In this document: positions 1-64,000 of the stretch, piece by piece | Position numbering within the stretch: the stretch's first letter is position 1 | How the letters are laid out: each line of letters opens with the position of its first letter | Assembly (NCBI RefSeq): GCF_015840915.1 | Contig: NZ_CP060398.1 | Span: 1,922,001-1,986,000 of the forward strand | Direction: 5' to 3' | DNA from: Synechococcus sp. CBW1002 | GTDB taxonomy: Bacteria; Cyanobacteriota; Cyanobacteriia; PCC-6307; Cyanobiaceae | Length of the DNA stretch: 64,000 nt | Translations under genes and position numbers: made by a program | The notes under the pieces: model-generated | The model's input: only the letters and a program-made list of their open reading frames with translations | What the model was told of the DNA's origin: nothing | The model's database searches: none

Positions 1-37
1 CTCAATCCGTGCTCGTGGCCGCTCGCACGCCTCCTAG

Positions 38-655
38 GAGCCCGTCGCGCAGAGATCACCGTCTGCACTCTCCACAAACGCTCCTAAATCTGCCCAGATC
101 CCAGTGACTGCAATGGATCTGGGTGAGAAAATAGGGCATTAAGAAGCCCAAATCCTTGCGCCCCTGCCAGCCGGAGCAGGCCACCTTGCTGCCGCCATCA
201 CCGAGTGACTGGCTCTCGGATGACCACCAGGTGTATTTCCTGCTCGATCTGGTCGATGAGCTCGATCTCTCGGCGATCCTGATCCCCGCTCAGGCCAAGG
301 ATCCCCGCGGAGAGAAGGGCTTTGATCTGCGGGATGTAGCCACAGGCTTCCGCGCAGCGGTTGACGATGCTTTTGCTTTACGCCTACTGCGTGGGCATCG
401 TCTCCTCCCGCAAGATCGAGCGTGCCTGCTGCGAGGATCTGGCGTTTCGCGTGCTGACCGGTCATCAGCAACCTGATCACAGCCGTATCAGTGAATTCCG
501 GCGCTGCAACCTTGATGCCCTCAAGGGCCAGTTCATTCAGATCCTGCGGCTGTGCCAGAAGGCTGGGATGGTGCAGGCCAAGTGCCTCCAAGCACAAGGC
601 GATAGTCACGAGCGGATGCTCAGGGTTGAGAAGGAACTGGAGAAAGAGATCAAGT
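38..655 (+). pseudogene. Decayed IS1182-family element (left end and N-terminal half of transposase)
   Basis: The stretch begins with CTAG at 34-37 followed by GAGCCCGTCGCGC, nearly identical to the left end of the two intact IS1182-type elements further right. Translating the + strand in shifting frames gives an N-terminal transposase that matches those copies piece by piece (PPSPSDWLSDDHQVYFLL, then YAYCVGIVSSRKIERAC, then VLTGHQQPDHSRISEFRR), so several frameshifts and small insertions have broken it. Similarity fades after about 655, and no right end is visible. It is a fossil copy, not functional. It marks the left flank of the accessory locus that starts at 866. Confidence 0.8.
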
Positions 656-865
656 CTGAACACCTTCGTGCCCGAGAGACTCACGCGCAAGGCTTGAATT
701 CTTTGTATGAATCTACAGTGGTTGCACTGGGCAATGTTGAGTTGCCTCGGGGAACGGCCTCCCGAGGCGCTCATGACAGTCAGCTTTTGGTCCAGCTAAG
801 TGAGGTGCTACAATTTTGTAAATTTCTGTGGTTCAACTGGATCACAAGGCTAAAGTCAAAGCATT

Positions 866-1729
866 ATGCAAAGATCAGCCCTACGTATACCTCGGTGTTT
901 ATCTGCAGCGCTGTCTATCACCGCATGGCTTTCGCTAGCAGCATGCACTACGTCCAGCCAGCAAAAAGATCTGATTTTGGGAATTCAAGGTGCTGGTGGA
1001 CTGACTGAAACAGAGCGCCAATTTAAGCCGCTGGCAGACTACCTGTCTCAAAGTCTATCTCGCAATGTAAAGGTTGAGGTCATGCCCTCCTATCAAGCGG
1101 GCATGAACAGCATTAAAATCCATAAATATGCAATGGCGAAGCTTGGCCCCTATGCTTATGCCACTCTTCCGGTTAATTCGGGCTACAAGCTATTTGCGGG
1201 CGAGAGCTCTAAGGGTCTACCCTACTATTACTCCGTCTTCATAGCTCGCGCTGACTCTAATATCAAAGAGCTATCAGACGCCCGCGGCAAGAGAGTTGCA
1301 CTTGGGGATCCTCTGTCGGCATCTCAGTCTGTCCTTATCAACCGAGAATTGGCTTCTCTAGGCCTTTCAGCGGGAGTTGACTATACGGTCGTTAGGCTTG
1401 ATAATCATAAAGCCATTCTTAATGCCTTGGCATCCAATAAGGCCGATATTGGCCCAGTCTCTTCGCGTTTTCTTCCCAAGATTCTAGCCGCTAGTCCTAC
1501 GCTTTTTTCTGATCTAGTTGTTATTGGCAACTCAAGGCGTATTCCAAATGATGCCTGGGTCATCGACAGCACGCTTCCCAGCGACCTGAAGAGCAAGATT
1601 GAAGATGCATTCTTCTCCCTTGATGACACCAAAGTTACTGAAGAAATAGAAAATGTTGATCTGTTCAGGAATGTCTCCGATGACGAATATGATTTTTTGC
1701 GCACCACTCCTAGGTCTGCCAAGAAGTAG
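866..1729 (+). CDS. PhnD/PhoX-type periplasmic substrate-binding lipoprotein
   Basis: A 287-residue protein of the phosphate/phosphite/phosphonate ABC-transporter binding-protein type (PhnD-like, type 2 periplasmic fold). The N-terminus has a basic start, a hydrophobic stretch and a lipobox ending LAAC at about residues 24-27, so it is predicted to be a membrane-anchored lipoprotein outside the cytoplasmic membrane. The pattern of family members is visible: LGIQGAGGLTETERQFKPLADYL near the N-terminus, AKLGPYAYA near residue 90, and DARGKRVALGDPLSASQS near residue 140. No permease or ATPase gene is adjacent. In the family such orphans may act as binding or sensor proteins. It is AT-richer than the right-hand backbone and begins a run of same-strand genes, the next start being 6 bases after its stop. 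The ligand cannot be told from sequence. Confidence 0.8.
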   Translation: MQRSALRIPRCLSAALSITAWLSLAACTTSSQQKDLILGIQGAGGLTETERQFKPLADYLSQSLSRNVKVEVMPSYQAGMNSIKIHKYAMAKLGPYAYATLPVNSGYKLFAGESSKGLPYYYSVFIARADSNIKELSDARGKRVALGDPLSASQSVLINRELASLGLSAGVDYTVVRLDNHKAILNALASNKADIGPVSSRFLPKILAASPTLFSDLVVIGNSRRIPNDAWVIDSTLPSDLKSKIEDAFFSLDDTKVTEEIENVDLFRNVSDDEYDFLRTTPRSAKK

Positions 1730-1735
1730 CTCTTG

Positions 1736-2977
1736 ATGTCTGCAATTGAAGCTGGTCAATATGACTTAATTATTGTAGGAGCCGGCTTGTCCGGATTAAG
1801 TCTTGCTTCCTCTTTGCCAAATCATTCAATCCTGATTCTTGAAGCGGAAGACTATGTTGGAGGACGAGTTTGCTCGCATCAGCTAGATGGGGTGTTCGCT
1901 GAACTCGGAGCCATCTTCCCTTTCAAATCAGCCAGACTTTCAGATTCTGATTCTATCCCACTTGCTAAGCCGCTTGGTTTGTATGAGAATGGCGTTCTCT
2001 ATCTTGGTAGCGATCCGCTTGAGGTTCTCCGCAGTGCCAACGGAGGCTTAACGCCTGATTTTGATCTGTTGGCATCTTTTACCAATCCATATATATCCCT
2101 TTTAAATGGGAAGCTTCGAATTCAAAATCAGTCGTTTGGAGATCTGAGCCGGTTCTCTGCACATATGAAAAGTCAGATTGATGCATTCCATAGGGTTATT
2201 CACCCCGAGTCTGTTAATCTATATTCTCCAGCGATTGTGGGTCATTCTCTTGTTGACTGGCCTTGTCTATTCAATGATGCGCCCAATACCAGCTTTGTCA
2301 ACAGTCTATTGGAGAGCTTAGGGGGGCGAGTCGCAGTGCGTACGGGATGTCTTGTGAGCCAGGTTTCGCCTGGTCCATTCGGACAGCCAGTGGTTCAGTA
2401 TCGGACTGGCTCCGATACCTTTAGTACTCAGTCTCGGTTCTGTGCAATTACTGCTCCGGCCAGCCAAATGCTCGGCATGTTGAAAGACTTCCAGTCGTCT
2501 AACTGTAGTTTCTACCGTGATGTGCTCTATGCCTCTGGCATGGTATGCGCCATGGTTGTGGACGAATCGTCTGATTTTCCGCGGTATATCGTTAGCACTG
2601 ACCAAATCTGGTCTTCCATGATACCTCTAACCCGTAGAGGCAAGACCATTCTACACTTTTATATCACTGGATCGCAAGCTGTTTCTCTCTGGAGCTCTTC
2701 AGATGTTGAGATTGTGCGTAAGCTTGGCGAATCAATACGCTCAATCGGTCTTGTTGAGAGATTCTTTGGCGCCACCGTTCGGCGATGGCGTGAACTTGGG
2801 CCCATACTTTCTGAACAGCTCAGGCTGAGCTATTATCCTAAGCATTATCGGCTTGCTCATAATCTTTGGTTTGCGGGTGAAATGGCTCTGTATACACCAT
2901 CTTCGCCCCTTAGCTATGGAATGTCCGCCGCGATTAAGGCGGGCAAAATGATTGCTTCTGATATATTATCCGCATAG
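1736..2977 (+). CDS. FAD-dependent amine oxidase-like oxidoreductase
   Basis: A 413-residue flavoprotein. The N-terminal Rossmann motif reads IIVGAGLSGLSLASSL at about residues 12-27, followed by an acidic residue ending beta-2 (LILEAE) and the GGRV motif (about residues 41-44) typical of flavin-containing amine oxidases, phytoene desaturases and related enzymes. The C-terminus has the second FAD-contact segment (LWFAGEMALYT, then SYGMSAAIKAGKMIA). I chose ATG 1736, although a TTG lies just upstream at 1733; either start follows the previous stop within a few bases, so the two genes are probably cotranscribed. The substrate is unknown. In a YcaO locus it could oxidise a peptide side chain or amine, but that is inference. 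Codon use is AT-rich like its neighbours. Confidence 0.8.
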   Translation: MSAIEAGQYDLIIVGAGLSGLSLASSLPNHSILILEAEDYVGGRVCSHQLDGVFAELGAIFPFKSARLSDSDSIPLAKPLGLYENGVLYLGSDPLEVLRSANGGLTPDFDLLASFTNPYISLLNGKLRIQNQSFGDLSRFSAHMKSQIDAFHRVIHPESVNLYSPAIVGHSLVDWPCLFNDAPNTSFVNSLLESLGGRVAVRTGCLVSQVSPGPFGQPVVQYRTGSDTFSTQSRFCAITAPASQMLGMLKDFQSSNCSFYRDVLYASGMVCAMVVDESSDFPRYIVSTDQIWSSMIPLTRRGKTILHFYITGSQAVSLWSSSDVEIVRKLGESIRSIGLVERFFGATVRRWRELGPILSEQLRLSYYPKHYRLAHNLWFAGEMALYTPSSPLSYGMSAAIKAGKMIASDILSA

Positions 2978-3012
2978 CCCCTGCTTTTTCCTGTCACGAC
3001 GCACATTCGTCA

Positions 3013-3954
3013 ATGCCATTGCTGCCACCTTTGATTAGGGCTCATGTCTACGAGCTTCGGGATGACAGGCCAGTCTTCATCCGAACCCTTATCGAGGGCG
3101 ACATTGCTTTTCATGGGGTTAGACTAAAGGCTAGCCGATGCAACCAACTTGCTCGCAACTTGTGGGAGCTGAATAGTAATGGGTTGTGGGAGTATAGCCG
3201 GGGCTTTGGGGTTACAATGGAGGATAGCGCGCTCGTCATTGACGGCCTCATAGACTCCGGCTGGAATGCTGACGCACTCAGAAACTGCGTTGATCTACTG
3301 ATTAGATCTTTTTACGCTCCCGATGATGGCGCGTTTCATACTCTTTTTCAAGGTCGATCTAAATACTGGCTTGGGCCTTCCCTTGAGGCTAATGCGTTTG
3401 CTGTGTATTTCATTGAGAAACTTGCTTCCAGCTCTCATTCCGAGGTAAAGGAGAGTGCATTGAGATATATTCTTGAACAGCCATTGTCTCCGGCTGGGTG
3501 GAAAGGGCGTTGGTTTCAGCAGCAGGCCCTTACGAATTATTACGTGCTACGCGCCCTTGCTGCTGTAGGTAGGGAGCTCCCCCATCTGATATCAGTTCTC
3601 AATCATATGCTGCAAAGTCAGTCTGCGGGCGGTTGCTGGAATAAGAGTGTCATCTCCACCTCTTTAAATGCCTTGTCTATCGCTTGCTTGGTTGACATCT
3701 TGCCAGCCAGTGTTGCCATGCCACTTGATCCACTGAAAGCTATTTTCAAAGCGGAATCCTGGCTTGGAAGTGAGGGTGGTCTCGCCACGCATGGCGAACC
3801 CATCCTTTATTATTGGTATGAGACTGCGAGCCTTTTTTGCGGGATTGGGGGAAGGAGAATCTTCTATCACTGTGAAGATATAGGTGAGATAGGGAGTGCT
3901 TTTCGGCAGTTCAGCTTGAGAGAGATTGCCTTGAGTTTATCAGGAAGCCGCTAA
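3013..3954 (+). CDS. Alpha/alpha-toroid protein with prenyltransferase/squalene-cyclase-type repeats
   Basis: A 313-residue soluble protein of repeated amphipathic helices. Recognisable QW-like repeats include LWEYSRGFGVTMEDSALV near residues 58-75 and MLQSQSAGGCWNKSVISTS near residues 199-217, the pattern of terpene-cyclase/prenyltransferase toroids. The DXDD acid motif of class II cyclases is not seen, and the protein is about half the length of a squalene-hopene cyclase, so a single-barrel toroid is more likely than a full cyclase. It lies 35 bases after the flavoenzyme gene on the same strand and ends shortly before ISAs1. Such folds also serve in peptide modification (LanC is a toroid), so a role in peptide tailoring is possible but unproven. 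No signal peptide is seen. Confidence 0.6.
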   Translation: MPLLPPLIRAHVYELRDDRPVFIRTLIEGDIAFHGVRLKASRCNQLARNLWELNSNGLWEYSRGFGVTMEDSALVIDGLIDSGWNADALRNCVDLLIRSFYAPDDGAFHTLFQGRSKYWLGPSLEANAFAVYFIEKLASSSHSEVKESALRYILEQPLSPAGWKGRWFQQQALTNYYVLRALAAVGRELPHLISVLNHMLQSQSAGGCWNKSVISTSLNALSIACLVDILPASVAMPLDPLKAIFKAESWLGSEGGLATHGEPILYYWYETASLFCGIGGRRIFYHCEDIGEIGSAFRQFSLREIALSLSGSR

Positions 3955-5096
3955 GGAATTTGGGAGTCAAGTCTGATGAAAGGTGTGTCACAGGTGCGCT
4001 GGGCTGCCAGTGCACACCACTAGGACCACCCACGCAGCAGGCACTGCAGGTGGTGTCGTAGGAGCGTCTTGGCTGAGCAGTATCGCTCGGTTAGATCAAG
4101 ATGCCCTTGAACCCTGAACGCAAACAGCCAGGGCTGCCTAAAAGTGTGATCAGCCCAAGCTCCCTCGGCTGGCCACGCCGCCAAGTGCCAGCATTCCCTT
4201 GATGTCGTAGGCCAACTCCCGCAGGCCTTGGCGGATCGAGCGGTAGCCGCCCCGCCGCAGCAAGTTCATCACGATGGTTCGCAGGAAGGCGAACACCGGG
4301 GCCCCGATCCGGTTGGCGTAGCGATGAGCGTCCTCACCCAGCTGGACGTCACGGGCCCAGTGCCATTCGTTCTCAATGCTCCAGCGCTGACGGATCAGGC
4401 GCAGCAGGGCTTGTGGCGTGGTGCGCACGCTGGTGAGGAACAGGTGGTGCCTGATCTTGCGCTTGCCCTTGCGGGTGAGGGTGCCTGTGATCACCTCAAC
4501 GATCCAGGCGCTGCCGGGCCAGTTGGCTTTGATGTGCTCCGGTGCCTCTCTGGCTCGCAGTTCCCAGACGGTGTCGCGCCCGTGGCGCTTCTCGTGATCT
4601 GTTGCAGTGAAAGGGATGTGACGCTTTCCCTGGAACTGGCAGCCGATCTGGCGGTAGAGGGTCTTCTGGTTCGATTTGACGGTCAGGAGCACGTCGGCCC
4701 CCTGGGAGAGGCACCAGCGAAAAACGCCTGCGTCGTGTGCAGGGCATCCGCCTGGATCAACACGCCATCGAGATCCAGGCTGCTGAGCAGCTCTTTCAGC
4801 GCCGCACGCTCACTGGATTCGTGGGTGTCATAGGTCGTCTGGGCCAGTGCGACGCCAAGGGCCCGGGCGTACACCGTGACCTGGGCGACAAACCGGTGAC
4901 TGCCGTCTTCTGTCTCCACGGCAGAGCCGCGCAGGGTCTTGCCATCACACACCAGCTGATCCAGACCCGTTGCCCCGCTTGGGACCTGGCTGATCATCCA
5001 GGCCTGCAGCACCTGGCCAAACTCCTGCAGGTGGGCCTTGTTGAACAGGTAGAGGAAGGTGGCATCGGAGGGCCAGCGCTTGAAATCCAGGCCTAG

Positions 5097-6848
5097 GAGC
5101 CTGTCGCGCATAGATCACCGCCCGCATTCTCCACAGACGCCCCTGAATCTGCCCAGATCCCAGTGACTGCAATGGATCTGGCCGATAAGATGGGGTATGA
5201 GCAAGCCCAAGACCTTCCGGCCCTGGACTCCGGGACAGACCAGCTTGATGCCGCCGTCGCCAATCGACTGGCTGCCGAGCGATCACCTGGTGTTCTTCCT
5301 GCTGGAGCTGGTGGAGGAACTGGACTTTGCGCTGATCATGTCTCCCGCCCGGCAGAAGGATGCCCGCGGTGAGAAGGGGTATGACCCCAGGATGCTGACG
5401 CTGCTGTTGCTGTATGCCTACTGCATCGGCATGGCCTCGTCTCGCAAGATCGAGCGGGCCTGCCATGAGGATGCGGCTTTCCGGGTGCTGACCGGCAACC
5501 AGCAGCCGGACCACAGCCGCATCAGCGACTTCCGCCGCCGCCATCTTGGAGCCCTGGAGGAGCTGTTTGTGCAGATCCTGCGCCTGTGCCAGAAGGCCGG
5601 CATGGTGAGCCTGGGACAGGTGGCGCTGGATGGCACCAAGGTGAAGGCCAATGCCTCCAAACACAAGGCCATGAGCCACCAGCGGATGCTCAAATCCGAG
5701 GAGCAGTTGGAGCAGGAGATCAGGGAGCTGCTGCGCAAGGCCGAGATCCTCGACGCCCAGGAGGATGGCCGCTACGGCAAGGGCAAACGCGGCAGCGACC
5801 TGCCTGAGGCACTGAGCCGCCGAGAAGACCGGCTGGAGAGGATCCGCCAAGCTCGCCGGGAACTGGAGGCTGAAACCGCGGCTGCCGCTGCACGGGAACG
5901 GCAGGAGCAGGCGGCAGCGGCAGCGAAGGCCGCGGAAGAGGGGCCCGAGCAGCAACGGCAAGAATGCAGCAAGACAGCCGATCGCGTAGTCGAGAAGGCA
6001 GCTGCGGCAAAAGATCTGGCGATCGCCAAGGCCAACGAGGCGGGCCTGGGACCACCTGATCTTGAGCCGCTGGCCGCCGATCAGATGCCCCATCGCGGCC
6101 TGGCGCACAAGGCTTGCGGCACACCGACAAAAGGCAGCCAGCGCAATTTCACTGATCCAGCCAGCCACATCATGAAGAGCGATGGGAACTGGATTCAGGG
6201 CTACAACTGCCAAGCAGCTGTGGATGGGGACTACCAGGTGATCGTGGCCATCGGCGTCAGCAACCAGCCGCCTGATGTGGAGCATCTCGAACCGATGCTT
6301 GAGCGCACCATTGCCAACACCGCTCAGCTTCCGAAAACATTGATCGCGGATGCCGGCTACTGGAGCGAGGCCAACGCCGAGGCCTGCACGGCACGGGGCG
6401 TCGATCCCCACATCGCGACCGGCAGGGAGAAGCACGGCCAGCCTCCAGCACCAACCCGTGGCCCCATCCCCAAAAACCTGGATGCCAAGGGCCGGATGAA
6501 CCGCAAGCTGCGCTGCAAGAAGGGACGCGAGATCTACGCCAGGCGCAAGACGATCGTGGAGCCCGTCTTTGGTCAGACCAAGGAATGCCGCGGGCTGCGC
6601 CGCTTTCTGCTGCGCGGCCTGGACAACGTGAACGGTGAATGGGCGCTCTGGTGCCTGACCCACAACATCAACAAGTTGTTCAGGTTCAAAGCAGCACTGG
6701 CAGCTTGAGGGGACAGCCCCTCTGGCTGCCGCTGCCTGCTGCAGCCGACGATTGGCCGGAAACACCGGCATTGAGATGCCGATAACCAAGACCATTGGTT
6801 CAGCACGTGCTTGGCTCGCTGGCGCTGCTGGTTTTGGGCGACAAACTC
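5097..6848 (+). mobile_element. IS1182-family insertion sequence, copy a (1752 bp)
   Basis: The ends are imperfect inverted repeats: GAGCCTGTCGCGC on the left and the complement of GAGTTTGTCGCCC on the right. CTAG occurs immediately outside both ends (5093-5096 and 6849-6852) and is the target duplication, which lies in the ISAs1 transposase gene. An identical-length copy is found at 18099-19850, apparently base-for-base the same, so transposition was recent. A decayed relative lies at the left edge of the window, also next to CTAG. Confidence 0.92.
5197..6708 (+). CDS. IS1182-family transposase
   Basis: A 503-residue DDE transposase. The N-terminal domain (about residues 1-130) carries the conserved LPSDHLVFFLLELVEEL and DHSRISDFRRRH segments. 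VALDGTKVKANASKHKAM near residue 148 holds the first catalytic Asp. The middle (about 190-280) is a charged, alanine-rich helix. LIADAGYWSEAN near 385 gives the second acid and IVEPVFGQTKECRG near 455 the catalytic Glu. The frame is intact and full length for the family, and an identical copy exists at 18199-19710, so it is probably active. Very long frames on the opposite strand are shadows of its codon bias. Confidence 0.93.
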   Translation: MSKPKTFRPWTPGQTSLMPPSPIDWLPSDHLVFFLLELVEELDFALIMSPARQKDARGEKGYDPRMLTLLLLYAYCIGMASSRKIERACHEDAAFRVLTGNQQPDHSRISDFRRRHLGALEELFVQILRLCQKAGMVSLGQVALDGTKVKANASKHKAMSHQRMLKSEEQLEQEIRELLRKAEILDAQEDGRYGKGKRGSDLPEALSRREDRLERIRQARRELEAETAAAAARERQEQAAAAAKAAEEGPEQQRQECSKTADRVVEKAAAAKDLAIAKANEAGLGPPDLEPLAADQMPHRGLAHKACGTPTKGSQRNFTDPASHIMKSDGNWIQGYNCQAAVDGDYQVIVAIGVSNQPPDVEHLEPMLERTIANTAQLPKTLIADAGYWSEANAEACTARGVDPHIATGREKHGQPPAPTRGPIPKNLDAKGRMNRKLRCKKGREIYARRKTIVEPVFGQTKECRGLRRFLLRGLDNVNGEWALWCLTHNINKLFRFKAALAA

Positions 6849-7325
6849 CTAGCGCCTGGTTCAGCGCTTCCCGGTGCCGCCTGGCGAAGGCCTCCAGATC
6901 CCGGGAGCTCCTGCAGCCGCTCAGGATCCCGAGCACAGCCACCAGCAGCAGGAACCACTGCGGGTAACGCACCCCGCGGCGGTAACGCCCATCCGGGATG
7001 GCCTTGAGGAAGCTGATCAGGTCATCCGGTGCGGGCTGATCGACTCCGGTGGAGCGGGTTTCGGGCATTGGGGGCACTGAGACCCGCCGACCAAACCCAA
7101 TGCTGGCAGACCTGCCAAGAGCTACCAGGACAGACTTTTAGGCGACCCTGCGCAAACAGCGGTGCAAGGAAAATGTCGAAATGGTCATCGATCAGATCAA
7201 GGCTATGGTCGCATCAATCAATTGACGCTCTACTGGTGTTAGTACTTGGGTCGGTGCGGTCTGCGCCATCCGGTAGTAGATTTACTTGTAAGCTCGTCAG
7301 CAAGGATCTTGACAGACATGGAACG

Positions 7326-7640
7326 ATGAATCCAAATTTAGTGTGGCAAGTGGGAGCTTGCCTGTTGATGTATGTCTTGGCTGCAAGACGATCCTCAAGC
7401 ACTGGCTTTTTCGCCAATCAGCCCAGAGGTCTAGCTTCACAAGAGTTTATTTGTAAGACTCTTTCCCGCTTTAATGCTGGGCTTGATGTTCTTTGGGCAC
7501 GAGAATCTCTAGCCAGGATGGTTGCCAAAGGCTTGGGCTGCAATAGCTCATGCTTGGTCAGTCCTCAGGGCGGTCGTGGCTTTGCATATTCCTTGAGCCT
7601 CGTCACTGCAGAAGCATTAGTGGTTTTGATCTCTTGGTAA
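7326..7640 (+). CDS. Small unknown ORF translationally coupled to the YcaO gene
   Basis: An ATG at 7326 opens a 104-codon frame (MNPNLVWQVGACLL, later QEFICKTLSRFNAGLD, and ending EALVVLISW). Its TAA stop shares a base with the ATG of the YcaO gene (TAATG at 7638-7642), an arrangement that usually reflects translational coupling, and this is the best evidence that it is real. The frame runs further upstream, so the true start could be earlier, or ISAs1 may have removed its beginning. It has three cysteines and a hydrophobic start but no domain I recognise. It could be a truncated YcaO partner or a remnant. Confidence 0.4.
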   Translation: MNPNLVWQVGACLLMYVLAARRSSSTGFFANQPRGLASQEFICKTLSRFNAGLDVLWARESLARMVAKGLGCNSSCLVSPQGGRGFAYSLSLVTAEALVVLISW

Positions 7641-8809
7641 TGGAAGATCTTAAGACATCGCTCCGAACTCAATCTGCCGCCACAACCATTGACTTGGTTA
7701 GTCCCTATCTCGAGGGCTTGGGAATCGTTGGCGTCATCGACCATACTAGTAGCCGTATACCTGAGCTTCATGTCTTTGAAGCGCTGAGGAATAATGCTCA
7801 TTCGGGTTATCTTAATCTTGGCAAGGGTTATACGGCGCCAGCCGCTACTGCTTCGGCGATCATGGAAGGGATTGAGATGAGCCTGATTGAGTCTCCTCGT
7901 ATTAAGGGTATGCCAAGGTCAAGTAGTCTCGAAGGCCGAACTGTCCGTTTTCGCGATGCTGAATGCAGCCTTTCTTCGAATCTCGAAGAATTAATAGTGA
8001 GCTTTATCCCTTGTAAAGACCTTATCTCCAATGCCACATGCTTCGTTCCAGATTGTGATGTCTTTTACCCCGTAGCATTGGAAGCAGGGATGCCACTGAA
8101 ATCGTTCACCAATGGACTTGCATCTGGCAATACCCTCGAAGAGGCGATGTTGCATTCTCTCTATGAGCTAATAGAAAGAGATGCAATGCATAACTATCTT
8201 AGCAATCCTGATTCTGCAAATCCTATCTGCTCTGCCTCCTTTAATGATCAGCTTCTTGATAGCGTTACCGCTCGACTGGCTGATCAAGGCCATTTTCTAA
8301 TACTAAAGTCATTACGATCCAAGGCTGCAGCAGTTTTCGAGGCCACCCTTTTCATCCAGGCTCCAGATGAAACCTATCGCGGCTTCAATGGATGGGGCTG
8401 TAATCATAGTCCGTTGATTGCAGCTCGCCGCGCCATTGCAGAAGCTGCGCAGGTATGGCGTATTCAAGAGGCGATAAATCTGAATACACTTCCAGCTAGC
8501 CGGCGCAAGGGTGGCTACGTTATTTGTTCCGATGATTACTTGTGCATGCCAAGGTCTCATCTAAATCCCAAGCCGATGATTGCAGCCATAAATGAAATCA
8601 TTTCACGTTCCGCTAGCGGTATAGTTGGTATGCAAACTGCAGACAGTGACTTGTCGGTGGATCCCAGTCTCCTAGTTAGTGATCTAATCGCAAAGCTTGC
8701 GGCAATTAATGTAGCAGGCCTCTTTTGCGTACGCCTCAGTCCGGAGGAGCTTCCTGTGCATGTAGTCCGCTGCTTTTCTTCTGACTTGAACTGTCCAATT
8801 GGCCTTTGA
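7640..8809 (+). CDS. YcaO-family ATP-dependent peptide-modifying enzyme
   Basis: A 389-residue YcaO protein starting at ATG 7640. YcaO enzymes use ATP to activate peptide backbone amides, making azolines, thioamides or amidines in RiPP pathways. Visible family motifs are the nucleotide-binding segment NLGKGYTAPAATASAIMEG IE around residues 59-79 (with Glu76 and Glu79) and NGLASGNTLEEAMLHSLYEL at residues 158-177 followed by IERDA, with Glu168, Glu176 and Glu179 in the metal/ATP-binding positions. The C-terminus ends DLNCPIGL and lacks the PxPxP tail of azoline-forming cyclodehydratases. No E1-like or TfuA partner is seen in the window. It is coupled to the small ORF upstream, and the oxygenase gene follows 26 bases after its stop. 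Codon use is AT-rich, like the rest of the cargo. Confidence 0.9.
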   Translation: MEDLKTSLRTQSAATTIDLVSPYLEGLGIVGVIDHTSSRIPELHVFEALRNNAHSGYLNLGKGYTAPAATASAIMEGIEMSLIESPRIKGMPRSSSLEGRTVRFRDAECSLSSNLEELIVSFIPCKDLISNATCFVPDCDVFYPVALEAGMPLKSFTNGLASGNTLEEAMLHSLYELIERDAMHNYLSNPDSANPICSASFNDQLLDSVTARLADQGHFLILKSLRSKAAAVFEATLFIQAPDETYRGFNGWGCNHSPLIAARRAIAEAAQVWRIQEAINLNTLPASRRKGGYVICSDDYLCMPRSHLNPKPMIAAINEIISRSASGIVGMQTADSDLSVDPSLLVSDLIAKLAAINVAGLFCVRLSPEELPVHVVRCFSSDLNCPIGL

Positions 8810-8835
8810 GGTCTTTGTAATCTTCATTTCAACTT

Positions 8836-9765
8836 ATGAATCTGTCTTCTAAACTTGCCGCCTTAATTCAGGAGCACCCCAGTCTGAGCTATGGTGAGTT
8901 GCATGACATGCTTTGTGATCAAGGCTGGGCACTAGAACCGCTTACTGTCGAGGAACATAAATTAGCCAATCAAGTGCCAGGATGGAAGGCTTTAATCATC
9001 CTTTGTGTGAATGCACAGCTGTCAGAGCGAAAGGCTCAATCGTTTCCACAGCTGATTCCGACTGGCGAGACGCTTTGTCGTGACAAGCTTGTTTCCTCTG
9101 TAGTGATAGCCAAGATGCTTTCTCTTTATGAGGACCAAATCCTGATTCGAGGAGATGGTCCGCTTTGTCTGGCTGGTTACGTGTCTGATCCCAGCCTGCA
9201 GCTATCTCAGGCACTTATTGATATTGCAAAGAGTGTTGTTGCAGACCTTGCGCACAGTTCTTTATTGATTGATCAGTCTCTCCTTGGCGAATCTATGGTT
9301 CTGCTTATGAATCGTTGCTTGCTCCGCCGAACCTATCCATGCTATGAAATTAGTCAGAGCTCAAAGAATAAGAATAATCAGGACTGGCATCAAGATAGTA
9401 GTCTTGTGTATGGTGGGAGGCCTATGTTGACTCTGTGGATCCCATTGCAAGAGTATTCCGGTCAGAAGATACCGGGAATTGAACTTGCTAGTCTTAGGTC
9501 AGGCTACTTTTCGTCGCATTTCGGAGATGGTATCGAGAACCTGGCAGATGTTTCCAAGGATTTCCCAGATGAAACCGTTTCTACGGTCATTCCACGCCTC
9601 AATGCTGGTGGGTATGCCGTTTTCAACGGACTAACATATCATCGCACATATGCCAACAATGGCATGAGTAGCGCTCGCGATGCCTTGTTGATTAGGATTG
9701 CGCCTCGTTCCCATGCAGGCTACTTTCCTGGTGATCGCTCCAATGATATTGAGTTTAGGTTGTGA
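8836..9765 (+). CDS. Phytanoyl-CoA dioxygenase-like Fe(II)/2-oxoglutarate oxygenase
   Basis: A 309-residue protein with the PhyH-type metal site. The segment DWHQDSSL supplies His185 and Asp187, followed by LTLWIPLQ. LTYHRTYANN supplies the distal His269, with Arg281 in ARDALLIR as the likely 2-oxoglutarate ligand. PhyH-type enzymes hydroxylate or otherwise oxidise small molecules and, in some pathways, peptides. The N-terminal 100 residues are extra to the catalytic core and unrecognised. The gene follows ycaO on the same strand and overlaps the next gene by four bases (GTGA), so the three form one transcriptional unit. Peptide or amino-acid oxidation in the YcaO pathway is inferred from context. 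Confidence 0.78.
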   Translation: MNLSSKLAALIQEHPSLSYGELHDMLCDQGWALEPLTVEEHKLANQVPGWKALIILCVNAQLSERKAQSFPQLIPTGETLCRDKLVSSVVIAKMLSLYEDQILIRGDGPLCLAGYVSDPSLQLSQALIDIAKSVVADLAHSSLLIDQSLLGESMVLLMNRCLLRRTYPCYEISQSSKNKNNQDWHQDSSLVYGGRPMLTLWIPLQEYSGQKIPGIELASLRSGYFSSHFGDGIENLADVSKDFPDETVSTVIPRLNAGGYAVFNGLTYHRTYANNGMSSARDALLIRIAPRSHAGYFPGDRSNDIEFRL

Positions 9766-10610
9766 ATGTTGAGATATTAGGGTCGGGTCCTGTTGCGCTT
9801 AGCTATGGCCACTGGCTTGCATGGCGCGGTCATAAGGTACGTCTCATAAGGAGCGATTTAATTCATTCACGTGAATCCCCTCCACTTCTTACTTGTGAGC
9901 TTGAGATGGGTGGGCGGAGGATAACCCAGCTTGATCTCTCTTTGGCATGCATACCCCACAACCAAGTATCTTCGCTACCTTTTGATCCCGATATCATTGT
10001 CATTGTAGCTGTTCCAGAGTCTCTATCGGGCTATCTCTCGTATTTGCTTTCCGATGGCACCGCCTTCAAGCCTGTAATCTTGCTGACTAGCTGGCAGAAG
10101 AAGCTTGGTGAACTTGTCACGCAATTGCCTTTCAACTGTCTTCCTGCTTATCCTCTAATCTGCTGTGAGGAATGGGCTGGTAACCTAGCAGCAGTGGGTG
10201 GTCAGTGGCTTGAAGTCGATGAGTCACTTGCCGGTTCTACTTATGGGCTTGGCTCGATCAAGATGCTAGAGCAGTTAGGCTTTGGCATCAGGCTCATTCC
10301 AATGAGCAAACGTTTCAGGGCTCGTTTTGCGCAAACGTCTTTTGCATACTCGTATCTACGTAGCCACCCATCCTATGAATATTCTTTTCCCGTTATTGGC
10401 TTTGATGTCGCCAGCGCCATGCCTAGGCTAAGGATTCTGCTTGCCTCCGAATCCGATCTGCTCTCTGAGGTAGACTATATTACTTCACTCTTGGATAGTC
10501 TTTGGGGTCAACGGTTTCAAAGCGGTACTCAAGGCTGGATACTTGACACTCTGATGCGACACAAGTCTGGCAAGACTGATTACTTTCTTGAAAGGCTCTG
10601 GCTGGGTTGA
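9762..10610 (+). CDS. NAD(P)-dependent dehydrogenase resembling ketopantoate reductase / opine dehydrogenase
   Basis: A 282-residue protein starting at GTG 9762, which overlaps the oxygenase stop as GTGA. Residues 4-30 form a nucleotide-binding Rossmann start (ILGSGPVALSYGHWLAWRG followed by HKVRLI), with the GxGxxA-like spacing of ketopantoate reductases and opine dehydrogenases. A later segment VIVAVPESLSGYL fits the end of a Rossmann sheet. The C-terminal half is helical but carries no conserved signature I can name, so the substrate is open. Likely role: reduction of a keto/imine group or oxidation of an alcohol made by the preceding oxygenase; this is inference from the operon. Confidence 0.6.
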   Translation: MNVEILGSGPVALSYGHWLAWRGHKVRLIRSDLIHSRESPPLLTCELEMGGRRITQLDLSLACIPHNQVSSLPFDPDIIVIVAVPESLSGYLSYLLSDGTAFKPVILLTSWQKKLGELVTQLPFNCLPAYPLICCEEWAGNLAAVGGQWLEVDESLAGSTYGLGSIKMLEQLGFGIRLIPMSKRFRARFAQTSFAYSYLRSHPSYEYSFPVIGFDVASAMPRLRILLASESDLLSEVDYITSLLDSLWGQRFQSGTQGWILDTLMRHKSGKTDYFLERLWLG

Positions 10611-10647
10611 TCTTAACCTGCTCAGTGATCTTTCTGTTCTCAAACCT

Positions 10648-11715
10648 CTAAGTATGTTGTTCTACAAGGCGAACATAAGACTTTAGCCTTGCCTTGGAAT
10701 CAGGCGAGAAGATAATCTTAATGTGGTTTAGCTTGGCAACTCTTGTCTTGGTTGCTATTCTCTCTGCCCCATCAAGAAAGCCGCGCATTTCAATGCCCTT
10801 TGGCAAGTAGCTCAGCAAGCTTGAGATGCTCTCGATCTGAGCTGAATCGACCTTAAAAACGTCGCCAACCAATCGATGAACTGTTTTAGGGAGTGCACGA
10901 CCCAAGAGGCCTTGAGGATGGATTTCGATTCCGATTTGTGATAACAAAATATCGCTGTCAAGGTCGATGTCAACACTGGTTGCTGGGCGCAGATAGTTAC
11001 CATGTTCTTTAAGGATTGTAGAGTATGACTCCAGATCAAGGTCCCAGGAGTCATTGGTAATGCTAGCTAAATATTGGATATGCGAGTCAATCTGTGTTGG
11101 GCATAGATGTTGCTTCATGAGTTTTAGGTACGAGCCTCGACCGCACATGAGACCAATCTGGGCCGCATGGCCTAATAACTGATAGAAATGCCGTACAGTT
11201 TTTGAGCATGCTATGCTTCCTTCCCCAGATTGCCAAGATTCGAGAGTTGAAACGATTTTTTCCCAATCCCCTGGCTGCACTTCTCCATTTGATCTAACCA
11301 TCTGCCATATCCCTGCCATAATAAGATCGTCGCTTCCTTGGTCGAACTCGATCCAGTTCTCACATGGAAGATACAGCCCTGGCCCTGCGAAGGAGAGGTC
11401 ACATCCTTCAATGCAATCTCTTTGAACCTTGGGCCACCATTCTGGCACTATTCGCCTGCGCCCACCATTGGCGAATTGCTTAGCATTGCAATATACTAGA
11501 TAGTCGGGGTGAGAGTCGGGCTTGTAGTGATGATATTCAAAGCCGCAGGTGGTTTCGTTGGTCTCATACAGTTGATCAAGCTCTCGAGCAAGTAAAAGAG
11601 CTTGAGCGTACTTGTTTGCCCCCGTTTGGTCAGTGCATTCAGATACATACCATTCTACAAGGCTTGCATGAGATGCTCGTGGATTGGATTTCAGGTTGTT
11701 AGGAGTGGTTGCCAT
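10648..11715 (-). CDS. Unknown 355-residue protein, convergent with the YcaO operon
   Basis: The frame opens as far back as 11793, but ATG 11715 (MATTPNNLKS) is the more natural start because the preceding stretch is basic and cysteine-rich with no ribosome-binding site. I do not recognise a family. Visible features are an aromatic-rich first third (EYHHYKPDSHPDYL), a segment LSFAGPGLYLPCENWIEFD near residue 107, and a pattern DIDLDSDILLSQIGIEI HPQG near residue 250 followed by a helical C-terminus. No signal peptide or membrane segment is seen. It ends 37 bases from the dehydrogenase gene with no clear terminator between them, and it shares the AT-rich codon use, so it probably belongs to the same locus. 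A role as peptide-binding or tailoring partner is speculation. Confidence 0.55.
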   Translation of the reverse strand: MATTPNNLKSNPRASHASLVEWYVSECTDQTGANKYAQALLLARELDQLYETNETTCGFEYHHYKPDSHPDYLVYCNAKQFANGGRRRIVPEWWPKVQRDCIEGCDLSFAGPGLYLPCENWIEFDQGSDDLIMAGIWQMVRSNGEVQPGDWEKIVSTLESWQSGEGSIACSKTVRHFYQLLGHAAQIGLMCGRGSYLKLMKQHLCPTQIDSHIQYLASITNDSWDLDLESYSTILKEHGNYLRPATSVDIDLDSDILLSQIGIEIHPQGLLGRALPKTVHRLVGDVFKVDSAQIESISSLLSYLPKGIEMRGFLDGAERIATKTRVAKLNHIKIIFSPDSKARLKSYVRLVEQHT

Positions 11716-11852
11716 GCTTTGTTCTCGACGGATACGTTTGCAGGATATCTGCAACCGAGGCTTGATCGATCTAATACAAGCCTGGATGCCCAATTAAGTA
11801 GGTCAGCGTTGGTAGGCTAGGATTAACTTGGCACATATTCTAAGAGATCCTT

Positions 11853-13529
11853 GCTTGCGTCCCCTGTGTTGGTGTAAATCCCTGGGGACCTCAACCCCGG
11901 CGTAGCCGGGGTTGAGCGCGCACCTCAGACGTTCCGCTCAGCGGCCAGCGTTGCAAGGGGTGGGCAGGCCCGTGACCCTGGTTTGAGCACTACCTCAACC
12001 AGACGAACCATGCCCACGTCCAATCGTGCCGCAATTGAGCTGGCGCCGCTACTGGATGGCAGCAGCGCCGGTGAGCTGATCCCCGAGCTGGTGCGCCACG
12101 GCCTGCAGCAGCTGATCGAGCTGGAGGTCGCTGCCGTGCTCGGCGCAGAGCGCCATGAGCGCAGCGAGGAGCGGCTCGGCTACCGCAACGGCTACCGGCC
12201 GCGCACCCTGGCCACCCAGGTGGGGGACATCGATCTCCGCATCCCCAAACTGCGCTCCGGCAGCCACCTGCCCTCGATCCTGGAGCCGCGCCGCCGTGTG
12301 GACCAGGCCCTCTACGGCGTGGTGATGGAGGCCTATGTCGGCGGCATCTCAACGCGCAAGGTCGACGCCCTGGTGGCCGCCCTGGGAGTCCAGAGCGGCA
12401 TCTCCAAATCTCAGGTGAGCCGCATCTGCGCTGACATCGACATCCAGGTGCAGGCCTTCCTGAACCGCCCCCTTGAGGCCACCGGCTACGCCTACCTGTA
12501 CCTCGATGCCACCTATCTCCACGGGCGTCTCGGCAAGGCGATGCAGGTCTGCTCCAGGGCTGTGGTGGTGGCCATGGGCGTCAATGCCGATGGTCGCCGC
12601 GAGCTGCTCGGCATCAAGGTGGGCGACAGCGAAACCGAGAGCTTCTGGAGCGAGTTCATTGGCTCGCTCAAGGAGCGCGGCCTCACTGGGGTCAAGCTCG
12701 TGATCAGCGACGCGCACGTGGGCCTCACCAAGGCGATCCGGCGGATGCTGCAGGGCAGCTGCTGGCAGCGCTGCAGGGTCCATTTCGCCAGAAACCTGCT
12801 CCAACGGGTGCCCAAGGCCCACCAAGGCATGGTCACCGCTGCCTTGCGCTCGGTGTTCGCCCAGGAGAAAACGGACGAAATCGAGGCCCGCTGGGACGAT
12901 CTGGCCAGCTCACTGGTGGATCGCTTCCCCAAGGCTGCTGAGCTCATGCTGCACGCCCGGGAAGACGTGCTCGCCTTCCGTCACTTCCCGCCTCAACACT
13001 GGAAAAAGACTTGGAGCACCAACCTGCTCGAGCGCCTCAATGAGGAGATCAAACGCCGCACTCGGGTGGTTGGCATCTTCCCGAATGACGCCTCGATCAC
13101 CCGCTTGGTGGGGGCTGTGCTGCTGGAGCAGGACGAGCACTGGCAGCTGGAGGGCCGGCGCATGTTCTCCGCCGAGAGCATGGCCGCCATCCCCTCACTG
13201 GCGGAGCTGCCCACGCAGCCTTCCTTGCAAGAAGCAGCGGCCTGAGCCTCAGGCCCCAGGAGATCGCGCCGTAGCGCCCCCACAGGGCGCAGCGGCGGCG
13301 ATCACCGCCCGGGGGCCGGCACCGCAGACGTCACGACCAAGATTGCAGGTGTAGCCCACAACCGATCGGCAATCCAGACGAAAGACTTGACAAGTCAATC
13401 GTCTGGATTCATCGTGAAATAACGAGGTGCACATGCGCCTCGAGAATGACAGCCCGTCATTCACCCCTGTTCTCCCTCAGTCCAGGGCAATCGGGCCTCG
13501 GGATTTACACCACGCCAAGGGACGCGGCC
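11853..13529 (+). mobile_element. IS256-family insertion sequence, variant a (intact)
   Basis: Inverted ends share GCGTCCC and, 7 bases further in, GGTGTAAATCCC (11857-11882 and its complement at 13500-13525). An 8-bp direct repeat AGATCCTT flanks the element (11845-11852 and 13530-13537), matching the known 8-9 bp duplications of the family. The left end contains a GC-rich hairpin with arms CCCCGG near 11896-11912 that could block read-through transcription into the transposase. Pieces of the same variant reappear in reverse orientation at 25922-27439 and 37440-37598. Confidence 0.92.
12010..13245 (+). CDS. IS256-family (Mutator-type) transposase
   Basis: A 411-residue transposase from ATG 12010 (an in-frame ATG nine codons upstream is less likely because the other variants begin MPKTHR and MPNAYF). 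Motifs of the family are visible: YRNGYRPRTLATQVGDIDL near residue 58, YLYLDATYLHGRLGK near 165 with the first catalytic Asp, LVISDAHVGLTKAI near 233 with the second, and NLLERLNEEIKRRTRVVGIF near 339 with the catalytic Glu. The CRVHFARNLL segment is also typical. The frame is full length and undamaged. Confidence 0.93.
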   Translation: MPTSNRAAIELAPLLDGSSAGELIPELVRHGLQQLIELEVAAVLGAERHERSEERLGYRNGYRPRTLATQVGDIDLRIPKLRSGSHLPSILEPRRRVDQALYGVVMEAYVGGISTRKVDALVAALGVQSGISKSQVSRICADIDIQVQAFLNRPLEATGYAYLYLDATYLHGRLGKAMQVCSRAVVVAMGVNADGRRELLGIKVGDSETESFWSEFIGSLKERGLTGVKLVISDAHVGLTKAIRRMLQGSCWQRCRVHFARNLLQRVPKAHQGMVTAALRSVFAQEKTDEIEARWDDLASSLVDRFPKAAELMLHAREDVLAFRHFPPQHWKKTWSTNLLERLNEEIKRRTRVVGIFPNDASITRLVGAVLLEQDEHWQLEGRRMFSAESMAAIPSLAELPTQPSLQEAAA

Positions 13530-13636
13530 AGATCCTTGGAAAACCAGCGGTATTCATCCGAATGGGCAGCTTTTTGGAAGTATAAGCCGCGAACTACGCC
13601 CTTCGCCGAATAATTGAAGTGCCGAGTGAAAGACCC

Positions 13637-13783
13637 ATGCAATGCGCCAACACAGCGGCTGGCTATTCGTATAGAATGAACAACCGAAATGTACCGCTAA
13701 AAGTGAGGATTTGCTTCAGCTTCTTATTAGTGAGCCTTGGGACCAGCCCATTGTTGGCGGTAGGCGAAAACGTGGAGCGCTAA
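13637..13783 (+). CDS. Possible small exported peptide ORF
   Basis: A 48-codon frame (or 35 codons from the in-frame ATG at 13676) with a signal-peptide-like layout: basic NNRNVPLKVR, then hydrophobic ICFSFLLVSLGTSPLLA, then GENVER and TAA. The stop comes shortly after the predicted cleavage region, so it may be the beginning of a decayed exported protein. It lies in an otherwise empty stretch between IS256 and IS66. Evidence is composition only. Confidence 0.25.
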   Translation: MQCANTAAGYSYRMNNRNVPLKVRICFSFLLVSLGTSPLLAVGENVER

Positions 13784-13958
13784 TTCCAGCTTGCCCTAGA
13801 CTACCGGATAGCACGCAAGGCACCCAGTGGTCAGGAGTGCCTTGGTCGCCTCCATCTCGCAAAGCGCCTGCCAAGCTTTGGCGCTGACATGCAACATAAG
13901 ACCGGTTACATCGCTAAACCCACTTTAAATTCGAAGACTTGTAGAGGTACCTGGAAGA
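13784..13958. other. Intergenic stretch without recognised gene
   Basis: Together with 13538-13636 this is the non-IS sequence between IS256 variant a and the IS66 element. No frame with a recognisable product is present. Removal of IS256 joins it to the upstream flank of the unknown gene ending at 10648, so it originally formed the region upstream of that gene and may have carried its promoter. Confidence 0.4.
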
Positions 13959-14740
13959 GTACCCGTTCAGGGGGCGTGACGCAGCCGCGCAGCATTCCAC
14001 CCCTGATCGTTGATCAACGAGCGACCACAGACACCACGATCGATGACAGCCGATTCAGGGATTCGGCAACAGCGATGGCATCTCACCGCCGCGATGATGG
14101 GCGATCAAGGCCTGCTCCACGAACTGCCAGATATCACGGCCCTGTTGCCGCAGGCTGGTGGTGACCGTGAGCAGCCTGCTGCGGCAGATCGCACCCTGGC
14201 GGGATTGGACGCCATGGCTGATCTTGCGCTGAATCACCGAATGGCGCAGGGCTCGCTCTGCAGCATTGTTGGTGGGTTCGATGCCTTTGATCTCCAGAAA
14301 CGTCCACAGCCCATCAGCCACCTGGAGCAACTGCCGGCAGGTGCCAACCGTTTTGGCCCACGGCGTTCGCTCGCCGCGCTGGTAGCCCAGCTCCACCACC
14401 CGCTGCAAGGTGCCCACAAACGCCTGGCGGATCGGCCGGCAGCCCTGCTGCAACATCGGCCAATCGATCGTCCCGTCCTTCCACTGGTGCCACTGAGCAA
14501 ACAGCTGCTGCTGCAGTCCCAGCAGCTCCGCTCCAATCTCACCGCTGGCGCCCGGGCGTTCGGCGAGGGCGGTGAGATCGCGGCTCACGTGCGCCCAGCA
14601 CAGCTGGCGCTGCTCCCCAGCGGGAGATGGTTGTAGGCGGAGAAGCGGTCGCTCACCACGTAGACGCAGTCTTCCGCGGAGCGGTTGCCGCCAAAGGCAT
14701 TCCCGAGCAGCGCGATCGCAGCGGCTTTCGAGCGGCTTAG

Positions 14741-16110
14741 GAGTTTGCTGAAAAACCAACCCACGAGCCAGTTTTCCACAGGCATCAGTGGATTTCCGGC
14801 TCAAAAAGACGGATCGGCGGCTATCAGAGCCGCAAACAGCCCGATTTCGGCATCGTTGGCCTCTCTGCAAGGCATTGGTTGAGGCCTATTGGGCACACCT
14901 CTGGACAACGGGCTGTTCATGCCGCCTCCATCGCGGGCTTGAGCAGGTTGCCCAGGCGGATCAGGTTGTAGGCGATCACATGCAGGCCAAACACGGCGCC
15001 GACCTTCTCGGTACCGCGCAGTTTGAACTGGCGCAGCCCTCCGAACGCCTTGATCCAACCAAACACCTTTTCGATCCCCCGGCGGGCGTTGATCGATTTG
15101 GAGTAGCCCACGTGACGGGTGGTGCGGCCATCAATGGCTGAGCCACCGCTGCGGGCCGTGTTCTGGGCCACGTGGGGCGTGACACCGATCCGCCGCATCT
15201 CAGCGACAAACCCTTTGGTGTCGTAGTTCTTGTCGGCGCCGACGGTCTTCTGGTGGGCACCGGTGAGGTCTGCTGCCATCTCTTTGGCGGCATCCCGCTC
15301 ACCGGTGCCCGTGGCCTGGGTGACGCGGCAATCGACGATCAGGTCGTGGCGGTTGTCCATGAGGACATGGCCCCGATAGCTCAGCTGCGCTGGATGGGCA
15401 TTCGATTTCCGGGCCAGCCGTGCCTCAGGATCGGTGCTGGAGCGGTGGGTCTCGTTGCTGAGCTTGATGCCGCGAAAGTCCCCTTTGGCGCGCTTCTTTC
15501 CCTCTTTGGGAGCACCGAATCCTTCGCCAGGACCTGTGGGCGGAGGCGGAGGATCCTCCTGGCCATCGATCCGCTCCAAGGAAGCGTGTGACGCCCAGGC
15601 CTGGAGCAACGTGCCGTCCACCGAAAAGTGCTCGTCACTGAGCAGCGGTTTGACCTCGGGTGCTCCCATCAGCTTCTCCAGGAACAGCCCCATGACGTCG
15701 TCAGTGAGGAGCCGATCACGATTCTTGGTGAATGTGGTCGGATGCCAGATCGCATCGTCAGGGCTCAAGCCCACAAACCAGCGGAACAGCAGGTTGTAGT
15801 GGACCTGCTCCAGCAGCAGCCTCTCGGAGCGGATGCCGTAGAACGCCTGCAACAACGAGGCCAGCAGCAGCTGCTCTGGCGGCACCGATGGTCTCCCTTC
15901 TGAGGCATACAACCTGCAGAAGGTGGGATTGAGTCGATCGAGGGCCTGATCCGCCAGCTTGCGAATCCGCCTGAGTGGATGGCTGGTCGGGATCCGCTCC
16001 TCGATCGAGACGTAGGAGAACAAGGAGCCGCTGCGCTCCTGCTGACCTCGCATCAAACCTGGGGCAGTTGCCCTATTTTCGCAGAGGCGGCGGGGTTTTT
16101 CAGCAAACTC
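14741..16110 (-). mobile_element. IS5-family insertion sequence (1370 bp)
   Basis: Near-perfect inverted ends, GAGTTTGCTGAAAAACC at 14741 and its complement ending at 16110, are flanked by TTAG on both sides (14737-14740 and 16111-16114), a typical IS5-family target duplication. It is inserted in the transposase gene of the IS66 element. Confidence 0.92.
14917..16056 (-). CDS. IS5-family transposase
   Basis: A 379-residue transposase with an undamaged frame. The N-terminal domain (LFSYVSIEERIPTSHPLRRI, then RLYASEGRPSVPPEQLLLAS) and the FSVDGTLLQAWAS segment near residue 147 with the first catalytic Asp are characteristic. TVGADKNYDTKGFV near residue 275 gives the second Asp and IEKVFGWIKAFGGLRQFK near residue 335 the Glu. 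It has an insert of charged and proline residues (EDPPPPPTGPGEGFG) between the first two acidic positions. Full length and probably active. Confidence 0.9.
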   Translation of the reverse strand: MMRGQQERSGSLFSYVSIEERIPTSHPLRRIRKLADQALDRLNPTFCRLYASEGRPSVPPEQLLLASLLQAFYGIRSERLLLEQVHYNLLFRWFVGLSPDDAIWHPTTFTKNRDRLLTDDVMGLFLEKLMGAPEVKPLLSDEHFSVDGTLLQAWASHASLERIDGQEDPPPPPTGPGEGFGAPKEGKKRAKGDFRGIKLSNETHRSSTDPEARLARKSNAHPAQLSYRGHVLMDNRHDLIVDCRVTQATGTGERDAAKEMAADLTGAHQKTVGADKNYDTKGFVAEMRRIGVTPHVAQNTARSGGSAIDGRTTRHVGYSKSINARRGIEKVFGWIKAFGGLRQFKLRGTEKVGAVFGLHVIAYNLIRLGNLLKPAMEAA

Positions 16111-17164
16111 TTAGTCCTTGCATGAACACCGTCACCATGGCGGTCACCATGACCCACTCCCAGCCGCGCCGGCCATCGGGGCTGCCACCATCGGCATTAC
16201 CGGTGGGGGCACCGGTTTCATCGACGTAGACCACCGGCTGCTGACGGGCAAACGCAAGGGCCTCCTGCATGGGCTGCTCCAGTGCTGCACTCAAGCGCTG
16301 GCGGATCGTTGCGATGGCGCTGCGGCTGATCTGCACCCCCAGCAGCTGATCCAAAAGCGCCTGGGTCTTGCTGAAACTCAACGGGAAGGCACTACCCAGC
16401 AGAGCCACCAGAGCACTGAGCCGGGGGCCGTAATGGCTCGCTTCCACCTCCGCCGGTACCGAGGCACAGGTGCTGGTGGAACAGCAGGGGCACACCAACC
16501 GGTGCATCCGGTGTTCGATCACCACGGCTGTGATCGGTGGAATCTCGATCACCTGATGGCGCAGCGGCTCTGGATCCACGCCTTCCAACCGCTGACCGCA
16601 ATGGCGGCAAGCTTGGGGGTGGCGCTCCACCACCTCATCCACCCGCTCGATCGGCAGCAGCTCCGGCCCAGATCCGGGATGGCCCGGCTGGCCGCCGCGC
16701 TTGCGGCCACTGCCCTTGCGCCGCTCGGGCGGCTTAAACCCCGGCCCATCACTGGAGGGAGGCTTGGAGGAGTTGCGGGAGCTGCGGCCGATCCGCTCGC
16801 GCAGATGGGCCAGTTCGGTGGCCAGGGCGGTGAGTTGGACGCGGAGCTGCTCGATCTCCTCCTGTTGAGCTCGTAGCTCCCCCTGCTGATCCAGGATGAA
16901 CTCCCTGGCACCAGCTGGCCAAGACAACCAGTCCGCCTCGGAAATGCCAGCAGGAGGGGCGCCCATCTCAAGCAGTCTCTATCTGAGATGCAAGCGGGAA
17001 TCAGAACGCCGTCAAGGGTTCAGCAGAGACGAAGTTCGCCGCGTGCTGTCCCGACCCCTGAACGGATACATCTACCTGAGCTGCAGGACATACCGATCGG
17101 CACCCAGGCCGGTGTAAGCCGCAATGGTTGTGCTAATATGTTGAATGAGTATTGTACCCCTCCA

Positions 17165-17500
17165 ATGACGGAAGAACAACTCCCCCAGTCCTTCCTGGAA
17201 TTCTTGGAAGCCGTCAAAGGCGATAGCGCCCTGCAGGAGCGCCTCAGTGCGGCTGCAGACCTGGATGCCTTGGTGGCCATTGCCAAGGAAGCTGGATATG
17301 CGATCAGCAAGGCTGAGATCACGAAGGCTCAAGGGATGGCCAGTAGTGCCATGAGCGAACTCAGCGATGAGGCACTGGCAGGCGTTGCAGGCGGCGCGTG
17401 GCAAGGGCCTGATAACGTGTCTGAACTACAGATCACATCGCCCGCGCCCGGCGGCGTGGATTTCACAAGATTAGTCTTCATTCAGAGGATTGGTCAGTAG
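17165..17500 (+). CDS. Nif11-type leader peptide: RiPP precursor
   Basis: A 111-residue precursor of the Nif11/nitrogen-fixation-like leader family. The leader begins MTEEQLPQSFLEFLEAVKGD and contains the family helix AIAKEAGYAISKAEI. It ends with ELSDEALAGVAGG at residues 65-77, a double-glycine cleavage site recognised by C39 peptidase exporters. The 34-residue predicted core starts AWQGPDNV and ends LVFIQRIGQ. It has no cysteine but contains two Ser and two Thr, so a lanthionine or thiazole product is unlikely. A frame extends upstream to 16988 inside the IS66 end; ATG 17165 is chosen because Nif11 leaders start with M(S/T)EEQ. A paralogue remnant lies at 37599. The YcaO enzyme in the same island is the natural candidate modifier. 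Confidence 0.85.
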   Translation: MTEEQLPQSFLEFLEAVKGDSALQERLSAAADLDALVAIAKEAGYAISKAEITKAQGMASSAMSELSDEALAGVAGGAWQGPDNVSELQITSPAPGGVDFTRLVFIQRIGQ

Positions 17501-17572
17501 TCCTATCACTGGCAATTTTGGTGGGGTCTCAGTATAGCCACCATCTGACTCTAGCTGGACTATGCTTCCACT

Positions 17573-17601
17573 CCCCCTGTCATCGCCGGGGGTTTTTATT
17601 T
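17573..17601 (+). terminator. Rho-independent terminator after the Nif11 precursor
   Basis: CCCCC at 17573-17577 pairs with GGGGG at 17588-17592 across a 10-base loop, followed by TTTTTATTT. It lies about 70 bases after the stop of the precursor gene on the same strand and suggests that the precursor is expressed as its own unit. Confidence 0.65.
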
Positions 17602-18098
17602 CTCTACTCGCTTCCTAGGGTACCCCCTCGCGATGGCTGACACCATTGGCGACATGGAAAGTGCAGCTTGAAGATGTATGCCTTGGCGTAGGCTGCTATG
17701 GTGACAAGCCGGGTTGCGGCTGCTGCGAAGCGTAGCGCTTGCTACCCAATCAAGCCAGGCTTTGAGCAGTGGCTTAGATCTCCTCTTGACCGATCACCTC
17801 AGCCCGGCGGGCATGTCTTTCGTTCAGGGAATCCAACGGCCAGATTCAGCGATGCTTCTGTTTTCGCAGGCCAAGCGGCTGACTGATTGCACAGAACAAG
17901 ATGTTGCGTTGATGGTGGCGCTGCCGGTCTCGATTGCGCCGCAAGAATTGAACGAAGCCCAGCAGGAGCTCGACTGGCCGTCGTCGTTGGCAGCACTTGA
18001 AACCGCCTCCCGCTCCGACGATGCCCGACTGGCGGTCGAGGCGATCGAGGAACGGCTGCAGGGCGACTCGGATGAGCTGGCCATGGTGATCGAGCTAG

Positions 18099-19850
18099 GA
18101 GCCTGTCGCGCATAGATCACCGCCCGCATTCTCCACAGACGCCCCTGAATCTGCCCAGATCCCAGTGACTGCAATGGATCTGGCCGATAAGATGGGGTAT
18201 GAGCAAGCCCAAGACCTTCCGGCCCTGGACTCCGGGACAGACCAGCTTGATGCCGCCGTCGCCAATCGACTGGCTGCCGAGCGATCACCTGGTGTTCTTC
18301 CTGCTGGAGCTGGTGGAGGAACTGGACTTTGCGCTGATCATGTCTCCCGCCCGGCAGAAGGATGCCCGCGGTGAGAAGGGGTATGACCCCAGGATGCTGA
18401 CGCTGCTGTTGCTGTATGCCTACTGCATCGGCATGGCCTCGTCTCGCAAGATCGAGCGGGCCTGCCATGAGGATGCGGCTTTCCGGGTGCTGACCGGCAA
18501 CCAGCAGCCGGACCACAGCCGCATCAGCGACTTCCGCCGCCGCCATCTTGGAGCCCTGGAGGAGCTGTTTGTGCAGATCCTGCGCCTGTGCCAGAAGGCC
18601 GGCATGGTGAGCCTGGGACAGGTGGCGCTGGATGGCACCAAGGTGAAGGCCAATGCCTCCAAACACAAGGCCATGAGCCACCAGCGGATGCTCAAATCCG
18701 AGGAGCAGTTGGAGCAGGAGATCAGGGAGCTGCTGCGCAAGGCCGAGATCCTCGACGCCCAGGAGGATGGCCGCTACGGCAAGGGCAAACGCGGCAGCGA
18801 CCTGCCTGAGGCACTGAGCCGCCGAGAAGACCGGCTGGAGAGGATCCGCCAAGCTCGCCGGGAACTGGAGGCTGAAACCGCGGCTGCCGCTGCACGGGAA
18901 CGGCAGGAGCAGGCGGCAGCGGCAGCGAAGGCCGCGGAAGAGGGGCCCGAGCAGCAACGGCAAGAATGCAGCAAGACAGCCGATCGCGTAGTCGAGAAGG
19001 CAGCTGCGGCAAAAGATCTGGCGATCGCCAAGGCCAACGAGGCGGGCCTGGGACCACCTGATCTTGAGCCGCTGGCCGCCGATCAGATGCCCCATCGCGG
19101 CCTGGCGCACAAGGCTTGCGGCACACCGACAAAAGGCAGCCAGCGCAATTTCACTGATCCAGCCAGCCACATCATGAAGAGCGATGGGAACTGGATTCAG
19201 GGCTACAACTGCCAAGCAGCTGTGGATGGGGACTACCAGGTGATCGTGGCCATCGGCGTCAGCAACCAGCCGCCTGATGTGGAGCATCTCGAACCGATGC
19301 TTGAGCGCACCATTGCCAACACCGCTCAGCTTCCGAAAACATTGATCGCGGATGCCGGCTACTGGAGCGAGGCCAACGCCGAGGCCTGCACGGCACGGGG
19401 CGTCGATCCCCACATCGCGACCGGCAGGGAGAAGCACGGCCAGCCTCCAGCACCAACCCGTGGCCCCATCCCCAAAAACCTGGATGCCAAGGGCCGGATG
19501 AACCGCAAGCTGCGCTGCAAGAAGGGACGCGAGATCTACGCCAGGCGCAAGACGATCGTGGAGCCCGTCTTTGGTCAGACCAAGGAATGCCGCGGGCTGC
19601 GCCGCTTTCTGCTGCGCGGCCTGGACAACGTGAACGGTGAATGGGCGCTCTGGTGCCTGACCCACAACATCAACAAGTTGTTCAGGTTCAAAGCAGCACT
19701 GGCAGCTTGAGGGGACAGCCCCTCTGGCTGCCGCTGCCTGCTGCAGCCGACGATTGGCCGGAAACACCGGCATTGAGATGCCGATAACCAAGACCATTGG
19801 TTCAGCACGTGCTTGGCTCGCTGGCGCTGCTGGTTTTGGGCGACAAACTC
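18099..19850 (+). mobile_element. IS1182-family insertion sequence, copy b (1752 bp)
   Basis: Same ends and same length as copy a at 5097-6848, and apparently the same sequence. CTAG flanks it at 18095-18098 and 19851-19854. The two copies are in the same orientation 13 kb apart, so recombination between them could delete or circularise the segment that holds the YcaO operon and the Nif11 gene. Confidence 0.93.
18199..19710 (+). CDS. IS1182-family transposase
   Basis: Product identical as far as I can see to the 503-residue transposase of copy a, including the LDGTKVKANASKHKA and IVEPVFGQTKECRG catalytic segments. The frame is intact and starts at ATG 18199, about 100 bases inside the left end. 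Two identical active-looking copies point to recent spread in this genome. Confidence 0.93.
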   Translation: MSKPKTFRPWTPGQTSLMPPSPIDWLPSDHLVFFLLELVEELDFALIMSPARQKDARGEKGYDPRMLTLLLLYAYCIGMASSRKIERACHEDAAFRVLTGNQQPDHSRISDFRRRHLGALEELFVQILRLCQKAGMVSLGQVALDGTKVKANASKHKAMSHQRMLKSEEQLEQEIRELLRKAEILDAQEDGRYGKGKRGSDLPEALSRREDRLERIRQARRELEAETAAAAARERQEQAAAAAKAAEEGPEQQRQECSKTADRVVEKAAAAKDLAIAKANEAGLGPPDLEPLAADQMPHRGLAHKACGTPTKGSQRNFTDPASHIMKSDGNWIQGYNCQAAVDGDYQVIVAIGVSNQPPDVEHLEPMLERTIANTAQLPKTLIADAGYWSEANAEACTARGVDPHIATGREKHGQPPAPTRGPIPKNLDAKGRMNRKLRCKKGREIYARRKTIVEPVFGQTKECRGLRRFLLRGLDNVNGEWALWCLTHNINKLFRFKAALAA

Positions 19851-19967
19851 CTAGCGGCGCTCAAGGACGGGCAGGCGCTGCTGGTGGATGAGTTCGACAT
19901 CACCGCTGCCCAGTTGCGTCAGCTCATCGCACACGCAGCGGATCGAGAACCCGCCGCCGTTCAATGA

Positions 19968-20263
19968 ATAGCGCAGACGCTATGATCGCCATTCCGGCTC
20001 CATCTTTCGTGGGCGAATGTTCGTGCAGCATGTTGAAGATCTTCGGTAGTTCTGCTACTTCTTTGGGCAGACCTTTGTAAGTGGCAGGCATCAGGAACCG
20101 TTGCGATCACCTCAGCTTTCCGGCCAGCGCGCCAGCAGCTTCTCGACCAGGCCGGAACCAGGGCCATCAGTCCTCCGGAACAGGCGGGCGGCACTGGCCT
20201 GATTGGCAACGGTGCTGCAAGCGGTTTCAGGTCCCAAAAGGGGGTCTCGGATTCGGAACGAGC
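19968..20263. other. Remnant sequence between IS1182 copy b and IS256 variant b
   Basis: About 300 bases without a convincing gene. The reverse strand has a short frame (LLGPETACSTVANQASAARL and ending ARWPES) that could be the tail of a lost gene, but no start or family is visible. When IS256 variant b is removed, the stretch continues into the tRNA-like fragment at 21945. Confidence 0.35.
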
Positions 20264-21932
20264 GCTGGCGTCCCCAGCAGTGGTGTAAATCCCCTGGGCC
20301 TCAGCCCCGGCGTAGCCGGGGCTGAGCGAGCACACCTCAGACGCCTGGCGTTGCAAGGGGTGGGCAGGCCCGTTTCCCTGGTTCGAGAACCACCTCAACC
20401 AGACGAACCATGCCCAAGACCCATCGTGCCGCAGATGACCTGGCGCCGCTACTGGATGGCAGCAGTGCCGGCGAGCTGATCCCGGAGCTGGCCCGCCACG
20501 GCCTGCAGCAGCTGATCGAGCTGGAGGTTGCCGCCGTTCTGGGTGCCGACCGCCATGAGCGCAGCGAGGAACGGCTCGGCTACCGCAACGGCTACCGGCC
20601 CCGCAGCCTCACCACCCAGGTGGGCGACATCGACCTGCTGATCCCCAAACTGCGGGCCGGCAGCTTCCTGCCCTCGATCCTTGAGCCCCGCCGCCGGGTG
20701 GATCAGGCCCTCTATGCCGTGATCATGGAGGCCTACATCGGCGGCGTCTCCACCCGCAAGGTCGATGCCCTGGTGGGGGCCCTGGGATCGCAGAGCGGCA
20801 TCTCCAAATCCCAGGTCAGTCGCATCTGCCAGGAGATCGACCAGCAGGTGCAGGCGTTCCTGAGCCGGCCCCTGCAGGAGTCCGGCTACGCCTACGTCTA
20901 CCTGGATGCCACCTACCTCAAGGGCAGGCTGGGCAAGGCCCTGCAGGTCTGCTCACGGGCTGTCGTCGTCGCCATGGGGGTGAACGCGGACGGCCGCCGG
21001 GAGTTGCTGGGTCTCAAGGTGACAGACAGCGAAACCGAGGGCTCCTTGAGCGAGTTCCTCGCCTCGCTCAAAGAGCGCGGCCTCACTGGCGTCAAGCTGG
21101 TGATCAGCGACGCCCACGTGGGCCTCACCAAGGCCATCAGGCGCCAGCTGCAGGGCTGTGTGTGGCAGCGCTGCCGCGTCCACTTCGCCCGCAACCTTCT
21201 CCAGCGCGTCCCCAAAGCCCACCAGGGCATGGTCACCGCCGCCCTGCGCTCGGTGTTCGCTCAGGAGGATGCCGGAGAGATCCTCAGCCGCTGGGATGAC
21301 CTGGCCGCCTCGCTGGCGGAGAGCTTCCCCAAGGCCACCGAGCTCATGAACGAGGCCAGAGAGGACGTGCTGGCCTTCCGTCACTTCCCGCAGCCTCACT
21401 GGAAGAAGGTCTGGAGCACCAACCTGCTGGAGCGGGTCAACGAGGAGATCAAGCGCCGCACCAGGGTGGTCGGCATCTTCCCTAACGACGCGTCGATCAC
21501 CCGCCTGGTGGGCGCGGTATTGCTGGAGCAGCACGAGCACTGGCAGCTGGAGGGACGCCGCATGTTCTCAGCCGAGAGCATGGCCGCCATCCCGGAGCTG
21601 GAGGATCTGCCGGCCCTGCTCAGCGCCGCCGCCGCAGAGGTGCAAGACGCAGGCCCCAGGTGATTGAGGTGGCAGCGCCCCCACAGGGCGCAGCGGCCTC
21701 AATCGCCGCCCGGGGGCCGGCGCTGTAACCCCTGGGCTGCATAGAAGACTCCTGCCGCTCACAACACAGCCGCGATCAGACGAGAGACTTGACAAGTCAA
21801 TCGCCTCATTTCATCGTGGAAAAACGAGGTGCATCTGCGCCTCAGGAATGACAGCCCGTCATTCCACCCTGTTCACCCTCTGAGTCAGGGCATTCGGGCC
21901 TCGGGTTTTACACCACGCAAAGGGACGCGGCC
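20264..21932 (+). mobile_element. IS256-family insertion sequence, variant b (intact)
   Basis: The ends carry GCGTCCC and GGTGTAAA blocks like variant a. A perfect 8-bp direct repeat GAACGAGC flanks the element (20256-20263 and 21933-21940). The body is clearly related to variant a but differs throughout at the nucleotide level, so it is a separate lineage of the same IS. It is inserted directly beside a tRNA-like 3' fragment. Confidence 0.92.
20410..21663 (+). CDS. IS256-family transposase, variant b
   Basis: A 417-residue Mutator-type transposase starting MPKTHRAADDLAPLLDG. The DDE segments are YVYLDATYLKGRLGK (about residue 167), LVISDAHVGLTKAIRRQ and NLLERVNEEIKRRTRVVG. Compared with variant a it has replacements spread along the whole chain (for example SDSETEGSLSEFLASL for GDSETESFWSEFIGSL) and a slightly longer C-terminus. 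The frame is intact and the enzyme is probably functional. Confidence 0.92.
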   Translation: MPKTHRAADDLAPLLDGSSAGELIPELARHGLQQLIELEVAAVLGADRHERSEERLGYRNGYRPRSLTTQVGDIDLLIPKLRAGSFLPSILEPRRRVDQALYAVIMEAYIGGVSTRKVDALVGALGSQSGISKSQVSRICQEIDQQVQAFLSRPLQESGYAYVYLDATYLKGRLGKALQVCSRAVVVAMGVNADGRRELLGLKVTDSETEGSLSEFLASLKERGLTGVKLVISDAHVGLTKAIRRQLQGCVWQRCRVHFARNLLQRVPKAHQGMVTAALRSVFAQEDAGEILSRWDDLAASLAESFPKATELMNEAREDVLAFRHFPQPHWKKVWSTNLLERVNEEIKRRTRVVGIFPNDASITRLVGAVLLEQHEHWQLEGRRMFSAESMAAIPELEDLPALLSAAAAEVQDAGPR

Positions 21933-21944
21933 GAACGAGCAAAA

Positions 21945-21970
21945 CGGGGTTCAAATCCCCCAGTTCCGCC
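21945..21970 (+). other. tRNA/tmRNA-like 3' end fragment (T-arm plus acceptor strand)
   Basis: The sequence GGGGTTCAAATCCCC forms a 4-bp T-stem with a perfect TTCAAAT T-loop, followed by CAGTTCCG, which resembles a 3' acceptor strand. CAGTTCC can pair with GGGGCTG, the 5' end of tmRNA, if two G-U pairs are allowed. No matching 5' part is found upstream once the IS256 copy is removed. Such truncated ends are left at attachment sites of integrating elements. It may also be chance. Confidence 0.35.
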
Positions 21971-22239
21971 CCCCATGCCACCAGCACCACCCAGCGCTGG
22001 GCGGGTAGATCAAGCGGCTGGTGGGTGCGCTTCAGATCAGCCTCAGCTTTCCGACGAGGTGCCGCATCAATAAACCTTCACGGCGCCGGTACAATTTGAA
22101 CTGGTCATTCGGTGTGACACTTGGTCCGGTGTCACTTGGCCCGGAGGGGTTAGAGGGCTGTGAGGCTGCCCCGCCTGCGCTCACCGTGATTAGTCCTAGG
22201 ACTAAGGATGTATCCAAGTGCCACTGGGGGAGCAGACGC
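21971..22239. other. Intergenic stretch without recognised gene
   Basis: No coding frame is supported. It contains a short imperfect direct repeat, GTGTGACACTTGGTCCG followed directly by GTGTCACTTGGCCCG around 22110-22142, and the palindrome TAGTCCTAGGACTA around 22191-22204. Neither is linked to a known element here. Confidence 0.4.
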
Positions 22240-23304
22240 TCACGGCCAGCCGCTGATCACCTGATCAAGCCGTTGCTGGCAAAGCCAGTGCAAACGTTGC
22301 ATGGCGGACTCGGGCCTGAGCAGATCGGGATATTCCTGGAGCAAGGCCTGCAGTTCCTGGGCTCGCTCCATCACCAGCCGAAGTGCCAGGCGAGCATCGC
22401 AAGCATCCAGTTCAGCCACGTAGGTGCCCCAGCGCCCGCCTGGCAGGGGTTCGCCGTTGGGATCAAGGCCAAGGCAATGGCCAAACAGCTCGGCATTAAA
22501 TAGGCCCATGGCCGCCACCATCCCCATGCAGTCGGCGACCAGCTCATCGAGCAGGTTCAGCCGCATCTCACCCAGCAGGCGCTTGGTGGCCAGATGGGTG
22601 AGTTCATGCTCCAGCCTCAGGGCCGTGGAAGTCTCCAACCAGGTGTCCTTGCTAGGCATGCCCGGCACATGCTGTGCTGCCACAGATCCATAGGGTGCCT
22701 CATGCAAGAGGATCAGCTGGGCGCGGCTCTTGGGCCCGAAGCGGCGGATCAGCCCCCAATGGATCAGTCCACTCACGGCTTGGGCGTGGACCCCATGGGC
22801 CAATGCAACGGGTTCGCAGCGATGGGCCAGGGCTCTCACCAGTAGGCAAAAGTCAGACCAATCGGGGGTGAGAAGCACCGGCATGGCGCCGCAGGGATGG
22901 GCCGCCACCCAGAGCCTCAGGGACCCGATCTGTTGCCACACCGGCTCCGGACCAACCGCCTGCAACGCAGCCGAGGTGCCCTCTTCCCCGCGCAGCACCA
23001 GCCGCCGATAGAGCTCACTGCTGCGGATGTCGGCCACCTGGGGCAACAGCAGCTGGGGCAGAACCGACTGCAGGGTCTTCACAAGCCGATCGCCCAGCAG
23101 CAAACCGGAGGGAGCGTCCGCGATCACCTGGCGCCACCAGTCGATCGTGGTGTCATTGGCCAGGGGATGCTGTGGCCAAGGCTCGCTGGCCCCCTGGAAG
23201 CCCTGGCAGTAAGCAACGAGCGACTGCTGGGCCGCCGTGGCCTGACCATCCCCCCGCCACCCTGATGCCCCGTCCAAGTCGTCACCTGCCGCAGGGGCAT
23301 TCAT
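22240..23304 (-). CDS. Putative zinc-metalloprotease-like protein with HExxH motif
   Basis: A 354-residue soluble protein without signal peptide or membrane segment. Around residue 233 it reads LRLEHELTHLATKRLL, containing HELTH, the HExxH zinc-binding motif of gluzincin/metzincin-like peptidases, and about 18 residues later LLDELVADCMGMVAAMG, where Glu/Asp could supply a third ligand as in many cyanobacterial conserved proteins of this layout. It is GC-rich and codon-biased like the backbone, unlike the AT-rich cargo. Its neighbours are IS256 variant b and a degraded IS3, so no operon context helps. The fold assignment rests on one motif only. Confidence 0.5.
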   Translation of the reverse strand: MNAPAAGDDLDGASGWRGDGQATAAQQSLVAYCQGFQGASEPWPQHPLANDTTIDWWRQVIADAPSGLLLGDRLVKTLQSVLPQLLLPQVADIRSSELYRRLVLRGEEGTSAALQAVGPEPVWQQIGSLRLWVAAHPCGAMPVLLTPDWSDFCLLVRALAHRCEPVALAHGVHAQAVSGLIHWGLIRRFGPKSRAQLILLHEAPYGSVAAQHVPGMPSKDTWLETSTALRLEHELTHLATKRLLGEMRLNLLDELVADCMGMVAAMGLFNAELFGHCLGLDPNGEPLPGGRWGTYVAELDACDARLALRLVMERAQELQALLQEYPDLLRPESAMQRLHWLCQQRLDQVISGWP

Positions 23305-23399
23305 TTCCTATCACGCTGCGCAGCAGCCGTCAGTTTCTGATGGCCCAAGGGTTGAGCCAGGATGGGCTGCTGGCCGTGCTCGCCATAGCGCAAGCCAAA

Positions 23400-24060
23400 T
23401 TCCCCTACAAGCTTTATGGGGATCCTGGCTCGATGTAGGCCGTGGTGGTGCCGCTGCTCTTGCCCACCGCCGGAGGACGTGGGCAATGAACTCCGGCCCG
23501 TTGTCACTGCGGATGAACATCGGTGCTGGGTAGAGGCTGGTGAGGTCCTTCAGCATCGCCACCACGTCCTTGGCCTTTGCAGCGCCGTCCGACCCGGATC
23601 GCCAGGCAGAGACGGCTGTGTTCGTCAATCACGTTATGGACCTTGAGCCGCCGGCCATCAGCGGTGGCGTCGAACTGGAAGTCCATGGCCCCCAGACCTG
23701 GTGCGGGTGTTCGGCTTGATGCTGTCGCACAGAGCCATCGGCAGGCCGGGAACGCTTCTGCTTGCGAGGAGTAGGGCGCTGCAGCCCTTCCTCCCGCCTG
23801 AGACGATGCAAGCGCTTGTGGTTCACCAGCCAGCCCTCTCGCCTCAGCAGGCGGTAGGCCATCCTCCGGTCCCAACGAATGTGCTTAGCCTCGATCTGCC
23901 GGAGGCGATGCCGGAGCTTGGCCTCCTCGATGTCGACGATCTTGCCGCCATGGCTCTGGGTGCTGCGATGCTGGCCCACCACCCGACAGGCGATCCGCTC
24001 GGAAACCCGGAACTGGCGAGGCAGCAAAAGATCCTGTACCACTCAGTCACCAGAAGCATT
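23400..24060 (-). pseudogene. Decayed IS3-family orfB transposase
   Basis: On the reverse strand the pieces of an IS3-family integrase-like orfB can be read in two or three frames: RMAYRLLRREGWLVNHKRLH and RLRREEGLQRP (HTH_21-type N-terminus), then AMDFQFDATADGRRLKVHNV with the first catalytic Asp, then MFIRSDNGPEFIAHVL with the second. The Glu-containing C-terminus is missing or scrambled. At least two frameshifts separate the pieces, and no orfA is seen. Confidence 0.78.
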
Positions 24061-24205
24061 CAGGATCGAATCGTCAGTTGGCTCAGCCTCACATCAGGCC
24101 AATTGTTCGTGGCAAGACCAGGAATCATGTTTAATTCGGAGCCAGGATCTCGATCTCGGTCGGCTGCGACGGATTTGAATTCCTGGATCGTCTCAGCTGG
24201 GATCC

Positions 24206-24580
24206 CTACAATCAAGGAGAAGACCTGAGATCCCAAGTCCTAGCCTCCCGCCGTCGCTATGGCTGTTATCCAAAGATTGTCTGTGCTGATCAGATCTATC
24301 CGACACGATCCAATCGCGCCTTTTACATGCGGCGTGGTATTCGATTGAGCGGGCCGCGTCTTGGTAGGCCCAAGGATATCCCCGATCTTGTCTCTGCAGT
24401 GAAAAGATTGCTCTCCATGATCAGCGGCTACGTAATGGTGTGGCGGGGAAGTTCGGCCATGGAAAGCGTAGTTTCGGGCTTGGGCTTGTTCGTGAGAAGC
24501 TGGCCGAGACCTCAGGTTGCACCGTCGCCATGAATCTGTTGGTCATGAACCTCGAGAAGCTCCTTGAGCTTCTTTTATTT
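24206..24580 (+). pseudogene. C-terminal remnant of an IS5-type transposase
   Basis: In the + strand, CADQIYPTRSNRAFYMRRG followed by IRLSGPRLGRPK and, after a frameshift, VAGKFGHGKRSFGLGLVREK and NLLVMNLEKLLELL match the C-terminal third of a common cyanobacterial DDE transposase (the GIRLSGPxLGRP signature and the EGKFGxGK catalytic Glu region). The N-terminal part is absent. It is not functional. Confidence 0.7.
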
Positions 24581-25001
24581 TGATTGCTGTTTTCCATGGC
24601 TTGCTGATGACATGTATCGCCTCTGAGAGGCGCTCCAAACCGCCGATTTTATCGGGACTGAGTTTGGCCACGTGCTGAGATGATCACGGCGTGGCCGTCT
24701 CTTGATCAGACGCGGGGCCGAGGAATAGCTTTTTCAGGAGGTCCGATGTTGATGCAGTCCCGCAGGGTGGTTCATTCCGCCAGAGTTACTAGCTCAGGTG
24801 ATTCCGGGATCTGCTCTTGGTGAAAGCCTGGGCGGAAGGCTTTGTCGTGCGGTTTAAGTGAGCACTGGGGCAGCGGCATCAAGTACGTAACACTTAATCC
24901 CCGGTGTTGCTGGCGATGTCGAAGGGCCGTTGACTGTGCCAGAGTGAGGATAGATTATCGCACCACCCAAATGCCAGAAGATCAACTGAGGTGGGTGCCT
25001 T
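24581..25001. other. 420-base stretch without recognised gene
   Basis: No convincing coding frame on either strand. The stretch is a patchwork between two transposase remnants. A segment near 24820-24860 (GAAAGCCTGGGCGGAAGGCT) forms a short hairpin, but I could not match it to a group II intron domain or a terminator. Confidence 0.4.
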
Positions 25002-25921
25002 TTATTGGACAGGTTTGGTCCCTGACATCGTTAACCCTGGGCGGGAGGGACAGGATTCGTTCTCAGTGTAGACCTCATGGGGAGTTCGACCTCCCAGAGA
25101 GCTGTGGGGCCTTACATGGCAGTACCTCCACAGAAAGCGGGCCAGGCTGATTTCTGCCTCCCAGCCATCGCTGTAGGCACGTAGGTACACCTCCTCGTAC
25201 TTGACTGTGCGCCACAGCCTTTCCACCAGGATGTTGTCATAGCAGCGTTTCCTTCCGGACCAGCTGATCCTGATTTTCTCGGCTTGCAGCCTTGCTACGA
25301 AGTCCGTGGAGGTGAACTGGCATCCTTGGTCGGAGTGGAAGATCTGTGGCTTGCGGCCAGCCCCCAGCGCCACGTCCAGGGCTTCCAGGCAGAATTCCGT
25401 GTCAAGGCTGTTGGAGAGTTTCCAGCTGAGAACATTCCTGGAGAAGAGATCCACGATCGCCACCAGGTAGAGAAAGCCTTTCTGAAGCGGGATGTAGGTG
25501 ATATCAGTGGCCCAGACCTGATCCACTGCCGTGACCAGGCTGAGATCCACCAGGCAGGGGAAGCGCTCGGATGGATGACCCGGAATCGTCGTGCGCGGTT
25601 TCTGGTAGATCGCCCGTAAACCCATGCGGCGCATGAGGTTTCGCACCCGGTCACGGCTGATCGGGATCCCATCTCTGGCCAGATAGCCCACCATCCGGCG
25701 GCTGCCGCAGCAGGGATCCTCCAGGTAGAGAGTATCGATCCTGGCCATGATCCGCAGCGTCGATTCCCGCGCCGGTGTGGGCTGGTAGTACAGCGTGGAT
25801 CGAGGCAGCCCCAGCAGCGCACATTGGCGGCTGACACTGAGCTCAGGGTGGTCGTGATCGACCAGCTTGCGCAGTTCATGGGCATCAGAGCAGCTGAGAC
25901 TTTTTTTTGAGCCATTCCAGC
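25002..25921 (-). pseudogene. IS3-family orfB transposase, truncated by IS256
   Basis: The reverse-strand frame carries the full integrase core: VWATDITYIPLQKGFLYLVA with the first Asp, IFHSDQGCQFTSTDFVARLQ with the second, and ILVERLWRTVKYEEVYLRAY with the Glu, then WRYCHVRPHSSLGGRTPHEV. Upstream, the HTH_21 region (SRQCALLGLPRSTLYYQ) is intact, but just before it, at 25921, the frame runs into the end of an IS256 element that has replaced orfA. The apparent start codon at 26024 lies in IS256 sequence. Without orfA and its frameshift signal, transposition is unlikely. Confidence 0.85.
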
Positions 25922-27439
25922 GGCCGCGTCCCTTGGCGTGGTGTAAATCCCGAGGCCCGATTGCCCTGGACTGAGGGAGAACAGGGGTGAATGACGGGCT
26001 GTCATTCTCGAGGCGCATGTGCACCTCGTTATTTCACGATGAATCCAGACGATTGACTTGTCAAGTCTTTCGTCTGGATTGCCGATCGGTTGTGGGCTAC
26101 ACCTGCAATCTTGGTCGTGACGTCTGCGGTGCCGGCCCCCGGGCGGTGATCGCCGCCGCTGCGCCCTGTGGGGGCGCTACGGCGCGATCTCCTGGGGCCT
26201 GAGGCTCAGGCCGCTGCTTCTTGCAAGGAAGGCTGCGTGGGCAGCTCCGCCAGTGAGGGGATGGCGGCCATGCTCTCGGCGGAGAACATGCGCCGGCCCT
26301 CCAGCTGCCAGTGCTCGTCCTGCTCCAGCAGCACAGCCCCCACCAAGCGGGTGATCGAGGCGTCATTCGGGAAGATGCCAACCACCCGAGTGCGGCGTTT
26401 GATCTCCTCATTGAGGCGCTCGAGCAGGTTGGTGCTCCAAGTCTTTTTCCAGTGTTGAGGCGGGAAGTGACGGAAGGCGAGCACGTCTTCCCGGGCGTGC
26501 AGCATGAGCTCAGCAGCCTTGGGGAAGCGATCCACCAGTGAGCTGGCCAGATCGTCCCAGCGGGCCTCGATTTCGTCCGTTTTCTCCTGGGCGAACACCG
26601 AGCGCAAGGCAGCGGTGACCATGCCTTGGTGGGCCTTGGGCACCCGTTGGAGCAGGTTTCTGGCGAAATGGACCCTGCAGCGCTGCCAGCAGCTGCCCTG
26701 CAGCATCCGCCGGATCGCCTTGGTGAGGCCCACGTGCGCGTCGCTGATCACGAGCTTGACCCCAGTGAGGCCGCGCTCCTTGAGCGAGCCAATGAACTCG
26801 CTCCAGAAGCTCTCGGTTTCGCTGTCGCCCACCTTGATGCCGAGCAGCTCGCGGCGACCATCGGCATTGACGCCCATGGCCACCACCACAGCCCTGGAGC
26901 AGACCTGCATCGCCTTGCCGAGACGCCCGTGGAGATAGGTGGCATCGAGGTACAGGTAGGCGTAGCCGGTGGCCTCAAGGGGGCGGTTCAGGAAGGCCTG
27001 CACCTGGATGTCGATGTCAGCGCAGATGCGGCTCACCTGAGATTTGGAGATGCCGCTCTGGACTCCCAGGGCGGCCACCAGGGCGTCGACCTTGCGCGTT
27101 GAGATGCCGCCGACATAGGCCTCCATCACCACGCCGTAGAGGGCCTGGTCCACACGGCGGCGCGGCTCCAGGATCGAGGGCAGGTGGCTGCCGGAGCGCA
27201 GTTTGGGGATGCGGAGATCGATGTCCCCCACCTGGGTGGCCAGGGTGCGCGGCCGGTAGCCGTTGCGGTAGCCGAGCCGCTCCTCGCTGCGCTCATGGCG
27301 CTCTGCGCCGAGCACGGCAGCGACCTCCAGCTCGATCAGCTGCTGCAGGCCGTGGCGCACCAGCTCGGGGATCAGCTCACCGGCGCTGCTGCCATCCAGT
27401 AGCGGCGCCAGCTCAATTGCGGCACGATTGGACGTGGGC
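25922..27439 (-). mobile_element. IS256-family element, variant a, cut at its left side by a group II intron
   Basis: The right terminus (GGCC then GCGTCCC) is at 25922, and the sequence matches variant a at 11853-13529 in reverse up to the second base of the transposase start codon, where a group II intron begins at 27440. The missing left end (about 159 bases) of the same variant is found at 37440-37598, behind the second intron copy. This implies that recombination between the intron copies rearranged the region. Confidence 0.88.
26206..27439 (-). pseudogene. IS256-family transposase, start codon destroyed by intron
   Basis: The coding sequence equals the variant a transposase from codon 2 to the stop (LDATYLHGRLGK, ISDAHVGLTKAIRR and NLLERLNEEIKRRTR are all present). 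The group II intron separates the AT of the start codon from its G, and the intron lies antisense to the gene, so splicing from this mRNA cannot restore it. An in-frame GTG further in (residue 28 onward) would lose the N-terminal domain. Confidence 0.85.
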
Positions 27440-27971
27440 GTGTGTCACGAGTCAGCAGGTGAAAGCCAAGGCTGATGAAACTGCATCGGGGATGGGAGTG
27501 TGGCCTCCCGGGATCGGCCTGCAGGGGCTGGTACCAAACCACCCCGTGCTGCTGCGTTCAAAAGACGTGGTGGTGAGCGACGGGGAAACGGCGGACTGGA
27601 TCCGTCAGGTGTGCGACGAGAAGGTGAGCGCAAGCGAACCGTTGATGACGCGCCGATATCTATTTCAGACGCTGCCAAAACGGGAGGCGGCCCAAATCTC
27701 CTGGATCAGTGTGGACAGAGCCTGTCTATGGACCACACGGCAGCCGGCGTATAGACGGCACGAGCTCATCGCAGGCCCTGATGCGGAACGTGAGAACCTG
27801 CCATGGAATGCCAAGGGAACATCCCAAGTGGTCACCACCATGAGGGTCAATACCGATGTCTGTGGCAGGGGCGGAGCAACCCGTAGTAGCGATGATGGGT
27901 CTGTAACCCCCGGTTTCAGGAAAGATGTCACCCCTCTCATCCGTACATCCGGGGGCTTGAGGACATGACCA

Positions 27972-28478
27972 ATGCGTCGTTACAGCGAGGCCGTCAAGGC
28001 TGATGTGAGAAGGCGGATGAGCCCGCCGCACAGGCAGAGCGTGGCCCGGATTTCAGAAGAGCTGGGCATCCACGTGATCACCCTCTACAAATGGAGGAAG
28101 ACGTGGCGGTTGCAGGGAGAGGTGGTGCCGGCATCTCAGAAGGAACCAGATGGCTGGAGTGCTGCCGACAAGTTCACGGTGGTGCTGGAGACGGCCGGGT
28201 TGAACGCCACTGAGCTCAGTGCCTATTGCCGCGAGCGGGGGCTCTTTCCTGAGCAGGTGAGCCGCTGGCGTCAGACCGCTCAGGATGCCAACGCCAAGCC
28301 GGTGCTGACGATGGCCGAGCAAAAGGAGCTCGAAAGGCTCCGTGCCCAGGACCAGCGAGAGATCAAAGCACTCAAGAAGGAGCTGCAGCGCAAGGAGAAG
28401 GCCCTGGCGGAGGCGGCGGCCTTGCTGGTGCTGCGAAAAAAGTGGGATGCCTTCTGCTCGGAGGACGCGGAAGGTTGA
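27972..28478 (+). CDS. IS3-type OrfA (helix-turn-helix protein)
   Basis: A 168-residue protein with two helix-turn-helix-like parts (RISEELGIHVITLYKWRKTW near residues 26-45 and ELSAYCRERGLFPEQVSRWR near residues 75-95), then a long charged coiled coil (EQKELERLRAQDQREIKALK onward) as in OrfA proteins of the IS3 family. It binds the IS ends. Near its end the sequence A AAA AAG (28436-28442) is a classic -1 frameshift site; slipping there would fuse it to OrfB to make the full transposase. The OrfA stop lies 36 bases further on. Confidence 0.85.
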   Translation: MRRYSEAVKADVRRRMSPPHRQSVARISEELGIHVITLYKWRKTWRLQGEVVPASQKEPDGWSAADKFTVVLETAGLNATELSAYCRERGLFPEQVSRWRQTAQDANAKPVLTMAEQKELERLRAQDQREIKALKKELQRKEKALAEAAALLVLRKKWDAFCSEDAEG

Positions 28479-29587
28479 CCAGCGCCGCGCACCGGCGGAA
28501 GGTGATCGAGCTGATCGGCGAGGCGCATGCGGCTGGAGCCGGCCTGGTGAGCGCATGCGGTGAGATCGGCATCTGCCTGCGTACCCTCAAACGATGGCGG
28601 AAGGCCTTTCTGGGTGATGGGGACGGCGAGGACCGCCGTAAAGGAAGTCCTCGCCTGGTCGTTCACCGGCTGACGGAGGAGGAGCGCCAGCGGATCCTGC
28701 TGACGTGCAACCAACCGGAGTACGCCTCGCTTCCGCCCGGGCAGATCGTGCCAGCGCTGGCGGATCAGGGCCTCTATATCGCCTCCGAGAGCAGTTTCTA
28801 CCGGGTGTTGCACCAGGCAGGGCAGTGTCACCGACGTGGGCGGGCCCGGTTGCCGCAGGAACCGCGCTCCGTGCCGCGCCTCAGGGCGGATGGCCCAAAC
28901 CGGGTTTGGAGCTGGGACATCACCTATCTGCCGACCACAGTCCGGGGTGTGTGGCTTTACCTCTACCTAGTGGTCGACGTCTGGAGCCGCAAGGTGGTGG
29001 CCTGGGATATGGCTGAGGTGGAATCGGCTGAGATCGCGGCGGATCTGGTGCAGCGAGCCTGTCTCAAGGAGCGTTACCGCCGCCCAAGGGGATGTGGCGC
29101 CAACCAGTCCACCCCCCTGCCGCTGATCCTCCATGCCGACAACGGCAATGCCATGCGCGCCGCCACACTCGAGGCGCGGCTGGAGGAGTTGGGTGTCCTG
29201 CGGTCGTTCTCTCGGCCCAGGGTTTCGAATGACAATCCCTTCTCGGAAGCCTTGTTCCGCACGTTCAAGTACCGGCCCGACTACCCCAGTCGGCCGTTTA
29301 CCAGCAAAGAAGAGGCGTGTGAGTGGGTGTCGGCGTTTGTCGACTGGTACAACCATCAACACCGCCACAGCGGCATCAAATTCGTGACGCCTCACCAGCG
29401 TCACAGCGGTGCCGCGAAGGTAATTTGCCAGCAGCGAGCCAATGTCTACGAGAAGGCCCGTCAGGCCCATCCAAGACGCTGGAGCCGAAGCACCCGCTGC
29501 TGGCGTCAACCCGAAGAAGTGTGGATCAACAAGCCACCAGAGGAACCCGATCCGATCCTCGCGCTACCCTTAACCGAGGCCGTCTAA
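28442..29587 (+). CDS. IS3-type OrfB transposase (integrase core)
   Basis: Overlaps orfA in the -1 frame. After an N-terminal helix-turn-helix (VSACGEIGICLRTLKRWRKA) come the DDE residues: VWSWDITYLPTTVRGVWLYL with the first Asp, LILHADNGNAMRAATLEARL with the second, and RVSNDNPFSEALFRTFKYRP with the Glu. FVDWYNHQHRHSGIKFVTPH follows, typical of the family. Length about 365 residues from the frameshift point. Both frames are undamaged, so this IS is probably active and is the youngest layer in the nest. Confidence 0.88.
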   Translation: MGCLLLGGRGRLTSAAHRRKVIELIGEAHAAGAGLVSACGEIGICLRTLKRWRKAFLGDGDGEDRRKGSPRLVVHRLTEEERQRILLTCNQPEYASLPPGQIVPALADQGLYIASESSFYRVLHQAGQCHRRGRARLPQEPRSVPRLRADGPNRVWSWDITYLPTTVRGVWLYLYLVVDVWSRKVVAWDMAEVESAEIAADLVQRACLKERYRRPRGCGANQSTPLPLILHADNGNAMRAATLEARLEELGVLRSFSRPRVSNDNPFSEALFRTFKYRPDYPSRPFTSKEEACEWVSAFVDWYNHQHRHSGIKFVTPHQRHSGAAKVICQQRANVYEKARQAHPRRWSRSTRCWRQPEEVWINKPPEEPDPILALPLTEAV

Positions 29588-29702
29588 ATGGCAGCCAAGG
29601 AGTGACACCTTCCCTGAAAGTTACCGTAACGGACTCGGAGCCAAGGGGTTGCATCATCCCGTTTGGAGTCTCCCATCAACTGCCTACGGCAGGAGGAATG
29701 GG

Positions 29703-30756
29703 ATGACAACAGACAAGCCGCTACCGATTACCAAGGTGATGGTCTGGAAGGCCTATCAACAGGTGAAACGGAACGGACAGGCGGCCGGTGTGGATGGCCA
29801 AAGCCTGGACGACTTCAACAAGGATCTGGAGAATAATCTCTACAAACTCTGGAATCGGATGGCATCAGGAAGTTATCTTCCGCCACCAGTTCGGCGTGTG
29901 GAGATTCCCAAATCCGGTGGAGGCGTCAGGCCGCTGGGTATCCCGACGGTTGCTGATCGCATCGCACAGATGGTGGTCAAGCAGGTGCTGGAGCCAGAGC
30001 TGGAGCTGATCTTTGATCAGGATTCCTACGGCTACAGACCGGGCAAGTCAGCGCATCAGGCAGTAGAGGTCTGCCGTCAGCGCTGCTGGAGGTCCAACTG
30101 GGTTCTCGATCTCGACATCAAGGGGTTTTTCGATGCTATCGATCACGACCTGTTGATGCGCGCGATCAAGGCCCATACCTCCGAGCGCTGGGTGGTGCTC
30201 TACCTGCAACGATGGCTGCAGGCACCGGTTCTGTTGCCGGATGGCACGCTCCATCCCAGGGACCGGGGCACACCGCAAGGTGGTGTCATCAGTCCACTGC
30301 TGGCCAATCTGTTCCTGCACTATGCGTTTGATGTGTGGATGCGCCGGAGCCACCCGGCCATTGCCTTTGAGCGCTATGCAGATGATGTGATCTGTCATTG
30401 CCACAGCGAGAAGGAAGCTCGGCGGTTGCTGGAGGCATTGCAGGATCGCTTTGCGTCCTGTGGCCTCCAGCTTCATCCCCAGAAGACCCAGGTGGTCTAC
30501 TGCAGGGATAGCAACCGCCGGGCACCGCTTGCTGATGTCACGTTCACGTTTCTTGGTTTCGCGTTTCGGCCACGTGTGTCTCGCAATTCTCGCGGAGTCA
30601 TCTACACAGGCTTTTTGCCGGCAGTGAGTCCGCAGGCTCTCCAGCGTATGCGGGAGAGGATTAGGTCGATAGGGCTTCCATCGCTCGTGTATCTGTCGCT
30701 TGAGGAGATCGCTAAAGTGCTGAATCCAGTGATTCGTGGCTGGATTCAGTACTATC
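29703..30756 (+). pseudogene. ltrA: Group II intron reverse transcriptase/maturase, C-terminally truncated (copy 1)
   Basis: The protein starts at ATG 29703 behind AGGAGG (29692-29697). Reverse-transcriptase blocks are visible: GVDGQSLDDFN, RRVEIPKSGGGVRPLGIPTV, VLDLDIKGFFDAIDHDLL, GTPQGGVISPLLANLFLHYA and AFERYADDVICHCHSEKEA with the YADD active site. The maturase domain X begins (ISLPSLVYL-type segment) and reaches IRGWIQYY, then the frame runs into unrelated codons from the Fic fragment. Unlike copy 2 its RT domain has no frameshift, so the polymerase half could still be made. Confidence 0.87.
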
Positions 30757-31140
30757 GAGTCCGCCCTGCTCTGGTTGTCGAGGCAGCGACGTCCAAGCCC
30801 ACTTCAGGAGGCCTGGCTGCGTCGCCTTCACCGCGAGATGTTCGGCCAGAGCTGGCGGTGGGCCGGCCAGTACCGCACCAGCGACAAAAGCATTGGTGCC
30901 GACTGGCGGCAGATCCGGATGCAGGTCCCGGCCCTGTTGGCTGACATCGCTTATCAGGTGGAACATCGGGTGGCGTCGGTGGATGAGATCGCCGTGCGTT
31001 TCCATCACCGCCTGGTCACCATCCACCCCTTCCCGAACGGGAACGGTCGCCACGCACGGCTGATTGCCGACGTGTTGATCGAGCAGCTGGGGGCTCCACG
31101 CTTATCCTGGGGAGGTACAGGGACGCCTCAAGGTCGCTAG
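30757..31140 (+). pseudogene. Fic-domain protein fragment (mobile mystery protein B type)
   Basis: The frame visible from 30736 encodes SPLQEAWLRRLHREMFGQSW, then WAGQYRTSDKSIGADWRQIR and FHHRLVTIHPFPNGNGRHAR. HPFPNGNGR is the Fic active-site loop (His, with GNGR for ATP binding), and the surrounding pattern is that of the Fic proteins called mobile mystery protein B, which occur on mobile elements with an HTH partner. Fic enzymes usually transfer AMP to protein targets. The N-terminus is cut by the junction with the group II intron at 30757 and the C-terminus ends early (GGTGTPQGR), so it is a remnant. The partner gene (protein A) is absent. Confidence 0.75.
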
Positions 31141-31280
31141 TGCTGGCCAGACTGCCGGATCGCTATTGGCTGGTTCAATGATGGTACACATAGAGGTCTG
31201 TATTCAGAGGTCGTCCGTTTGAAGGGCCCAACTAACGCAGGTCACCCTCGCTGTGCTGTGCGTTCCTTGGCTGCAGGGAT
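31141..31280. other. Short stretch without recognised gene
   Basis: About 140 bases between the Fic fragment and the end of the ferredoxin gene. No frame or terminator is supported. Confidence 0.4.
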
Positions 31281-31577
31281 TCAGAAGCTTCGCACCGAGA
31301 TCGGTCCGTGAACGGTGCATTGACAGGCCAAGCGAGCCTGGGGATCACCATCAGCTAGGACACTGAGAAGGATCGCTTCAGTCTCCGAGGTGGGTGAGAG
31401 ATTGTCTCCGCCGGCAGTAATCCGCACTAGGCAGGTTCCGCAGGAAGCTGAGCGGCAACCAATGAGAACTGGAGTGTTGAATTCATCACAGATTTCCATG
31501 AAGGAACGGCCAGCACTGGTGGACACCACCAGGCCAGTGTCTTCGAATGTGATGGCGATGGGTGATATGTTGGCCAT
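31281..31577 (-). CDS. Plant-type [2Fe-2S] ferredoxin
   Basis: A 98-residue ferredoxin. Cysteines 41, 46 and 49 (GCRSASCGTCLVRI) and 85 (RLACQCTVHG) have the C-x4-C-x2-C...C spacing that binds a [2Fe-2S] cluster. The layout is that of adrenodoxin- or plant-type redox partners of oxygenases rather than of photosynthetic PetF, since it lacks the PetF consensus around the cluster. It starts 24 bases downstream of the stop of the diiron oxygenase gene, on the same strand, and is therefore the likely electron donor to that enzyme. No reductase gene is nearby, so a cellular ferredoxin reductase must serve. Confidence 0.88.
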   Translation of the reverse strand: MANISPIAITFEDTGLVVSTSAGRSFMEICDEFNTPVLIGCRSASCGTCLVRITAGGDNLSPTSETEAILLSVLADGDPQARLACQCTVHGPISVRSF

Positions 31578-31601
31578 GGCAAGCGAATGTAAGCTTTAGA
31601 T

Positions 31602-32927
31602 TTATGCAAGGGTAAAGACGTCAGTCAGATTTTCCCGGGCGAGGATGTCATGGTACCGCTGCAACAGATTTCCCAGATTAGAGGCGTCAAAGTCGAAGTT
31701 CATTGCTTTCCTAATGCGCTCATACTGCTGGGCAATGTAGCGCCAGCGCTTCTGCGTGAGCAGTCCGGCGCCGAAAGGAGGTAACTTCATAGGCCATTCC
31801 ATCTGCCCCCAAGACGCCATTAGGTCATCAATATTCGTCTGCTTGTCTGAGAGCTCGGGGTGGGACAAGGCCATTGTTAAAATTTGTTTGCAGGAATGAA
31901 GAGTAACGGTCAAGATTCCTTTTTTGTCCGCATCTAGCATTTCAGGAAAGATTAGAAACTGGCCTTTAATGTAGTCTTCTATCGTCATCCTTGTTAACTC
32001 TCGGATGAACGCCTGAGCTTCGGGGCTGGCCGCCTGGTATAGGGCTAGGCCGATATCGAAGGACGTAGTGAAATGGCGCGCTTCGTCATGGAGGTGACCT
32101 TGGTTAATGCTATAAGCCAGGGGCTCGTAGTTGAATTTTTCTTGGTCTGCAAACAGATATGATTCAGCCTGCTTTAGATCAACATTTCTAATATATCGGA
32201 TCAATAGCCATAAGCCTCCCAGGCCAAGAGCCAGGACTTCGTTGGAAGGCAGAAGACGCATAGCGTCGCCAATCAGGAAATGTTGAACACGATAGCGAAA
32301 ATCACGACCGCCCTGTTTCATTTCGTTCAGGAGTACTTGCAAGCCTCCATTTTTTTGGAGCAACTCGAGAATGCGTAAGTGCTCTTCAGTGAGGGTGAAC
32401 TGAGTATCAATAGAATTGTAATCACGCTGGGGGATAGAGCCAACCACGCCTCTGAAGAATCCAGGTGCGTCAAAGGGCTCAGATGTCCCTGTCTCTCTGG
32501 CAACCATATTATAGGCGGCGCGGAAGGTCCAGATGTGATCCATCTCCTCACTTGTTTCCTGGTGGAGAATCATATACTCATCTGAGTAAGGGTCAAACAA
32601 CTTCTCGGCAGCCGCCATATTGGAAACCAGAGTCTGTGATTCACTGTTGGCCACAGTCTTGTAGAAACTGGCGAAAAAACAGGCCGTTAAAATTGCGACC
32701 TGTCGACTGCTCAGTGACTTGAGGTGCTCGCATCGCTGCAGCGGCAGAGGCATCATATTTGGATTGGCATATAGTGCATTGCCAATTATTCCCTGGTTGC
32801 TCAGTGCAATCCCAAGGAACTTCAACTCCATGGGTTCGGCGTGAGCCCTTTCGAACAATCGGTTTTGTATCGCTGTCAGCTTGTTGTTCAGGGCAACACT
32901 TTTTTTGGGGGCAGCAGTGCGCGTCAT
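31602..32927 (-). CDS. AurF-like diiron oxygenase
   Basis: A 441-residue ferritin-like diiron protein related to the p-aminobenzoate N-oxygenase AurF family. Iron ligands can be proposed: Glu124, Glu128 and His131 in HQETSEEMDHIWTF, and His278, Glu282 and His285 in GHLHDEARHF. These helix motifs (E...ExxH and H...ExxH) are the diiron signature. AurF-type enzymes oxidise amines to hydroxylamine/nitro groups, and relatives hydroxylate carbons. The protein is somewhat longer than AurF. It is followed directly by a [2Fe-2S] ferredoxin gene. Its AT-rich codon use matches the YcaO locus, from which it is separated by IS elements. A shared pathway is inferred. Confidence 0.75.
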   Translation of the reverse strand: MTRTAAPKKSVALNNKLTAIQNRLFERAHAEPMELKFLGIALSNQGIIGNALYANPNMMPLPLQRCEHLKSLSSRQVAILTACFFASFYKTVANSESQTLVSNMAAAEKLFDPYSDEYMILHQETSEEMDHIWTFRAAYNMVARETGTSEPFDAPGFFRGVVGSIPQRDYNSIDTQFTLTEEHLRILELLQKNGGLQVLLNEMKQGGRDFRYRVQHFLIGDAMRLLPSNEVLALGLGGLWLLIRYIRNVDLKQAESYLFADQEKFNYEPLAYSINQGHLHDEARHFTTSFDIGLALYQAASPEAQAFIRELTRMTIEDYIKGQFLIFPEMLDADKKGILTVTLHSCKQILTMALSHPELSDKQTNIDDLMASWGQMEWPMKLPPFGAGLLTQKRWRYIAQQYERIRKAMNFDFDASNLGNLLQRYHDILARENLTDVFTLA

Positions 32928-33061
32928 AGCCTAAGCGATCACATAGTACAATAATTGCATGGGAGTTCCCTCAGGTCCCACGGCTACCTGAAATTCTGGA
33001 TTTCGTGACGCGTTGCCAGGTGAACGGCCTCTGTGAAACGGGCAAAAGACTGCTCCCGCCT
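32928..33061. other. Upstream region of the diiron oxygenase gene
   Basis: About 130 bases between the oxygenase start and an ISAs1 end. On the reverse strand, GTACTATG about 25 bases before the start codon could be a -10 box, but no convincing -35 box accompanies it, so no promoter is claimed. No gene is seen. Confidence 0.3.
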
Positions 33062-33945
33062 CAGGGCAGCCTGAAAGTCTGTCCCGCCCGCCCTTGGCCC
33101 CGTCGCTGATGCCCGGTTGGTTCCCAGGGCCAGCCTGTACTCTCTGTTCGCGATGTCCCAGACCGCTGTTCCCGCCGTTGATTTCAGCGCCGACACCGAT
33201 CTGATCACCTTCATCAAGGCGATCCCGGATGGCCGTCACCGCCGCGGGGTGCGAAACCCGCAGTGGTACCTGTTGCTGGTGACGGTGCTCGGCATCCTCA
33301 GTGACTGCCGCAGCTCTCGCGACCTGGAGGCCTTTCCGAGCAGCACTGCGAGGTGCTGAACCAGGCGCTGGGTCTGAACCTCAAGCGCTGGCCCTCCGAT
33401 GCCACCTTCCTCTACCTCTTTAACAAGGCTCACTTCCAGCAGTTCGGGGAGGTGCTCCAGGCCTGGATGATCAGCCAGATCCCTGGTGGGGCAACGGCTC
33501 TCGAGCAGCTGGTCTGTATAGCCTCTGGCTTCCGCGAAGCGGTTGGCATGACCTTGAAGGGTCTAGCGATCGAGACCGAGGACGGCCATCTCTGCTTTGT
33601 TGCCCAGTTCACTGTCTACGCCCGGGCGCTGGGCGTCGCCTTGGCCCAGAAGACCTACGACACCCACGCATCCAGCGAGCGGGCAGCGCTCAAAGAGCTG
33701 CTGAGCACGATGGATCTGGACGGCAAGCTGATCCTGGCGGATGCCCTGCACACCACCCGACCGTTTTTCAGTGGTGCCTGGAGCAGGGGCCGACGTGCTC
33801 CTGAGCGTCAAATCCAACCAGAAGACCCTCCACCGTCAGATCGTCTGTCAGTTGGAGGGAAAGCGCAAGGTCCCTTTCACGGCAACGGATCAGGAGAAGC
33901 GCCATGGGCGCGATACCCGCTGGGAGATCAGGGCCAAAGAAGACG
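33062..33945 (+). pseudogene. Second ISAs1-family element, 3'-truncated, with broken transposase
   Basis: The left end CAGGGCAGCCTGAAAGTCTG (33062-33081) matches the ends of the ISAs1 copy at 4129-7150. The transposase begins near 33153 (FIKAIPDGRHRRGVRNPQWY, then LGILSDCRSSRDLEAF), shifts frame near 33350, continues LNLKRWPSDATFLYLFNKAH and LSTMDLDGKLILADALHTT, shifts again near 33790, and breaks off after RHGRDTRWEIRAKE near 33940. Extra bases near 33520-33550 (coding IASGFREAVGMT) interrupt the LVCDGKTLRG segment seen in the other copy. The right end of the element is missing. Confidence 0.85.
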
Positions 33946-33959
33946 CTTGCGTTCTGCCA

Positions 33960-34053
33960 TCAGGGCTGGAGCTGTGACGGCTGGTCCTGCCTCCAAGTCT
34001 TGAAGTCAGCCGCCAGATCCTCCTCTGTCAGGCCCAGCCGCTGCAGCTCAGCC
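33960..34053 (-). pseudogene. C-terminal remnant of an unknown gene truncated by IS256
   Basis: The reverse strand reads PAELQRLGLTEEDLAADFKT then WRQDQPSQLQP and TGA, an open frame that enters directly from the terminus of the IS256 variant c. The amphipathic helical tail recalls small antitoxin-like proteins, but this is too short to assign. It may continue on the far side of the rearranged IS256 copy, which I could not locate. Confidence 0.35.
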
Positions 34054-35570
34054 GGTCGCGTCCCTTTGCGTGGTGTAAAACCCGAGGCCCGAATGCCCTG
34101 ATCAGAGGGCGAACAGGGTGGAATGACGCTCTGTCATCCCGGAGGCGCAGATGCACCTCGTTGTTCCACGTTGAATCAGGGCGATTGACTTGTCAAGTCT
34201 TTCGCCCGATTGCGGATGTGTTGTGATCTGCAGTGGTCTGTGCTGCCGGAGGTGGCCGTGGCCGGCCCCCGGGCGGTGATCAAGGCCGCTGCGCCCTGTG
34301 GGGCGCTGCAGCCTCGATCACCTGGGGCCTGCGTCCTTGCAGCTCTCAGGCGCCGGCGGCCTGCAGGGCAGGGATGTCATCCAGCTCCGGGATGGCGGTC
34401 ATGCTCTCGGCGGAGACCATGCGGCGGCCCTCCAGCTGCCAGTGCTCGTGCTGCTCCAGCAGCACCGCCCCCACCAGACGGGTGATGGCGTCGTCGTTGG
34501 GGAAGATGCCCACGACCCTGGTGCGGCGTTTGATCTCCTCGTTGACGCGCTCCAGCAGGTTGGTGCTCCAGACCTTTTTCCAGTGGTCCTTGGGGAAGTG
34601 GCGGAACGCCAGCACGTCCTCCCTGGCCTCATGCATCAGTGCGGCAGCCTTGGGGAAGCGTTCCGCCAGTGAGGCCGCCAGATCGTCCCAGCGGGACTCG
34701 ATCTCCTCAGCGCTCTCCTGGGCGAACACCGATCGCAGGGCCGCGGTGACCATGCCCTGGTGGGCCCTGGGCACCCGCTGCAGCAGGTTGCGGGCAAAGT
34801 GCACCCGGCAGCGCTGCCAGACGCAGCCCTGCAGCTGCCTGCGGATGGCCTTGGTGAGGCCCAGGTGGGCGTCCGAGATCACCAGCCTGACGCCACCCAG
34901 GCCCCGCTCCTTGAGGTGGGAGATGAACTCCGCCCAGAAGGCCTCGTTCTCGCTGTCGCCCACCTTGAGCCCAAGGAGTTCACGGCGGCCGTCGGCATTC
35001 ACCCCCATGGCCACCACCACAGCCCGTGAGCAGACCTGCAGGGCCTTGCCGAGGCGTCCCTTGAGGTAGGTGGCATCGAGGTAGACGTAGGCGTAGCTGC
35101 TGCTCTCCAGCGGCCGGCTCAGAAAGGCCTGCACCTGCTGATCGATCTCCTGACAGATGCGACTCACCTGCGATTTGGAGATGCCGCTCTGGGAGCCAAG
35201 GGCAGCCACCAGGGCATCGACCTTGCGGGTGGAGACCCCAGCGATGTAGGCCTCCATGATCACCGCATAGAGGGCCTGATCCACCCGGCGGCGGGGCTCA
35301 AGGATCGTGGGCAGGAAGCCTCCCGAGCGAAGTTTGGGAATCTGCAGCTCCAGATCCCCCACCTGGGTGGTCAGGGTGCGGGGCCGGTAGCCGTTGCGGT
35401 AAGCGAGCCGCTCCTCGGTGCGCTCATGGCGGTCAGCACCGACCACGGCGGAGGCCTCCAGCTCGATCAGCTGCTGCAGGCCATAGCGGGCCAGCTCGGG
35501 GATCAGCTCCCCGGCACTGCTGCCATCGAGTAGCGAGGCCAGTTCAGGTGCGGCAAAGTAGGCGTTGGGC
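34054..35570 (-). mobile_element. IS256-family element, variant c, cut by a group II intron
   Basis: The right terminus (GGTC then GCGTCCC) is at 34054. The sequence is a third variant, closer to variant b than to variant a. It ends at 35570 inside the transposase start codon, where intron copy 2 begins, at the position homologous to the intron site in variant a. Behind the intron follows the left end of variant a, not of variant c, so the flanking halves come from different elements. Confidence 0.87.
34346..35570 (-). pseudogene. IS256-family transposase, variant c, start codon destroyed by intron
   Basis: Codons from 2 onward are open (PNAYFAAPELASLLDGSS, later YVYLDATYLKGRLGKALQ, LVISDAHLGLTKAIRRQ and NLLERVNEEIKRRTRVVG, ending IPALQAAGA). 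The antisense group II intron has separated A and T of the ATG from the G. The remaining in-frame start is a GTG at 35446 that would drop about 41 residues. It is therefore probably silent. Confidence 0.85.
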
Positions 35571-36110
35571 GTGTGTCACGAGTCAGCAGGTGAAAGCCAA
35601 GGCTGATGAAACTGCATCGGGGATGGGAGTGTGGCCTCCCGGGATCGGCCTGCAGGGGCTGGTACCAAACCACCCCGTGCTGCTGCGTTCAAAAGACGTG
35701 GTGGTGAGCGACGGGGAAACGGCGGACTGGATCCGTCAGGTGTGCGACGAGAAGGTGAGCGCAAGCGAACCGTTGATGACGCGCCGATATCTATTTCAGA
35801 CGCTGCCAAAACGGGAGGCGGCCCAAATCTCCTGGATCAGTGTGGACAGAGCCTGTCTATGGACCACACGGCAGCCGGCGTATAGACGGCACGAGCTCAT
35901 CGCAGGCCCTGATGCGGAACGTGAGAACCTGCCATGGAATGCCAAGGGAACATCCCAAGTGGTCACCACCATGAGGGTCAATACCGATGTCTGTGGCAGG
36001 GGCGGAGCAACCCGTAGTAGCGATGATGGGTCTGTAACGGACTCGGAGCCAAGGGGTTGCATCATCCCGTTTGGAGTCTCCCATCAACTGCCTACGGCAG
36101 GAGGAATGGG

Positions 36111-37362
36111 ATGACAACAGACAAGCCGCTACCGATTACCAAGGTGATGGTCTGGAAGGCCTATCAACAGGTGAAACGGAACGGACAGGCGGCCGGTGTG
36201 GATGGCCAAAGCCTGGACGACTTCAACAAGGATCTGGAGAATAATCTCTACAAACTCTGGAATCGGATGGCATCAGGAAGTTATCTTCCGCCACCAGTTC
36301 GGCGTGTGGAGATTCCCAAATCCGGTGGAGGCGTCAGGCCGCTGGGTATCCCGACGGTTGCTGATCGCATCGCACAGATGGTGGTCAAGCAGGTGCTGGA
36401 GCCAGAGCTGGAGCTGATCTTTGATCAGGATTCCTACGGCTACAGACCGGGCAAGTCAGCGCATCAGGCAGTAGAGGTCTGCCGTCAGCGCTGCTGGAGG
36501 TCCAACTGGGTTCTCGATCTCGACATCAAGGGGTTTTTCGATGCTATCGATCACGACCTGTTGATGCGCGCGATCAAGGCCCATACCTCCGAGCGCTGGG
36601 TGGTGCTCTACCTGCAACGATGGCTGCAGGCACCGGTTCTGTTGCCGGATGGCACGCTCCAATCCCAGGGACCGGGGCACACCGCAAGGTGGTGTCATCA
36701 GTCCACTGCTGGCCAATCTGTTCCTGCACTATGCGTTTGATGTGTGGATGCGCCGGAGCCACCCGGCCATTGCCTTTGAGCGCTATGCAGATGATGTGAT
36801 CTGTCATTGCCACAGCGAGAAGGAAGCTCGGCGGTTGCTGGAGGCATTGCAGGATCGCTTTGCGTCCTGTGGCCTCCAGCTTCATCCCCAGAAGACCCAG
36901 GTGGTCTACTGCAGGGATAGCAACCGCCGGGCACCGTTTGCTGATGTCACGTTCACGTTTCTTGGTTTCGCGTTTCGGCCACGTGTGTCTCGCAATTCTC
37001 GCGGAGTCATCTACACAGGCTTTTTGCCGGCAGTGAGTCCGCAGGCTCTCCAGCGTATGCGGGAGAGGATTAGGTCGATAGGGCTTCCATCGCTCGTGTA
37101 TCTGTCGCTTGAGGAGATCGCTAAAGTGCTGAATCCAGTGATTCGTGGCTGGATTCAGTACTACGGTCGTTTCTATAGGACAGAACTGATCAGGAAGTTG
37201 TATCGCTACCTGGATGACAGAATTGCAGCCTGGTTACGGCAGAAGTACAAAAGGCTGCGGGGTCGTCGGCTCCAAAGCTGGCGAGTACTTGCCAGGATCA
37301 GGTCTGGACATCGTGATCTGTTCGCGCACTGGCGTCGAGTCAGTGAAGTGGCATGTGGATGA
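36111..37362 (+). pseudogene. ltrA: Group II intron reverse transcriptase/maturase with +1 frameshift (copy 2)
   Basis: Starts at ATG 36111 behind AGGAGG (36100-36105). The RT blocks are as in copy 1 up to LLPDGTLQ, where an additional A (CTCCAATCCC at about 36656-36665, CTCCATCCC in copy 1) shifts the frame ahead of the GTPQGGVISP block. The second frame then continues through YADDVICHC, maturase domain X (RIRSIGLPSLVYLSLEE, GWIQYYGRFYR) and the C-terminus (HWRRVSEVACG). No HNH endonuclease domain follows. A programmed shift is unlikely because copy 1 lacks the extra base. Confidence 0.87.
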
Positions 37363-37365
37363 TGG

Positions 37366-37439
37366 GAGCCGTATGACGCGAGAGTGTCACGTACGGTTCT
37401 GTGAGCACCTCGGGGGGAAGTTCCCCGGGGTGACTCGAC
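37366..37439 (+). other. Group II intron domains V and VI
   Basis: Domain V is GAGCCGTATGACGCG, then a GAGA-type tetraloop, then TGTCACGTACGGTTC (about 37366-37399), with the invariant catalytic GAGC at its base and the matching GTTC. Domain VI follows (ACCTCGGGGGGAAG, then TTCCCCGGGGTGACT), with a bulged A near the 3' end that fits the branch-point position, seven to eight bases before the splice site at 37439. Confidence 0.85.
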
Positions 37440-37598
37440 ATGGTTCGTCTGGTTGAGGTAGTGCTCAAACCAGGGTCACGGGCCTGCCCACCCCTTGCAA
37501 CGCTGGCCGCTGAGCGGAACGTCTGAGGTGCGCGCTCAACCCCGGCTACGCCGGGGTTGAGGTCCCCAGGGATTTACACCAACACAGGGGACGCAAGC
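37440..37598 (-). mobile_element. Left end of IS256 variant a (3' exon of intron copy 2)
   Basis: This is the exact reverse complement of the first 159 bases of the variant a element at 11853 (through the AT of the transposase start codon), ending with the terminal GGGGACGCAAGC at 37598. It includes the CCCCGG hairpin near 37541-37557. Its terminus lies inside the Nif11-type gene that follows. Confidence 0.9.
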
Positions 37599-37760
37599 GC
37601 AGACCTGGATGCCGTGGTGGCCATTGCCAAAGAGGCTGGATATGCGATTAGCAAGTCTGAGATCCTGAAGGCTCAAGAGATGGGCAGCAAGGCCATGACC
37701 GAACTCAGTGATGAGCAACTGGCAGGCGTCGCAGGTGGCTCATGGGCGGGAAATGAATAG
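37599..37760 (+). pseudogene. Second Nif11-type precursor, N-terminus removed by IS256
   Basis: From 37599 the frame encodes ADLDAVVAIAKEAGYAISKS, then EILKAQEMGSKAMTELSDEQ and LAGVAGG, a close paralogue of the leader at 17165, followed by only six residues, SWAGNE, before TAG. About 31 leader residues are missing upstream because the IS256 end replaced them. A fused frame starting at 37557 inside the IS could produce a shortened leader, but the conserved N-terminal helix would be absent. The short core either is the natural product or is itself truncated. It shows that the locus once had at least two precursors. Confidence 0.78.
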
Positions 37761-37996
37761 AGAGCAGGATGTGATGTTGGGTGCTTATTTGGTGCTAAAG
37801 TAGCTTGGTCTGAACGTAGTCTGCTTCCACTACTCTGTTGTCCTAAGCCTCTTAGGGAGCCTATGGATAGCCCTGTGCCCAGAGAGTGGGAGCGCTGCGG
37901 CGCAATGAGTCTCACCAGGGAGAGCCGCCAGCATTGAGGTTATTCAGAGGTTCCTTGTGCCTTTTGGGTCTCCCAGGACCGCTCCAAAGTTTCTTT
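37761..37996. other. Stretch after the second Nif11 gene without recognised gene
   Basis: About 235 bases. A hairpin TCCTAAG-CCT-CTTAGGGA lies at 37841-37858 but has no T-run, so it is at best a weak terminator. No coding frame is supported. Confidence 0.35.
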
Positions 37997-39691
37997 GTAA
38001 GCATTCAGGGGTCGGGACAGCACGCGGCGAACATCGTCTCTGCTGAACCCTTGACGGCGTCCTGATTCCCGTTTGCATCTCAGGCAGAGACTGCTTGAGA
38101 TGGGCGCCCCTCCTGCTGGCATTTCCGAGGTGGACTGGTTGTCGTGGCCAGCTGGTGCCAGGGAGTTCATTCTGGCTCAACAGGAGGAGATGGTGCAGCT
38201 CCGCGTCCAGCTCACCGCCCTGGCGACCGAACTGGCCCATCTGCGCGAGCGGATCGGCCGCAGCTCCCGCAATTCTTCCAAGCCTCCCTCCAGTGATGGC
38301 CAGGGGTTTAGGCCGCCCGAACGACGCAAGGGCAGTGGCCGCAAGCGCGGCGGCCAGCCGGGCCATCCCGGATCTGGGCCGGAGCTGCTGCCGATCGAGC
38401 GGGTGGATGAGGTGGTCGAGCACCACCCCCAGGCCTGCCGCCGCTGCGGCACGTTGCTACAGGGTCAGGATCCCGAGCCCTTGAGGCACCAGGTGATCGA
38501 GATTCCACCGATCACGCCTCTGGTGATCGAGCACCGGCTGCACCGCCTGGTCTGCCCCTGCTGTTCCACCAGCACCTGTGCCTCGTTACCGGCGGAGGTG
38601 GAAGTAAGCCATTACGGTCCCCGGCTCAGTGCTCTGGTGGGTCTGCTGGGTAGTGCCTTCCCGTTGAGTTTCAGCAAGACCCAGGCGCTGCTGGATCAGC
38701 TGCTGGGGGTACAGATCAGCCGGGGAGCGATGGCCACTATCCGCCAGCGCTTGAGTGCAGCACTGGAGCAGCCCATGCAGGAGGCCCTTGCGTTTGCCCG
38801 TCAGCAGTCGGTGGTCTATGTCGATGAAACCGGTGCCCCCACCGGTAATGCCGATGGGGGCAACCCCGATGGCCGGCGCGGCTGGGAGTGGGTCATGGTG
38901 ACCGCCATGGGGGTGACAGTGTTCTTGCAGAGCCTGAGCCGCTCGGCTGCCGCCGCGATCGACCTGCTCGGGAATGCCTTTGGCGGAATTGTGGTGAGCG
39001 ATCGCTTCTCCGCCTACAACCATCTCCCGCTGGAGCAGCGCCAGCTGTGCTGGGCGCACGTGATCCGCGATCTCACTGCCATCGCTGACCGTCAGGGCGC
39101 CAGCGGTGAGATTGGAGCGGAGCTGCTGGGCCTGCAGCAGCAGCTGTTTGCCCAGTGGCACCGCTACAAAGACGGAACGATCGACTGGTCCACGTTGCAG
39201 CAGGGCTGTCGGCCGATCCGCCAGGCGTTTGTGGGCACGCTGCAGCGGGTTGTGGAGCTGGGCTGCCAGCGCGGCGAGCGAACGCCGTGGGCCAAGACGG
39301 TGCGTACCTGCCATCAGTTGCTGCAAGTGAGCGATGGCCTCTGGACCTTCCTGGAGATTGAAGGGATCGAGCCCACCAACAACGCAGCCGAGCGTGCCCT
39401 GCGCCATTCGGTGATTCAGCGCAAGATCAGCCATGGCGTCCAATCCCGCCAGGGTGCAATCTGCCGCAGCAGGTTGCTCACGGTCACCACCAGCCTGCGG
39501 CAACAGGGCCGTGATATCTGGCAGTTCCTGGAGCAGGCCTTGATCGCCCATCATCGCGGCGGTGAGATGCCATCGCTGTTGCCGAATCCCTGAGCCGGCC
39601 GTCATCGATCGTGGTGTCTGTGGTCGCTTGGTGATCAGCGATCAAGGGCGGTGAATGCTGCGCGGCTGCGTCACGGCCCCTGAACGGATAC
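37997..39691 (+). mobile_element. IS66-family insertion sequence, single-ORF type (intact)
   Basis: The ends GTAAGCATTCAGGGG and the complement of GTATCCGTTCAGGGG are flanked by a perfect 8-bp direct repeat GTTTCTTT (37989-37996 and 39692-39699), the normal duplication of this family. The element carries only the large transposase gene and no tnpA/tnpB. Its right end is the border between the IS-rich island and the backbone genes. Confidence 0.93.
38073..39593 (+). CDS. IS66-family transposase
   Basis: The listed frame gives 506 residues; the ATG at 38100 (MGAPPAGISEVDWLSW) is an alternative start. Parts in order: a coiled coil (LRVQLTALATELAHLRERIG), the SRNSSKPPSSDG motif, a basic RKRGGQPGHPGSG motif, a zinc-finger-like CRRCG...CPCC region, the DDE core (VVYVDETGAPTGN with the first Asp, VVSDRFSAYNHLP with the second), and the C-terminal GIEPTNNAAERALRHSVIQR with the Glu. 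The frame is intact and it is the functional sister of the broken copy at 14055-16966. Confidence 0.93.
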   Translation: MHLRQRLLEMGAPPAGISEVDWLSWPAGAREFILAQQEEMVQLRVQLTALATELAHLRERIGRSSRNSSKPPSSDGQGFRPPERRKGSGRKRGGQPGHPGSGPELLPIERVDEVVEHHPQACRRCGTLLQGQDPEPLRHQVIEIPPITPLVIEHRLHRLVCPCCSTSTCASLPAEVEVSHYGPRLSALVGLLGSAFPLSFSKTQALLDQLLGVQISRGAMATIRQRLSAALEQPMQEALAFARQQSVVYVDETGAPTGNADGGNPDGRRGWEWVMVTAMGVTVFLQSLSRSAAAAIDLLGNAFGGIVVSDRFSAYNHLPLEQRQLCWAHVIRDLTAIADRQGASGEIGAELLGLQQQLFAQWHRYKDGTIDWSTLQQGCRPIRQAFVGTLQRVVELGCQRGERTPWAKTVRTCHQLLQVSDGLWTFLEIEGIEPTNNAAERALRHSVIQRKISHGVQSRQGAICRSRLLTVTTSLRQQGRDIWQFLEQALIAHHRGGEMPSLLPNP

Positions 39692-39699
39692 GTTTCTTT

Positions 39700-39949
39700 T
39701 AGTGCCTGGCCATTGGCGATATGCGCAATTTATGACTGGCGGGAATGTCGAGCTCCTCGGCCTAAGGGCTTGAACAATTAAAGTAATGCAACTCGTGTCT
39801 ATTTCCTGCTGTTGTTGATGCACTGATTCCCTTGGTGCTTCCGCCGAGTGCTTCGCTTTCTTTCTTGTTCCTGCTTCCTCCTTGAGCACGGCGCGCAGCT
39901 TGCTGTCGATGGCTGCAATGTGGCGGCGATGGTGCGCTGAGGCGGATGC
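39700..39949. other. Intergenic stretch at the island/backbone border
   Basis: About 250 bases between the IS66 target duplication and the end of gltS. No gene, RNA or attachment-site-like sequence is evident. The base composition changes here from mixed to strongly GC-rich. Confidence 0.4.
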
Positions 39950-41371
39950 TCAGATCCGCGCCAGCAGCAGCCCCACCGAGATCCAGACCAGCACCAGCAC
40001 CAGGCAGAGCCCTGTCCAGACGGGCAGCCCCAGGGCGGTGATGGCTAGGGGCGCCACCACGGTGACCACCCCGCCGGCCAGCACCGGCTGCAGCAGCATC
40101 TGTTTCATCGAGAAGGCCTGCAGGGCGGTGCTGCGATCATCCGGGTCGGCCATGCGCAGCAGCAGCAGGCCGCTGGCCGCGACGCCGGTGGCCTGGCCGA
40201 ATTCGATGATGCCGCGCTCAAACCAGTCGAACGGCAGGATCCGGGGGGCGAGCAGCAGCACCACCAGCAGGTTCCAGATCAGGCCCGCGCCGGCCAGCAC
40301 CGTCAGGGGCAGCCAGTCGTGGGCCAGCAGCGAGAGGTTGAGGCAGGCGGTGGCACCGGTGATCAGCAGGTCGGCCGAGAGGGTGGCCGTGAGCCCCTGG
40401 ATCGGCGCTGACACCCACTGCACCTGGTTGCTGCGTTCCAGCACCAATCGCACCAGCAGCGATCCCACCAGGGCCAGCGGGAAGACGGGCAGGGCGTCGA
40501 TCACCAGGGCAAAGCCGCCGCCCACCCCATCGGCGATCCAGCGCAGCCCCTGCAGGGCCACCCAGCCGAACAGCACGGCCAGACCGGCCAGACCGAGATT
40601 CACGGCCCAGTCGGCCACTTTCCGCACCAGGGCTGGCGTGGCCACCGTGGGGGCCTCCAGGGGGCGGGGGACGAGGTTGTCGAGCGGATCGGCGGTCCGC
40701 ACCACCTCCTCCACGGCTTCGTGGACCATCACGTCGGCGAACTTCAGCCAGCCGCGGCTGCGGGCCAGCACCACCACCAGGCCGCCCACCAGCGTGGAGG
40801 CCAGCAGCCCCACCGTGGCCATGGCCAGCCCCAGGCCTTCGCCGCCCTCCAGGCCGAGCCGCTCGTAGGTGGGGCCCATGGCGGCCGCCGAGCCGTGGCC
40901 CCCCTCAAAGGCCACCTCGATCAGGCAGGCCATCACCGGGCTGACCCCCAGAACGGGCTGCATGGCCATCACGGCCAGGCCCCCCACCAGGAACTGCCCG
41001 AAGGCGAGGGTGAGCGCCAGCGACAGCTGGCCCGAGAGCGGTCGCCACAGACCGGCCAGGCGGGGCAGGGGTTTGCCCAGCAGCAGGGTGGCGAACACCA
41101 GCGTCAGCAGCGGCAGGGGCAGATCGGACCAGAGATCGATCACGGCCTGGGGCAGCAGGGGCAGCAGGCCGGCCGGGGCGATCAGCAGACCGAAGGCTCC
41201 CGCCAGCAGGGCCTCGGGCAGCCCCCAGCGCCGCATGCCCAGCGCCTGACCCACACTCACGCCGAGCAGCAGCAGCAGCAGCAGCGCCCCCGTGGCCAGC
41301 AGCAGCGTGGCGAGGCTGGTCTGCATCCAGCCAGTCAGGAGGGAGAAATCCAGCTCCAGCTCATTGATCAC
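39950..41371 (-). CDS. gltS: Sodium/glutamate symporter (GltS family)
   Basis: A 473-residue membrane protein with about a dozen hydrophobic segments, from the start (LATLLLATGALLLLLLLGVS) to the end (GLCLVLVLVWISVGLLLARI). GltS proteins import glutamate with Na+. The characteristic duplicated re-entrant segments are visible: EVAFEGGHGSAAAMGPTYE near residue 152 and FGQATGVAASGLLLLRMADP near residue 395. Between them lies a cytoplasmic loop rich in charged residues. The start is GTG 41371. Downstream there is only the IS66 border, upstream the S9 peptidase gene. Length and motifs fit the cyanobacterial family member. Confidence 0.9.
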   Translation of the reverse strand: MINELELDFSLLTGWMQTSLATLLLATGALLLLLLLGVSVGQALGMRRWGLPEALLAGAFGLLIAPAGLLPLLPQAVIDLWSDLPLPLLTLVFATLLLGKPLPRLAGLWRPLSGQLSLALTLAFGQFLVGGLAVMAMQPVLGVSPVMACLIEVAFEGGHGSAAAMGPTYERLGLEGGEGLGLAMATVGLLASTLVGGLVVVLARSRGWLKFADVMVHEAVEEVVRTADPLDNLVPRPLEAPTVATPALVRKVADWAVNLGLAGLAVLFGWVALQGLRWIADGVGGGFALVIDALPVFPLALVGSLLVRLVLERSNQVQWVSAPIQGLTATLSADLLITGATACLNLSLLAHDWLPLTVLAGAGLIWNLLVVLLLAPRILPFDWFERGIIEFGQATGVAASGLLLLRMADPDDRSTALQAFSMKQMLLQPVLAGGVVTVVAPLAITALGLPVWTGLCLVLVLVWISVGLLLARI

Positions 41372-41445
41372 GGGTCACGTCCTGCGTGGCGAAAGCCGTC
41401 GTGGTTCTCAGCCTGATCGCTGGCTGCCCCCTGGCCGCGAAGTCG

Positions 41446-43593
41446 TCACAGCCCAAAGGCGTTGCGGAAGAACGCCTCGGTGGCCTCCAGCACCTCGCGC
41501 TGCACGGCGCCGTCGCGGAAGCCGTGGCCTTCGCCCTCGAACAGCCGCACCTCCACCGGCACCCCATTGGCCCGCAGGGCGCTGGCCATGGCCAGGGTCT
41601 GCTCCGGTGGCACCACCCGATCCTGCGAGCCCTGGAAGAAGATCACCGGGCAGCCGATCCGATCGGCGTGCCGCAGCGGCGAGCGTGCCTCGTACAGCGC
41701 CCGGGCCTGGGGCCAGGGGCCCACCAGTCCGTCGAGGTAGCGGGCCTCGAAGCGATGGGTGTCGGTGGCCAGGGCAGCGAGATCAGCCACCCCATAGCGG
41801 CAGGCGCCGGCCCGGAACACCGTTGTGAAGCAGAGGGCGGCCAGGGTGGTGAAGCCGCCGGCGCTGCCCCCCTCGATCGCGATCCGCTGCGGCGCTGCCC
41901 GCCCGGCAGCCACCAGCGCCAGGGCCGCGGCGGCGCAGTCGGCCACATCGACCACGCCCCACTGGCCGTCGAGCCGCTCCCGGTAGGCCCGGCCGAAGCC
42001 GGTCGAACCGCCGTAGTTCACGTCCACCACGCCCCAGCCGCGCGAGGTCCAGAACTGGATCGCCAGGTTGAGGCCGGTTCGGGCCATGCCGGTGGGTCCG
42101 CTGTGGCTCTTCACCAGCAGCGGTGCCTGGGGGCTGGAGCCGCCGCTGGGCGGGTAGTACCAGGCGTGGGTGGGCTGGTCGCCATGGCCCTGGAACCAGA
42201 GCGGCTCCGGCCGGCTGAGCGCCTCGGGGGGCAGAACGCAGGGTTCCACGGGGCGATGCTGCCAGCGGCCGCTGGCCAGGTCCAGCTCCAGAAGGCCTGC
42301 GCCGGTGGTGGGTCCGCTGGCGACACAGACCATCCGCCCGGCCTCGGCGCAGAGCATGGCGAGGTCATCCACGGGCAGATCCAGGGGTTGCCAGAGATCC
42401 GCAGGCTGGGCCGGCGCCCCCGCCTGCTGGCGGTCCGTGAGGTCCAGCGGCACCACGCCCAGCTGCCAGCGGCCGTCCCGGCAGGCGGCGGCCACCAGCT
42501 GCTCGCCGTCCCAGGCCGTGGTCCGCATGCCATAGACCCACTGGGGCATGGCGAATTCCGCCTGCAGCGGCAGAAGGGGCTCCCAGCCCATGTCAGGCCG
42601 CTCGTGAGAGGAGGGCTCCGTGGCCGGGTTGAGAGCGCCGGCAGTGGTTCCTTTCAGCCAGAGGGTGGCGATCCTCTCCGCGCTCAGGCGCTCCAGGTTC
42701 CACCAGCCGCTGCGGTCGTTGGCCACCACCAGGTCGCCGTTGCCGATCCACAGCGGCTGGAACACCGAGCAGTGATGGGTTGCGGCGGCTCCGGCACCCG
42801 CCACGGGCTGGCGCTGCTGCAGGGAGCCGTCGGCCGCGAAGCGTCCCAGCCACACCTGGCTGCGCTGCCAGGGCATGAAGGGCTGTTGCCATTCCACCCA
42901 GGCCAGCTGGCGGCCATCCGGGCTGAGGGCGGCGTAGCCGCAGAAGTCGTCGGGCTCCAGCAGCACGGTGGGCTCGCCGCCTTGCAGCGGCACGCTGACC
43001 AGATGGTCGCGGCCGGCGGCTTCCATCACGCCGATCCAGCGCTGGCGCGCGGCATCGATCAGCCCATCGGCGAAGCAGCGCTGCGGATCCGCCGCCGTGA
43101 GCCGCTGGGCCGGCAGCAGGAGTGGGAGGGGCGAATCCACTGAGGCAGCCTCCGGGCACTCTGCGCTGAGCCCCGGCTCGAGATCCGTTCCGAGTTCTGC
43201 CGTGAGCCCTGCTGGGAGAGCCGCGCTGAGCCCTGCCGTGAGATCCGCCAGATCCAGCCGCCAGAGGGCACGGTCGGCGTCCGCGACCATCACCACCGTG
43301 TCGCCCTGCACGGCGTAGCAACCACCGCCGTAGTCGTGAACGCGGCTGCGCAGGTTCCAGTCCCCCGGAGTGAGTTCCAGCACCCGGCCCGGTGCGGGGT
43401 CGGCCTGGCTGGAGGGCGGAAGCTGCAGCAGCAGGGTCGTGCGGCCGCCTTCGTGGGGACGCTGCTCCAGCCAGAAGAGCCGCCCCTGATCCAGGCGGGG
43501 CTCCTTCACCACGGGGGTGCGGCCCACCACCTGATCCGCCGTCAGTGGCAGGGGTTTCGGCCGCGGCCGTTCGGTCTTCCCCTGGCTTGCCAT
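41446..43593 (-). CDS. S9-family (prolyl oligopeptidase-like) peptidase
   Basis: A 715-residue protein. The N-terminal two thirds form a beta-propeller-type domain with repeated strand patterns (for example FCGYAALSPDGRQLAWVEWQ and PEPLWFQGHGDQPTHAWYYP). The C-terminal third is an alpha/beta hydrolase: IEGGSAGGFTTLAAL holds Ser577, FFQGSQDRVVPPEQ holds Asp658, and FEGEGHGFRDG holds His690. It is expected to cleave short peptides or acylated peptides in the cytoplasm; no signal peptide is present. GC-rich and typical of the backbone. An in-frame stretch near residues 118-150 is repetitive (LSAALPAGLTAELGTDLEPG). Confidence 0.9.
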   Translation of the reverse strand: MASQGKTERPRPKPLPLTADQVVGRTPVVKEPRLDQGRLFWLEQRPHEGGRTTLLLQLPPSSQADPAPGRVLELTPGDWNLRSRVHDYGGGCYAVQGDTVVMVADADRALWRLDLADLTAGLSAALPAGLTAELGTDLEPGLSAECPEAASVDSPLPLLLPAQRLTAADPQRCFADGLIDAARQRWIGVMEAAGRDHLVSVPLQGGEPTVLLEPDDFCGYAALSPDGRQLAWVEWQQPFMPWQRSQVWLGRFAADGSLQQRQPVAGAGAAATHHCSVFQPLWIGNGDLVVANDRSGWWNLERLSAERIATLWLKGTTAGALNPATEPSSHERPDMGWEPLLPLQAEFAMPQWVYGMRTTAWDGEQLVAAACRDGRWQLGVVPLDLTDRQQAGAPAQPADLWQPLDLPVDDLAMLCAEAGRMVCVASGPTTGAGLLELDLASGRWQHRPVEPCVLPPEALSRPEPLWFQGHGDQPTHAWYYPPSGGSSPQAPLLVKSHSGPTGMARTGLNLAIQFWTSRGWGVVDVNYGGSTGFGRAYRERLDGQWGVVDVADCAAAALALVAAGRAAPQRIAIEGGSAGGFTTLAALCFTTVFRAGACRYGVADLAALATDTHRFEARYLDGLVGPWPQARALYEARSPLRHADRIGCPVIFFQGSQDRVVPPEQTLAMASALRANGVPVEVRLFEGEGHGFRDGAVQREVLEATEAFFRNAFGL

Positions 43594-43647
43594 GCCATCG
43601 CTCCGGTGGACGCCACTTAGAATCGATCTATCGTTTCAGGTGTCGCC

Positions 43648-44253
43648 TTGGCTCGCAGCTTCGCCCAGTTGGCCCGATCTGCGGAGCAGGTGAACCGCGC
43701 CGTGCAGGTTCCCAAGGAGCCCCTGGACCAGCCGCCGCTGGCGATCCACACCCTCGGTGATCAGGTGCTGCGCGATCCGGCCCGACGCATCGGCAAGGTG
43801 GATGAAAGCATCCGGGATCTGGCCCGCGACATGCTGCGCAGCATGTACACCGCCAAGGGCATCGGCCTGGCCGCTCCCCAGGTGGGCATCCACAAGCAGC
43901 TGCTGGTGATTGACCTCGATCCTGAGAATCCGGCCACCCCGCCGATGGTGTTGATCAATCCCGAGATCACCGCCGCCAGTGCCGCGATCGATACCTACGA
44001 GGAAGGCTGCCTCAGCATCCCGGGGGTCTATCTCGATGTGGTGCGCCCCAGCCGGGTCGAGGTGAACTTCCGCGATGAGATGGGCCGGCCCCGCCGCCTC
44101 AAGACCGATGGTCTCCTGGCCCGCTGCATCCAGCACGAACTGGATCACCTCAACGGTGTGCTGTTCGTCGATCGCGTCACCGATGAGATCAGCCTCAACG
44201 AGGGCTTGCAGGAGCACGGCTTCCAGCGTGACGACGTCCGCTCAGTGCGCTGA
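43648..44253 (+). CDS. def: Peptide deformylase
   Basis: A 201-residue enzyme that removes the formyl group from N-terminal methionine of new proteins. All three motifs are present: GIGLAAPQVG (motif 1, about residue 71), EGCLSIPG (motif 2, with the metal-binding Cys near residue 118) and QHELDHLNGVLFVDR (motif 3, HExxH). The start codon appears to be TTG at 43648; the first in-frame ATG would remove the N-terminal region and motif 1 neighbours. It is divergent from the S9 peptidase gene, with 54 bases between the two starts, so both promoters must lie there. Confidence 0.95.
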   Translation: MARSFAQLARSAEQVNRAVQVPKEPLDQPPLAIHTLGDQVLRDPARRIGKVDESIRDLARDMLRSMYTAKGIGLAAPQVGIHKQLLVIDLDPENPATPPMVLINPEITAASAAIDTYEEGCLSIPGVYLDVVRPSRVEVNFRDEMGRPRRLKTDGLLARCIQHELDHLNGVLFVDRVTDEISLNEGLQEHGFQRDDVRSVR

Positions 44254-44325
44254 GCTCGACGCAGTGGCGCACTGCACTGAGACAAACAGTTTTACGCCTG
44301 TCTTCCTCAATCCTTTCTCAGATCC

Positions 44326-44523
44326 ATGCCGATGAAACCGCTGGCGGGGGTGTTCCTCGCCTTGGCCTGCCTGCTCGGGATCGCTGCCACCGGTTCGGTG
44401 TTCGAACTGGCCTACGGGGATCCGGAACTGGGGGTGTCCGTCACCCGTCTGATCCTGGCGGGATGTCTGCCCGGCACGGTTGTGGCCCTGGTGGTGGCGA
44501 TTCGTCTCAACAAGCCGGCTTGA
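44326..44523 (+). CDS. Small conserved membrane protein
   Basis: A 65-residue protein with two predicted transmembrane segments (LAGVFLALACLLGIAATGSV and VTRLILAGCLPGTVVALVVA) and a short basic C-terminus (IRLNKPA). Small two-helix proteins of this kind are common near housekeeping genes in picocyanobacteria. The function is not known to me. It lies in the same direction between def and the DUF3747 gene. Confidence 0.65.
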   Translation: MPMKPLAGVFLALACLLGIAATGSVFELAYGDPELGVSVTRLILAGCLPGTVVALVVAIRLNKPA

Positions 44524-44600
44524 GGATTGGGCGGCTGCGGCTGGTGCGCTTCGGTCGCCCTGCATACGATTTCCCTCACCTGTCCCCTGCCCGTCCCACC

Positions 44601-45254
44601 GTGATCCTCCCGAGCTCCCTCCCTGCCAGGCCTCGCACCTTGCACCAGCGAGGCGCTGCAGCCCTGCGCCCCCTGCTGGCCACCCTGCTCCTGCTCGGAG
44701 GCGCCGCGGTGCCGCTGTTGGAAGCCCCGGTCGCGCGGGCCAGCTCCCTGTTCCAGGTTGGCGAAGTGGAGCAGGAACGCTTTGTGCTGGTGTCGGCTCC
44801 GATCGGTGATGGAACCCGAGCCCAGCTCAACATCTATGAGCAGGTCAAGGCCACTCGCCCCTGCTTCGCTGTGGGGTCCGGCAAGCCTGCTCCGGTCAAT
44901 CCCCTGCTGGGCAGCTTTGATTTCACCGGCATCTGCAGCCGCTTCATCGATGCCAACGGCTACTCGGTTCGCGTCGGTGGCAGCGACCTGGGTACTGTCT
45001 ATCGCCTCAGCGTGATCCAGGGCAACGACGACATCCTGCTGATGGCGATGCCCACCAAGGCCGGCGTCGGGCCCGAGATGGTCGTGGCCCGTACCCAGGG
45101 CGCCGGCAGTGGATTCCTCAAGTTGGAACTGGAGCCTGGTTGGCGGCTGATGCGACGCCACTTCGGCAACCGGGTCCTGGGGCACGTCTACCTCTACCGC
45201 GATAGCTGGCCCTCGGAGAACCAGGCCGCAGTGACTCCTGCGGAGCCGGGATGA
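44601..45254 (+). CDS. DUF3747 domain protein, exported
   Basis: A 217-residue protein from GTG 44601 with a signal peptide (basic region, then LRPLLATLLLLGGAAVPLLE and APVARA before SSLFQVGEV). The mature part matches the cyanobacterial DUF3747 pattern: RFVLVSAPIGDGTRAQLNIY, then RPCFAVGSGKPAPVNPLLGS with the paired Cys of TGICSRF, then GFLKLELEPGWRLMRRHFG and VLGHVYLYRD. The frame continues upstream to 44463, but those codons overlap the small membrane protein gene and are not signal-like. Presumed periplasmic or cell-envelope location; function unknown. Confidence 0.85.
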   Translation: MILPSSLPARPRTLHQRGAAALRPLLATLLLLGGAAVPLLEAPVARASSLFQVGEVEQERFVLVSAPIGDGTRAQLNIYEQVKATRPCFAVGSGKPAPVNPLLGSFDFTGICSRFIDANGYSVRVGGSDLGTVYRLSVIQGNDDILLMAMPTKAGVGPEMVVARTQGAGSGFLKLELEPGWRLMRRHFGNRVLGHVYLYRDSWPSENQAAVTPAEPG

Positions 45255-45306
45255 GGGCTGGCCTGCTTGCTAGGGTGAATCACTCTGAACTGATTTGCAG
45301 CGCTTC

Positions 45307-45477
45307 ATGACCCAGGTCACTGTCGGCGAAAACGAGGGAATCGAGTCGGCCCTTCGCCGCTTCAAGCGCCAGGTCTCCAAGGCCGGAATCTTCGCCGACC
45401 TCAAGCGCCTGCGCCACCACGAAACCCCCACTGAGAAGTACAAGCGCAAGGCCCAGCAGCGCCGCCGCCGCCGCTGA
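45307..45477 (+). CDS. rpsU: 30S ribosomal protein S21
   Basis: A 56-residue basic protein ([20 protein letters not shown], then [13 protein letters not shown]) with the S21 pattern [17 protein letters not shown] and [17 protein letters not shown]. It binds 16S rRNA on the platform of the small subunit and helps initiation. ATG 45307 is the start; an in-frame upstream codon at 45295 is not supported by the family. A rho-independent terminator follows 54 bases after the stop. Confidence 0.95.
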
Positions 45478-45530
45478 GTCCAGCGGGGTTCAGGGATTCG
45501 TCAACGCTCTGCAGGTCTGGATCTCTGCAT

Positions 45531-45552
45531 GCCCCGCCAGTCGGGGCTTTTT
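45531..45552 (+). terminator. Rho-independent terminator of rpsU
   Basis: GCCCCG at 45531-45536 pairs with CGGGGC at 45542-45547 over a 5-base loop and is followed by TTTTT. Confidence 0.85.
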
Positions 45553-45720
45553 GCTGGCCTGTCGAACCTTTGGGGCTTGGCTGCTGGGGCCTGTCCAACC
45601 TTCTGCGGGCTGGGGACGACGGAAGCGTGTCCGTGGCAAGGCGTTGCTTTGCCAGTGTTTTTACCTGTGTTCAGTCTGGTGATTTCCCACCACCCTGGAG
45701 GTGTCGATCGCTACTGGATC

Positions 45721-45918
45721 ATGGACCGTCGTACGGAATGGATCGCTCGTCCTGCCGCCGCCACAGCCCTTCCGCCGGCCTCCTCTGCCACGTTGTTTCT
45801 CAACTGGCTCAGTGAAATGGTGAGCCATGCGCTCGGCAACCCTCGCGAGGAGGACCAACACCTGCCCCCCGATGTTGGGATGCAGCCCTACACCGATCGG
45901 CCCCGCAAGCGTCGCTAG
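45721..45918 (+). CDS. Small conserved hypothetical protein
   Basis: A 65-residue protein from ATG 45721 (MDRRTEWIARPAAATALPP), with a short amphipathic segment LFLNWLSEMVSHALGN and a charged, proline-rich tail ending TDRPRKRR. The frame opens at 45529, but the upstream part overlaps the rpsU terminator and is not protein-like. No known domain. The tail pattern looks like that of small proteins conserved in picocyanobacteria, which I cannot verify here. Confidence 0.5.
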   Translation: MDRRTEWIARPAAATALPPASSATLFLNWLSEMVSHALGNPREEDQHLPPDVGMQPYTDRPRKRR

Positions 45919-45976
45919 GAGTTTCCGTGGAGAGCCATGGCCGTGGGGTTCTCCGCTCAGGGCTTTTGGCCCCCGC

Positions 45977-47749
45977 TCAGCTCCGATCCTGCGTGAGGCC
46001 GTCAAAGGAGCGATAACTGAGGGCCTCGGCCACGGCCCGCTCGCTCACCGGCATCCGTTCGGTGGAATCTGCATCGTCTGACTGCACCTGGTCGAGCAGC
46101 GCTTGGCTCACGCCAACATGTGCAAGCTCAGTGCGGGCCTGCTCCAGGTCGGCGATTGTGCGGGCGACGCGCAGCACCCGCTCCGCCGCCCGCGCGCTCA
46201 GCTGGCGGTGGTGCACGCTGGCCTCCCACAGTTCCAGTGCCGCCGGGCTGGGGTTGAGGACCCGGCGCAGCTCCGCCGCCGGCAGTGCGGCGTTGGCGCA
46301 GCCCTGCGGATTGTGGCGACGCATGCTGGTGCGAGCCGCTGCCACCCTGCCGGCCACGATGGCGCTGGATTCCGGCAGGCCTGTCTGTTCGGCACCTTCG
46401 TGGATGGTGCCAGTCCCGGCAGAGATGGAGTTTGCAGCCGCTGCACTGCCTGACCTGGTGGTTCCCTGTGCCGCTGCCCCGTACCCGTAGCGGCGGGCCA
46501 GGGAGGCGGCGGATGGGCGCTGCATCACCACCTGCAGATCAATTCGATCCAGCAGGGGGCCGGACAGCCGGTTCCAGTAGCGCCGCCGCTGCACGACGCC
46601 ACAGCTGCAGGCCCGCTGAGGATCCCCATGCCAGCCGCAGGGGCAGGGGTTGGTGGCCGCCACCAGGGTGGTGCGGCAGGGAAAGCGGCAGCGCAGGCGG
46701 TTGCGGCTGATCCACACCTCCCCCTCCTCCAGGGGCTGGCGCAGCAGTTCCAACACCTCCCGGCGAAACTCGGTGAGCTCATCGAGGAACAGAACGCCCT
46801 GGTGGGCCAGGCTGAGTTCGCCGGGCCTGGGATGGGCCCCGCCGCCGATCAGCGCAGCGGCGGTGCAGCTGTGATGCGGGCTGCGGAAAGGCCTCTGCAG
46901 CAGCAGGCTGGTTTCAGCGCGGAGGAGGCCTGCCACCGAATGCAGCTGGGTGAGTTCGAGGGCTTCGTCCCGCTCCAGGGGCGGCATCAGACCCGCCAGG
47001 CGCCGCGCCAGCATCGTCTTGCCGCTGCCTGGCGGACCCACCAGCAGCAGATGGTGATGGCCCGCCGCAGCGATCTCGAGGGCGCGCCGTCCGTGCTGCT
47101 GCCCTTCCACGTCGGCCAGATCGAGATCGCTGCGACCTCCCTGGGGGCGATCGGGATCCACGGGTTCCCGTTGATCTCCAGGGCCCGGTTGCCGAGTGGC
47201 CGCCGGGCTCAGCGATCCCGGTGGCGGGGCCTTGCTGGGATCCCGCAGCAGTTCCAGCACCTCCTGCAGGGTGTCCGCCGGCCAGAGGGGCAGGGTCTCC
47301 ACCAAGGCGGCTTCGGCGGCATTGGCCCGTGGCACCACGAGGGCCCTGGCCCCACCGCGGCTGGCCGCCAGGGCCTGGGCCAGCACGCCACGGACCGGCC
47401 GCAGCCGCCCGTCCAACCCCAGTTCCGCCGCACTCCAGATCCCCTCCAGTCGCGCCTGCGGCAGCTGGCCGCTGGCCACCAGCATCCCAAGGGCGATCGG
47501 CAGGTCGAACCAGGGCCCTTCCTTGCGCAGATCCGCCGGCGCCAGGCTCACCACCACCCGGGTCAGCGGCACCTTGAGGCCGCTGTTGCGGATTGCCGCC
47601 CGCACCCGCTCCCGCGCCTCCTGAATCGCCGTATCCGCCAGTCCCACCATCTGCAGGCCGGGCAGCCCGGGGGCGATGTCCACTTCCACCTGCACCGGCA
47701 CAGCCTCCAGGCCCTGCAGGGCCGCACTGCAGGATCGTGCCAACATCAC
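45977..47749 (-). CDS. yifB: YifB/ComM-family Mg-chelatase-like AAA+ ATPase
   Basis: A 590-residue protein. The N-terminal lon-protease-like domain (IAPGLPGLQMVGLADTAIQE, ALGMLVASGQLP) is followed by an AAA+ core: Walker A LVGPPGSGKTMLARRL near residue 236, Walker B GVLFLDELTEF near residue 319, and the arginine-containing sensor region FPCRTTLVAATNPCPCGW, then the C-terminal lid (SARAAERVLRVARTIADLEQ). ComM proteins are helicases that promote branch migration in natural transformation. A cysteine-rich CPCGWHGDPQRACSC zinc-like stretch is typical. It starts at GTG 47749 (or ATG 47746) and is divergent from the HIT gene with only 54 bases between them. Confidence 0.93.
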   Translation of the reverse strand: MMLARSCSAALQGLEAVPVQVEVDIAPGLPGLQMVGLADTAIQEARERVRAAIRNSGLKVPLTRVVVSLAPADLRKEGPWFDLPIALGMLVASGQLPQARLEGIWSAAELGLDGRLRPVRGVLAQALAASRGGARALVVPRANAAEAALVETLPLWPADTLQEVLELLRDPSKAPPPGSLSPAATRQPGPGDQREPVDPDRPQGGRSDLDLADVEGQQHGRRALEIAAAGHHHLLLVGPPGSGKTMLARRLAGLMPPLERDEALELTQLHSVAGLLRAETSLLLQRPFRSPHHSCTAAALIGGGAHPRPGELSLAHQGVLFLDELTEFRREVLELLRQPLEEGEVWISRNRLRCRFPCRTTLVAATNPCPCGWHGDPQRACSCGVVQRRRYWNRLSGPLLDRIDLQVVMQRPSAASLARRYGYGAAAQGTTRSGSAAAANSISAGTGTIHEGAEQTGLPESSAIVAGRVAAARTSMRRHNPQGCANAALPAAELRRVLNPSPAALELWEASVHHRQLSARAAERVLRVARTIADLEQARTELAHVGVSQALLDQVQSDDADSTERMPVSERAVAEALSYRSFDGLTQDRS

Positions 47750-47803
47750 GCCAGGGGTCGCTGCAGTGTCAGTGCCACCCCCGTCTCATCCCCTTCCGGT
47801 GCC

Positions 47804-48148
47804 ATGGCCAGCGGCGACACGATCTTCGGGCGCATCCTGCGTGGTGAGATCCCCTGCGACGAGGTGTATGCCGACGATCTCTGCCTGGCCTTTCGGGATG
47901 TGGCCCCCCAGGCCCCGGTGCATGTGCTGGTGATCCCGCGTGAGCCCCTGGCCCAGCTGGCGGATGCCGGCGAGGAGCATGGGGCCCTGCTCGGCCACCT
48001 CCTCCTGGTGGCGGCGAAGGTGGCGCGCCAGGAGGGCCTCAGCAGCTGGCGCACGGTGATCAACTCCGGGGCCGAGGCGGGGCAGACCGTGTTCCATCTG
48101 CATGTGCACGTGATCGGCGGCCGTCCCCTGGCCTGGCCCCCCGGCTGA
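47804..48148 (+). CDS. HIT-family nucleotide hydrolase (HINT type)
   Basis: A 114-residue protein from ATG 47804 (MASGDTIFGRILRGEIPCDE). The histidine triad HLHVHVIGGR near residue 97 binds and cleaves nucleotide phosphoramidates or dinucleotides; the VYADDLCLAFRDVAPQAPVH and VLVIPREPL segments are typical of HINT proteins. The last eight codons and the stop codon lie in one arm and the loop of a perfect 23-bp inverted repeat. A long frame running upstream from 46628 is the shadow of yifB. Confidence 0.93.
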   Translation: MASGDTIFGRILRGEIPCDEVYADDLCLAFRDVAPQAPVHVLVIPREPLAQLADAGEEHGALLGHLLLVAAKVARQEGLSSWRTVINSGAEAGQTVFHLHVHVIGGRPLAWPPG

Positions 48149-48173
48149 GGCGGGGGGCCAGGCCAGGGGACGG
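48121..48173 (+). repeat. Perfect 23-bp inverted repeat spanning the end of the HIT gene
   Basis: Bases 48121-48143 are exactly complementary to 48151-48173, with a 7-base loop (48144-48150) that contains the TGA stop codon. The arms are almost purely G and C (CCGTCCCCTGGC and so on). No T-run follows, so it is not a canonical rho-independent terminator, but it would be an exceptionally stable mRNA 3' hairpin and can act in both directions. Confidence 0.9.
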
Positions 48174-48206
48174 CAGCGGCGACAATGACCTGATCTGCTG
48201 CGCTCC

Positions 48207-50246
48207 ATGAATCCGCTCAAGGCGTTCCGCGATCAGCTCGCGAAGCTGCAGCGCCTGGCCCAGCCCTATTTCCTGCCGGTGGAGGAGAGCAGTGCCGGCC
48301 AGTTCCTGCTGCTGGTGCTGGCCCTGGTGGCGGTGGTGGTGGGAGTCACGCTGCTGATTTTCACCGCCGTGGTGGCCGGGGCAGGGGCCTTCATTCCCGA
48401 CCTGCGCGACCGCTTCCTGCCGGGGGTGCCGCAGCAGATCAACGCGATCTGGCAGGGGCCGATCGGGGCTGTGGTGATGCTGCTGTTCGTGGCGGGCCTG
48501 GCTGCCTTCGGAGCTCTGCGGGGCCGGCTGCGTCAGGGGCGCTGGCTGCCGTGGCTGCTGCTGGGGGTGATCACCCTGCTGATCCTGGTGATCAATGGCA
48601 TCAACGTGGGCATCAGCTTTGTTGCCCGCAATGTCGATAACACCTTGGTGGCCTATGACCAGGATGGATTCTGGAAAACGGTGGCGATCTATGCCTTCTG
48701 CCTGGTGTTGGCCTTGCCGATCCGGGCGATTCAGAGCTATCTCATCCCCAAGTTGGGGCTGCTCTGGAGAGAGTGGCTGAGCGGTCGTTTGCTGACACGC
48801 TATCTCACCAATCGTGCCTACTATGTTCTGAATCCCAACGACGAATCTGCCGAGGAGATCGATAACCCTGATCAGCGGATTTCGCAGGATGCGGCCAGCT
48901 TCACCTCGACCAGTCTGAGTGTCACGGTTGAGATCCTCTCGGCTCTGCTGACATTCTTCAGTTTCATTATCGTCTTGTGGAGCATCAACAGTCGACTGGC
49001 GCTGCTGTTGCTGGCCTATTCCGTGTTCGGTACGGCGTTGATCGTTTTCGCCAGTCGCAAGCTGGTGATCCTCAACTACCAGCAGCTCAAGCTTGAGGCC
49101 GACTTCCGCTACGGCCTCGTCCATATCCGTGACAACGCCGAGGCGATCGCCTTCTATCGCGGCGAAGGTCAGGAGGGCAAGGAGGCCGGGCGTCGGCTGA
49201 GCGGCGCGATTCGCAACTATGACCGCCTGATCGTCTGGACGGCGATGATCAGTGTGATCCAGCGCTCCTACGACTACTTCTCCCGCTTCCTGCCCTGGCT
49301 GGTGATCGCGCCGATCTACTTCGCCAAGGAGGTCGATTTCGGTGTCTTCGGCCAGGCCAGTATTGCCTTCAGCCAGGTTCTGTTCTCGGTGAGTTATATC
49401 GTCAACAACATCGACCAGCTGGCCGCTTTCTCCGCTTCGATCAGCCGTCTTGAGGGTTTCCAGGGCAAGGTCGAGGAGATCGGTCGTGAGATGGCCGAGC
49501 TCGAGGCGAGTGAGCAGCGACTGACCGGTTCCCCTGGGGGGGCAGGCGCGGTAGCGCCGATCGGTTCCGATGGCCTGGCGGTGCGGCCCGATTCGATCCT
49601 GGTGAGTCATGTGGATCTGGTGCCGCCGCGCACCCAGCGCGTGCTGATCCACGACCTCAGCCTCGAGATCGGTGCCGACCAGCGCCTGCTGGTGGTGGGG
49701 CCTTCCGGTTGCGGCAAGACCTCCTTCCTCCGTCTGGTGAGTGGCCTCTGGCCGGCTGGGGCGGGTGCCGTGCAGCGCCCCCCCGAAGGCGAGCTGCTGT
49801 TCATTCCCCAGAAGCCCTACATGATCCTGGGCAGCCTGCGGGAGCAGCTCTGCTATCCCCAGCCCAGCGATCGCTTCAGTGATGAGCAACTGCGCCATGT
49901 GCTCGAACAGGTCAAGCTGCCGGAGCTGGTGCATCGCTATCCCGATCTCGACATCATTCAGGACTGGCCCCGGCTGTTGTCGCTGGGGGAGCAGCAGCGT
50001 CTCGCCTTCGCACGCCTGCTGCTGAGCGCGCCCCGCTTCGTGGTGCTCGATGAGGCCACCAGTGCCCTCGATGTGGCCACCGAACGGCATCTCTACGACC
50101 TGTTGGTCCAGCGGGACATGGCCTTCGTGAGCGTGGGCCATCGCCCCACTCTCACGGCGTTCCACGACACGGTTCTCGAACTCGATGGCCGCGGCGGATG
50201 GCGCTTGCTGCCGGCGGCCGGCTATGACGTGGGCCGCCATGCCTGA
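48207..50246 (+). CDS. SbmA/BacA-like ABC transporter, fused permease and ATPase
   Basis: A 679-residue half-transporter. The N-terminal membrane domain (about residues 25-420) has six hydrophobic segments and the family motif of the YddA/BacA/ALD group (WREWLSGRLLTRYLTNRAYY, then NPDQRISQDAASFTSTSLSV). The C-terminal ATPase has Walker A GPSGCGKTSFLR near residue 499, the signature LSLGEQQRLAFAR and Walker B FVVLDEATSALD, then the switch His in VGHRPTL. Members transport vitamin B12, peptides or fatty acyl groups. The Hlip gene that follows overlaps its stop by eight bases, so the two are cotranscribed. Confidence 0.92.
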   Translation: MNPLKAFRDQLAKLQRLAQPYFLPVEESSAGQFLLLVLALVAVVVGVTLLIFTAVVAGAGAFIPDLRDRFLPGVPQQINAIWQGPIGAVVMLLFVAGLAAFGALRGRLRQGRWLPWLLLGVITLLILVINGINVGISFVARNVDNTLVAYDQDGFWKTVAIYAFCLVLALPIRAIQSYLIPKLGLLWREWLSGRLLTRYLTNRAYYVLNPNDESAEEIDNPDQRISQDAASFTSTSLSVTVEILSALLTFFSFIIVLWSINSRLALLLLAYSVFGTALIVFASRKLVILNYQQLKLEADFRYGLVHIRDNAEAIAFYRGEGQEGKEAGRRLSGAIRNYDRLIVWTAMISVIQRSYDYFSRFLPWLVIAPIYFAKEVDFGVFGQASIAFSQVLFSVSYIVNNIDQLAAFSASISRLEGFQGKVEEIGREMAELEASEQRLTGSPGGAGAVAPIGSDGLAVRPDSILVSHVDLVPPRTQRVLIHDLSLEIGADQRLLVVGPSGCGKTSFLRLVSGLWPAGAGAVQRPPEGELLFIPQKPYMILGSLREQLCYPQPSDRFSDEQLRHVLEQVKLPELVHRYPDLDIIQDWPRLLSLGEQQRLAFARLLLSAPRFVVLDEATSALDVATERHLYDLLVQRDMAFVSVGHRPTLTAFHDTVLELDGRGGWRLLPAAGYDVGRHA

Positions 50247-50448
50247 CGCGATGAGCTCCGCTGACAGCCCAGTTGACGCCAACGTTCCGGCCACCAGTGC
50301 CACCACGCCCGACCAGCCCGCGTTTGGCTGGAGTGGCTATGCCGAGCGGGTGAACGGTCGCTTCGCCATGCTCGGATTTGCGGCGGTGCTGCTGATTGAG
50401 GCCTTCAGCCGCGACACCTTCCTGCACTGGGCCGGCTTGGTGCCCTGA
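50239..50448 (+). CDS. High-light-inducible protein (Hlip/SCP)
   Basis: A 69-residue one-helix chlorophyll-binding protein. The conserved segment GYAERVNGRFAMLGFAAVLL (about residues 33-52) contains the ExxNGRxAMxG motif of chlorophyll a/b-binding proteins, with Glu and Asn/Arg as chlorophyll ligands and helix-pair contacts. It protects photosystem II assembly and chlorophyll turnover under high light. The start at ATG 50239 overlaps the end of the ABC transporter gene; ATG 50251 is an alternative. A proline/alanine/threonine-rich N-terminus is typical. Confidence 0.9.
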   Translation: MPDAMSSADSPVDANVPATSATTPDQPAFGWSGYAERVNGRFAMLGFAAVLLIEAFSRDTFLHWAGLVP

Positions 50449-50452
50449 GCGC

Positions 50453-50950
50453 TCACGGCAGCTCGATCAGATCCACCTGCCAGAGTCCGCCGCGGCTCAC
50501 CTGCACGGCCAGCACCCTGCCATCGGCGCTGAGGCTCACCAGGCGCGGCACTCCGGCCGGTTCGATGGGGATCCGCTGCAGGCTCTGCAACGAGCGGCGA
50601 TAGAGCAGCAGTTCGGTGCGTCCCTCCAGCTGGCGCACCAGGGCGAGGCGCTCTCCCCGCTGATCTACCGAGAGACTCAGGGGCTGGGCATCGGGCCGGT
50701 TCAGGCCCGGCACTGGCACGGGAGCTGTGCGCCGCAGATCCAGCAGCTCTGCCCGCTCCCGTCCCTGCCGTCCGCGGATCAAGGCCAGCCAGGGCCCTGC
50801 CAGGGCCGGGTCGTGGCTGCTGCCCTCCCGGGCCAGTTGGGCGTTGAGTCCGAACAGGGGACGCGGCCCGCCTCCGAGACATCCGCCCAGCAGGGCGGCC
50901 AGTGCCAACGGGATCAACCGAAGGCTCGCCAGGCGGACGCGGCTTCTCAT
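50453..50950 (-). CDS. Lipoprotein with TolB-like beta-propeller repeats
   Basis: A 165-residue protein with a lipoprotein signal (basic RSRVRLASLRLIPLALAALL, lipobox LGGC). The mature part has propeller-like repeats (PLSLSVDQRGERLALVRQLE and LVSLSADGRVLAVQVSRGG) of the DxRGxxLA type found in TolB/WD40-like proteins. It overlaps the upstream gene by four bases (ATGA) and probably functions with it, as two halves of one propeller in the periplasm. Function unknown. Confidence 0.75.
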   Translation of the reverse strand: MRSRVRLASLRLIPLALAALLGGCLGGGPRPLFGLNAQLAREGSSHDPALAGPWLALIRGRQGRERAELLDLRRTAPVPVPGLNRPDAQPLSLSVDQRGERLALVRQLEGRTELLLYRRSLQSLQRIPIEPAGVPRLVSLSADGRVLAVQVSRGGLWQVDLIELP

Positions 50951-51495
50951 GGCTGCGGGCCAGGGCCACCACCCTGCAAGGCCTGGGCACCCGGCAGATC
51001 CGGCTCCAGCCAGCCGCCAAGGTCGTAGACCTCGACCTGGCGGCGGCCGGCCACCACCATCTCAATGGCGATCCGCTGGCCATCGGGGGCGAGGCTCAGC
51101 CGCTGCGGTTCCCGATCACCGCCCAGGCGCAATGGCAACAGGGAGCCCCTGAGCCGATCTTCGATCACGGCATCGCGGCGCTGGCCCCGCTGGATCAGCA
51201 AGGCCAGGTAGCGACCGTTCCAGCTCAGCGAGGGTGAGGCGTGCGGCTGATGCGTGCGTAGATGGCGCAGGGGCAGCACCTTGCCGCTGCGCCGCTCCTG
51301 CAGCAGCACCGTGGTACGGCCGCCGCGCTCGACCAGGGAGGCGAGCAGGCGTCCGTCGCCGCTGAGGGCCGGTTGCTCCCGGCCTTCAGCACCCAGCCCC
51401 AACGGTACGGCGGCCTGGCGCCGCAGCCCCCAGGGAAGGGCGCAGCCAGACAAGCCGATCAGCAGGGCCAGGCTGAGGCCGGCTGGAGGTCTCAG
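50947..51495 (-). CDS. Lipoprotein with TolB-like beta-propeller repeats, apparent CTG start
   Basis: Propeller repeats are visible (PALSGDGRLLASLVERGG, PSLSWNGRYLALLIQRGQ and RLSLAPDGQRIAIEMVVAG), similar to the next gene. The lipobox is LSGC, but no ATG, GTG or TTG lies far enough upstream to make a signal peptide: the only TTG (51453) is two codons before the Cys. A CTG at 51493-51495, overlapping the ycf66 stop as CTGA, gives a perfect lipoprotein signal (RPPAGLSLALLIGLSGC). I therefore propose CTG, giving 182 residues. Tandem with ycf66 upstream and the sister lipoprotein downstream. Confidence 0.65.
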   Translation of the reverse strand: MRPPAGLSLALLIGLSGCALPWGLRRQAAVPLGLGAEGREQPALSGDGRLLASLVERGGRTTVLLQERRSGKVLPLRHLRTHQPHASPSLSWNGRYLALLIQRGQRRDAVIEDRLRGSLLPLRLGGDREPQRLSLAPDGQRIAIEMVVAGRRQVEVYDLGGWLEPDLPGAQALQGGGPGPQP

Positions 51496-52562
51496 TCGTC
51501 GAACCGGGAGCTGTTATCCCGGGACGGGCTGGTGTCGCTGGGCGTGTTGGTCCGGGTGGGACCTGTGGTCTGGCCAGGAGCTGGGCCTGGCTCCGTGGGC
51601 CTCACCGGCGTGAACTCCGCATCGCTCACTGATGCGGAAGCGCCTGGGCGGCTGCGGTAGGAGGTGCCCTGCGGAACACCCGGGGCCGGGCCAGGCGATC
51701 CTGGGCCCGGCTGGGCTGAGCTGCGCGGCGGAGGGGTTCCGGCGGGGCCCACCCCGGTGGAGCTGCCCCAGCTGGAGGTGTCGGGAGAGCCACTGGGGCG
51801 GCGGCTGGAGCGTGGCATCCCATCGGTGGCGCCGGGCCGGCTGCCGCGGCGCGGTTCCGGGGTGGTCTCCCGTTGGCGCCGGCGGGCTCCGAAGCTGCCG
51901 CTGTCGCCCTGAGGGGCACCTGCTGCATAGCGGGAGGCCCGTGGTGGCCTGTCGTCTTCGCCCCGGGTCTCACCACGAAGATCGCCTGCAGGTCTGCGGG
52001 GCGGGCGTCCGGATCGCTCGTCTGGACCAGGACCAGCGTTGTCCCACTGGTCACTGCCACTGGATCGCCGGCTTGCCGCACGCTCCGGAATGGCGGCACG
52101 GCTGACCCGGCTGGGTCGGTAGAAATCGTCCTGGTCTCCGTCGTCGGGATCGCGGGAGCGGATGCCACGGCGCACCGGCTGGGGCTCATCGAACCGGTCG
52201 TAGTCGTCGTCGTAGCCGCGGCCGCCACCCATGCGGGGGCGGGACGGTTCGATCGGGTCCTCGTCTTCGAAGTAGGACGAGCGTCGTGCCTGTTCGGTGG
52301 TCACGCCCCGCAGACGCACGCTCTCATAGGCGAAGAACACCGTGGTGCCGGCCAGCAGGAACTGACCGAACTGGAGGATCGGATCGAGACGCCAGCCCTG
52401 AAAAAAGAGAATGCCACCGCAGAGCAGGCCCACGGCGGCAAAGAAGACGTCGTAATCGCGGGCCAGTGCAGGCTTAAAGCTCCTCATGAAATAGAGGAAG
52501 GCCCCACCTACCGCCAGCACGATGCCAACGATGCTGGCCCAGTTCAGACTGGCATTAACCAC
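51492..52562 (-). CDS. ycf66: Ycf66-family protein
   Basis: A 356-residue protein. The first about 85 residues hold three hydrophobic segments (IVGIVLAVGGAFLYFMRSFK, DVFFAAVGLLCGGILFFQGW and ILQFGQFLLAGTTVFFAYES), the conserved Ycf66 domain found in cyanobacteria and some plastids. The remaining about 270 residues are low-complexity, rich in Arg, Pro, Ser, Gly and Asp, and probably disordered. The start is GTG 52562. It is the first gene of a three-gene run with the two propeller lipoproteins, joined by overlapping stop/start codons. Function not established. Confidence 0.88.
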   Translation of the reverse strand: MVNASLNWASIVGIVLAVGGAFLYFMRSFKPALARDYDVFFAAVGLLCGGILFFQGWRLDPILQFGQFLLAGTTVFFAYESVRLRGVTTEQARRSSYFEDEDPIEPSRPRMGGGRGYDDDYDRFDEPQPVRRGIRSRDPDDGDQDDFYRPSRVSRAAIPERAASRRSSGSDQWDNAGPGPDERSGRPPRRPAGDLRGETRGEDDRPPRASRYAAGAPQGDSGSFGARRRQRETTPEPRRGSRPGATDGMPRSSRRPSGSPDTSSWGSSTGVGPAGTPPPRSSAQPGPGSPGPAPGVPQGTSYRSRPGASASVSDAEFTPVRPTEPGPAPGQTTGPTRTNTPSDTSPSRDNSSRFDD

Positions 52563-52620
52563 AGCGCACGGTCCAACGGAGCGTCAGCTCCACTGTAAGG
52601 ACCCGGCGTGGATGTTCTGA

Positions 52621-52743
52621 TCAGAGGCGACGGTCGACCTGGTCGTTCTGGCTGATCAGCACCAGCGCCAGGGTGATCGGGATGACCACGATCACCGCCC
52701 CCCAGGCGAGGCTGCTCAGGAAGTTGGCGAGGGAAGGAGTCAT
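52621..52743 (-). CDS. psbX: Photosystem II reaction centre protein PsbX
   Basis: A 40-residue one-helix thylakoid protein ([20 protein letters not shown], then [20 protein letters not shown]). The N-terminal TPSLANFL and the hydrophobic helix with VIVVIP followed by the SQxDxVxR tail are characteristic of PsbX, which sits at the periphery of photosystem II near the plastoquinone site. It starts at ATG 52743, 58 bases upstream of the ycf66 start on the same strand. It is too short to stand out from random frames without knowledge of the family. Confidence 0.9.
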
Positions 52744-52838
52744 GGCGGCGATGGCGTCGCAGACGCCAAGGGTTTGAAGGGCGATCTTAGGCAGCGCTGG
52801 CGGGTTCCTACGATTCCTTTCCAGCCGCTTAGAGCTTT

Positions 52839-53179
52839 GTGACGCCCCCTGCCTTGCCCCGCCTGGAGCTGCTGCCGCTGGCACACCTGCTGCTGGGGCT
52901 GCTGCTGGGCTGCTGCTGGCGGGCTGGACGCTGCTGTTCCTGTTTCGCATCGTGCTCACCTGGTACCCCCAGATCGATCTGGCCAAGGGGGTGATGCGGC
53001 TGGTGAGCGTCCCCACCGAGCCCCTGCTGGCCCCCACCCGCCGCCTGATCCAACCGATCGGCGGGGTGGATGTCACCCCGGTGGTGTGGGTGGGCCTGAT
53101 CAGCCTGGTGCGCGAACTGCTGGTGGGCCAGCAGGGTCTGCTCACCCTGATGCTGCTGCGCAGCTCGACTGTGGCTTAG
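52839..53179 (+). CDS. YggT-family membrane protein with apparent frameshift
   Basis: The C-terminal part is clear: [20 protein letters not shown], then [20 protein letters not shown] and a hydrophobic end, the YggT pattern (two membrane helices, PIGG/GLD-type loop). The N-terminal helix is in another frame from GTG 52839 ([20 protein letters not shown]). The two frames meet in a run of CTG/CTGG repeats (52890-52925) where one base is missing or extra. Either the gene has a slippage mutation, or the sequence has an error in this repeat. YggT proteins are linked to envelope organisation and osmotic stress. Confidence 0.6.
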
Positions 53180-53255
53180 GGGCTGTGGCTCAGGGCCTTG
53201 GCCTGGTTGCCGTTCTGCAATTCAAAGGCGGCGCTTTCGGCCTGGCCATGGCGCC

Positions 53256-54605
53256 CTAGAAGGGCAGCATCTCCTCTTCAACGAATTTGGTGTGGAGATC
53301 GCCGCTGCGGAACTCGGGGCGATCCAGCAGAGCCAGGTGGAAGTCGATCGTGGTGGGGATGCCGGTCACCGCACACTCGGACAGGGCACGGTGCATCCGC
53401 TTGATGGCGGCCTCCCGGTCCACCCCCCAGACGATCAGCTTGCCGATCAGCGAGTCGTAGAAGGGTGGGATCTCGTAGCCCGTGTAGACGTGGCTGTCCA
53501 CCCGCACGCCAGGACCACCAGGCGGCAGCCAGCCCGTGATCCGGCCCGGGGCTGGGCGGAAGTTCTGGCGAGGGTCCTCGGCATTGATGCGGCACTCGAT
53601 GGCATGGCCGGTGAGTTTGATCTCGTCCTGCCGGACGCTGATCGGTTCGCCGCCGGCAATGCGCAGTTGTTCGGCGATCAGGTCGACTCCGGTCACCATC
53701 TCGGTGACGGGATGCTCCACCTGGATGCGGGTGTTCATCTCCATGAAATAGAACTTGCCCTCGCGGTCCACCAGGAATTCCACGGTGCCGGCACCCTCGT
53801 AGCCGATGCTGCGGGCTGCGGCCACCGCCGCCTCTCCCATCTGGCGCCGCAGATCGGCGTTGATCGCCACGCTCGGGGCTTCCTCGAGCAGCTTCTGATG
53901 GCGGCGCTGGATGGAGCAGTCGCGCTCACCCAGGTGCACCACGTTGCCGTGGCGATCCGCCAGCACCTGCACCTCCACGTGCCGGGGGCGGTCGATGAAT
54001 TTCTCCATGTAGAGGCCCGGGTTGCCGAAGGCGGCTTCCGCTTCCCCCTGGGCCGCCTTGAACAGCTTCTCCAGCTGATCGGCGCTAGGCACGAGCCGCA
54101 TGCCCCGACCACCCCCGCCGGCGGTGGCCTTGATCATCACCGGGTAGCCCATGGTGGCGGCGAGGCTGGCCGCTTCGGCTGCCGTGGCCAGCAGTCCCTC
54201 GCTGCCGGGGATGGTGGGGACTCCCACCGCCTGCATCGTGGCCTTGGCAGTCGACTTGTCGCCCATGGCCCGGATCGCCTCGGGCGAGGGGCCGACGAAG
54301 GTGATGCCGTGGTCGGCGCAGATCTCGGCGAAGCGGTCGTTCTCGGCCAGGAAGCCGTAGCCGGGATGGATGGCGTCGGCACCGCGGGAGGTGGCGGCCG
54401 CCAGGATATTGGGGATGTTGAGGTAACTCTTGCTGCTGGGGGCTTCGCCCACGCAGACCGCTTCATCGGCCAGCTGAACGTGCAGAGCGTTGCGATCGAC
54501 CGTGCTGTAGACGGCCACCGTGGCAATGCCGAGCTCGCGGCAACTGCGAATGATGCGTAGGGCGATCTCGCCACGGTTGGCGATCAGCAGTTTGCCGATG
54601 GGCAT
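53256..54605 (-). CDS. accC: Biotin carboxylase subunit of acetyl-CoA carboxylase
   Basis: A 449-residue ATP-grasp enzyme that carboxylates biotin on AccB, the first step of fatty-acid synthesis. Motifs: [20 protein letters not shown] at the start, [13 protein letters not shown] near residue 76, the glycine-rich ATP loop [12 protein letters not shown] near residue 159, [20 protein letters not shown] near residue 226, and [18 protein letters not shown] near residue 287 with the catalytic Glu/Arg. Full length and undamaged. ATG 54605 is the start; an intergenic region of about 210 bases separates it from tRNA-Leu. Confidence 0.97.
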
Positions 54606-54816
54606 CCGCGAACGAGGCAGGGACGGGGCAGTGGAAACTGCGGGCTGGCCGCTGCGTGCAGGCCGGAGCGGACTGTATCAGCGCTCACAGGCCCCCTTGC
54701 CATCCCCGACGCGATCCCAGGGCGCAGATCCGTGGGGACGGGCGCTAGGTATATTGCTGGCCGAGCGGCTCCGGCCGTCTCCCACCCGGATGGAGCCTGG
54801 ACTCCAGACGATCCCT

Positions 54817-54898
54817 GCGGATGTGGTGGAATTGGTAGACACGCACGTTTGAGGGGCGTGTGACTTCGGTCTTGCGAGTTCAAGTCTCGCCATCCGCA
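54817..54898 (+). tRNA. tRNA-Leu (anticodon GAG)
   Basis: The acceptor stem is GCGGATG/CATCCGC with discriminator A at 54898. The D-arm GGTGGAATTGGTAGACAC, the anticodon loop TTGAGGG (anticodon GAG) on stem CACGT/GCGTG, a long variable arm typical of class II tRNAs (GTGACTTCGGTC) and the T-arm GCGAGTTCAAGTCTCGC are all present. CCA is not encoded. Confidence 0.95.
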
Positions 54899-54927
54899 CT
54901 CTTTTTTCACACCCTGCTCTCCATCAG

Positions 54928-56244
54928 GTGGTCCGCTCCGTGCCGGATTCCACTGCCGCCATCACGCTGGTGTGCAATGGCCCGGGTGAGCTCACCACCT
55001 GGGTTCGTCCCCTGGCGCGGCGGCTGCACGAGCTCCTGCCCCTGAGGCCCCTGGTTCCGGATGCACCCTTCAGTCTGCGGCTGGTGCTGGTGCCCTGTCC
55101 CAATGCCACCGGAGCGGAGCATGGCGTCGCCGAGGGCTGGCAGCTGTTCGAGCGGATCTGGCCGGCCCACCGCTTCTGGGGCCTGCTGCTGCGTCCGCGC
55201 CGCCATGCCGCCTGGCCGCGTCAGGGAGTGGTGGTGTTTCTGGGCGGTGACCAGTTCTGGACCGTGCTGCTCTCGGCCCGGCTCGGTTATCGCCACCTCA
55301 CCTATGCCGAATGGGTGGCGCGCTGGCCCCGTTGGAACGACCGGATCGCCGCCATGGGGCCAGCCGCGGCCGACCGGCTCAAGCCCCGCTGGCGCCAGCG
55401 CTGCACCGTGGTGGGCGATCTGATGGCCGACCTGTCGGCGCAGGCCCGCGATGAAGCTCCGCTGCCGCCGGGGGAGTGGGTGGCGTTGCTGCCGGGCTCC
55501 AAGCGGGCCAAGCTGCAGGTGGGCATGCCCTTCCTGCTGGACACGGCCGATCGTCTGGCGGCCCTGCGGCCGGGCTGCCGCTTCCTGCTGCCGGTGGCGC
55601 CCACCACGTCGGTCCAGGAGCTGCTGGCCTACGCCGGGCCGGCCAATCCGATCCAGCAGCACTACGGCACCGGCGAACCGAGGTTGGAGCGCGCTCTGCC
55701 GGCGCCTGGCTCCGGCACCGCCCCATCCCCCTTGGCCGGGGGCCGTGCCCTGGTGACGCCTGCCGGCACTCGCATCGACCTGCTCGAGACCCATCCGGTG
55801 CATGGGGCCCTGAGTCAGTGTCGGCTGGCGCTCACCACCGTGGGTGCCAACACCGCCGAGCTCGGGGCGCTGGGGGTGCCGATGCTGGTGCTGGTGCCGA
55901 CCCAGCATCTCGCGGTGATGCAGGCCTGGGATGGCGGGATCGGACTCCTGGCACGGTTGCCGATCCTGCGCTGGCTGCTGGGGGTGGCCCTGACGGCCTG
56001 GCGCATGCGGCAGCGCGGCTTCCTGGCCTGGCCGAACATCTCCGCGGGCCGCCTCGTGGTGCCGGAGCGGGTGGGGGCGATCACCCCGGCCGAGATCGCT
56101 GCGGAGGCGGCCGACTGGCTCGACCATCCGGCCCAGCTGGCGGGCCTGCGCGACGACCTGCGCAGCCTGCGCGGCCAACCCGGTGCCGTGGCCTCCCTGG
56201 CCGAGCTGGTGCGAGGCCTGCTGCCCCCGATCAGCGCTGCCTAG
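54928..56244 (+). CDS. Lipid-A-disaccharide-synthase-related glycosyltransferase
   Basis: A 438-residue protein of the GT-B type related to LpxB and to the cyanobacterial conserved family annotated in this way. The start ([20 protein letters not shown]) has the NGPGE motif of the family, and the C-terminal domain shows [20 protein letters not shown] and [14 protein letters not shown], a nucleotide-sugar-binding pattern. It lacks the complete LpxB signature, so a sugar donor and acceptor cannot be given. Start GTG 54928, just after the tRNA. In cyanobacteria the gene is single and conserved. Confidence 0.8.
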
Positions 56245-56272
56245 GCTGATCCTCCAGCGCTGTTTGATCGCG

Positions 56273-56722
56273 ATGTCGGATGTTCAGCCCGGGGCCAGCT
56301 GCACGTCAGGCAGCTTCAGTTCCGAAGCTCCGTCGTTTGTTGAGGCGTCCGACGCCGAATGGCGTCAGCGTCTCACGCCCGAGCAGTACGCCGTGACCCG
56401 TCAGGGTGGTACCGAGCGGGCCTTCAGCGGCGTCTACTGGAACCACAAGGGCAGCGGCATGTACCACTGCGTCTGCTGCGGTGCCGAGCTGTTCAGTTCC
56501 GCCAGCAAGTTCGACTCCGGTACCGGTTGGCCCAGCTTCTGGGAAGGTGTCGACAGCGGCGCCATCAAAACGCTGACCGACAGCAGCCACGGCATGGTCC
56601 GGACCGAAATCCGCTGCGCGCGCTGCGACAGCCATCTCGGCCACGTGTTCAACGATGGCCCGCGTCCCACGGGCCAGCGCTACTGCGTCAACTCCGCATC
56701 TCTGGCGTTTCGTGAGGGCTGA
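56273..56722 (+). CDS. msrB: Peptide-methionine (R)-S-oxide reductase
   Basis: A 149-residue MsrB that repairs oxidised methionine (R form) in proteins. Zinc-binding pairs CVCC (about residue 66) and CARC (about residue 112), the substrate-binding [12 protein letters not shown] segment, [20 protein letters not shown] and the catalytic Cys in [13 protein letters not shown] near residue 139 are all present. ATG 56273 lies 28 bases after the glycosyltransferase stop, so the two are likely cotranscribed. The N-terminal 30 residues are variable and not conserved. Confidence 0.95.
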
Positions 56723-56731
56723 CCGCCCCTC

Positions 56732-57814
56732 TCACCAGGGATCGGTGAGGTCTTCGGCGTCCACGTCGAGGGGATCGGCCGGTGCTGCCGGCCGGCGGCT
56801 GGGCAACGGGCCACGCCGGATCTCAGGCTCCCGGTCATAGACCTCAGCCCGTGAGGGCATCGGGTCCAGGGGTTGGGGATCCAGGGGCTCTTGCTCCTCG
56901 CGACCGCGGCGAAAATCCTCACGGGGACTGGGGCCGCGATCAAGGTCACCACGGGGATCGGACAGCCGTTCAGGGCCTCTGGAGGGGGAGGAGCGGTACT
57001 CCTGCTCGTCCTCATCGAGATAGCGACGCTGACGCAGGGGCTCGCGCTGGCGGCGTTCCTCCAGTTCGACGTATTCCAGCTCTTCCCGTGGCGCAAAGGA
57101 GCGGCTGGTGGCGGGTTGGATGCGCCGTTGTTCCTGGGCCGCGGGCTGGCCGGCCGCGAGCTGGTTCTCCACCGGCACCATCGACTGGCGGTAGCGCTCC
57201 CGTTCCTCCTGCTCCCAGCTGGGTCCGCCGATGCCGAGTTTTTCGAGCAGCCCCGAGCCCAGCTGCTTGAGCTTTTCGTCAGCGCCTTCGTACACGATGA
57301 TCCGATCCGGCCCGCTGCTGACCACCTCCTCCACAGGCAGCTCCCAGGTGCTGAGCACGCCCTCACCCAGCAGGGGTACGCCCACGGCACCCAGCACCAG
57401 GGTGGTGAGTTCGCCGGTCTCGATGTCAAAGCTGAAGCCCAGCACCCGGCCCAGCGTCTCTCCAGCCTCGGTGATCACCTGGCAGTTGATCACTTTGCTG
57501 TAGCGGTCCGGATTGAAGCCCTCCGCCAGGGAGTCGGCCGAATCCACCAGGATCACATCGCCCACCTGGCGGATCCGGTCCAGGGGCATCCAGCGGGGCA
57601 GGCCGGGCAGGAAGCGGGTCAGGGGGTTGTCGCGCAGACCCAGGGCCACCACCTCGCGGCGATCGATGTCCACCACCACTTCTCCCACCACCCCAAGGCG
57701 GCGTCCGGTGTCGCGGGTGATCACCAGGGTGCCCATCAGCTCCGAGCGCAGCCAGAGCCGATCACTGGGGGCCGAGGCGTTCGGATCGGCGGCGGGGGGG
57801 ATCGAAGAGGTCAA
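56732..57814 (-). CDS. PRC-barrel domain protein with disordered tail
   Basis: A 360-residue protein starting at TTG 57814. Two PRC-barrel-like domains are visible: LMGTLVITRDTGRRLGVVGE (residues 26-45) and SKVINCQVITEAGETLGRVL (about residues 106-125), the fold found in photosynthetic reaction-centre H subunits and in RimM. The C-terminal half is low-complexity, rich in Arg, Glu, Asp and Pro. Such proteins are conserved in picocyanobacteria and often near smc. Convergent with msrB, nine bases between stops. Confidence 0.85.
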   Translation of the reverse strand: MTSSIPPAADPNASAPSDRLWLRSELMGTLVITRDTGRRLGVVGEVVVDIDRREVVALGLRDNPLTRFLPGLPRWMPLDRIRQVGDVILVDSADSLAEGFNPDRYSKVINCQVITEAGETLGRVLGFSFDIETGELTTLVLGAVGVPLLGEGVLSTWELPVEEVVSSGPDRIIVYEGADEKLKQLGSGLLEKLGIGGPSWEQEERERYRQSMVPVENQLAAGQPAAQEQRRIQPATSRSFAPREELEYVELEERRQREPLRQRRYLDEDEQEYRSSPSRGPERLSDPRGDLDRGPSPREDFRRGREEQEPLDPQPLDPMPSRAEVYDREPEIRRGPLPSRRPAAPADPLDVDAEDLTDPW

Positions 57815-57891
57815 GTCCGGGGGCCGGTGCTGGGCGGCGGTGGGGCTGGCGACTGGCGTCCAGTCGGCTCATTGTGACCCACGTGCGCGGC

Positions 57892-60800
57892 TCAGGCCGC
57901 AGGCGGCAAACCGACCACCTGGGTGTGGGCGCCGCGGGCCTGGGTGACGCCGATCGTGCGGGTGGACGCGGCGATCATCGGCCGGCGGTGGCTCACCACC
58001 AGGAACTGGGCGTCGTCGGCCTGGCTGGCGATCAGGGCCGCCAGGCGCTCCACGTTGACGCCATCGAGGAAGCTGTCCACCTCGTCGAGGGCGTAGAAGG
58101 GCGAGGGGCGGAACTGCTGCAGGGCGAACAGGAAGCTGAGGGCCGTGAGGGACTTCTCGCCGCCGCTCATCGCCGCCAGGCGCCGCACCGCCTTGCCCTT
58201 GGGATGGGCGACCAGGGTGAGTCCGCCTTCGAGGGGTTGCTCGGTGTTCTCCAGCTGCAGGTAGCCCTCGCCGTCGGAGAGCCCGGCGAAGATCCGACGG
58301 AAGTGTCCATCCACCGCCACGAAGGCCTCCAGGAAGGCCTCCTGCCGCAGGGTGGCGACCGTTTCGATCCGCAGCAACAGCTCTTCCCGCTCGCTGCTCA
58401 GCACCTCCAGCCGGTCTGCCAGCTCGGCCAGCCGCAGCTCCAGCTGTTCGAGTTCCTCGAGGGCCAGCATGTTCACAGGCTCCAGAGCCTCCATGCGCTG
58501 CTGGATCCGAGCCAGTTCGGCCTGCAGCGTCTCCAGTCCTGCCAGCCGCACTTCCTCGGGGATCTCCGGCAGTGGATCCGGCAGGGCCTGCTCCAGCTGG
58601 GCCAGCCGCAGGGCTTCGCTGCGTTCCTGCTCGGCCAGGGCGGCCAGTTCCTCGCCGAGGCGCTGCAACTCCCATTGCAGGTTCTGCAGGGCCTGGCGCT
58701 GTCCGGCCAGGCGCCCTTCAGCGGCGTCCCGGGCCCGGCGCTGCTCCCCGAAGCGGGTCTGGAGGGCACTCTGCCGGGTTTCGAGCTCGCTGCGGCGCTC
58801 CTGCTCGGCCTGTTGCTGTTCCTTCCAGCGACTCCGCTCAGCCACCAGGGTCCGCACCGCCTCCGCCAGGCGTTGTTCGTCGCCGGCGAGGGCATCGAGC
58901 TGGCTGGCCACCCGCTCGCTGCTGAGGGCCCGTTCACGGCGCGCCGCCAGCAGCTGGTCCCGTTGCAGGCGGGCCTCGGAGAGGCTGCGATCGGCGTTCT
59001 CGAGTTCCTTCTGCAGGCCCTGCCAGTGGGCCCCGTCGCCGCCGCCACCGGCGCTGGTCTCGGCCTGCTCCAGGGCGGCAAGGGCCTGTTGCAGGGGCGG
59101 AATGGCTGTGAGCAGGTGCCGCCGCCGCTGCCGGTCTGCGAGGGCCGCCGTCTCCAGCTCGCCCAGTCGCTGATCAAGGCGCTGCTGCCGTTCCCGCTCC
59201 GGTGCCGCAGCCCGTTCCGCGGCCCCGGCTTCGGCCTGCAGGGCCGCCAGCCGTTGCTGCTGGGCCTGCAGTTGCGGCCGCAGTGCCTCCAGCTGCTGGG
59301 CCAGCCCCGATTCCCGCCGACGGCTGGCGAGGAGGCTCTCGCCCAGCTCCAGCAGGCGGCGCCGCAACGGCTCGGCCTCGTCGCCCTCCTGGGCGCTGCC
59401 GAAGCTGAGCTGGCCGCTGCGCTGCTGCAGGCTGCCGCCGGTCATGGCGCCGCTCTTCTCGAGCAGCTCCCCATCGAGGGTCACGGCGCGGCAACGGCCC
59501 AGCTCGCGGCGGGCGCTGGAGAGGGTGTCGAACACCAGCGTGTCGCCGAACACGTAGCGGAACACCTCGGCGTAGACGGGTTCATGGCGCACCAGTTCCA
59601 CCGCCCGACCCACCAGGCCATCGCCGCCAATGGCACCTCGGGTGGTGCCGGGAGCGGCTCCCCGCTGCAGGGCCGCCGCCCCACTGGCCCCGCCGCCGCC
59701 GCCTCGGATCTTGTTGAGCGGCAGGAAGGTGAGCCGTCCGGCCCGCCGGTTCTTGAGCAGGTCGATGGCGCGGGCGGCGATCCGGTCGTCGTCGACCACC
59801 ACCTGGCCGAGCCGGGCGCCGGCCGCCACCTCCAGGGCGAGGCGATGGCGCTCCTCCACCTCCCCCAGCTGCGCCACCGGTCCGTGGATGCCCTCCAGGC
59901 CGGCCTCAAGCAGCATCCGCAGCGCTCCGGTGCCGCGGCTTTCCTGCAGGGTGTCCCGCCGGCTGTCCAGCCGGGCGATCTCCCGCTCCAGGTTGGTCTG
60001 CTCGACCTCGAGGCGCTGGCGGGTGCGCTGCTGCAGGGCCAGGTTCTCCGCCAGATCCTGCAACTGCCGCTGCGCCTGCCCCAGGGCCTGCTGCAGCTGC
60101 GTCTGCTCCTCGTCCAGGCCCCGCTGGCGGGTGGCGGCCTCGGCATGGCTGCCGTCCTGTTGCTGCCGCTCCAGCTGCAGTTCGTCCAGCCGTTGCTGCC
60201 ACTGCCGCAGCCGTTCCTCCAGCTGCTGCTGCTCGGCCAGCAGCGGTCCCAGCTGGTTCTGCAGGGCCTGGCGCTGCTGGCTGCGCTGGCGCTGCTCCTC
60301 CAGCCAGGTGCCGGAGCGCCCCGCCACCTCGCCCAGGCGCCGCCGCGAGAGTTCCACGGCCGCCTCCGCGTCGCGGCAGCGGCCTTCAGCGGTGGCCAGG
60401 GCAGCGCTGTCTTCGGCGGCATCCAGCTCCTGCCGCTGCCGCCGCAGCTCGCCTTGGCGCTGCGCCAGGTTCTGGCGTTGCGCCTGCAGGGCTTCGGCCT
60501 CCTGCTGGTGCCGCTCCGCCTGCCGGGCCAGTTCGCGGCCACTGGCCTCCAGGCCCGCCAGCTCGGCCTGCACGGACAGAAGCTGATCTTCCCCGAGGGC
60601 TTTCACCTCCGCCTGCAACTGCTCCAGGGCCAGGGCTGCCTGCTGGATCTCGGCCTCGGCGGTTGCGATGGCTTCGCGATCACTGATCTGCTGGCGGCCC
60701 AGGGCTTCGCGGCGGCGATTCAGTTGGTCGCGCTGCTGCCGGGCGGCGTCCACTTCCAGCACCTGGGCCTGAAGCCGTCCGGTGATCAGCCGTTGGCGCA

Positions 60801-61515
60801 ACTCCTGGTAGGTGCGGGCCTTGGCGCAGTCGCGCTCCAGTTTCTGGCGCGAGAGGAGCAGCTCCTGCTCCACGATGCGGCAACGCTCCTGTCGTTCCTG
60901 CACCTCATCGAGCTTGGCGCGCGTCTGGGCGATGCGGGTGTCGAACAGGGCCACACCGGCCAGCTCGTCGATGATGCCGCGCCGCTCCCGGGCACTCATC
61001 GACACGATGCGGGTCACATCGCCCTGCATCACCACGTTGCTGCCGTCGGGATCGACCCGCAGGCGCCGCAGCTGGGTCTGGAGCTGCTGCAGGTTGCAGG
61101 TCACCCCATCGGCGCTGTAGCTGCTGCTGTAGGTGCCACCGGGGGCCACCCGCAGGCGGCGGGTGACGCTCCAGGCCTTCTGGCCGGCCTGGATCCAGGG
61201 ACCCTCCTCGGGGGGATCGAGGCCGGCCTCCGCCTCATCGGGCTGCCAGTCGCCCAGGTCGAAGCGCACGGTGACGCAGGCCTCGGCCGCCCGTCCCTGG
61301 CGCAGCACGGCGCTGTTGATCAGATCGGGCAGCCGTTCGGCCCGCATCCCCCGGCTGTTGGCCAGGCCGAGGCAAAAGAGCACGGCATCGAGAATGTTGC
61401 TCTTGCCGGAGCCGTTCGGGCCGGTCACCACGGTGAAACCGGGTTCGAGCGGGATCGCCACCGATCCGCCGAACGATTTGAACTGAGACAGCTCGACCTG
61501 ATTGATGTGAACCAC
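57892..61515 (-). CDS. smc: Chromosome segregation protein SMC
   Basis: A 1207-residue SMC ATPase that condenses and segregates the chromosome with ScpA/ScpB. The N-terminal head has Walker A VTGPNGSGKSNILDAVLFCL (about residue 31). Two long coiled coils (about residues 170-500 and 660-1000) flank a hinge near residues 530-650 (GAIGGDGLVGRAVELV and VTLDGELLEKSGAMTGG). The C-terminal head has the signature AAMSGGEKSLTALSFLFALQ and Walker B FYALDEVDSFLD. Gln- and Leu-rich coils give many long frames on the other strand, all shadows. Start ATG 61515. Confidence 0.97.
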   Translation of the reverse strand: MVHINQVELSQFKSFGGSVAIPLEPGFTVVTGPNGSGKSNILDAVLFCLGLANSRGMRAERLPDLINSAVLRQGRAAEACVTVRFDLGDWQPDEAEAGLDPPEEGPWIQAGQKAWSVTRRLRVAPGGTYSSSYSADGVTCNLQQLQTQLRRLRVDPDGSNVVMQGDVTRIVSMSARERRGIIDELAGVALFDTRIAQTRAKLDEVQERQERCRIVEQELLLSRQKLERDCAKARTYQELRQRLITGRLQAQVLEVDAARQQRDQLNRRREALGRQQISDREAIATAEAEIQQAALALEQLQAEVKALGEDQLLSVQAELAGLEASGRELARQAERHQQEAEALQAQRQNLAQRQGELRRQRQELDAAEDSAALATAEGRCRDAEAAVELSRRRLGEVAGRSGTWLEEQRQRSQQRQALQNQLGPLLAEQQQLEERLRQWQQRLDELQLERQQQDGSHAEAATRQRGLDEEQTQLQQALGQAQRQLQDLAENLALQQRTRQRLEVEQTNLEREIARLDSRRDTLQESRGTGALRMLLEAGLEGIHGPVAQLGEVEERHRLALEVAAGARLGQVVVDDDRIAARAIDLLKNRRAGRLTFLPLNKIRGGGGGASGAAALQRGAAPGTTRGAIGGDGLVGRAVELVRHEPVYAEVFRYVFGDTLVFDTLSSARRELGRCRAVTLDGELLEKSGAMTGGSLQQRSGQLSFGSAQEGDEAEPLRRRLLELGESLLASRRRESGLAQQLEALRPQLQAQQQRLAALQAEAGAAERAAAPERERQQRLDQRLGELETAALADRQRRRHLLTAIPPLQQALAALEQAETSAGGGGDGAHWQGLQKELENADRSLSEARLQRDQLLAARRERALSSERVASQLDALAGDEQRLAEAVRTLVAERSRWKEQQQAEQERRSELETRQSALQTRFGEQRRARDAAEGRLAGQRQALQNLQWELQRLGEELAALAEQERSEALRLAQLEQALPDPLPEIPEEVRLAGLETLQAELARIQQRMEALEPVNMLALEELEQLELRLAELADRLEVLSSEREELLLRIETVATLRQEAFLEAFVAVDGHFRRIFAGLSDGEGYLQLENTEQPLEGGLTLVAHPKGKAVRRLAAMSGGEKSLTALSFLFALQQFRPSPFYALDEVDSFLDGVNVERLAALIASQADDAQFLVVSHRRPMIAASTRTIGVTQARGAHTQVVGLPPAA

Positions 61516-61612
61516 CAGGCCCGCCCACCGAGCAGCCGAAATGTAGCGGAGGTGGTTCCACGCTCAAGTCCACTCCTTAGCTTGGGTGAGCCGCCCGAAC
61601 ACCGTCGCCGCC

Positions 61613-62149
61613 ATGGACCGGGACTCCGCCGATGCTCAGGCCGCCGCTGAGAGTGCTGCAGATGCCTCTGCTCAGAACACCGTTGAGAATGCAGCGCACA
61701 ACGCATCGGACAACGCCACGCAGAACGCTGCTGAGCGAGATGGCTCCACCGGGTCGTTGCAGGATCGCTTCCGCGAGCGCTTTGAAGCCCTGCTGCCGAT
61801 CATTCAGAAGCAGTGGCCGGAGGTGGCGCGTCACACCCTGGAGGCCAGCCGCGGCAGCCTTGACGACCTCGCCGCGGTGATCGCCCAGCAGACCGGCCGT
61901 ACCGCTGAGGGCGTGCATCACCAGCTGGAAGACCTGCTGCATGTCGCCGGCGACCAGAGCCGCCATCTGATCGACCGCATCGAGCCCCTGGAACGCCAGC
62001 TGGAAAGCCTGCTCGACGATCTCAATGCCACCCTGCGCCCCCGCATCGAGAAGCCGGTGCGGGAGCGGCCCTTGCTGGCGGTGGGCATCGCGGCCGGCGT
62101 GGGCCTGATTGTGGGTCTGCTGCTCGGTTCGGGGCGGCGCTCGGCATGA
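61613..62149 (+). CDS. DUF883/YqjD-like membrane-anchored protein
   Basis: A 178-residue protein from ATG 61613 (MDRDSADAQAAAESAADASA); GTG 61586 is also possible. An alanine/asparagine-rich N-terminus, an amphipathic helical middle (RFRERFEALLPIIQKQWPEV, later LERQLESLLDDLNATLR) and a C-terminal membrane segment with the ElaB/YqjD-type end RERPLLAVGIAAGVGLIVGL, then GSGRR. Relatives bind ribosomes at the inner membrane in other bacteria. The stop overlaps the next start (ATGA at 62146), as for the yqjD-yqjE pair elsewhere. Confidence 0.75.
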   Translation: MDRDSADAQAAAESAADASAQNTVENAAHNASDNATQNAAERDGSTGSLQDRFRERFEALLPIIQKQWPEVARHTLEASRGSLDDLAAVIAQQTGRTAEGVHHQLEDLLHVAGDQSRHLIDRIEPLERQLESLLDDLNATLRPRIEKPVRERPLLAVGIAAGVGLIVGLLLGSGRRSA

Positions 62150-62544
62150 AGGAGCGGCAGGAGGAACGACGGGAACCCGGCCCGGCCCGGGTGGCGGCCG
62201 GCCGGGTGGGGGCCCTACTGACTTCGGTGATGGACCTGCATGTGCGCATCGCGCTGCAGGAGGTCGATCAGGAACGGCGCCGCCTGATCGGTGGTGCGCT
62301 GCTGATCAGTGGTGGGCTCACCCTGGTGCTGCTGGCCCTGGTGGCGGCGGAGCTGGCCCTGGTGCTGTGGCTGCATGGAGCCCTGCGCTGGAGCTGGATC
62401 CAGGCCGCCCTCGGTGCCGCCAGCATCGATCTGGTGGTGGCGGGATTGTTTCTGCGGGTGGGGGGGCAGTTGCTCAAGGGCCCCTATCTGCCCCAGACCA
62501 CGGCCGGCCTGACCCGCACCGGCCGAGCCCTGTTCGGCCGGTAG
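62146..62544 (+). CDS. Phage-holin-superfamily (YqjE-like) membrane protein
   Basis: A 132-residue protein with two hydrophobic hairpin segments (LIGGALLISGGLTLVLLALV and ASIDLVVAGLFLRVGGQLL), after a basic N-terminus (KERQEERREPGPARVAAGRV) and the helix LLTSVMDLHVRIALQEVDQE. The organisation is that of the Phage_holin_3_6/YqjE family, not of true phage lysis genes. Overlap with the DUF883-like gene shows that they act together. No phage genes are nearby. Confidence 0.75.
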   Translation: MKERQEERREPGPARVAAGRVGALLTSVMDLHVRIALQEVDQERRRLIGGALLISGGLTLVLLALVAAELALVLWLHGALRWSWIQAALGAASIDLVVAGLFLRVGGQLLKGPYLPQTTAGLTRTGRALFGR

Positions 62545-62555
62545 CGGATCTCGCC

Positions 62556-63785
62556 TCAGCGGATGTCGTAGTTGAGCCAGCGGCAATCGATGCCGCCGTT
62601 GCTCACCGGGATGCGCCGGCTGGCCTTCATGCGCAGGGCACCGGTCAGTTCGGGATTGCCGCTGAGCAGCCACAGGGTCCAGCCGCCGCAGCGCTGCTTC
62701 AGCATGGTGCCCAGATCGGCGTAGAGCTGCTCGAGGTCGTCCCGTTCTCCGATCCGTTCGCCGTAGGGCGGATTGCAGACCAGCACTCCCGCGGCTTCCG
62801 GGGGCTCGAAATCGCGGACGTCGCCCGCCTGCAGATCCAGCCAGCCGCCCACACCGGCGGCAGCGGCGTTGGTGCGGGCCTGCTCCAGCACGCTCGGATC
62901 CTGCTCCCGCCCCACGATCGGAGCCAGTGGATCCCCCTGGGGCCCGTGATCGCGCTGCAGGGCCCTGGCCTGGTCCAGCTCCGTCTCCCAGAGGTCTGGC
63001 TGGAAGTCGGGCCAGCCCTGCAGGGCGAAGCGGCGCGGTGGCCGTCCCGGCCCGCTCAGGCCGGGCGCCCGGCCCAGGGCGAGACAGGCGGCCTCGATCA
63101 GCAGGGTGCCACTGCCGCAGAGGGGATCGGCCAGGGGCACACGGCCATCCCAGCCGGTGAAGCTGATCAGCCCGGCGGCGAGGTTTTCCTTGAGCGGGGC
63201 CAGGCCCATGGCGGCCCGGTAGCCGCGGCGGTGCAGGCTGCCGCCGCTGCCCTCCAGGCTCAGCACCGCCTCGGGCCCGCCGCGGCCCCGAGCGAGATGG
63301 AGGTGAAAGCTGAGGTCGGGCGTTTCCAGGTCCACGGTTGAGCGCTCGCCCCAGTGCTGGCGCTGCCAGTCCACCAGGGCGTTCTTCACCTCCAAAGCGC
63401 TGTAGTGGCTGTGGCTCAGCCCCGGGGCGCGGCCACTGGCATCAACCCGAAAGCGGCAATCGGGCGGCAACCAGAGGGCCCAGTCGGCGGCTTGCTGCAC
63501 CCCGCGGTAAAGATCCTCGCGGCTGCGGCAGGGAAACCGGGCCAGCTCCCGCAGGATCCGGAAGGGCAGCCGGGCCTGCAGGTGTAGGCGGTACAAGGTC
63601 GCCAGGTCGCAGCGCAGCGCCACCGCCCGCTGCAGGGGCTGAACGTCCGTGGCCCCGAGGGCGCTCAGCTCAGCAGCGGCGGGCTGCTCAAGCCCAGGGG
63701 GCACCACCGCTGTGGCGGCGAAGCTGCCGCCGGGCTGGGTTCCGCCAGGGGCGGTTGTCCCCTGGATGGGTTCGGTGATGCCCAC
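62556..63785 (-). CDS. THUMP-domain RNA methyltransferase (RlmL/Trm14-like)
   Basis: A 409-residue class I SAM-dependent methyltransferase. The N-terminal part (about residues 25-165) is a ferredoxin-like/THUMP RNA-binding region (GLEQPAAAELSALGATDVQP, then YSALEVKNALVDWQ). The catalytic part has the SAM loop PLADPLCGSGTLLIEAACLA near residue 217 and the NPPY motif in VCNPPYGERIGERDD near residue 338, which indicates methylation of an exocyclic amino group (m2G). Likely target 23S rRNA or tRNA. The start is GTG 63785. It is divergent from the tmRNA gene, whose first piece starts about 45 bases away. Confidence 0.9.
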   Translation of the reverse strand: MGITEPIQGTTAPGGTQPGGSFAATAVVPPGLEQPAAAELSALGATDVQPLQRAVALRCDLATLYRLHLQARLPFRILRELARFPCRSREDLYRGVQQAADWALWLPPDCRFRVDASGRAPGLSHSHYSALEVKNALVDWQRQHWGERSTVDLETPDLSFHLHLARGRGGPEAVLSLEGSGGSLHRRGYRAAMGLAPLKENLAAGLISFTGWDGRVPLADPLCGSGTLLIEAACLALGRAPGLSGPGRPPRRFALQGWPDFQPDLWETELDQARALQRDHGPQGDPLAPIVGREQDPSVLEQARTNAAAAGVGGWLDLQAGDVRDFEPPEAAGVLVCNPPYGERIGERDDLEQLYADLGTMLKQRCGGWTLWLLSGNPELTGALRMKASRRIPVSNGGIDCRWLNYDIR

Positions 63786-63830
63786 GGCGTTGGTGCCCCC
63801 TGCGGACGTCGCTGTGCTGCCACAATGAAT

Positions 63831-64000
63831 GAGTCCGGTTTCGGCCGGACTAGGTGATCCACACCAGTGCTTCGGACAGCGGTTCGATTCCGCTCAGCTC
63901 CATTCGCCTTTTTCGTCCTGGCTGCTTGCCGGGATCCGGGCACGTCCCGGGGCTGCAATGGTTTCGACGGGGTATGAGGAGGGTGACTGAAGCCTGCTCG
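63831..64000 (+). ncRNA. ssrA: Permuted two-piece tmRNA gene (3' side cut by window end)
   Basis: The acceptor piece comes first: hairpin AGTCCGG/CCGGACT (63832-63851), then a T-arm AGCGG-TTCGATT-CCGCT (63878-63894) and the 3' acceptor strand CAGCTCC (63895-63901) with A following; CCA is not encoded. After a 46-base intervening segment comes the coding piece, starting GGGGCTGCAATGGTTTCGAC at 63949. GGGGCTG pairs fully with CAGCTCC, which reconstitutes the tRNA-like domain from two RNA pieces. The tag reading frame lies beyond the window. tmRNA rescues stalled ribosomes. The permuted order is known in alpha-cyanobacteria and alpha-proteobacteria. Confidence 0.9.

Follow-up and report, generated by a model that had tools for sequence, protein, structure and literature searches.

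A candidate two-module RiPP gene cluster with Nif11-type precursors around the YcaO gene of Synechococcus sp. CBW1002

In this study we analysed a locus around a YcaO gene in a 64,000-nucleotide stretch (the window) of the Synechococcus sp. CBW1002 genome (G000). We consider it fairly probable that this locus is a RiPP gene cluster of two modules which insertion sequences have scattered, and that its substrates would be Nif11-leader, double-glycine precursors. From the gene content we infer each of the chemical steps proposed below, as well as the idea that all parts yield one product. The initial annotation had proposed a YcaO-centred RiPP-type locus. This core idea is strengthened by six of its genes being found with Nif11 precursors in a relative (G045), and by YcaO, PhyH and Rossmann genes occurring together in Nif11 clusters of rhizobia and Mycetohabitans (Pseudomonadota).

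All seven genes annotated between 866 and 11715 are intact ORFs, and they are AT-rich as had been described, with a GC content of 0.466-0.494 against 0.667 and 0.717 in two other large window ORFs. The forward strand encodes a PhnD-like substrate-binding lipoprotein (866..1729; Pfam Phosphonate-bd, E 1.4e-48), a FAD-dependent amine-oxidase-like enzyme (1736..2977, starting at 1733 or 1736; Pfam Amino_oxidase, E 1.2e-9), a squalene-hopene-cyclase-like alpha/alpha toroid as a stand-alone domain (3013..3954), the YcaO enzyme (7640..8809; PF02624, E 4.9e-34), a PhyH-like Fe/2-oxoglutarate oxygenase (8836..9765) and a Rossmann oxidoreductase resembling ketopantoate and P5C reductases (9762..10610). 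On the reverse strand lies a gene for a protein of no Pfam family (10648..11715), which is conserved in G045. The toroid matches Pfam SQHop_cyclase_C below the cut-off (8e-4), and a three-sequence profile leads to squalene-hopene cyclase at E 5.9e-11. The Pfam PhyH match is likewise below the cut-off (0.01), but the HxD...H...R residues and the blocks WHQDS, FNGLTxH and RDxLLIR are kept in all six aligned homologues, which come from two phyla. The Rossmann assignment is based on profile matches to PDB sequences (E 0.002-0.005). Neither the Rossmann protein nor the family-less protein has a Pfam match at E <= 1, and the latter has nothing among PDB sequences at E < 1. Single-sequence structure prediction was uninformative for the family-less protein and the toroid (mean pLDDT 33 and 40).

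The genes form two separable modules in three blocks, with insertion sequences splitting two blocks. Module A contains the YcaO, PhyH and Rossmann genes; module B would comprise the flavin oxidase, the toroid and the family-less protein. Tight gene spacing had initially been read as the sign of one pathway unit, and this reading had to be given up. The YcaO start is at 7640 and not at 7550, as similarity to G045 climbs steeply at the ATG at 7640, and the supposed TAATG overlap therefore ties YcaO to an improbable ORF. Insertion-sequence DNA with DDE_Tnp_1 and DUF772 transposase matches fills the gap between toroid and YcaO (~4150..7100, limits approximate, with G045 homology picking up again at 7400). 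The family-less gene is convergent to the Rossmann gene, 37 bases apart. The three blocks, the insertion-sequence DNA and the convergent gene exclude a single operon. A 4-base overlap does exist between the PhyH and Rossmann genes (9762-9765). The locus is flanked by a Mutator/IS256-type transposase gene on the forward strand (11983..13245; PF00872, E 1.7e-130), beyond which 13722-13851 is again homologous to DNA adjoining the family-less gene in G045.

G045 belongs to another genus of the same family and is the sole close relative found, so that the complete gene set is observed in two genomes only. A single 33-kb stretch of G045 holds the six genes other than PhnD, a broken PhnD gene, three Nif11 precursors and an exporter. 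The neighbourhood check proposed at the outset, for co-occurrence of PhyH, toroid, flavoenzyme and Nif11 genes, thus returns six of the seven genes plus Nif11 precursors near the YcaO gene. The six genes are intact in G045 and 69-81% identical (YcaO 75%, FAD enzyme 70%, toroid 75%, PhyH 81%, family-less protein 77%). Their dN/dS values of 0.15-0.25 indicate purifying selection (FAD enzyme 0.19, toroid 0.16, family-less protein 0.15), at a dS of 0.64-0.97. The PhnD gene of G045 is disrupted: it contains stops and an insertion sequence and has suffered a deletion. Because it is a pseudogene there, the PhnD-like lipoprotein is probably cargo outside the pathway, and we have removed it from the pathway genes among which it was first counted. 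Dense insertion sequences and the degenerate PhnD could also suggest that all of the genes are unrelated cargo among transposons with no shared function. We find this hardly credible; it is largely refuted because six genes and two precursors are retained under selection and module A is linked in another phylum.

The candidate substrates are encoded outside the window. The precursors and the exporter were missing from the initial set and lie beyond 866-11715. Two precursors are encoded at G000:C1:1908817-1909453, which is 13 kb upstream of the window, one of them occupying 1909139-1909453. An NHLM-like exporter comes after these two precursors, and transposases lie between them and the window. 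Two of the three Nif11/double-glycine precursors of G045 are orthologous to this pair, with 79% identical DNA and dN/dS values of 0.41 and 0.13. Using TIGR03798 (cut-off 32.3 bits), the second G000 precursor reaches 43 bits and the third G045 precursor 52 bits, whereas the first G000 precursor stays under the Nif11 cut-off at 19.9 bits; the Pfam Nif11 search listed neither this protein nor its G045 orthologue. GG sites can be read in the precursors, and their cores contain no Cys and few Ser/Thr. All four orthologous cyanobacterial precursors end in [LM][VI]K, as do all eight full-length proteobacterial ones (several near-identical), and the third G045 precursor ends in INIG. This ending occurs in none of the 568 stop-to-stop frames of the window. 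We also rejected the tail as a general Nif11 trait, since none of the other 18 frames with a Nif11 domain in the two genomes ends in it. The exporter is matched best by NHLM models, with scores under their equivalog cut-offs, and the exporters of G000 and G045 share only 25-40% identity. This peptidase/ABC exporter would cut the leader at GG and export the product. Within the window there is an orphan Nif11/GG precursor (17165..17500, forward strand; PF07862, E 3.9e-12), which does not end in [LM][VI]K and whose link to the YcaO pathway is putative.

Parallels to module A come from proteobacterial plasmids. PhyH homologues were found in 25 plasmid records, which represent few lineages, with a YcaO gene 3.6-4.4 kb away in all 25. 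Nif11 precursors with the [LM][VI]K C-terminus are present in all four of the PhyH plasmid clusters read; in a fifth plasmid cluster, that of R. rhizogenes, TfuA and two YcaOs occur without a PhyH match. The window YcaO clusters with YcaO1 of the proteobacterial clusters with a tree support of 100/99, and SxxMExxE, GLASGN...EA..H...E..ER and RA..EA.Q are invariant in 11 aligned YcaOs. As in the window, a Rossmann-type gene follows PhyH in the proteobacterial clusters, a match made up of about 25 residues (E 0.003-0.06) and the gene position. One proteobacterial core, TIMAAALVK, has what we take to be a resemblance to the thioviridamide core. Other homologues occur in different surroundings: the 33% identical PhyH of G004 is flanked by ABC transporters without YcaO, for the PhyH homologues of G403 and G417 the 20 kb read contains no further gene of the locus, and the approximately 30% identical YcaOs of G021 and G354 adjoin TfuA and group elsewhere in the tree. 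Scanning genome contigs gave no relative for YcaO, with the window's own genome possibly left out, and one Sinorhizobium contig for PhyH.

The initial annotation had stated that none of the usual YcaO partners is present, and this holds genome-wide for TfuA, TIGR03882 and above-cut-off SagB. The gene at 7640..8809 is the only YcaO gene found in G000, and G045 also has one. Whole-genome searches of the two found no TfuA, no TIGR03882 cyclodehydratase (a model over cut-off in none of 14 control genomes either) and no SagB azoline dehydrogenase over cut-off; the one SagB match of G000 (26.9 against a cut-off of 78.4 bits) is at 3418789, ~1.4 Mb from the locus. LanM (DUF4135) was found in neither genome. 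The ThiS, MoeB, methyltransferase, TfuA and LanM proteins of the proteobacterial clusters find no counterpart in the window, the preceding 20 kb or the G045 stretch, and therefore no sulfur donor is seen there. A PxPxP C-terminus is a feature of azoline-forming YcaO enzymes and is absent from the window YcaO, whose best PDB match is MJ1094 of M. jannaschii and whose best NCBIfam model is a thioamidation YcaO.

Based on these comparisons, the YcaO most likely acts alone, activating backbone amides near the precursor C-terminus and installing thioamides or an amidine. It would phosphorylate the amides with ATP, and a nucleophile would then displace the oxygen. We favour sulfide, giving a thioamide by analogy with the TfuA-less methanogen YcaOs, and place an amidine second; thioglycine is reported in M. 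jannaschii in the absence of TfuA (PMC5589413). In the amidine version, the C-terminal Lys side chain or the N-terminal amine attacks the activated amide and closes a ring. This seems unlikely to us. It would fit the absence of ThiS, MoeB and TfuA matches near the cyanobacterial genes, the C-terminal lysine common to cyanobacterial and proteobacterial precursors, and the macroamidine of bottromycin, made by a partner-free YcaO (PMC8442711). However, the nearest solved structure and the best NCBIfam model are those of thioamidation YcaOs, and the proteobacterial YcaO1 clusters encode ThiS, MoeB and TfuA. A third product, Ser/Thr oxazolines made by a LAP-type pathway with an unknown partner, is very unlikely given that TIGR03882 was found in neither genome, SagB is not above cut-off, the YcaO has no PxPxP and the cores are without Cys and poor in Ser/Thr, even though a LAP-type pathway has been proposed for marine Synechococcus YcaO clusters that carry Nif11-type precursors (PMC10783134). 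After YcaO, with thioamide formation as the favoured step, the PhyH oxygenase would hydroxylate a side chain close to the C-terminus, in the manner of TsaJ in thioamitides. A PhyH-family enzyme is described as hydroxylating a histidine close to the C-terminus of a thioamitide (PMC8153245). The Rossmann enzyme, acting last in module A, would probably reduce an oxidised or imine intermediate. The target of this series would be the hydrophobic C-terminal segment ending in [LM][VI]K.

For module B, we propose that the FAD oxidase, the toroid (holding or cyclising the substrate) and the family-less protein would make a second oxidative change. In G709, from another cyanobacterial order, a FAD oxidase-toroid fusion is found beside the family-less protein, Nif11 and LanM, next to a Nif11 lanthipeptide cluster. 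The match of the family-less protein is weak there (E 2.8e-5), and the profile search did not list G709. Distant homologues of this protein lie beside Nif11 precursors in G140 (23% identity) and G709 (27%). A weak toroid match was also seen in G437. We rejected a terpenoid pathway, as Nif11 precursors lie ~25 kb away or nearer in G000, G045 and G709, where FAD enzyme, toroid and family-less protein co-occur. The question arises whether the modules are separate pathways joined by insertion sequences, with module A alone acting on the Nif11 precursors. Insertion-sequence DNA lies between the modules in both genomes and their relative orientation differs, the plasmid collection holding module A has no tblastn match to toroid or FAD enzyme, and the G709 stretch read has module B genes without those of module A. 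Nevertheless, both modules occur together in two genera with similar dS over the six genes, and each is tied to Nif11 precursors elsewhere, and we thus judge separate pathways to be somewhat unlikely.

It is possible, rather than probable, that the locus belongs to a new RiPP class. In this class, a partner-independent YcaO1 clade, together with PhyH and a reductase, would modify Nif11 [LM][VI]K C-termini in cyanobacteria, Alphaproteobacteria and Betaproteobacteria, for instance by closing a lysine amidine. The pair of FAD enzyme and toroid would likewise be a new peptide-modifying enzyme, with a squalene-cyclase fold recruited to peptide chemistry. A literature search, with subscription works and most preprints outside it, found no description of this enzyme set and no described RiPP role for a pair of squalene-cyclase-like toroid and flavoenzyme. 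The locus defines two portable tailoring modules, one of them a flavoenzyme with a squalene-cyclase-like toroid. Since this genome has a lone YcaO, with no TfuA, TIGR03882, LanM or above-cut-off SagB found, solo action by a RiPP YcaO of its clade can be tested directly with one enzyme and one precursor.

The Nif11 YcaO/TfuA/LanM plasmid clusters of Rhizobium, Sinorhizobium and Mycetohabitans share the [LM][VI]K precursors, the YcaO clade and the order of PhyH followed by Rossmann gene. They differ by adding TfuA, a second YcaO, ThiS/MoeB, a methyltransferase and LanM, and contain no match to the FAD enzyme, toroid or family-less protein of the window. Thioamitides such as thioviridamide and thiostreptamide S4 also combine YcaO with a PhyH-family oxygenase acting near the C-terminus (PMC8153245). 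However, they need TfuA and carry a C-terminal Cys-derived ring, whereas the window locus has PhyH, no TfuA found and Cys-free cores. The methanogen thioglycine-forming YcaO MJ1094 is the closest solved structure by sequence and its organism is described as having no TfuA (PMC5589413), but its substrate is the large enzyme subunit McrA and not a RiPP precursor. The Nif11/NHLM bacteriocin systems and the prochlorosins share the leader family, the double-glycine site and an NHLM-like exporter, while our locus has no LanM match and different modifying enzymes. The YcaO clusters of marine Synechococcus are likewise picocyanobacterial with Nif11-type precursors and differ in their LynD-like YcaO and SagB-like dehydrogenase (PMC10783134).

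The seven genes that the initial annotation had read as one YcaO-centred pathway are all present as described, with corrected limits, and, PhnD probably excluded, they form a real, conserved RiPP-type locus of new composition, organised as two modules in three blocks. The genes are PhnD-like (866-1729), an FAD enzyme (ending at 2977), a squalene-hopene-cyclase-like toroid (3013-3954), YcaO (7640-8809), PhyH-like (8836-9765), Rossmann (9762-10610) and, on the minus strand, a gene without a Pfam family (10648-11715), whose product we call the unclassified protein. They are AT-rich, as had been claimed, with a GC content of 0.466-0.494 in all seven, while two further large ORFs from the window reach 0.667 and 0.717, and transposase domain matches lie before, within and after the set. 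The window (G000:C1:1922001-1986000) sits on a single contig of 3.85 Mb. It also carries a Ycf66 gene, as would suit a cyanobacterium, two reverse-transcriptase-like ORF copies (29649-30944 and 36057-37362, the second split over two frames; group II intron type, by eye) and a 441-aa minus-strand ORF at 31602-32927 within a GC dip.

A six-frame search of 400 same-family genomes matched the YcaO in four: the genome under study (G000), G045, which comes from a different genus and is 75% identical, and, at about 30%, G021 and G354. The neighbourhood comparison that had been suggested with this protein shows that G045 keeps six of the genes together with Nif11 precursors within 33 kb. There, YcaO, PhyH and Rossmann lie with the convergent unclassified gene, then come three Nif11/GG precursor genes, and past an insertion sequence follow the minus-strand genes for the toroid and the FAD enzyme plus PhnD remnants. 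The six genes are 69-81% identical between the genomes (dN/dS 0.15-0.25, dS 0.64-0.97); two precursor pairs give dN/dS of 0.41 and 0.13 and dS of 0.28 and 1.27. PhnD of G045 contains stops and an insertion sequence and has suffered a deletion, so it is probably dispensable and probably does not belong to the pathway in which it had been counted.

Searched over their whole genomes, G000 and G045 each have a single YcaO, and the reported absence of the usual partners is borne out: no TfuA or TIGR03882 cyclodehydratase was found, nor any LanM, by models positive in one, none (above cut-off) and none of 14 control genomes respectively, the last yet positive in G709. SagB has no match over cut-off in either genome, and one weak G000 match lies far off. 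The YcaO retains its ATP-site blocks. Since partner matches and a PxPxP motif are both absent, it is predicted, within the reach of these models, to be a stand-alone enzyme. YcaO enzymes activate backbone amides in an ATP-dependent manner. The solved structure nearest to ours is MJ1094; excerpts of published work report thioglycine in M. jannaschii although TfuA is lacking (PMC5589413), and an amidine also formed by a partner-free YcaO (PMC8442711). In thiostreptamide S4, thioamidation requires TsaH and TsaI, and the PhyH-family member TsaJ hydroxylates a histidine close to the C-terminus (PMC8153245). The product would most likely be a thioamide, with an amidine as second and an oxazoline as third candidate. 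However, tblastn found no sulfur-relay genes beside the cyanobacterial cluster.

One of the two modules, made up of YcaO, PhyH and Rossmann, recurs in plasmids of another phylum. Among 72,556 plasmid records, YcaO matched 230 and PhyH 25, and a YcaO match lies 3.6-4.4 kb from PhyH in 25 of 25 PhyH records, which represent few independent lineages (11 Sinorhizobium, 11 Rhizobium, 3 Mycetohabitans). The four of these that were examined carry Nif11 precursor(s), YcaO1, TfuA, YcaO2, PhyH, a Rossmann-type gene, ThiS, MoeB, a methyltransferase and LanM, except that the R. johnstonii record stops after ThiS, that the Mycetohabitans order is partly inverted, and that R. beringeri has its Rossmann start immediately ahead of the annotated ThiS ORF with no separate gene annotated, which excluded it from the Rossmann alignment. 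R. rhizogenes, the fifth plasmid record examined, carries TfuA along with two YcaOs and shows no PhyH match. PhyH keeps the Fe/2OG oxygenase residues HxD, distal H and R in all six alignment rows. The Rossmann link is weaker, suggested by about 25 N-terminal residues and position; its profile leans toward ketopantoate and pyrroline-5-carboxylate reductases. A tree built from 13 YcaOs, with long branches flagged, places the proteins of the window and of G045 with the four YcaO1 (support 100/99) and separates them from YcaO2 and from forms adjacent to TfuA. As TfuA overlaps YcaO2 and not YcaO1 in Mycetohabitans, YcaO1 may be TfuA-free, although TfuA directly follows YcaO1 in Rhizobium and Sinorhizobium. 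The proteobacterial TfuA, ThiS, MoeB, methyltransferase and LanM have no tblastn match (E 0.01) in the window, the preceding 20 kb or the G045 stretch. Against the proposed pathway, a G004 homologue of PhyH (33% identity; L027, G004:C9:498001-518000, at 9660-10523) has a large ABC transporter gene on either side and no YcaO within the 20 kb examined, possibly another use of this oxygenase, and the G403 and G417 matches have none of the other cluster genes in the stretches examined.

Two of the G045 precursors are orthologous (DNA 79% identical) to G000 genes 13 kb ahead of the window (L019:6817-7453, G000:C1:1908817-1909453). Their G000 cores downstream of GG, AWTNSDDNDRAVVSGVISFGMMVK and SWSGNEGVDSGLAWAGGVVGAGVAVPAAMAATAILIK, lack Cys. 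The four orthologues end in MMVK, ILIK, VMVK and ILIK, and all eight full-length proteobacterial precursors, several near-identical, end in TIMAAALVK or TPMAAALIK; an annotated ORF from Sinorhizobium, truncated within the leader, was excluded. An [LM][VI]K ending occurs in none of 568 stop-to-stop frames (at least 60 residues) of the window, none of 18 other Nif11-domain frames of both genomes, and neither in the third G045 precursor, the two in-window Nif11 frames nor the G709 and G140 precursors. Between the G000 precursors and the window lie ORFs that look by eye like transposases, as well as an exporter of three genes; the models that fit it best, NHLM ABC2, ABC1 and HlyD, all score under cut-off. 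TolC, HlyD, ABC1 and ABC2 directly precede YcaO in G045, their HlyD and ABC proteins sharing only 25-40% identity with those of G000. The window also holds an intact orphan Nif11/GG precursor (17165-17500, core AWQGPDNVSELQITSPAPGGVDFTRLVFIQRIGQ) amid transposases, with no modifying enzyme recognised adjoining it, and a truncated one (37557-37760, with SWAGNE at its end), which may be a degraded copy of this precursor type. Elsewhere, a Nif11 domain joined to a cupin-like domain (by eye) is conserved in both genomes (L038, G000:C1:3646900-3648200, and L046 in G045).

The other module, made up of the FAD enzyme, toroid and unclassified protein, could serve a pathway separate from that of YcaO, PhyH and Rossmann. 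Among 386 genomes from the phylum the toroid profile matches four, one weakly, and in the order of G709 only G709 itself among 388. There the FAD enzyme and toroid are fused (716 residues), convergent to a 397-residue protein weakly like the unclassified one (27% in alignment; E 2.8e-5 when 28 kb were searched). The fusion adjoins a Nif11 precursor (core ACWRWSG), LanM, a tryptophan-halogenase-type enzyme, a DUF6445 protein and a pair of UPF0489 proteins, of which one is joined to a 2OG oxygenase domain; this Nif11 lanthipeptide cluster (L035, G709:C126:38301-58300) seems to be a pathway of its own for a hypermodified peptide. Over 386 genomes, the unclassified-protein profile lists only G000, G045 and G140, and not G709. 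In G140 the homologue adjoins three precursor-like ORFs with GG (one by tblastn, the others by eye).

A description of this enzyme set was not found in the literature searched. A figure on TfuA clusters in Malit and others (PMC8120280) names a phytanoyl-CoA dioxygenase and ThiS; Nif11 precursors are named there for other clusters. The YcaO clusters of marine Synechococcus, as far as the accessible part of their description goes, differ from ours in having SagB-like enzymes and a LynD-like YcaO (PMC10783134).

Follow-up and report, generated by a model that had tools for sequence, protein, structure and literature searches.

A Cysteine-Free Nif11-Type Precursor and Its Probable Place in a YcaO Gene Cluster Scattered by Insertion Sequences in Synechococcus sp. 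CBW1002

Which enzymes, if any, act on a Nif11-type precursor with a cysteine-free core in a Synechococcus genome that has a single YcaO gene? Earlier work has described N11P precursors and NHLM exporters, as well as Nif11 clusters that contain a YcaO (PMC2887384; PMC4603692; PMC10783134; PMC8120280). The window analyzed here is a stretch of 64,000 nucleotides (bases 1922001-1986000 of the single-contig 3.85-Mb genome, G000), and coordinates are numbered within it unless a contig or locus is named (Table 1). The focal gene, precursor a, occupies 17165-17500 on the forward strand, begins with ATG at 17165 and translates into 111 amino acids. It scored above the curated cut-offs of both TIGR03798, leader_Nif11 (3e-18, 65.8 bits; cut-off 32.3) and PF07862 (2.4e-12, 47.4 bits; cut-off 23.8), which excludes a chance open reading frame, and the TIGR03798 match together with the double-glycine-type site GVAGG places it among the Nif11-derived RiPP precursors. 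An earlier sequence-only reading of this DNA had described a Nif11-type precursor with a leader ending in GVAGG and a 34-residue core without cysteine, and both parts of that description were borne out by the family score and the translation. The core, AWQGPDNVSELQITSPAPGGVDFTRLVFIQRIGQ, contains two serines and two threonines and ends in RIGQ; cysteine is absent from core and leader alike.

Table 1. Features of the window that bear on the focal precursor, with their positions, strands and supporting evidence.
Feature	Position	Strand	Evidence
PhnD/phosphonate-type periplasmic binding protein adjoining FAD gene; cluster membership tentative	866..1729	+	PF12974 1.4e-48
FAD-dependent amine-oxidase-family protein	1733..2977	+	PF01593; 70% orthologue in G230 cluster
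Weakly squalene-hopene-cyclase-like (SQHop-like) protein, paired with FAD protein	3013..3954	+	PF13243 E 8e-4, below cut-off; 76% in G230
YcaO protein, 389 aa	7640..8809	+	PF02624 4.9e-34; only YcaO in genome (genome scan)
PhyH-like Fe(II)/2-oxoglutarate dioxygenase	8836..9765	+	Mycetohabitans homologue at 32% across 97% of length
Rossmann-type NAD(P)-binding protein, gene overlaps dioxygenase gene	9762..10610	+	69% orthologue in G230, same order
381-aa protein of unknown family (363 aa from internal start), conserved cluster member	10648..11793	-	76% in G230
Insertion sequences, IS256-, IS66- and IS5-type, between 381-aa gene and focal gene	11853..17070		Repeat map, transposase Pfam hits
Nif11 leader of precursor a, residues 1-77, ends GVAGG	17165..17395	+	TIGR03798, PF07862; ProcA-like in leader tree
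Core of precursor a, residues 78-111, 34 aa, cysteine-free, plus stop	17396..17500	+	Translation
Hairpin and T-run, intrinsic-terminator-like, 3' of focal gene	17574..17600	+	Consensus match only (17574-17592)
DUF7005 protein, HExTH motif; cluster membership tentative	22240..23304	-	PF22541 4.8e-48
Second copy of precursor, 5'-truncated so that leader starts at residue ~31; core SWAGNE	37599..37760	+	IS256-type end at 37598 cuts gene

The genome contains at least three intact precursors. Two further GG-type Nif11 precursors lie upstream of the window, c (open reading frame ending at C1:1909092) and b (C1:1909139-1909453), the latter with a hydrophobic, glycine-rich core. A second precursor inside the window, overlooked by the sequence-only reading, is the truncated copy of a, which reads ...GVAGGSWAGNE* and whose leader is 82% identical to the focal leader over 49 aligned codons (dN 0.115, below dS 0.282). 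All four cores open with [A/S]W after GG, which is AW in a and SW in the remnant. This start was present in 3/3 lineages here vs. 2/14 elsewhere (Fisher p ~0.015, small sample), and it is a suggestive mark of the cluster, with the small sample and the paralogy of a and its copy to be kept in mind. The cores of b and c also share a [VI]K end with proteobacterial precursors (AILIK, GMMVK, AALVK, AALIK) that is absent from the focal core.

The YcaO gene had been called an orphan. It is the sole YcaO of the genome, yet it belongs to a conserved exporter/YcaO/PhyH/Nif11 cluster of Nif11/NHLM type. G230, a genome from the same family, has a compact form of this cluster (C1:2618179-2638127) with a YcaO 78% identical to that of the window, in the order TolC-like protein, HlyD, C39-ABC, ABC, YcaO, PhyH-like, Rossmann and 381-aa proteins, precursors d, b and c, an IS256-type element, SQHop-like protein and FAD protein. 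Identities between the two genomes were 81% for the PhyH-like, 69% for the Rossmann, 76% for the 381-aa, 76% for the SQHop-like and 70% for the FAD protein, and precursors b and c have orthologues at 79 and 74%. In the window genome, insertion sequences divide the same gene set, which extends over ~31 kb. Comparison of the two genomes gave an enzyme dN/dS of ~0.15-0.25, so these genes are under purifying selection. The cluster is rare, a close YcaO being found in just 2 of 400 genomes of the family (the window genome and G230). The expectation of a conserved leader and a hypervariable core, which the sequence-only reading had proposed as a check, was rejected for b and c, with cores 74-75% and leaders 74-84% identical between genera. 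The focal peptide has no orthologue in G230, where the slot beside the 381-aa gene holds the unrelated Nif11 precursor d.

The PhyH-like dioxygenase matched Pfam PhyH at E 0.01, below the cut-off, and its H-x-D ... H ... R residues were invariant in five aligned sequences. With two-sequence alignments as input, AlphaFold gave poor models of the 381-aa protein and the SQHop-like protein (pLDDT 32 and 39), and a sequence search of solved structures with the PhyH-like, Rossmann, 381-aa and SQHop-like proteins returned nothing usable. Scans of genome contigs did not turn up a named relative of either the precursor or the YcaO, and no RRE was identified. For the phosphonate-binding protein, the G230 counterpart consists of fragments beside the FAD gene, broken by an insertion sequence. 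In G119, a homologue (32%) of the DUF7005 protein is encoded close to an HlyD gene and an array of Nif11 precursors, and the protein may serve Nif11 systems as an oxygenase or protease.

The stretch from 11793 to the focal gene is nearly all insertion sequence: ~430 bases at 13530-13958 are unrepeated, an IS5-type transposase gene covers most of 14742-16118, and the focal gene begins 95 bases past the end (17070) of an IS66-type repeat. Were these elements removed, the 381-aa and focal genes would be close divergent neighbors. In G309 (locus L102, 14507-18473) a protein distantly related to the 381-aa protein (23%, 2e-15) is encoded directly beside four ProcA-type precursors, divergent as reconstructed here, and the LanM of that genome is 413 kb from this locus. 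Insertion sequences can thus conceal a cluster from tools that require gene adjacency. The IS-rich island that holds the focal gene also includes a weakly AurF-like (diiron N-oxygenase) protein (31602-32927, reverse strand) that is absent from the G230 cluster. A near-identical pair of group II intron-like reverse-transcriptase open reading frames was also observed (29649-30944 and 36057-37362, the second split into two frames).

Prochlorosins (ProcA/ProcM) are one of the closest known systems, sharing with the focal gene a ProcA-like leader, a double-glycine cleavage site and, in the LanM-bearing genomes G029 and G309, the same bacterial family. The sequence-only reading had found no LanM gene in the window, and this extends to the complete 3.85-Mb genome, which has no match to the LANC-like domain PF05147 and no LanM; homologous precursors beside LanM genes, which had been named as evidence against a role for YcaO, are therefore not present in it. 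In the leader tree, whose deep forks are weakly supported, the focal leader and that of the truncated copy grouped with ProcA-type leaders of G029, apart from b and c, and identity of the focal leader was 53-63% to the closest G029 leaders vs. 37% to b and 30% to c. Cysteine occurs in 12/12 ProcA-type cores from G029 and G309, and in none of the cores of a, b, c, d and the proteobacterial loci. On these alignments the focal gene appears prochlorosin-like by its leader (with the weak tree support noted) but not by its core, in a genome that is free of LanM.

Such a leader could mean that a prochlorosin system left the focal gene and its truncated copy behind as relics, with LanM lost or never acquired and the YcaO not acting on them. 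This would account for the grouping with leaders of the LanM-bearing G029, for the copy already truncated by an insertion sequence, for the missing orthologue in G230 and for a focal core without the [VI]K terminus. However, both cores lack the cysteine that all 12 ProcA-type cores of the LanM genomes contain, both open with [A/S]W as b and c do (a small sample), and the focal open reading frame is intact, is followed by a terminator-like hairpin and shows dN below dS against the copy over the 49 codons. We regard the relic explanation as possible though rather unlikely, and rank above it the probable reading that the focal peptide is an accessory substrate of the YcaO cluster.

Genes for an exporter were found in the last 6 kb before the window, comprising a C39-peptidase ABC protein (~1.5 kb from the window start), a second ABC protein and HlyD. 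Their best families were TIGR03796 (595 bits vs. cut-off 853), TIGR03797 (516 vs. 709) and TIGR03794 (88 vs. 156), respectively; with all three proteins under the equivalog cut-offs, the exporter is NHLM-like and not a strict member. With just 37-40% identity between the window genome and G230, the exporter is a possible case of exchange. A nearby C39 exporter, together with the hydrophobic, glycine-rich core of b, would also suit a bacteriocin-like peptide that is cut at GG and exported with its core untouched by the enzymes. That explanation we consider very improbable, given that six enzyme or unknown genes have been kept at 69-81% along with precursors in G230 and that two proteobacterial classes also have the YcaO/PhyH/Nif11 set.

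This recurrence was seen in the relatives of the YcaO protein. The nearest YcaOs in a plasmid collection (30% identity, full length) lie directly after Nif11 precursors in Rhizobium, and further relatives were found in Sinorhizobium medicae, beside an array of Nif11 copies, and in Mycetohabitans rhizoxinica. In a midpoint-rooted tree of 12 sequences, to be read with a long-branch warning, the window and G230 YcaOs joined the Nif11-adjacent, partnerless YcaOs of Rhizobium, Sinorhizobium and Mycetohabitans with support of 100/99, and this clade stayed apart from TfuA-paired YcaOs, including the second YcaO of the same proteobacterial loci. Clade members share an insertion around W-x-x-x-EA ... 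LP-x-x-R-x-x-GG that the TfuA-paired group is missing, and the YcaO ATP-binding motifs are conserved. Each of the Rhizobium, Sinorhizobium and Mycetohabitans loci has a second, TfuA-paired YcaO and a PhyH homologue, and the annotated Rhizobium and Mycetohabitans loci additionally hold ThiS/MoeB, a methyltransferase and LanM. Between the Rossmann protein and the product of the equally placed Mycetohabitans gene, only the nucleotide-binding motif aligned, so this link depends mainly on gene order. All precursors read in these proteobacterial loci have cysteine-free cores, the shortest of which, TIMAAALVK and TPMAAALIK, have one threonine and neither serine nor cysteine. On a Sinorhizobium medicae plasmid (locus L107, 1722-4562) seven Nif11 copies stand in tandem, four of them intact with identical SGTIMAAALVK ends and the rest frameshifted or end-altered.

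YcaO proteins phosphorylate a backbone amide oxygen; the attack that this allows gives an azoline when it comes from a side chain, a thioamide when it comes from sulfide and an amidine when it comes from an amine. For the cluster examined here, no TfuA (PF07812) match was found in the window genome or G230, and neither an E1-like partner/ocin-ThiF nor a SagB dehydrogenase was found among the cluster genes scanned with Pfam/NCBIfam. The window YcaO reached 72.6 bits against the SagD family TIGR03604, below its cut-off of 219, and its nearest HMM was the methanogen thioamidation family, with a score far under that family's own cut-off. Because the cores are cysteine-free and mostly poor in serine and threonine, and no SagB or E1-like partner was seen among the scanned genes, thiazole chemistry is unlikely, and the YcaO step is probably not the usual YcaO ring formation.

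Classical azol(in)es (TOMM/LAP) could still be formed on serine and threonine of the focal core, which offers two of each to a YcaO with conserved ATP-binding motifs, and YcaO plus Nif11 clusters of marine Synechococcus have been assigned azole chemistry (PMC10783134). Against this stand the lack of an E1-like/ocin-ThiF partner and SagB dehydrogenase among the cluster genes, the low SagD score and the single threonine in the shortest clade cores, and we think this outcome improbable. More likely, the backbone amide is modified in another way, to a thioamide, amidine or oxazoline. We favor such a modification together with hydroxylation by the dioxygenase, given that core cysteine is absent and no SagB or E1-like partner was seen among the scanned genes.

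The reading we consider probable makes the focal gene one of the Nif11-type RiPP precursor genes of a single YcaO cluster that insertion sequences have scattered. In its favor we counted the synteny with G230, purifying selection, the near NHLM-like exporter, the clade shared with PhyH-bearing loci, the cysteine-free cores, the gap made up almost wholly of insertion sequences (compare G309) and the absence of LanM; against it, the ProcA-like leader, the missing [VI]K end and G230 orthologue, an exporter below cut-offs and 37-40% identical, and the lack of an RRE. Cluster enzymes would recognize the leader, and YcaO with ATP would activate a backbone amide. The PhyH-like 2-oxoglutarate dioxygenase, probably by hydroxylation, and the Rossmann and FAD proteins may then tailor the peptide further, before the NHLM-type C39 transporter would cleave after Gly-Gly and export the core. 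The suggestion of the sequence-only reading that YcaO modifies the focal peptide is plausible, but the best-supported YcaO substrates are probably precursors b and c, outside the window, and not the focal peptide. A more tentative and somewhat doubtful proposal is that YcaOs of this clade, acting with a PhyH-type dioxygenase and no TfuA or E1-like partner, install a backbone modification undescribed in RiPPs on cysteine-free Nif11 cores, and that the enzyme accepts ProcA-type leaders besides its own.

The cluster can be set against several known systems. With the N11P/NHLM systems of Haft, Basu and Mitchell (2010; PMC2887384) it has in common a TIGR03798 leader ending in GG, HlyD with two ABC subunits, and paralogous precursors; those systems are paired with cyclodehydratase-docking fusions or LanM, whereas here a partnerless YcaO stands with a PhyH-like protein and the exporter falls under the NHLM cut-offs. 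Nif11 precursors are also known from TfuA-YcaO clusters of Rhizobium and others, with a PhyH-family gene among the cluster annotations (PMC8120280). These thioamidated RiPP clusters and the proteobacterial loci share with the cyanobacterial cluster the YcaO clade, the PhyH-like dioxygenase, a cysteine-free Nif11 core and, in b and c, the [VI]K end. However, the cyanobacterial cluster has no TfuA, second YcaO, ThiS/MoeB or LanM, adds the FAD, SQHop-like and 381-aa proteins and a C39 exporter, and its focal core is longer with a different end. LAP/YcaO clusters of marine Synechococcus (PMC10783134) resemble it in being picocyanobacterial, with YcaO and GG-type leaders, but have SagB-like dehydrogenases, cores rich in cysteine, serine and threonine, and LynD/TruD-like YcaOs.

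In the limited literature collection searched, no paper was found on either the partnerless YcaO clade or the cluster in cyanobacteria. The YcaO of the cluster belongs to an uncharacterized branch, and the product parts of its peptides are without cysteine, so the standard thiazole reading of a YcaO with a Nif11 precursor does not fit. A stray precursor and an orphan YcaO thereby become a defined module of Nif11 precursor, partnerless YcaO and PhyH-type dioxygenase, found in cyanobacteria and two proteobacterial classes. Its chemistry is directly testable, as the short core TIMAAALVK offers few possible sites. The focal leader points to a possible use of ProcA-like leaders in systems other than those with LanM.

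Distant cyanobacterial YcaO matches in G119, G048, G367, G022 and G678 were set aside, since they have an adjoining TfuA and those included in the final tree fell outside the clade. One of these genomes holds two further loci with Nif11 precursors. In the first (G119:C26, locus L088, 4689-14024), a TfuA-YcaO pair and a Nif11 precursor occur with a radical SAM/SPASM protein, a 2OG oxygenase and a tryptophan halogenase. The second (G119:C17, locus L090, 8678-10300) has four Nif11 precursors with short cores all ending in tryptophan (e.g., WFDNWRVRIRGGSGW), near a FAD halogenase-like gene and a flavoenzyme.
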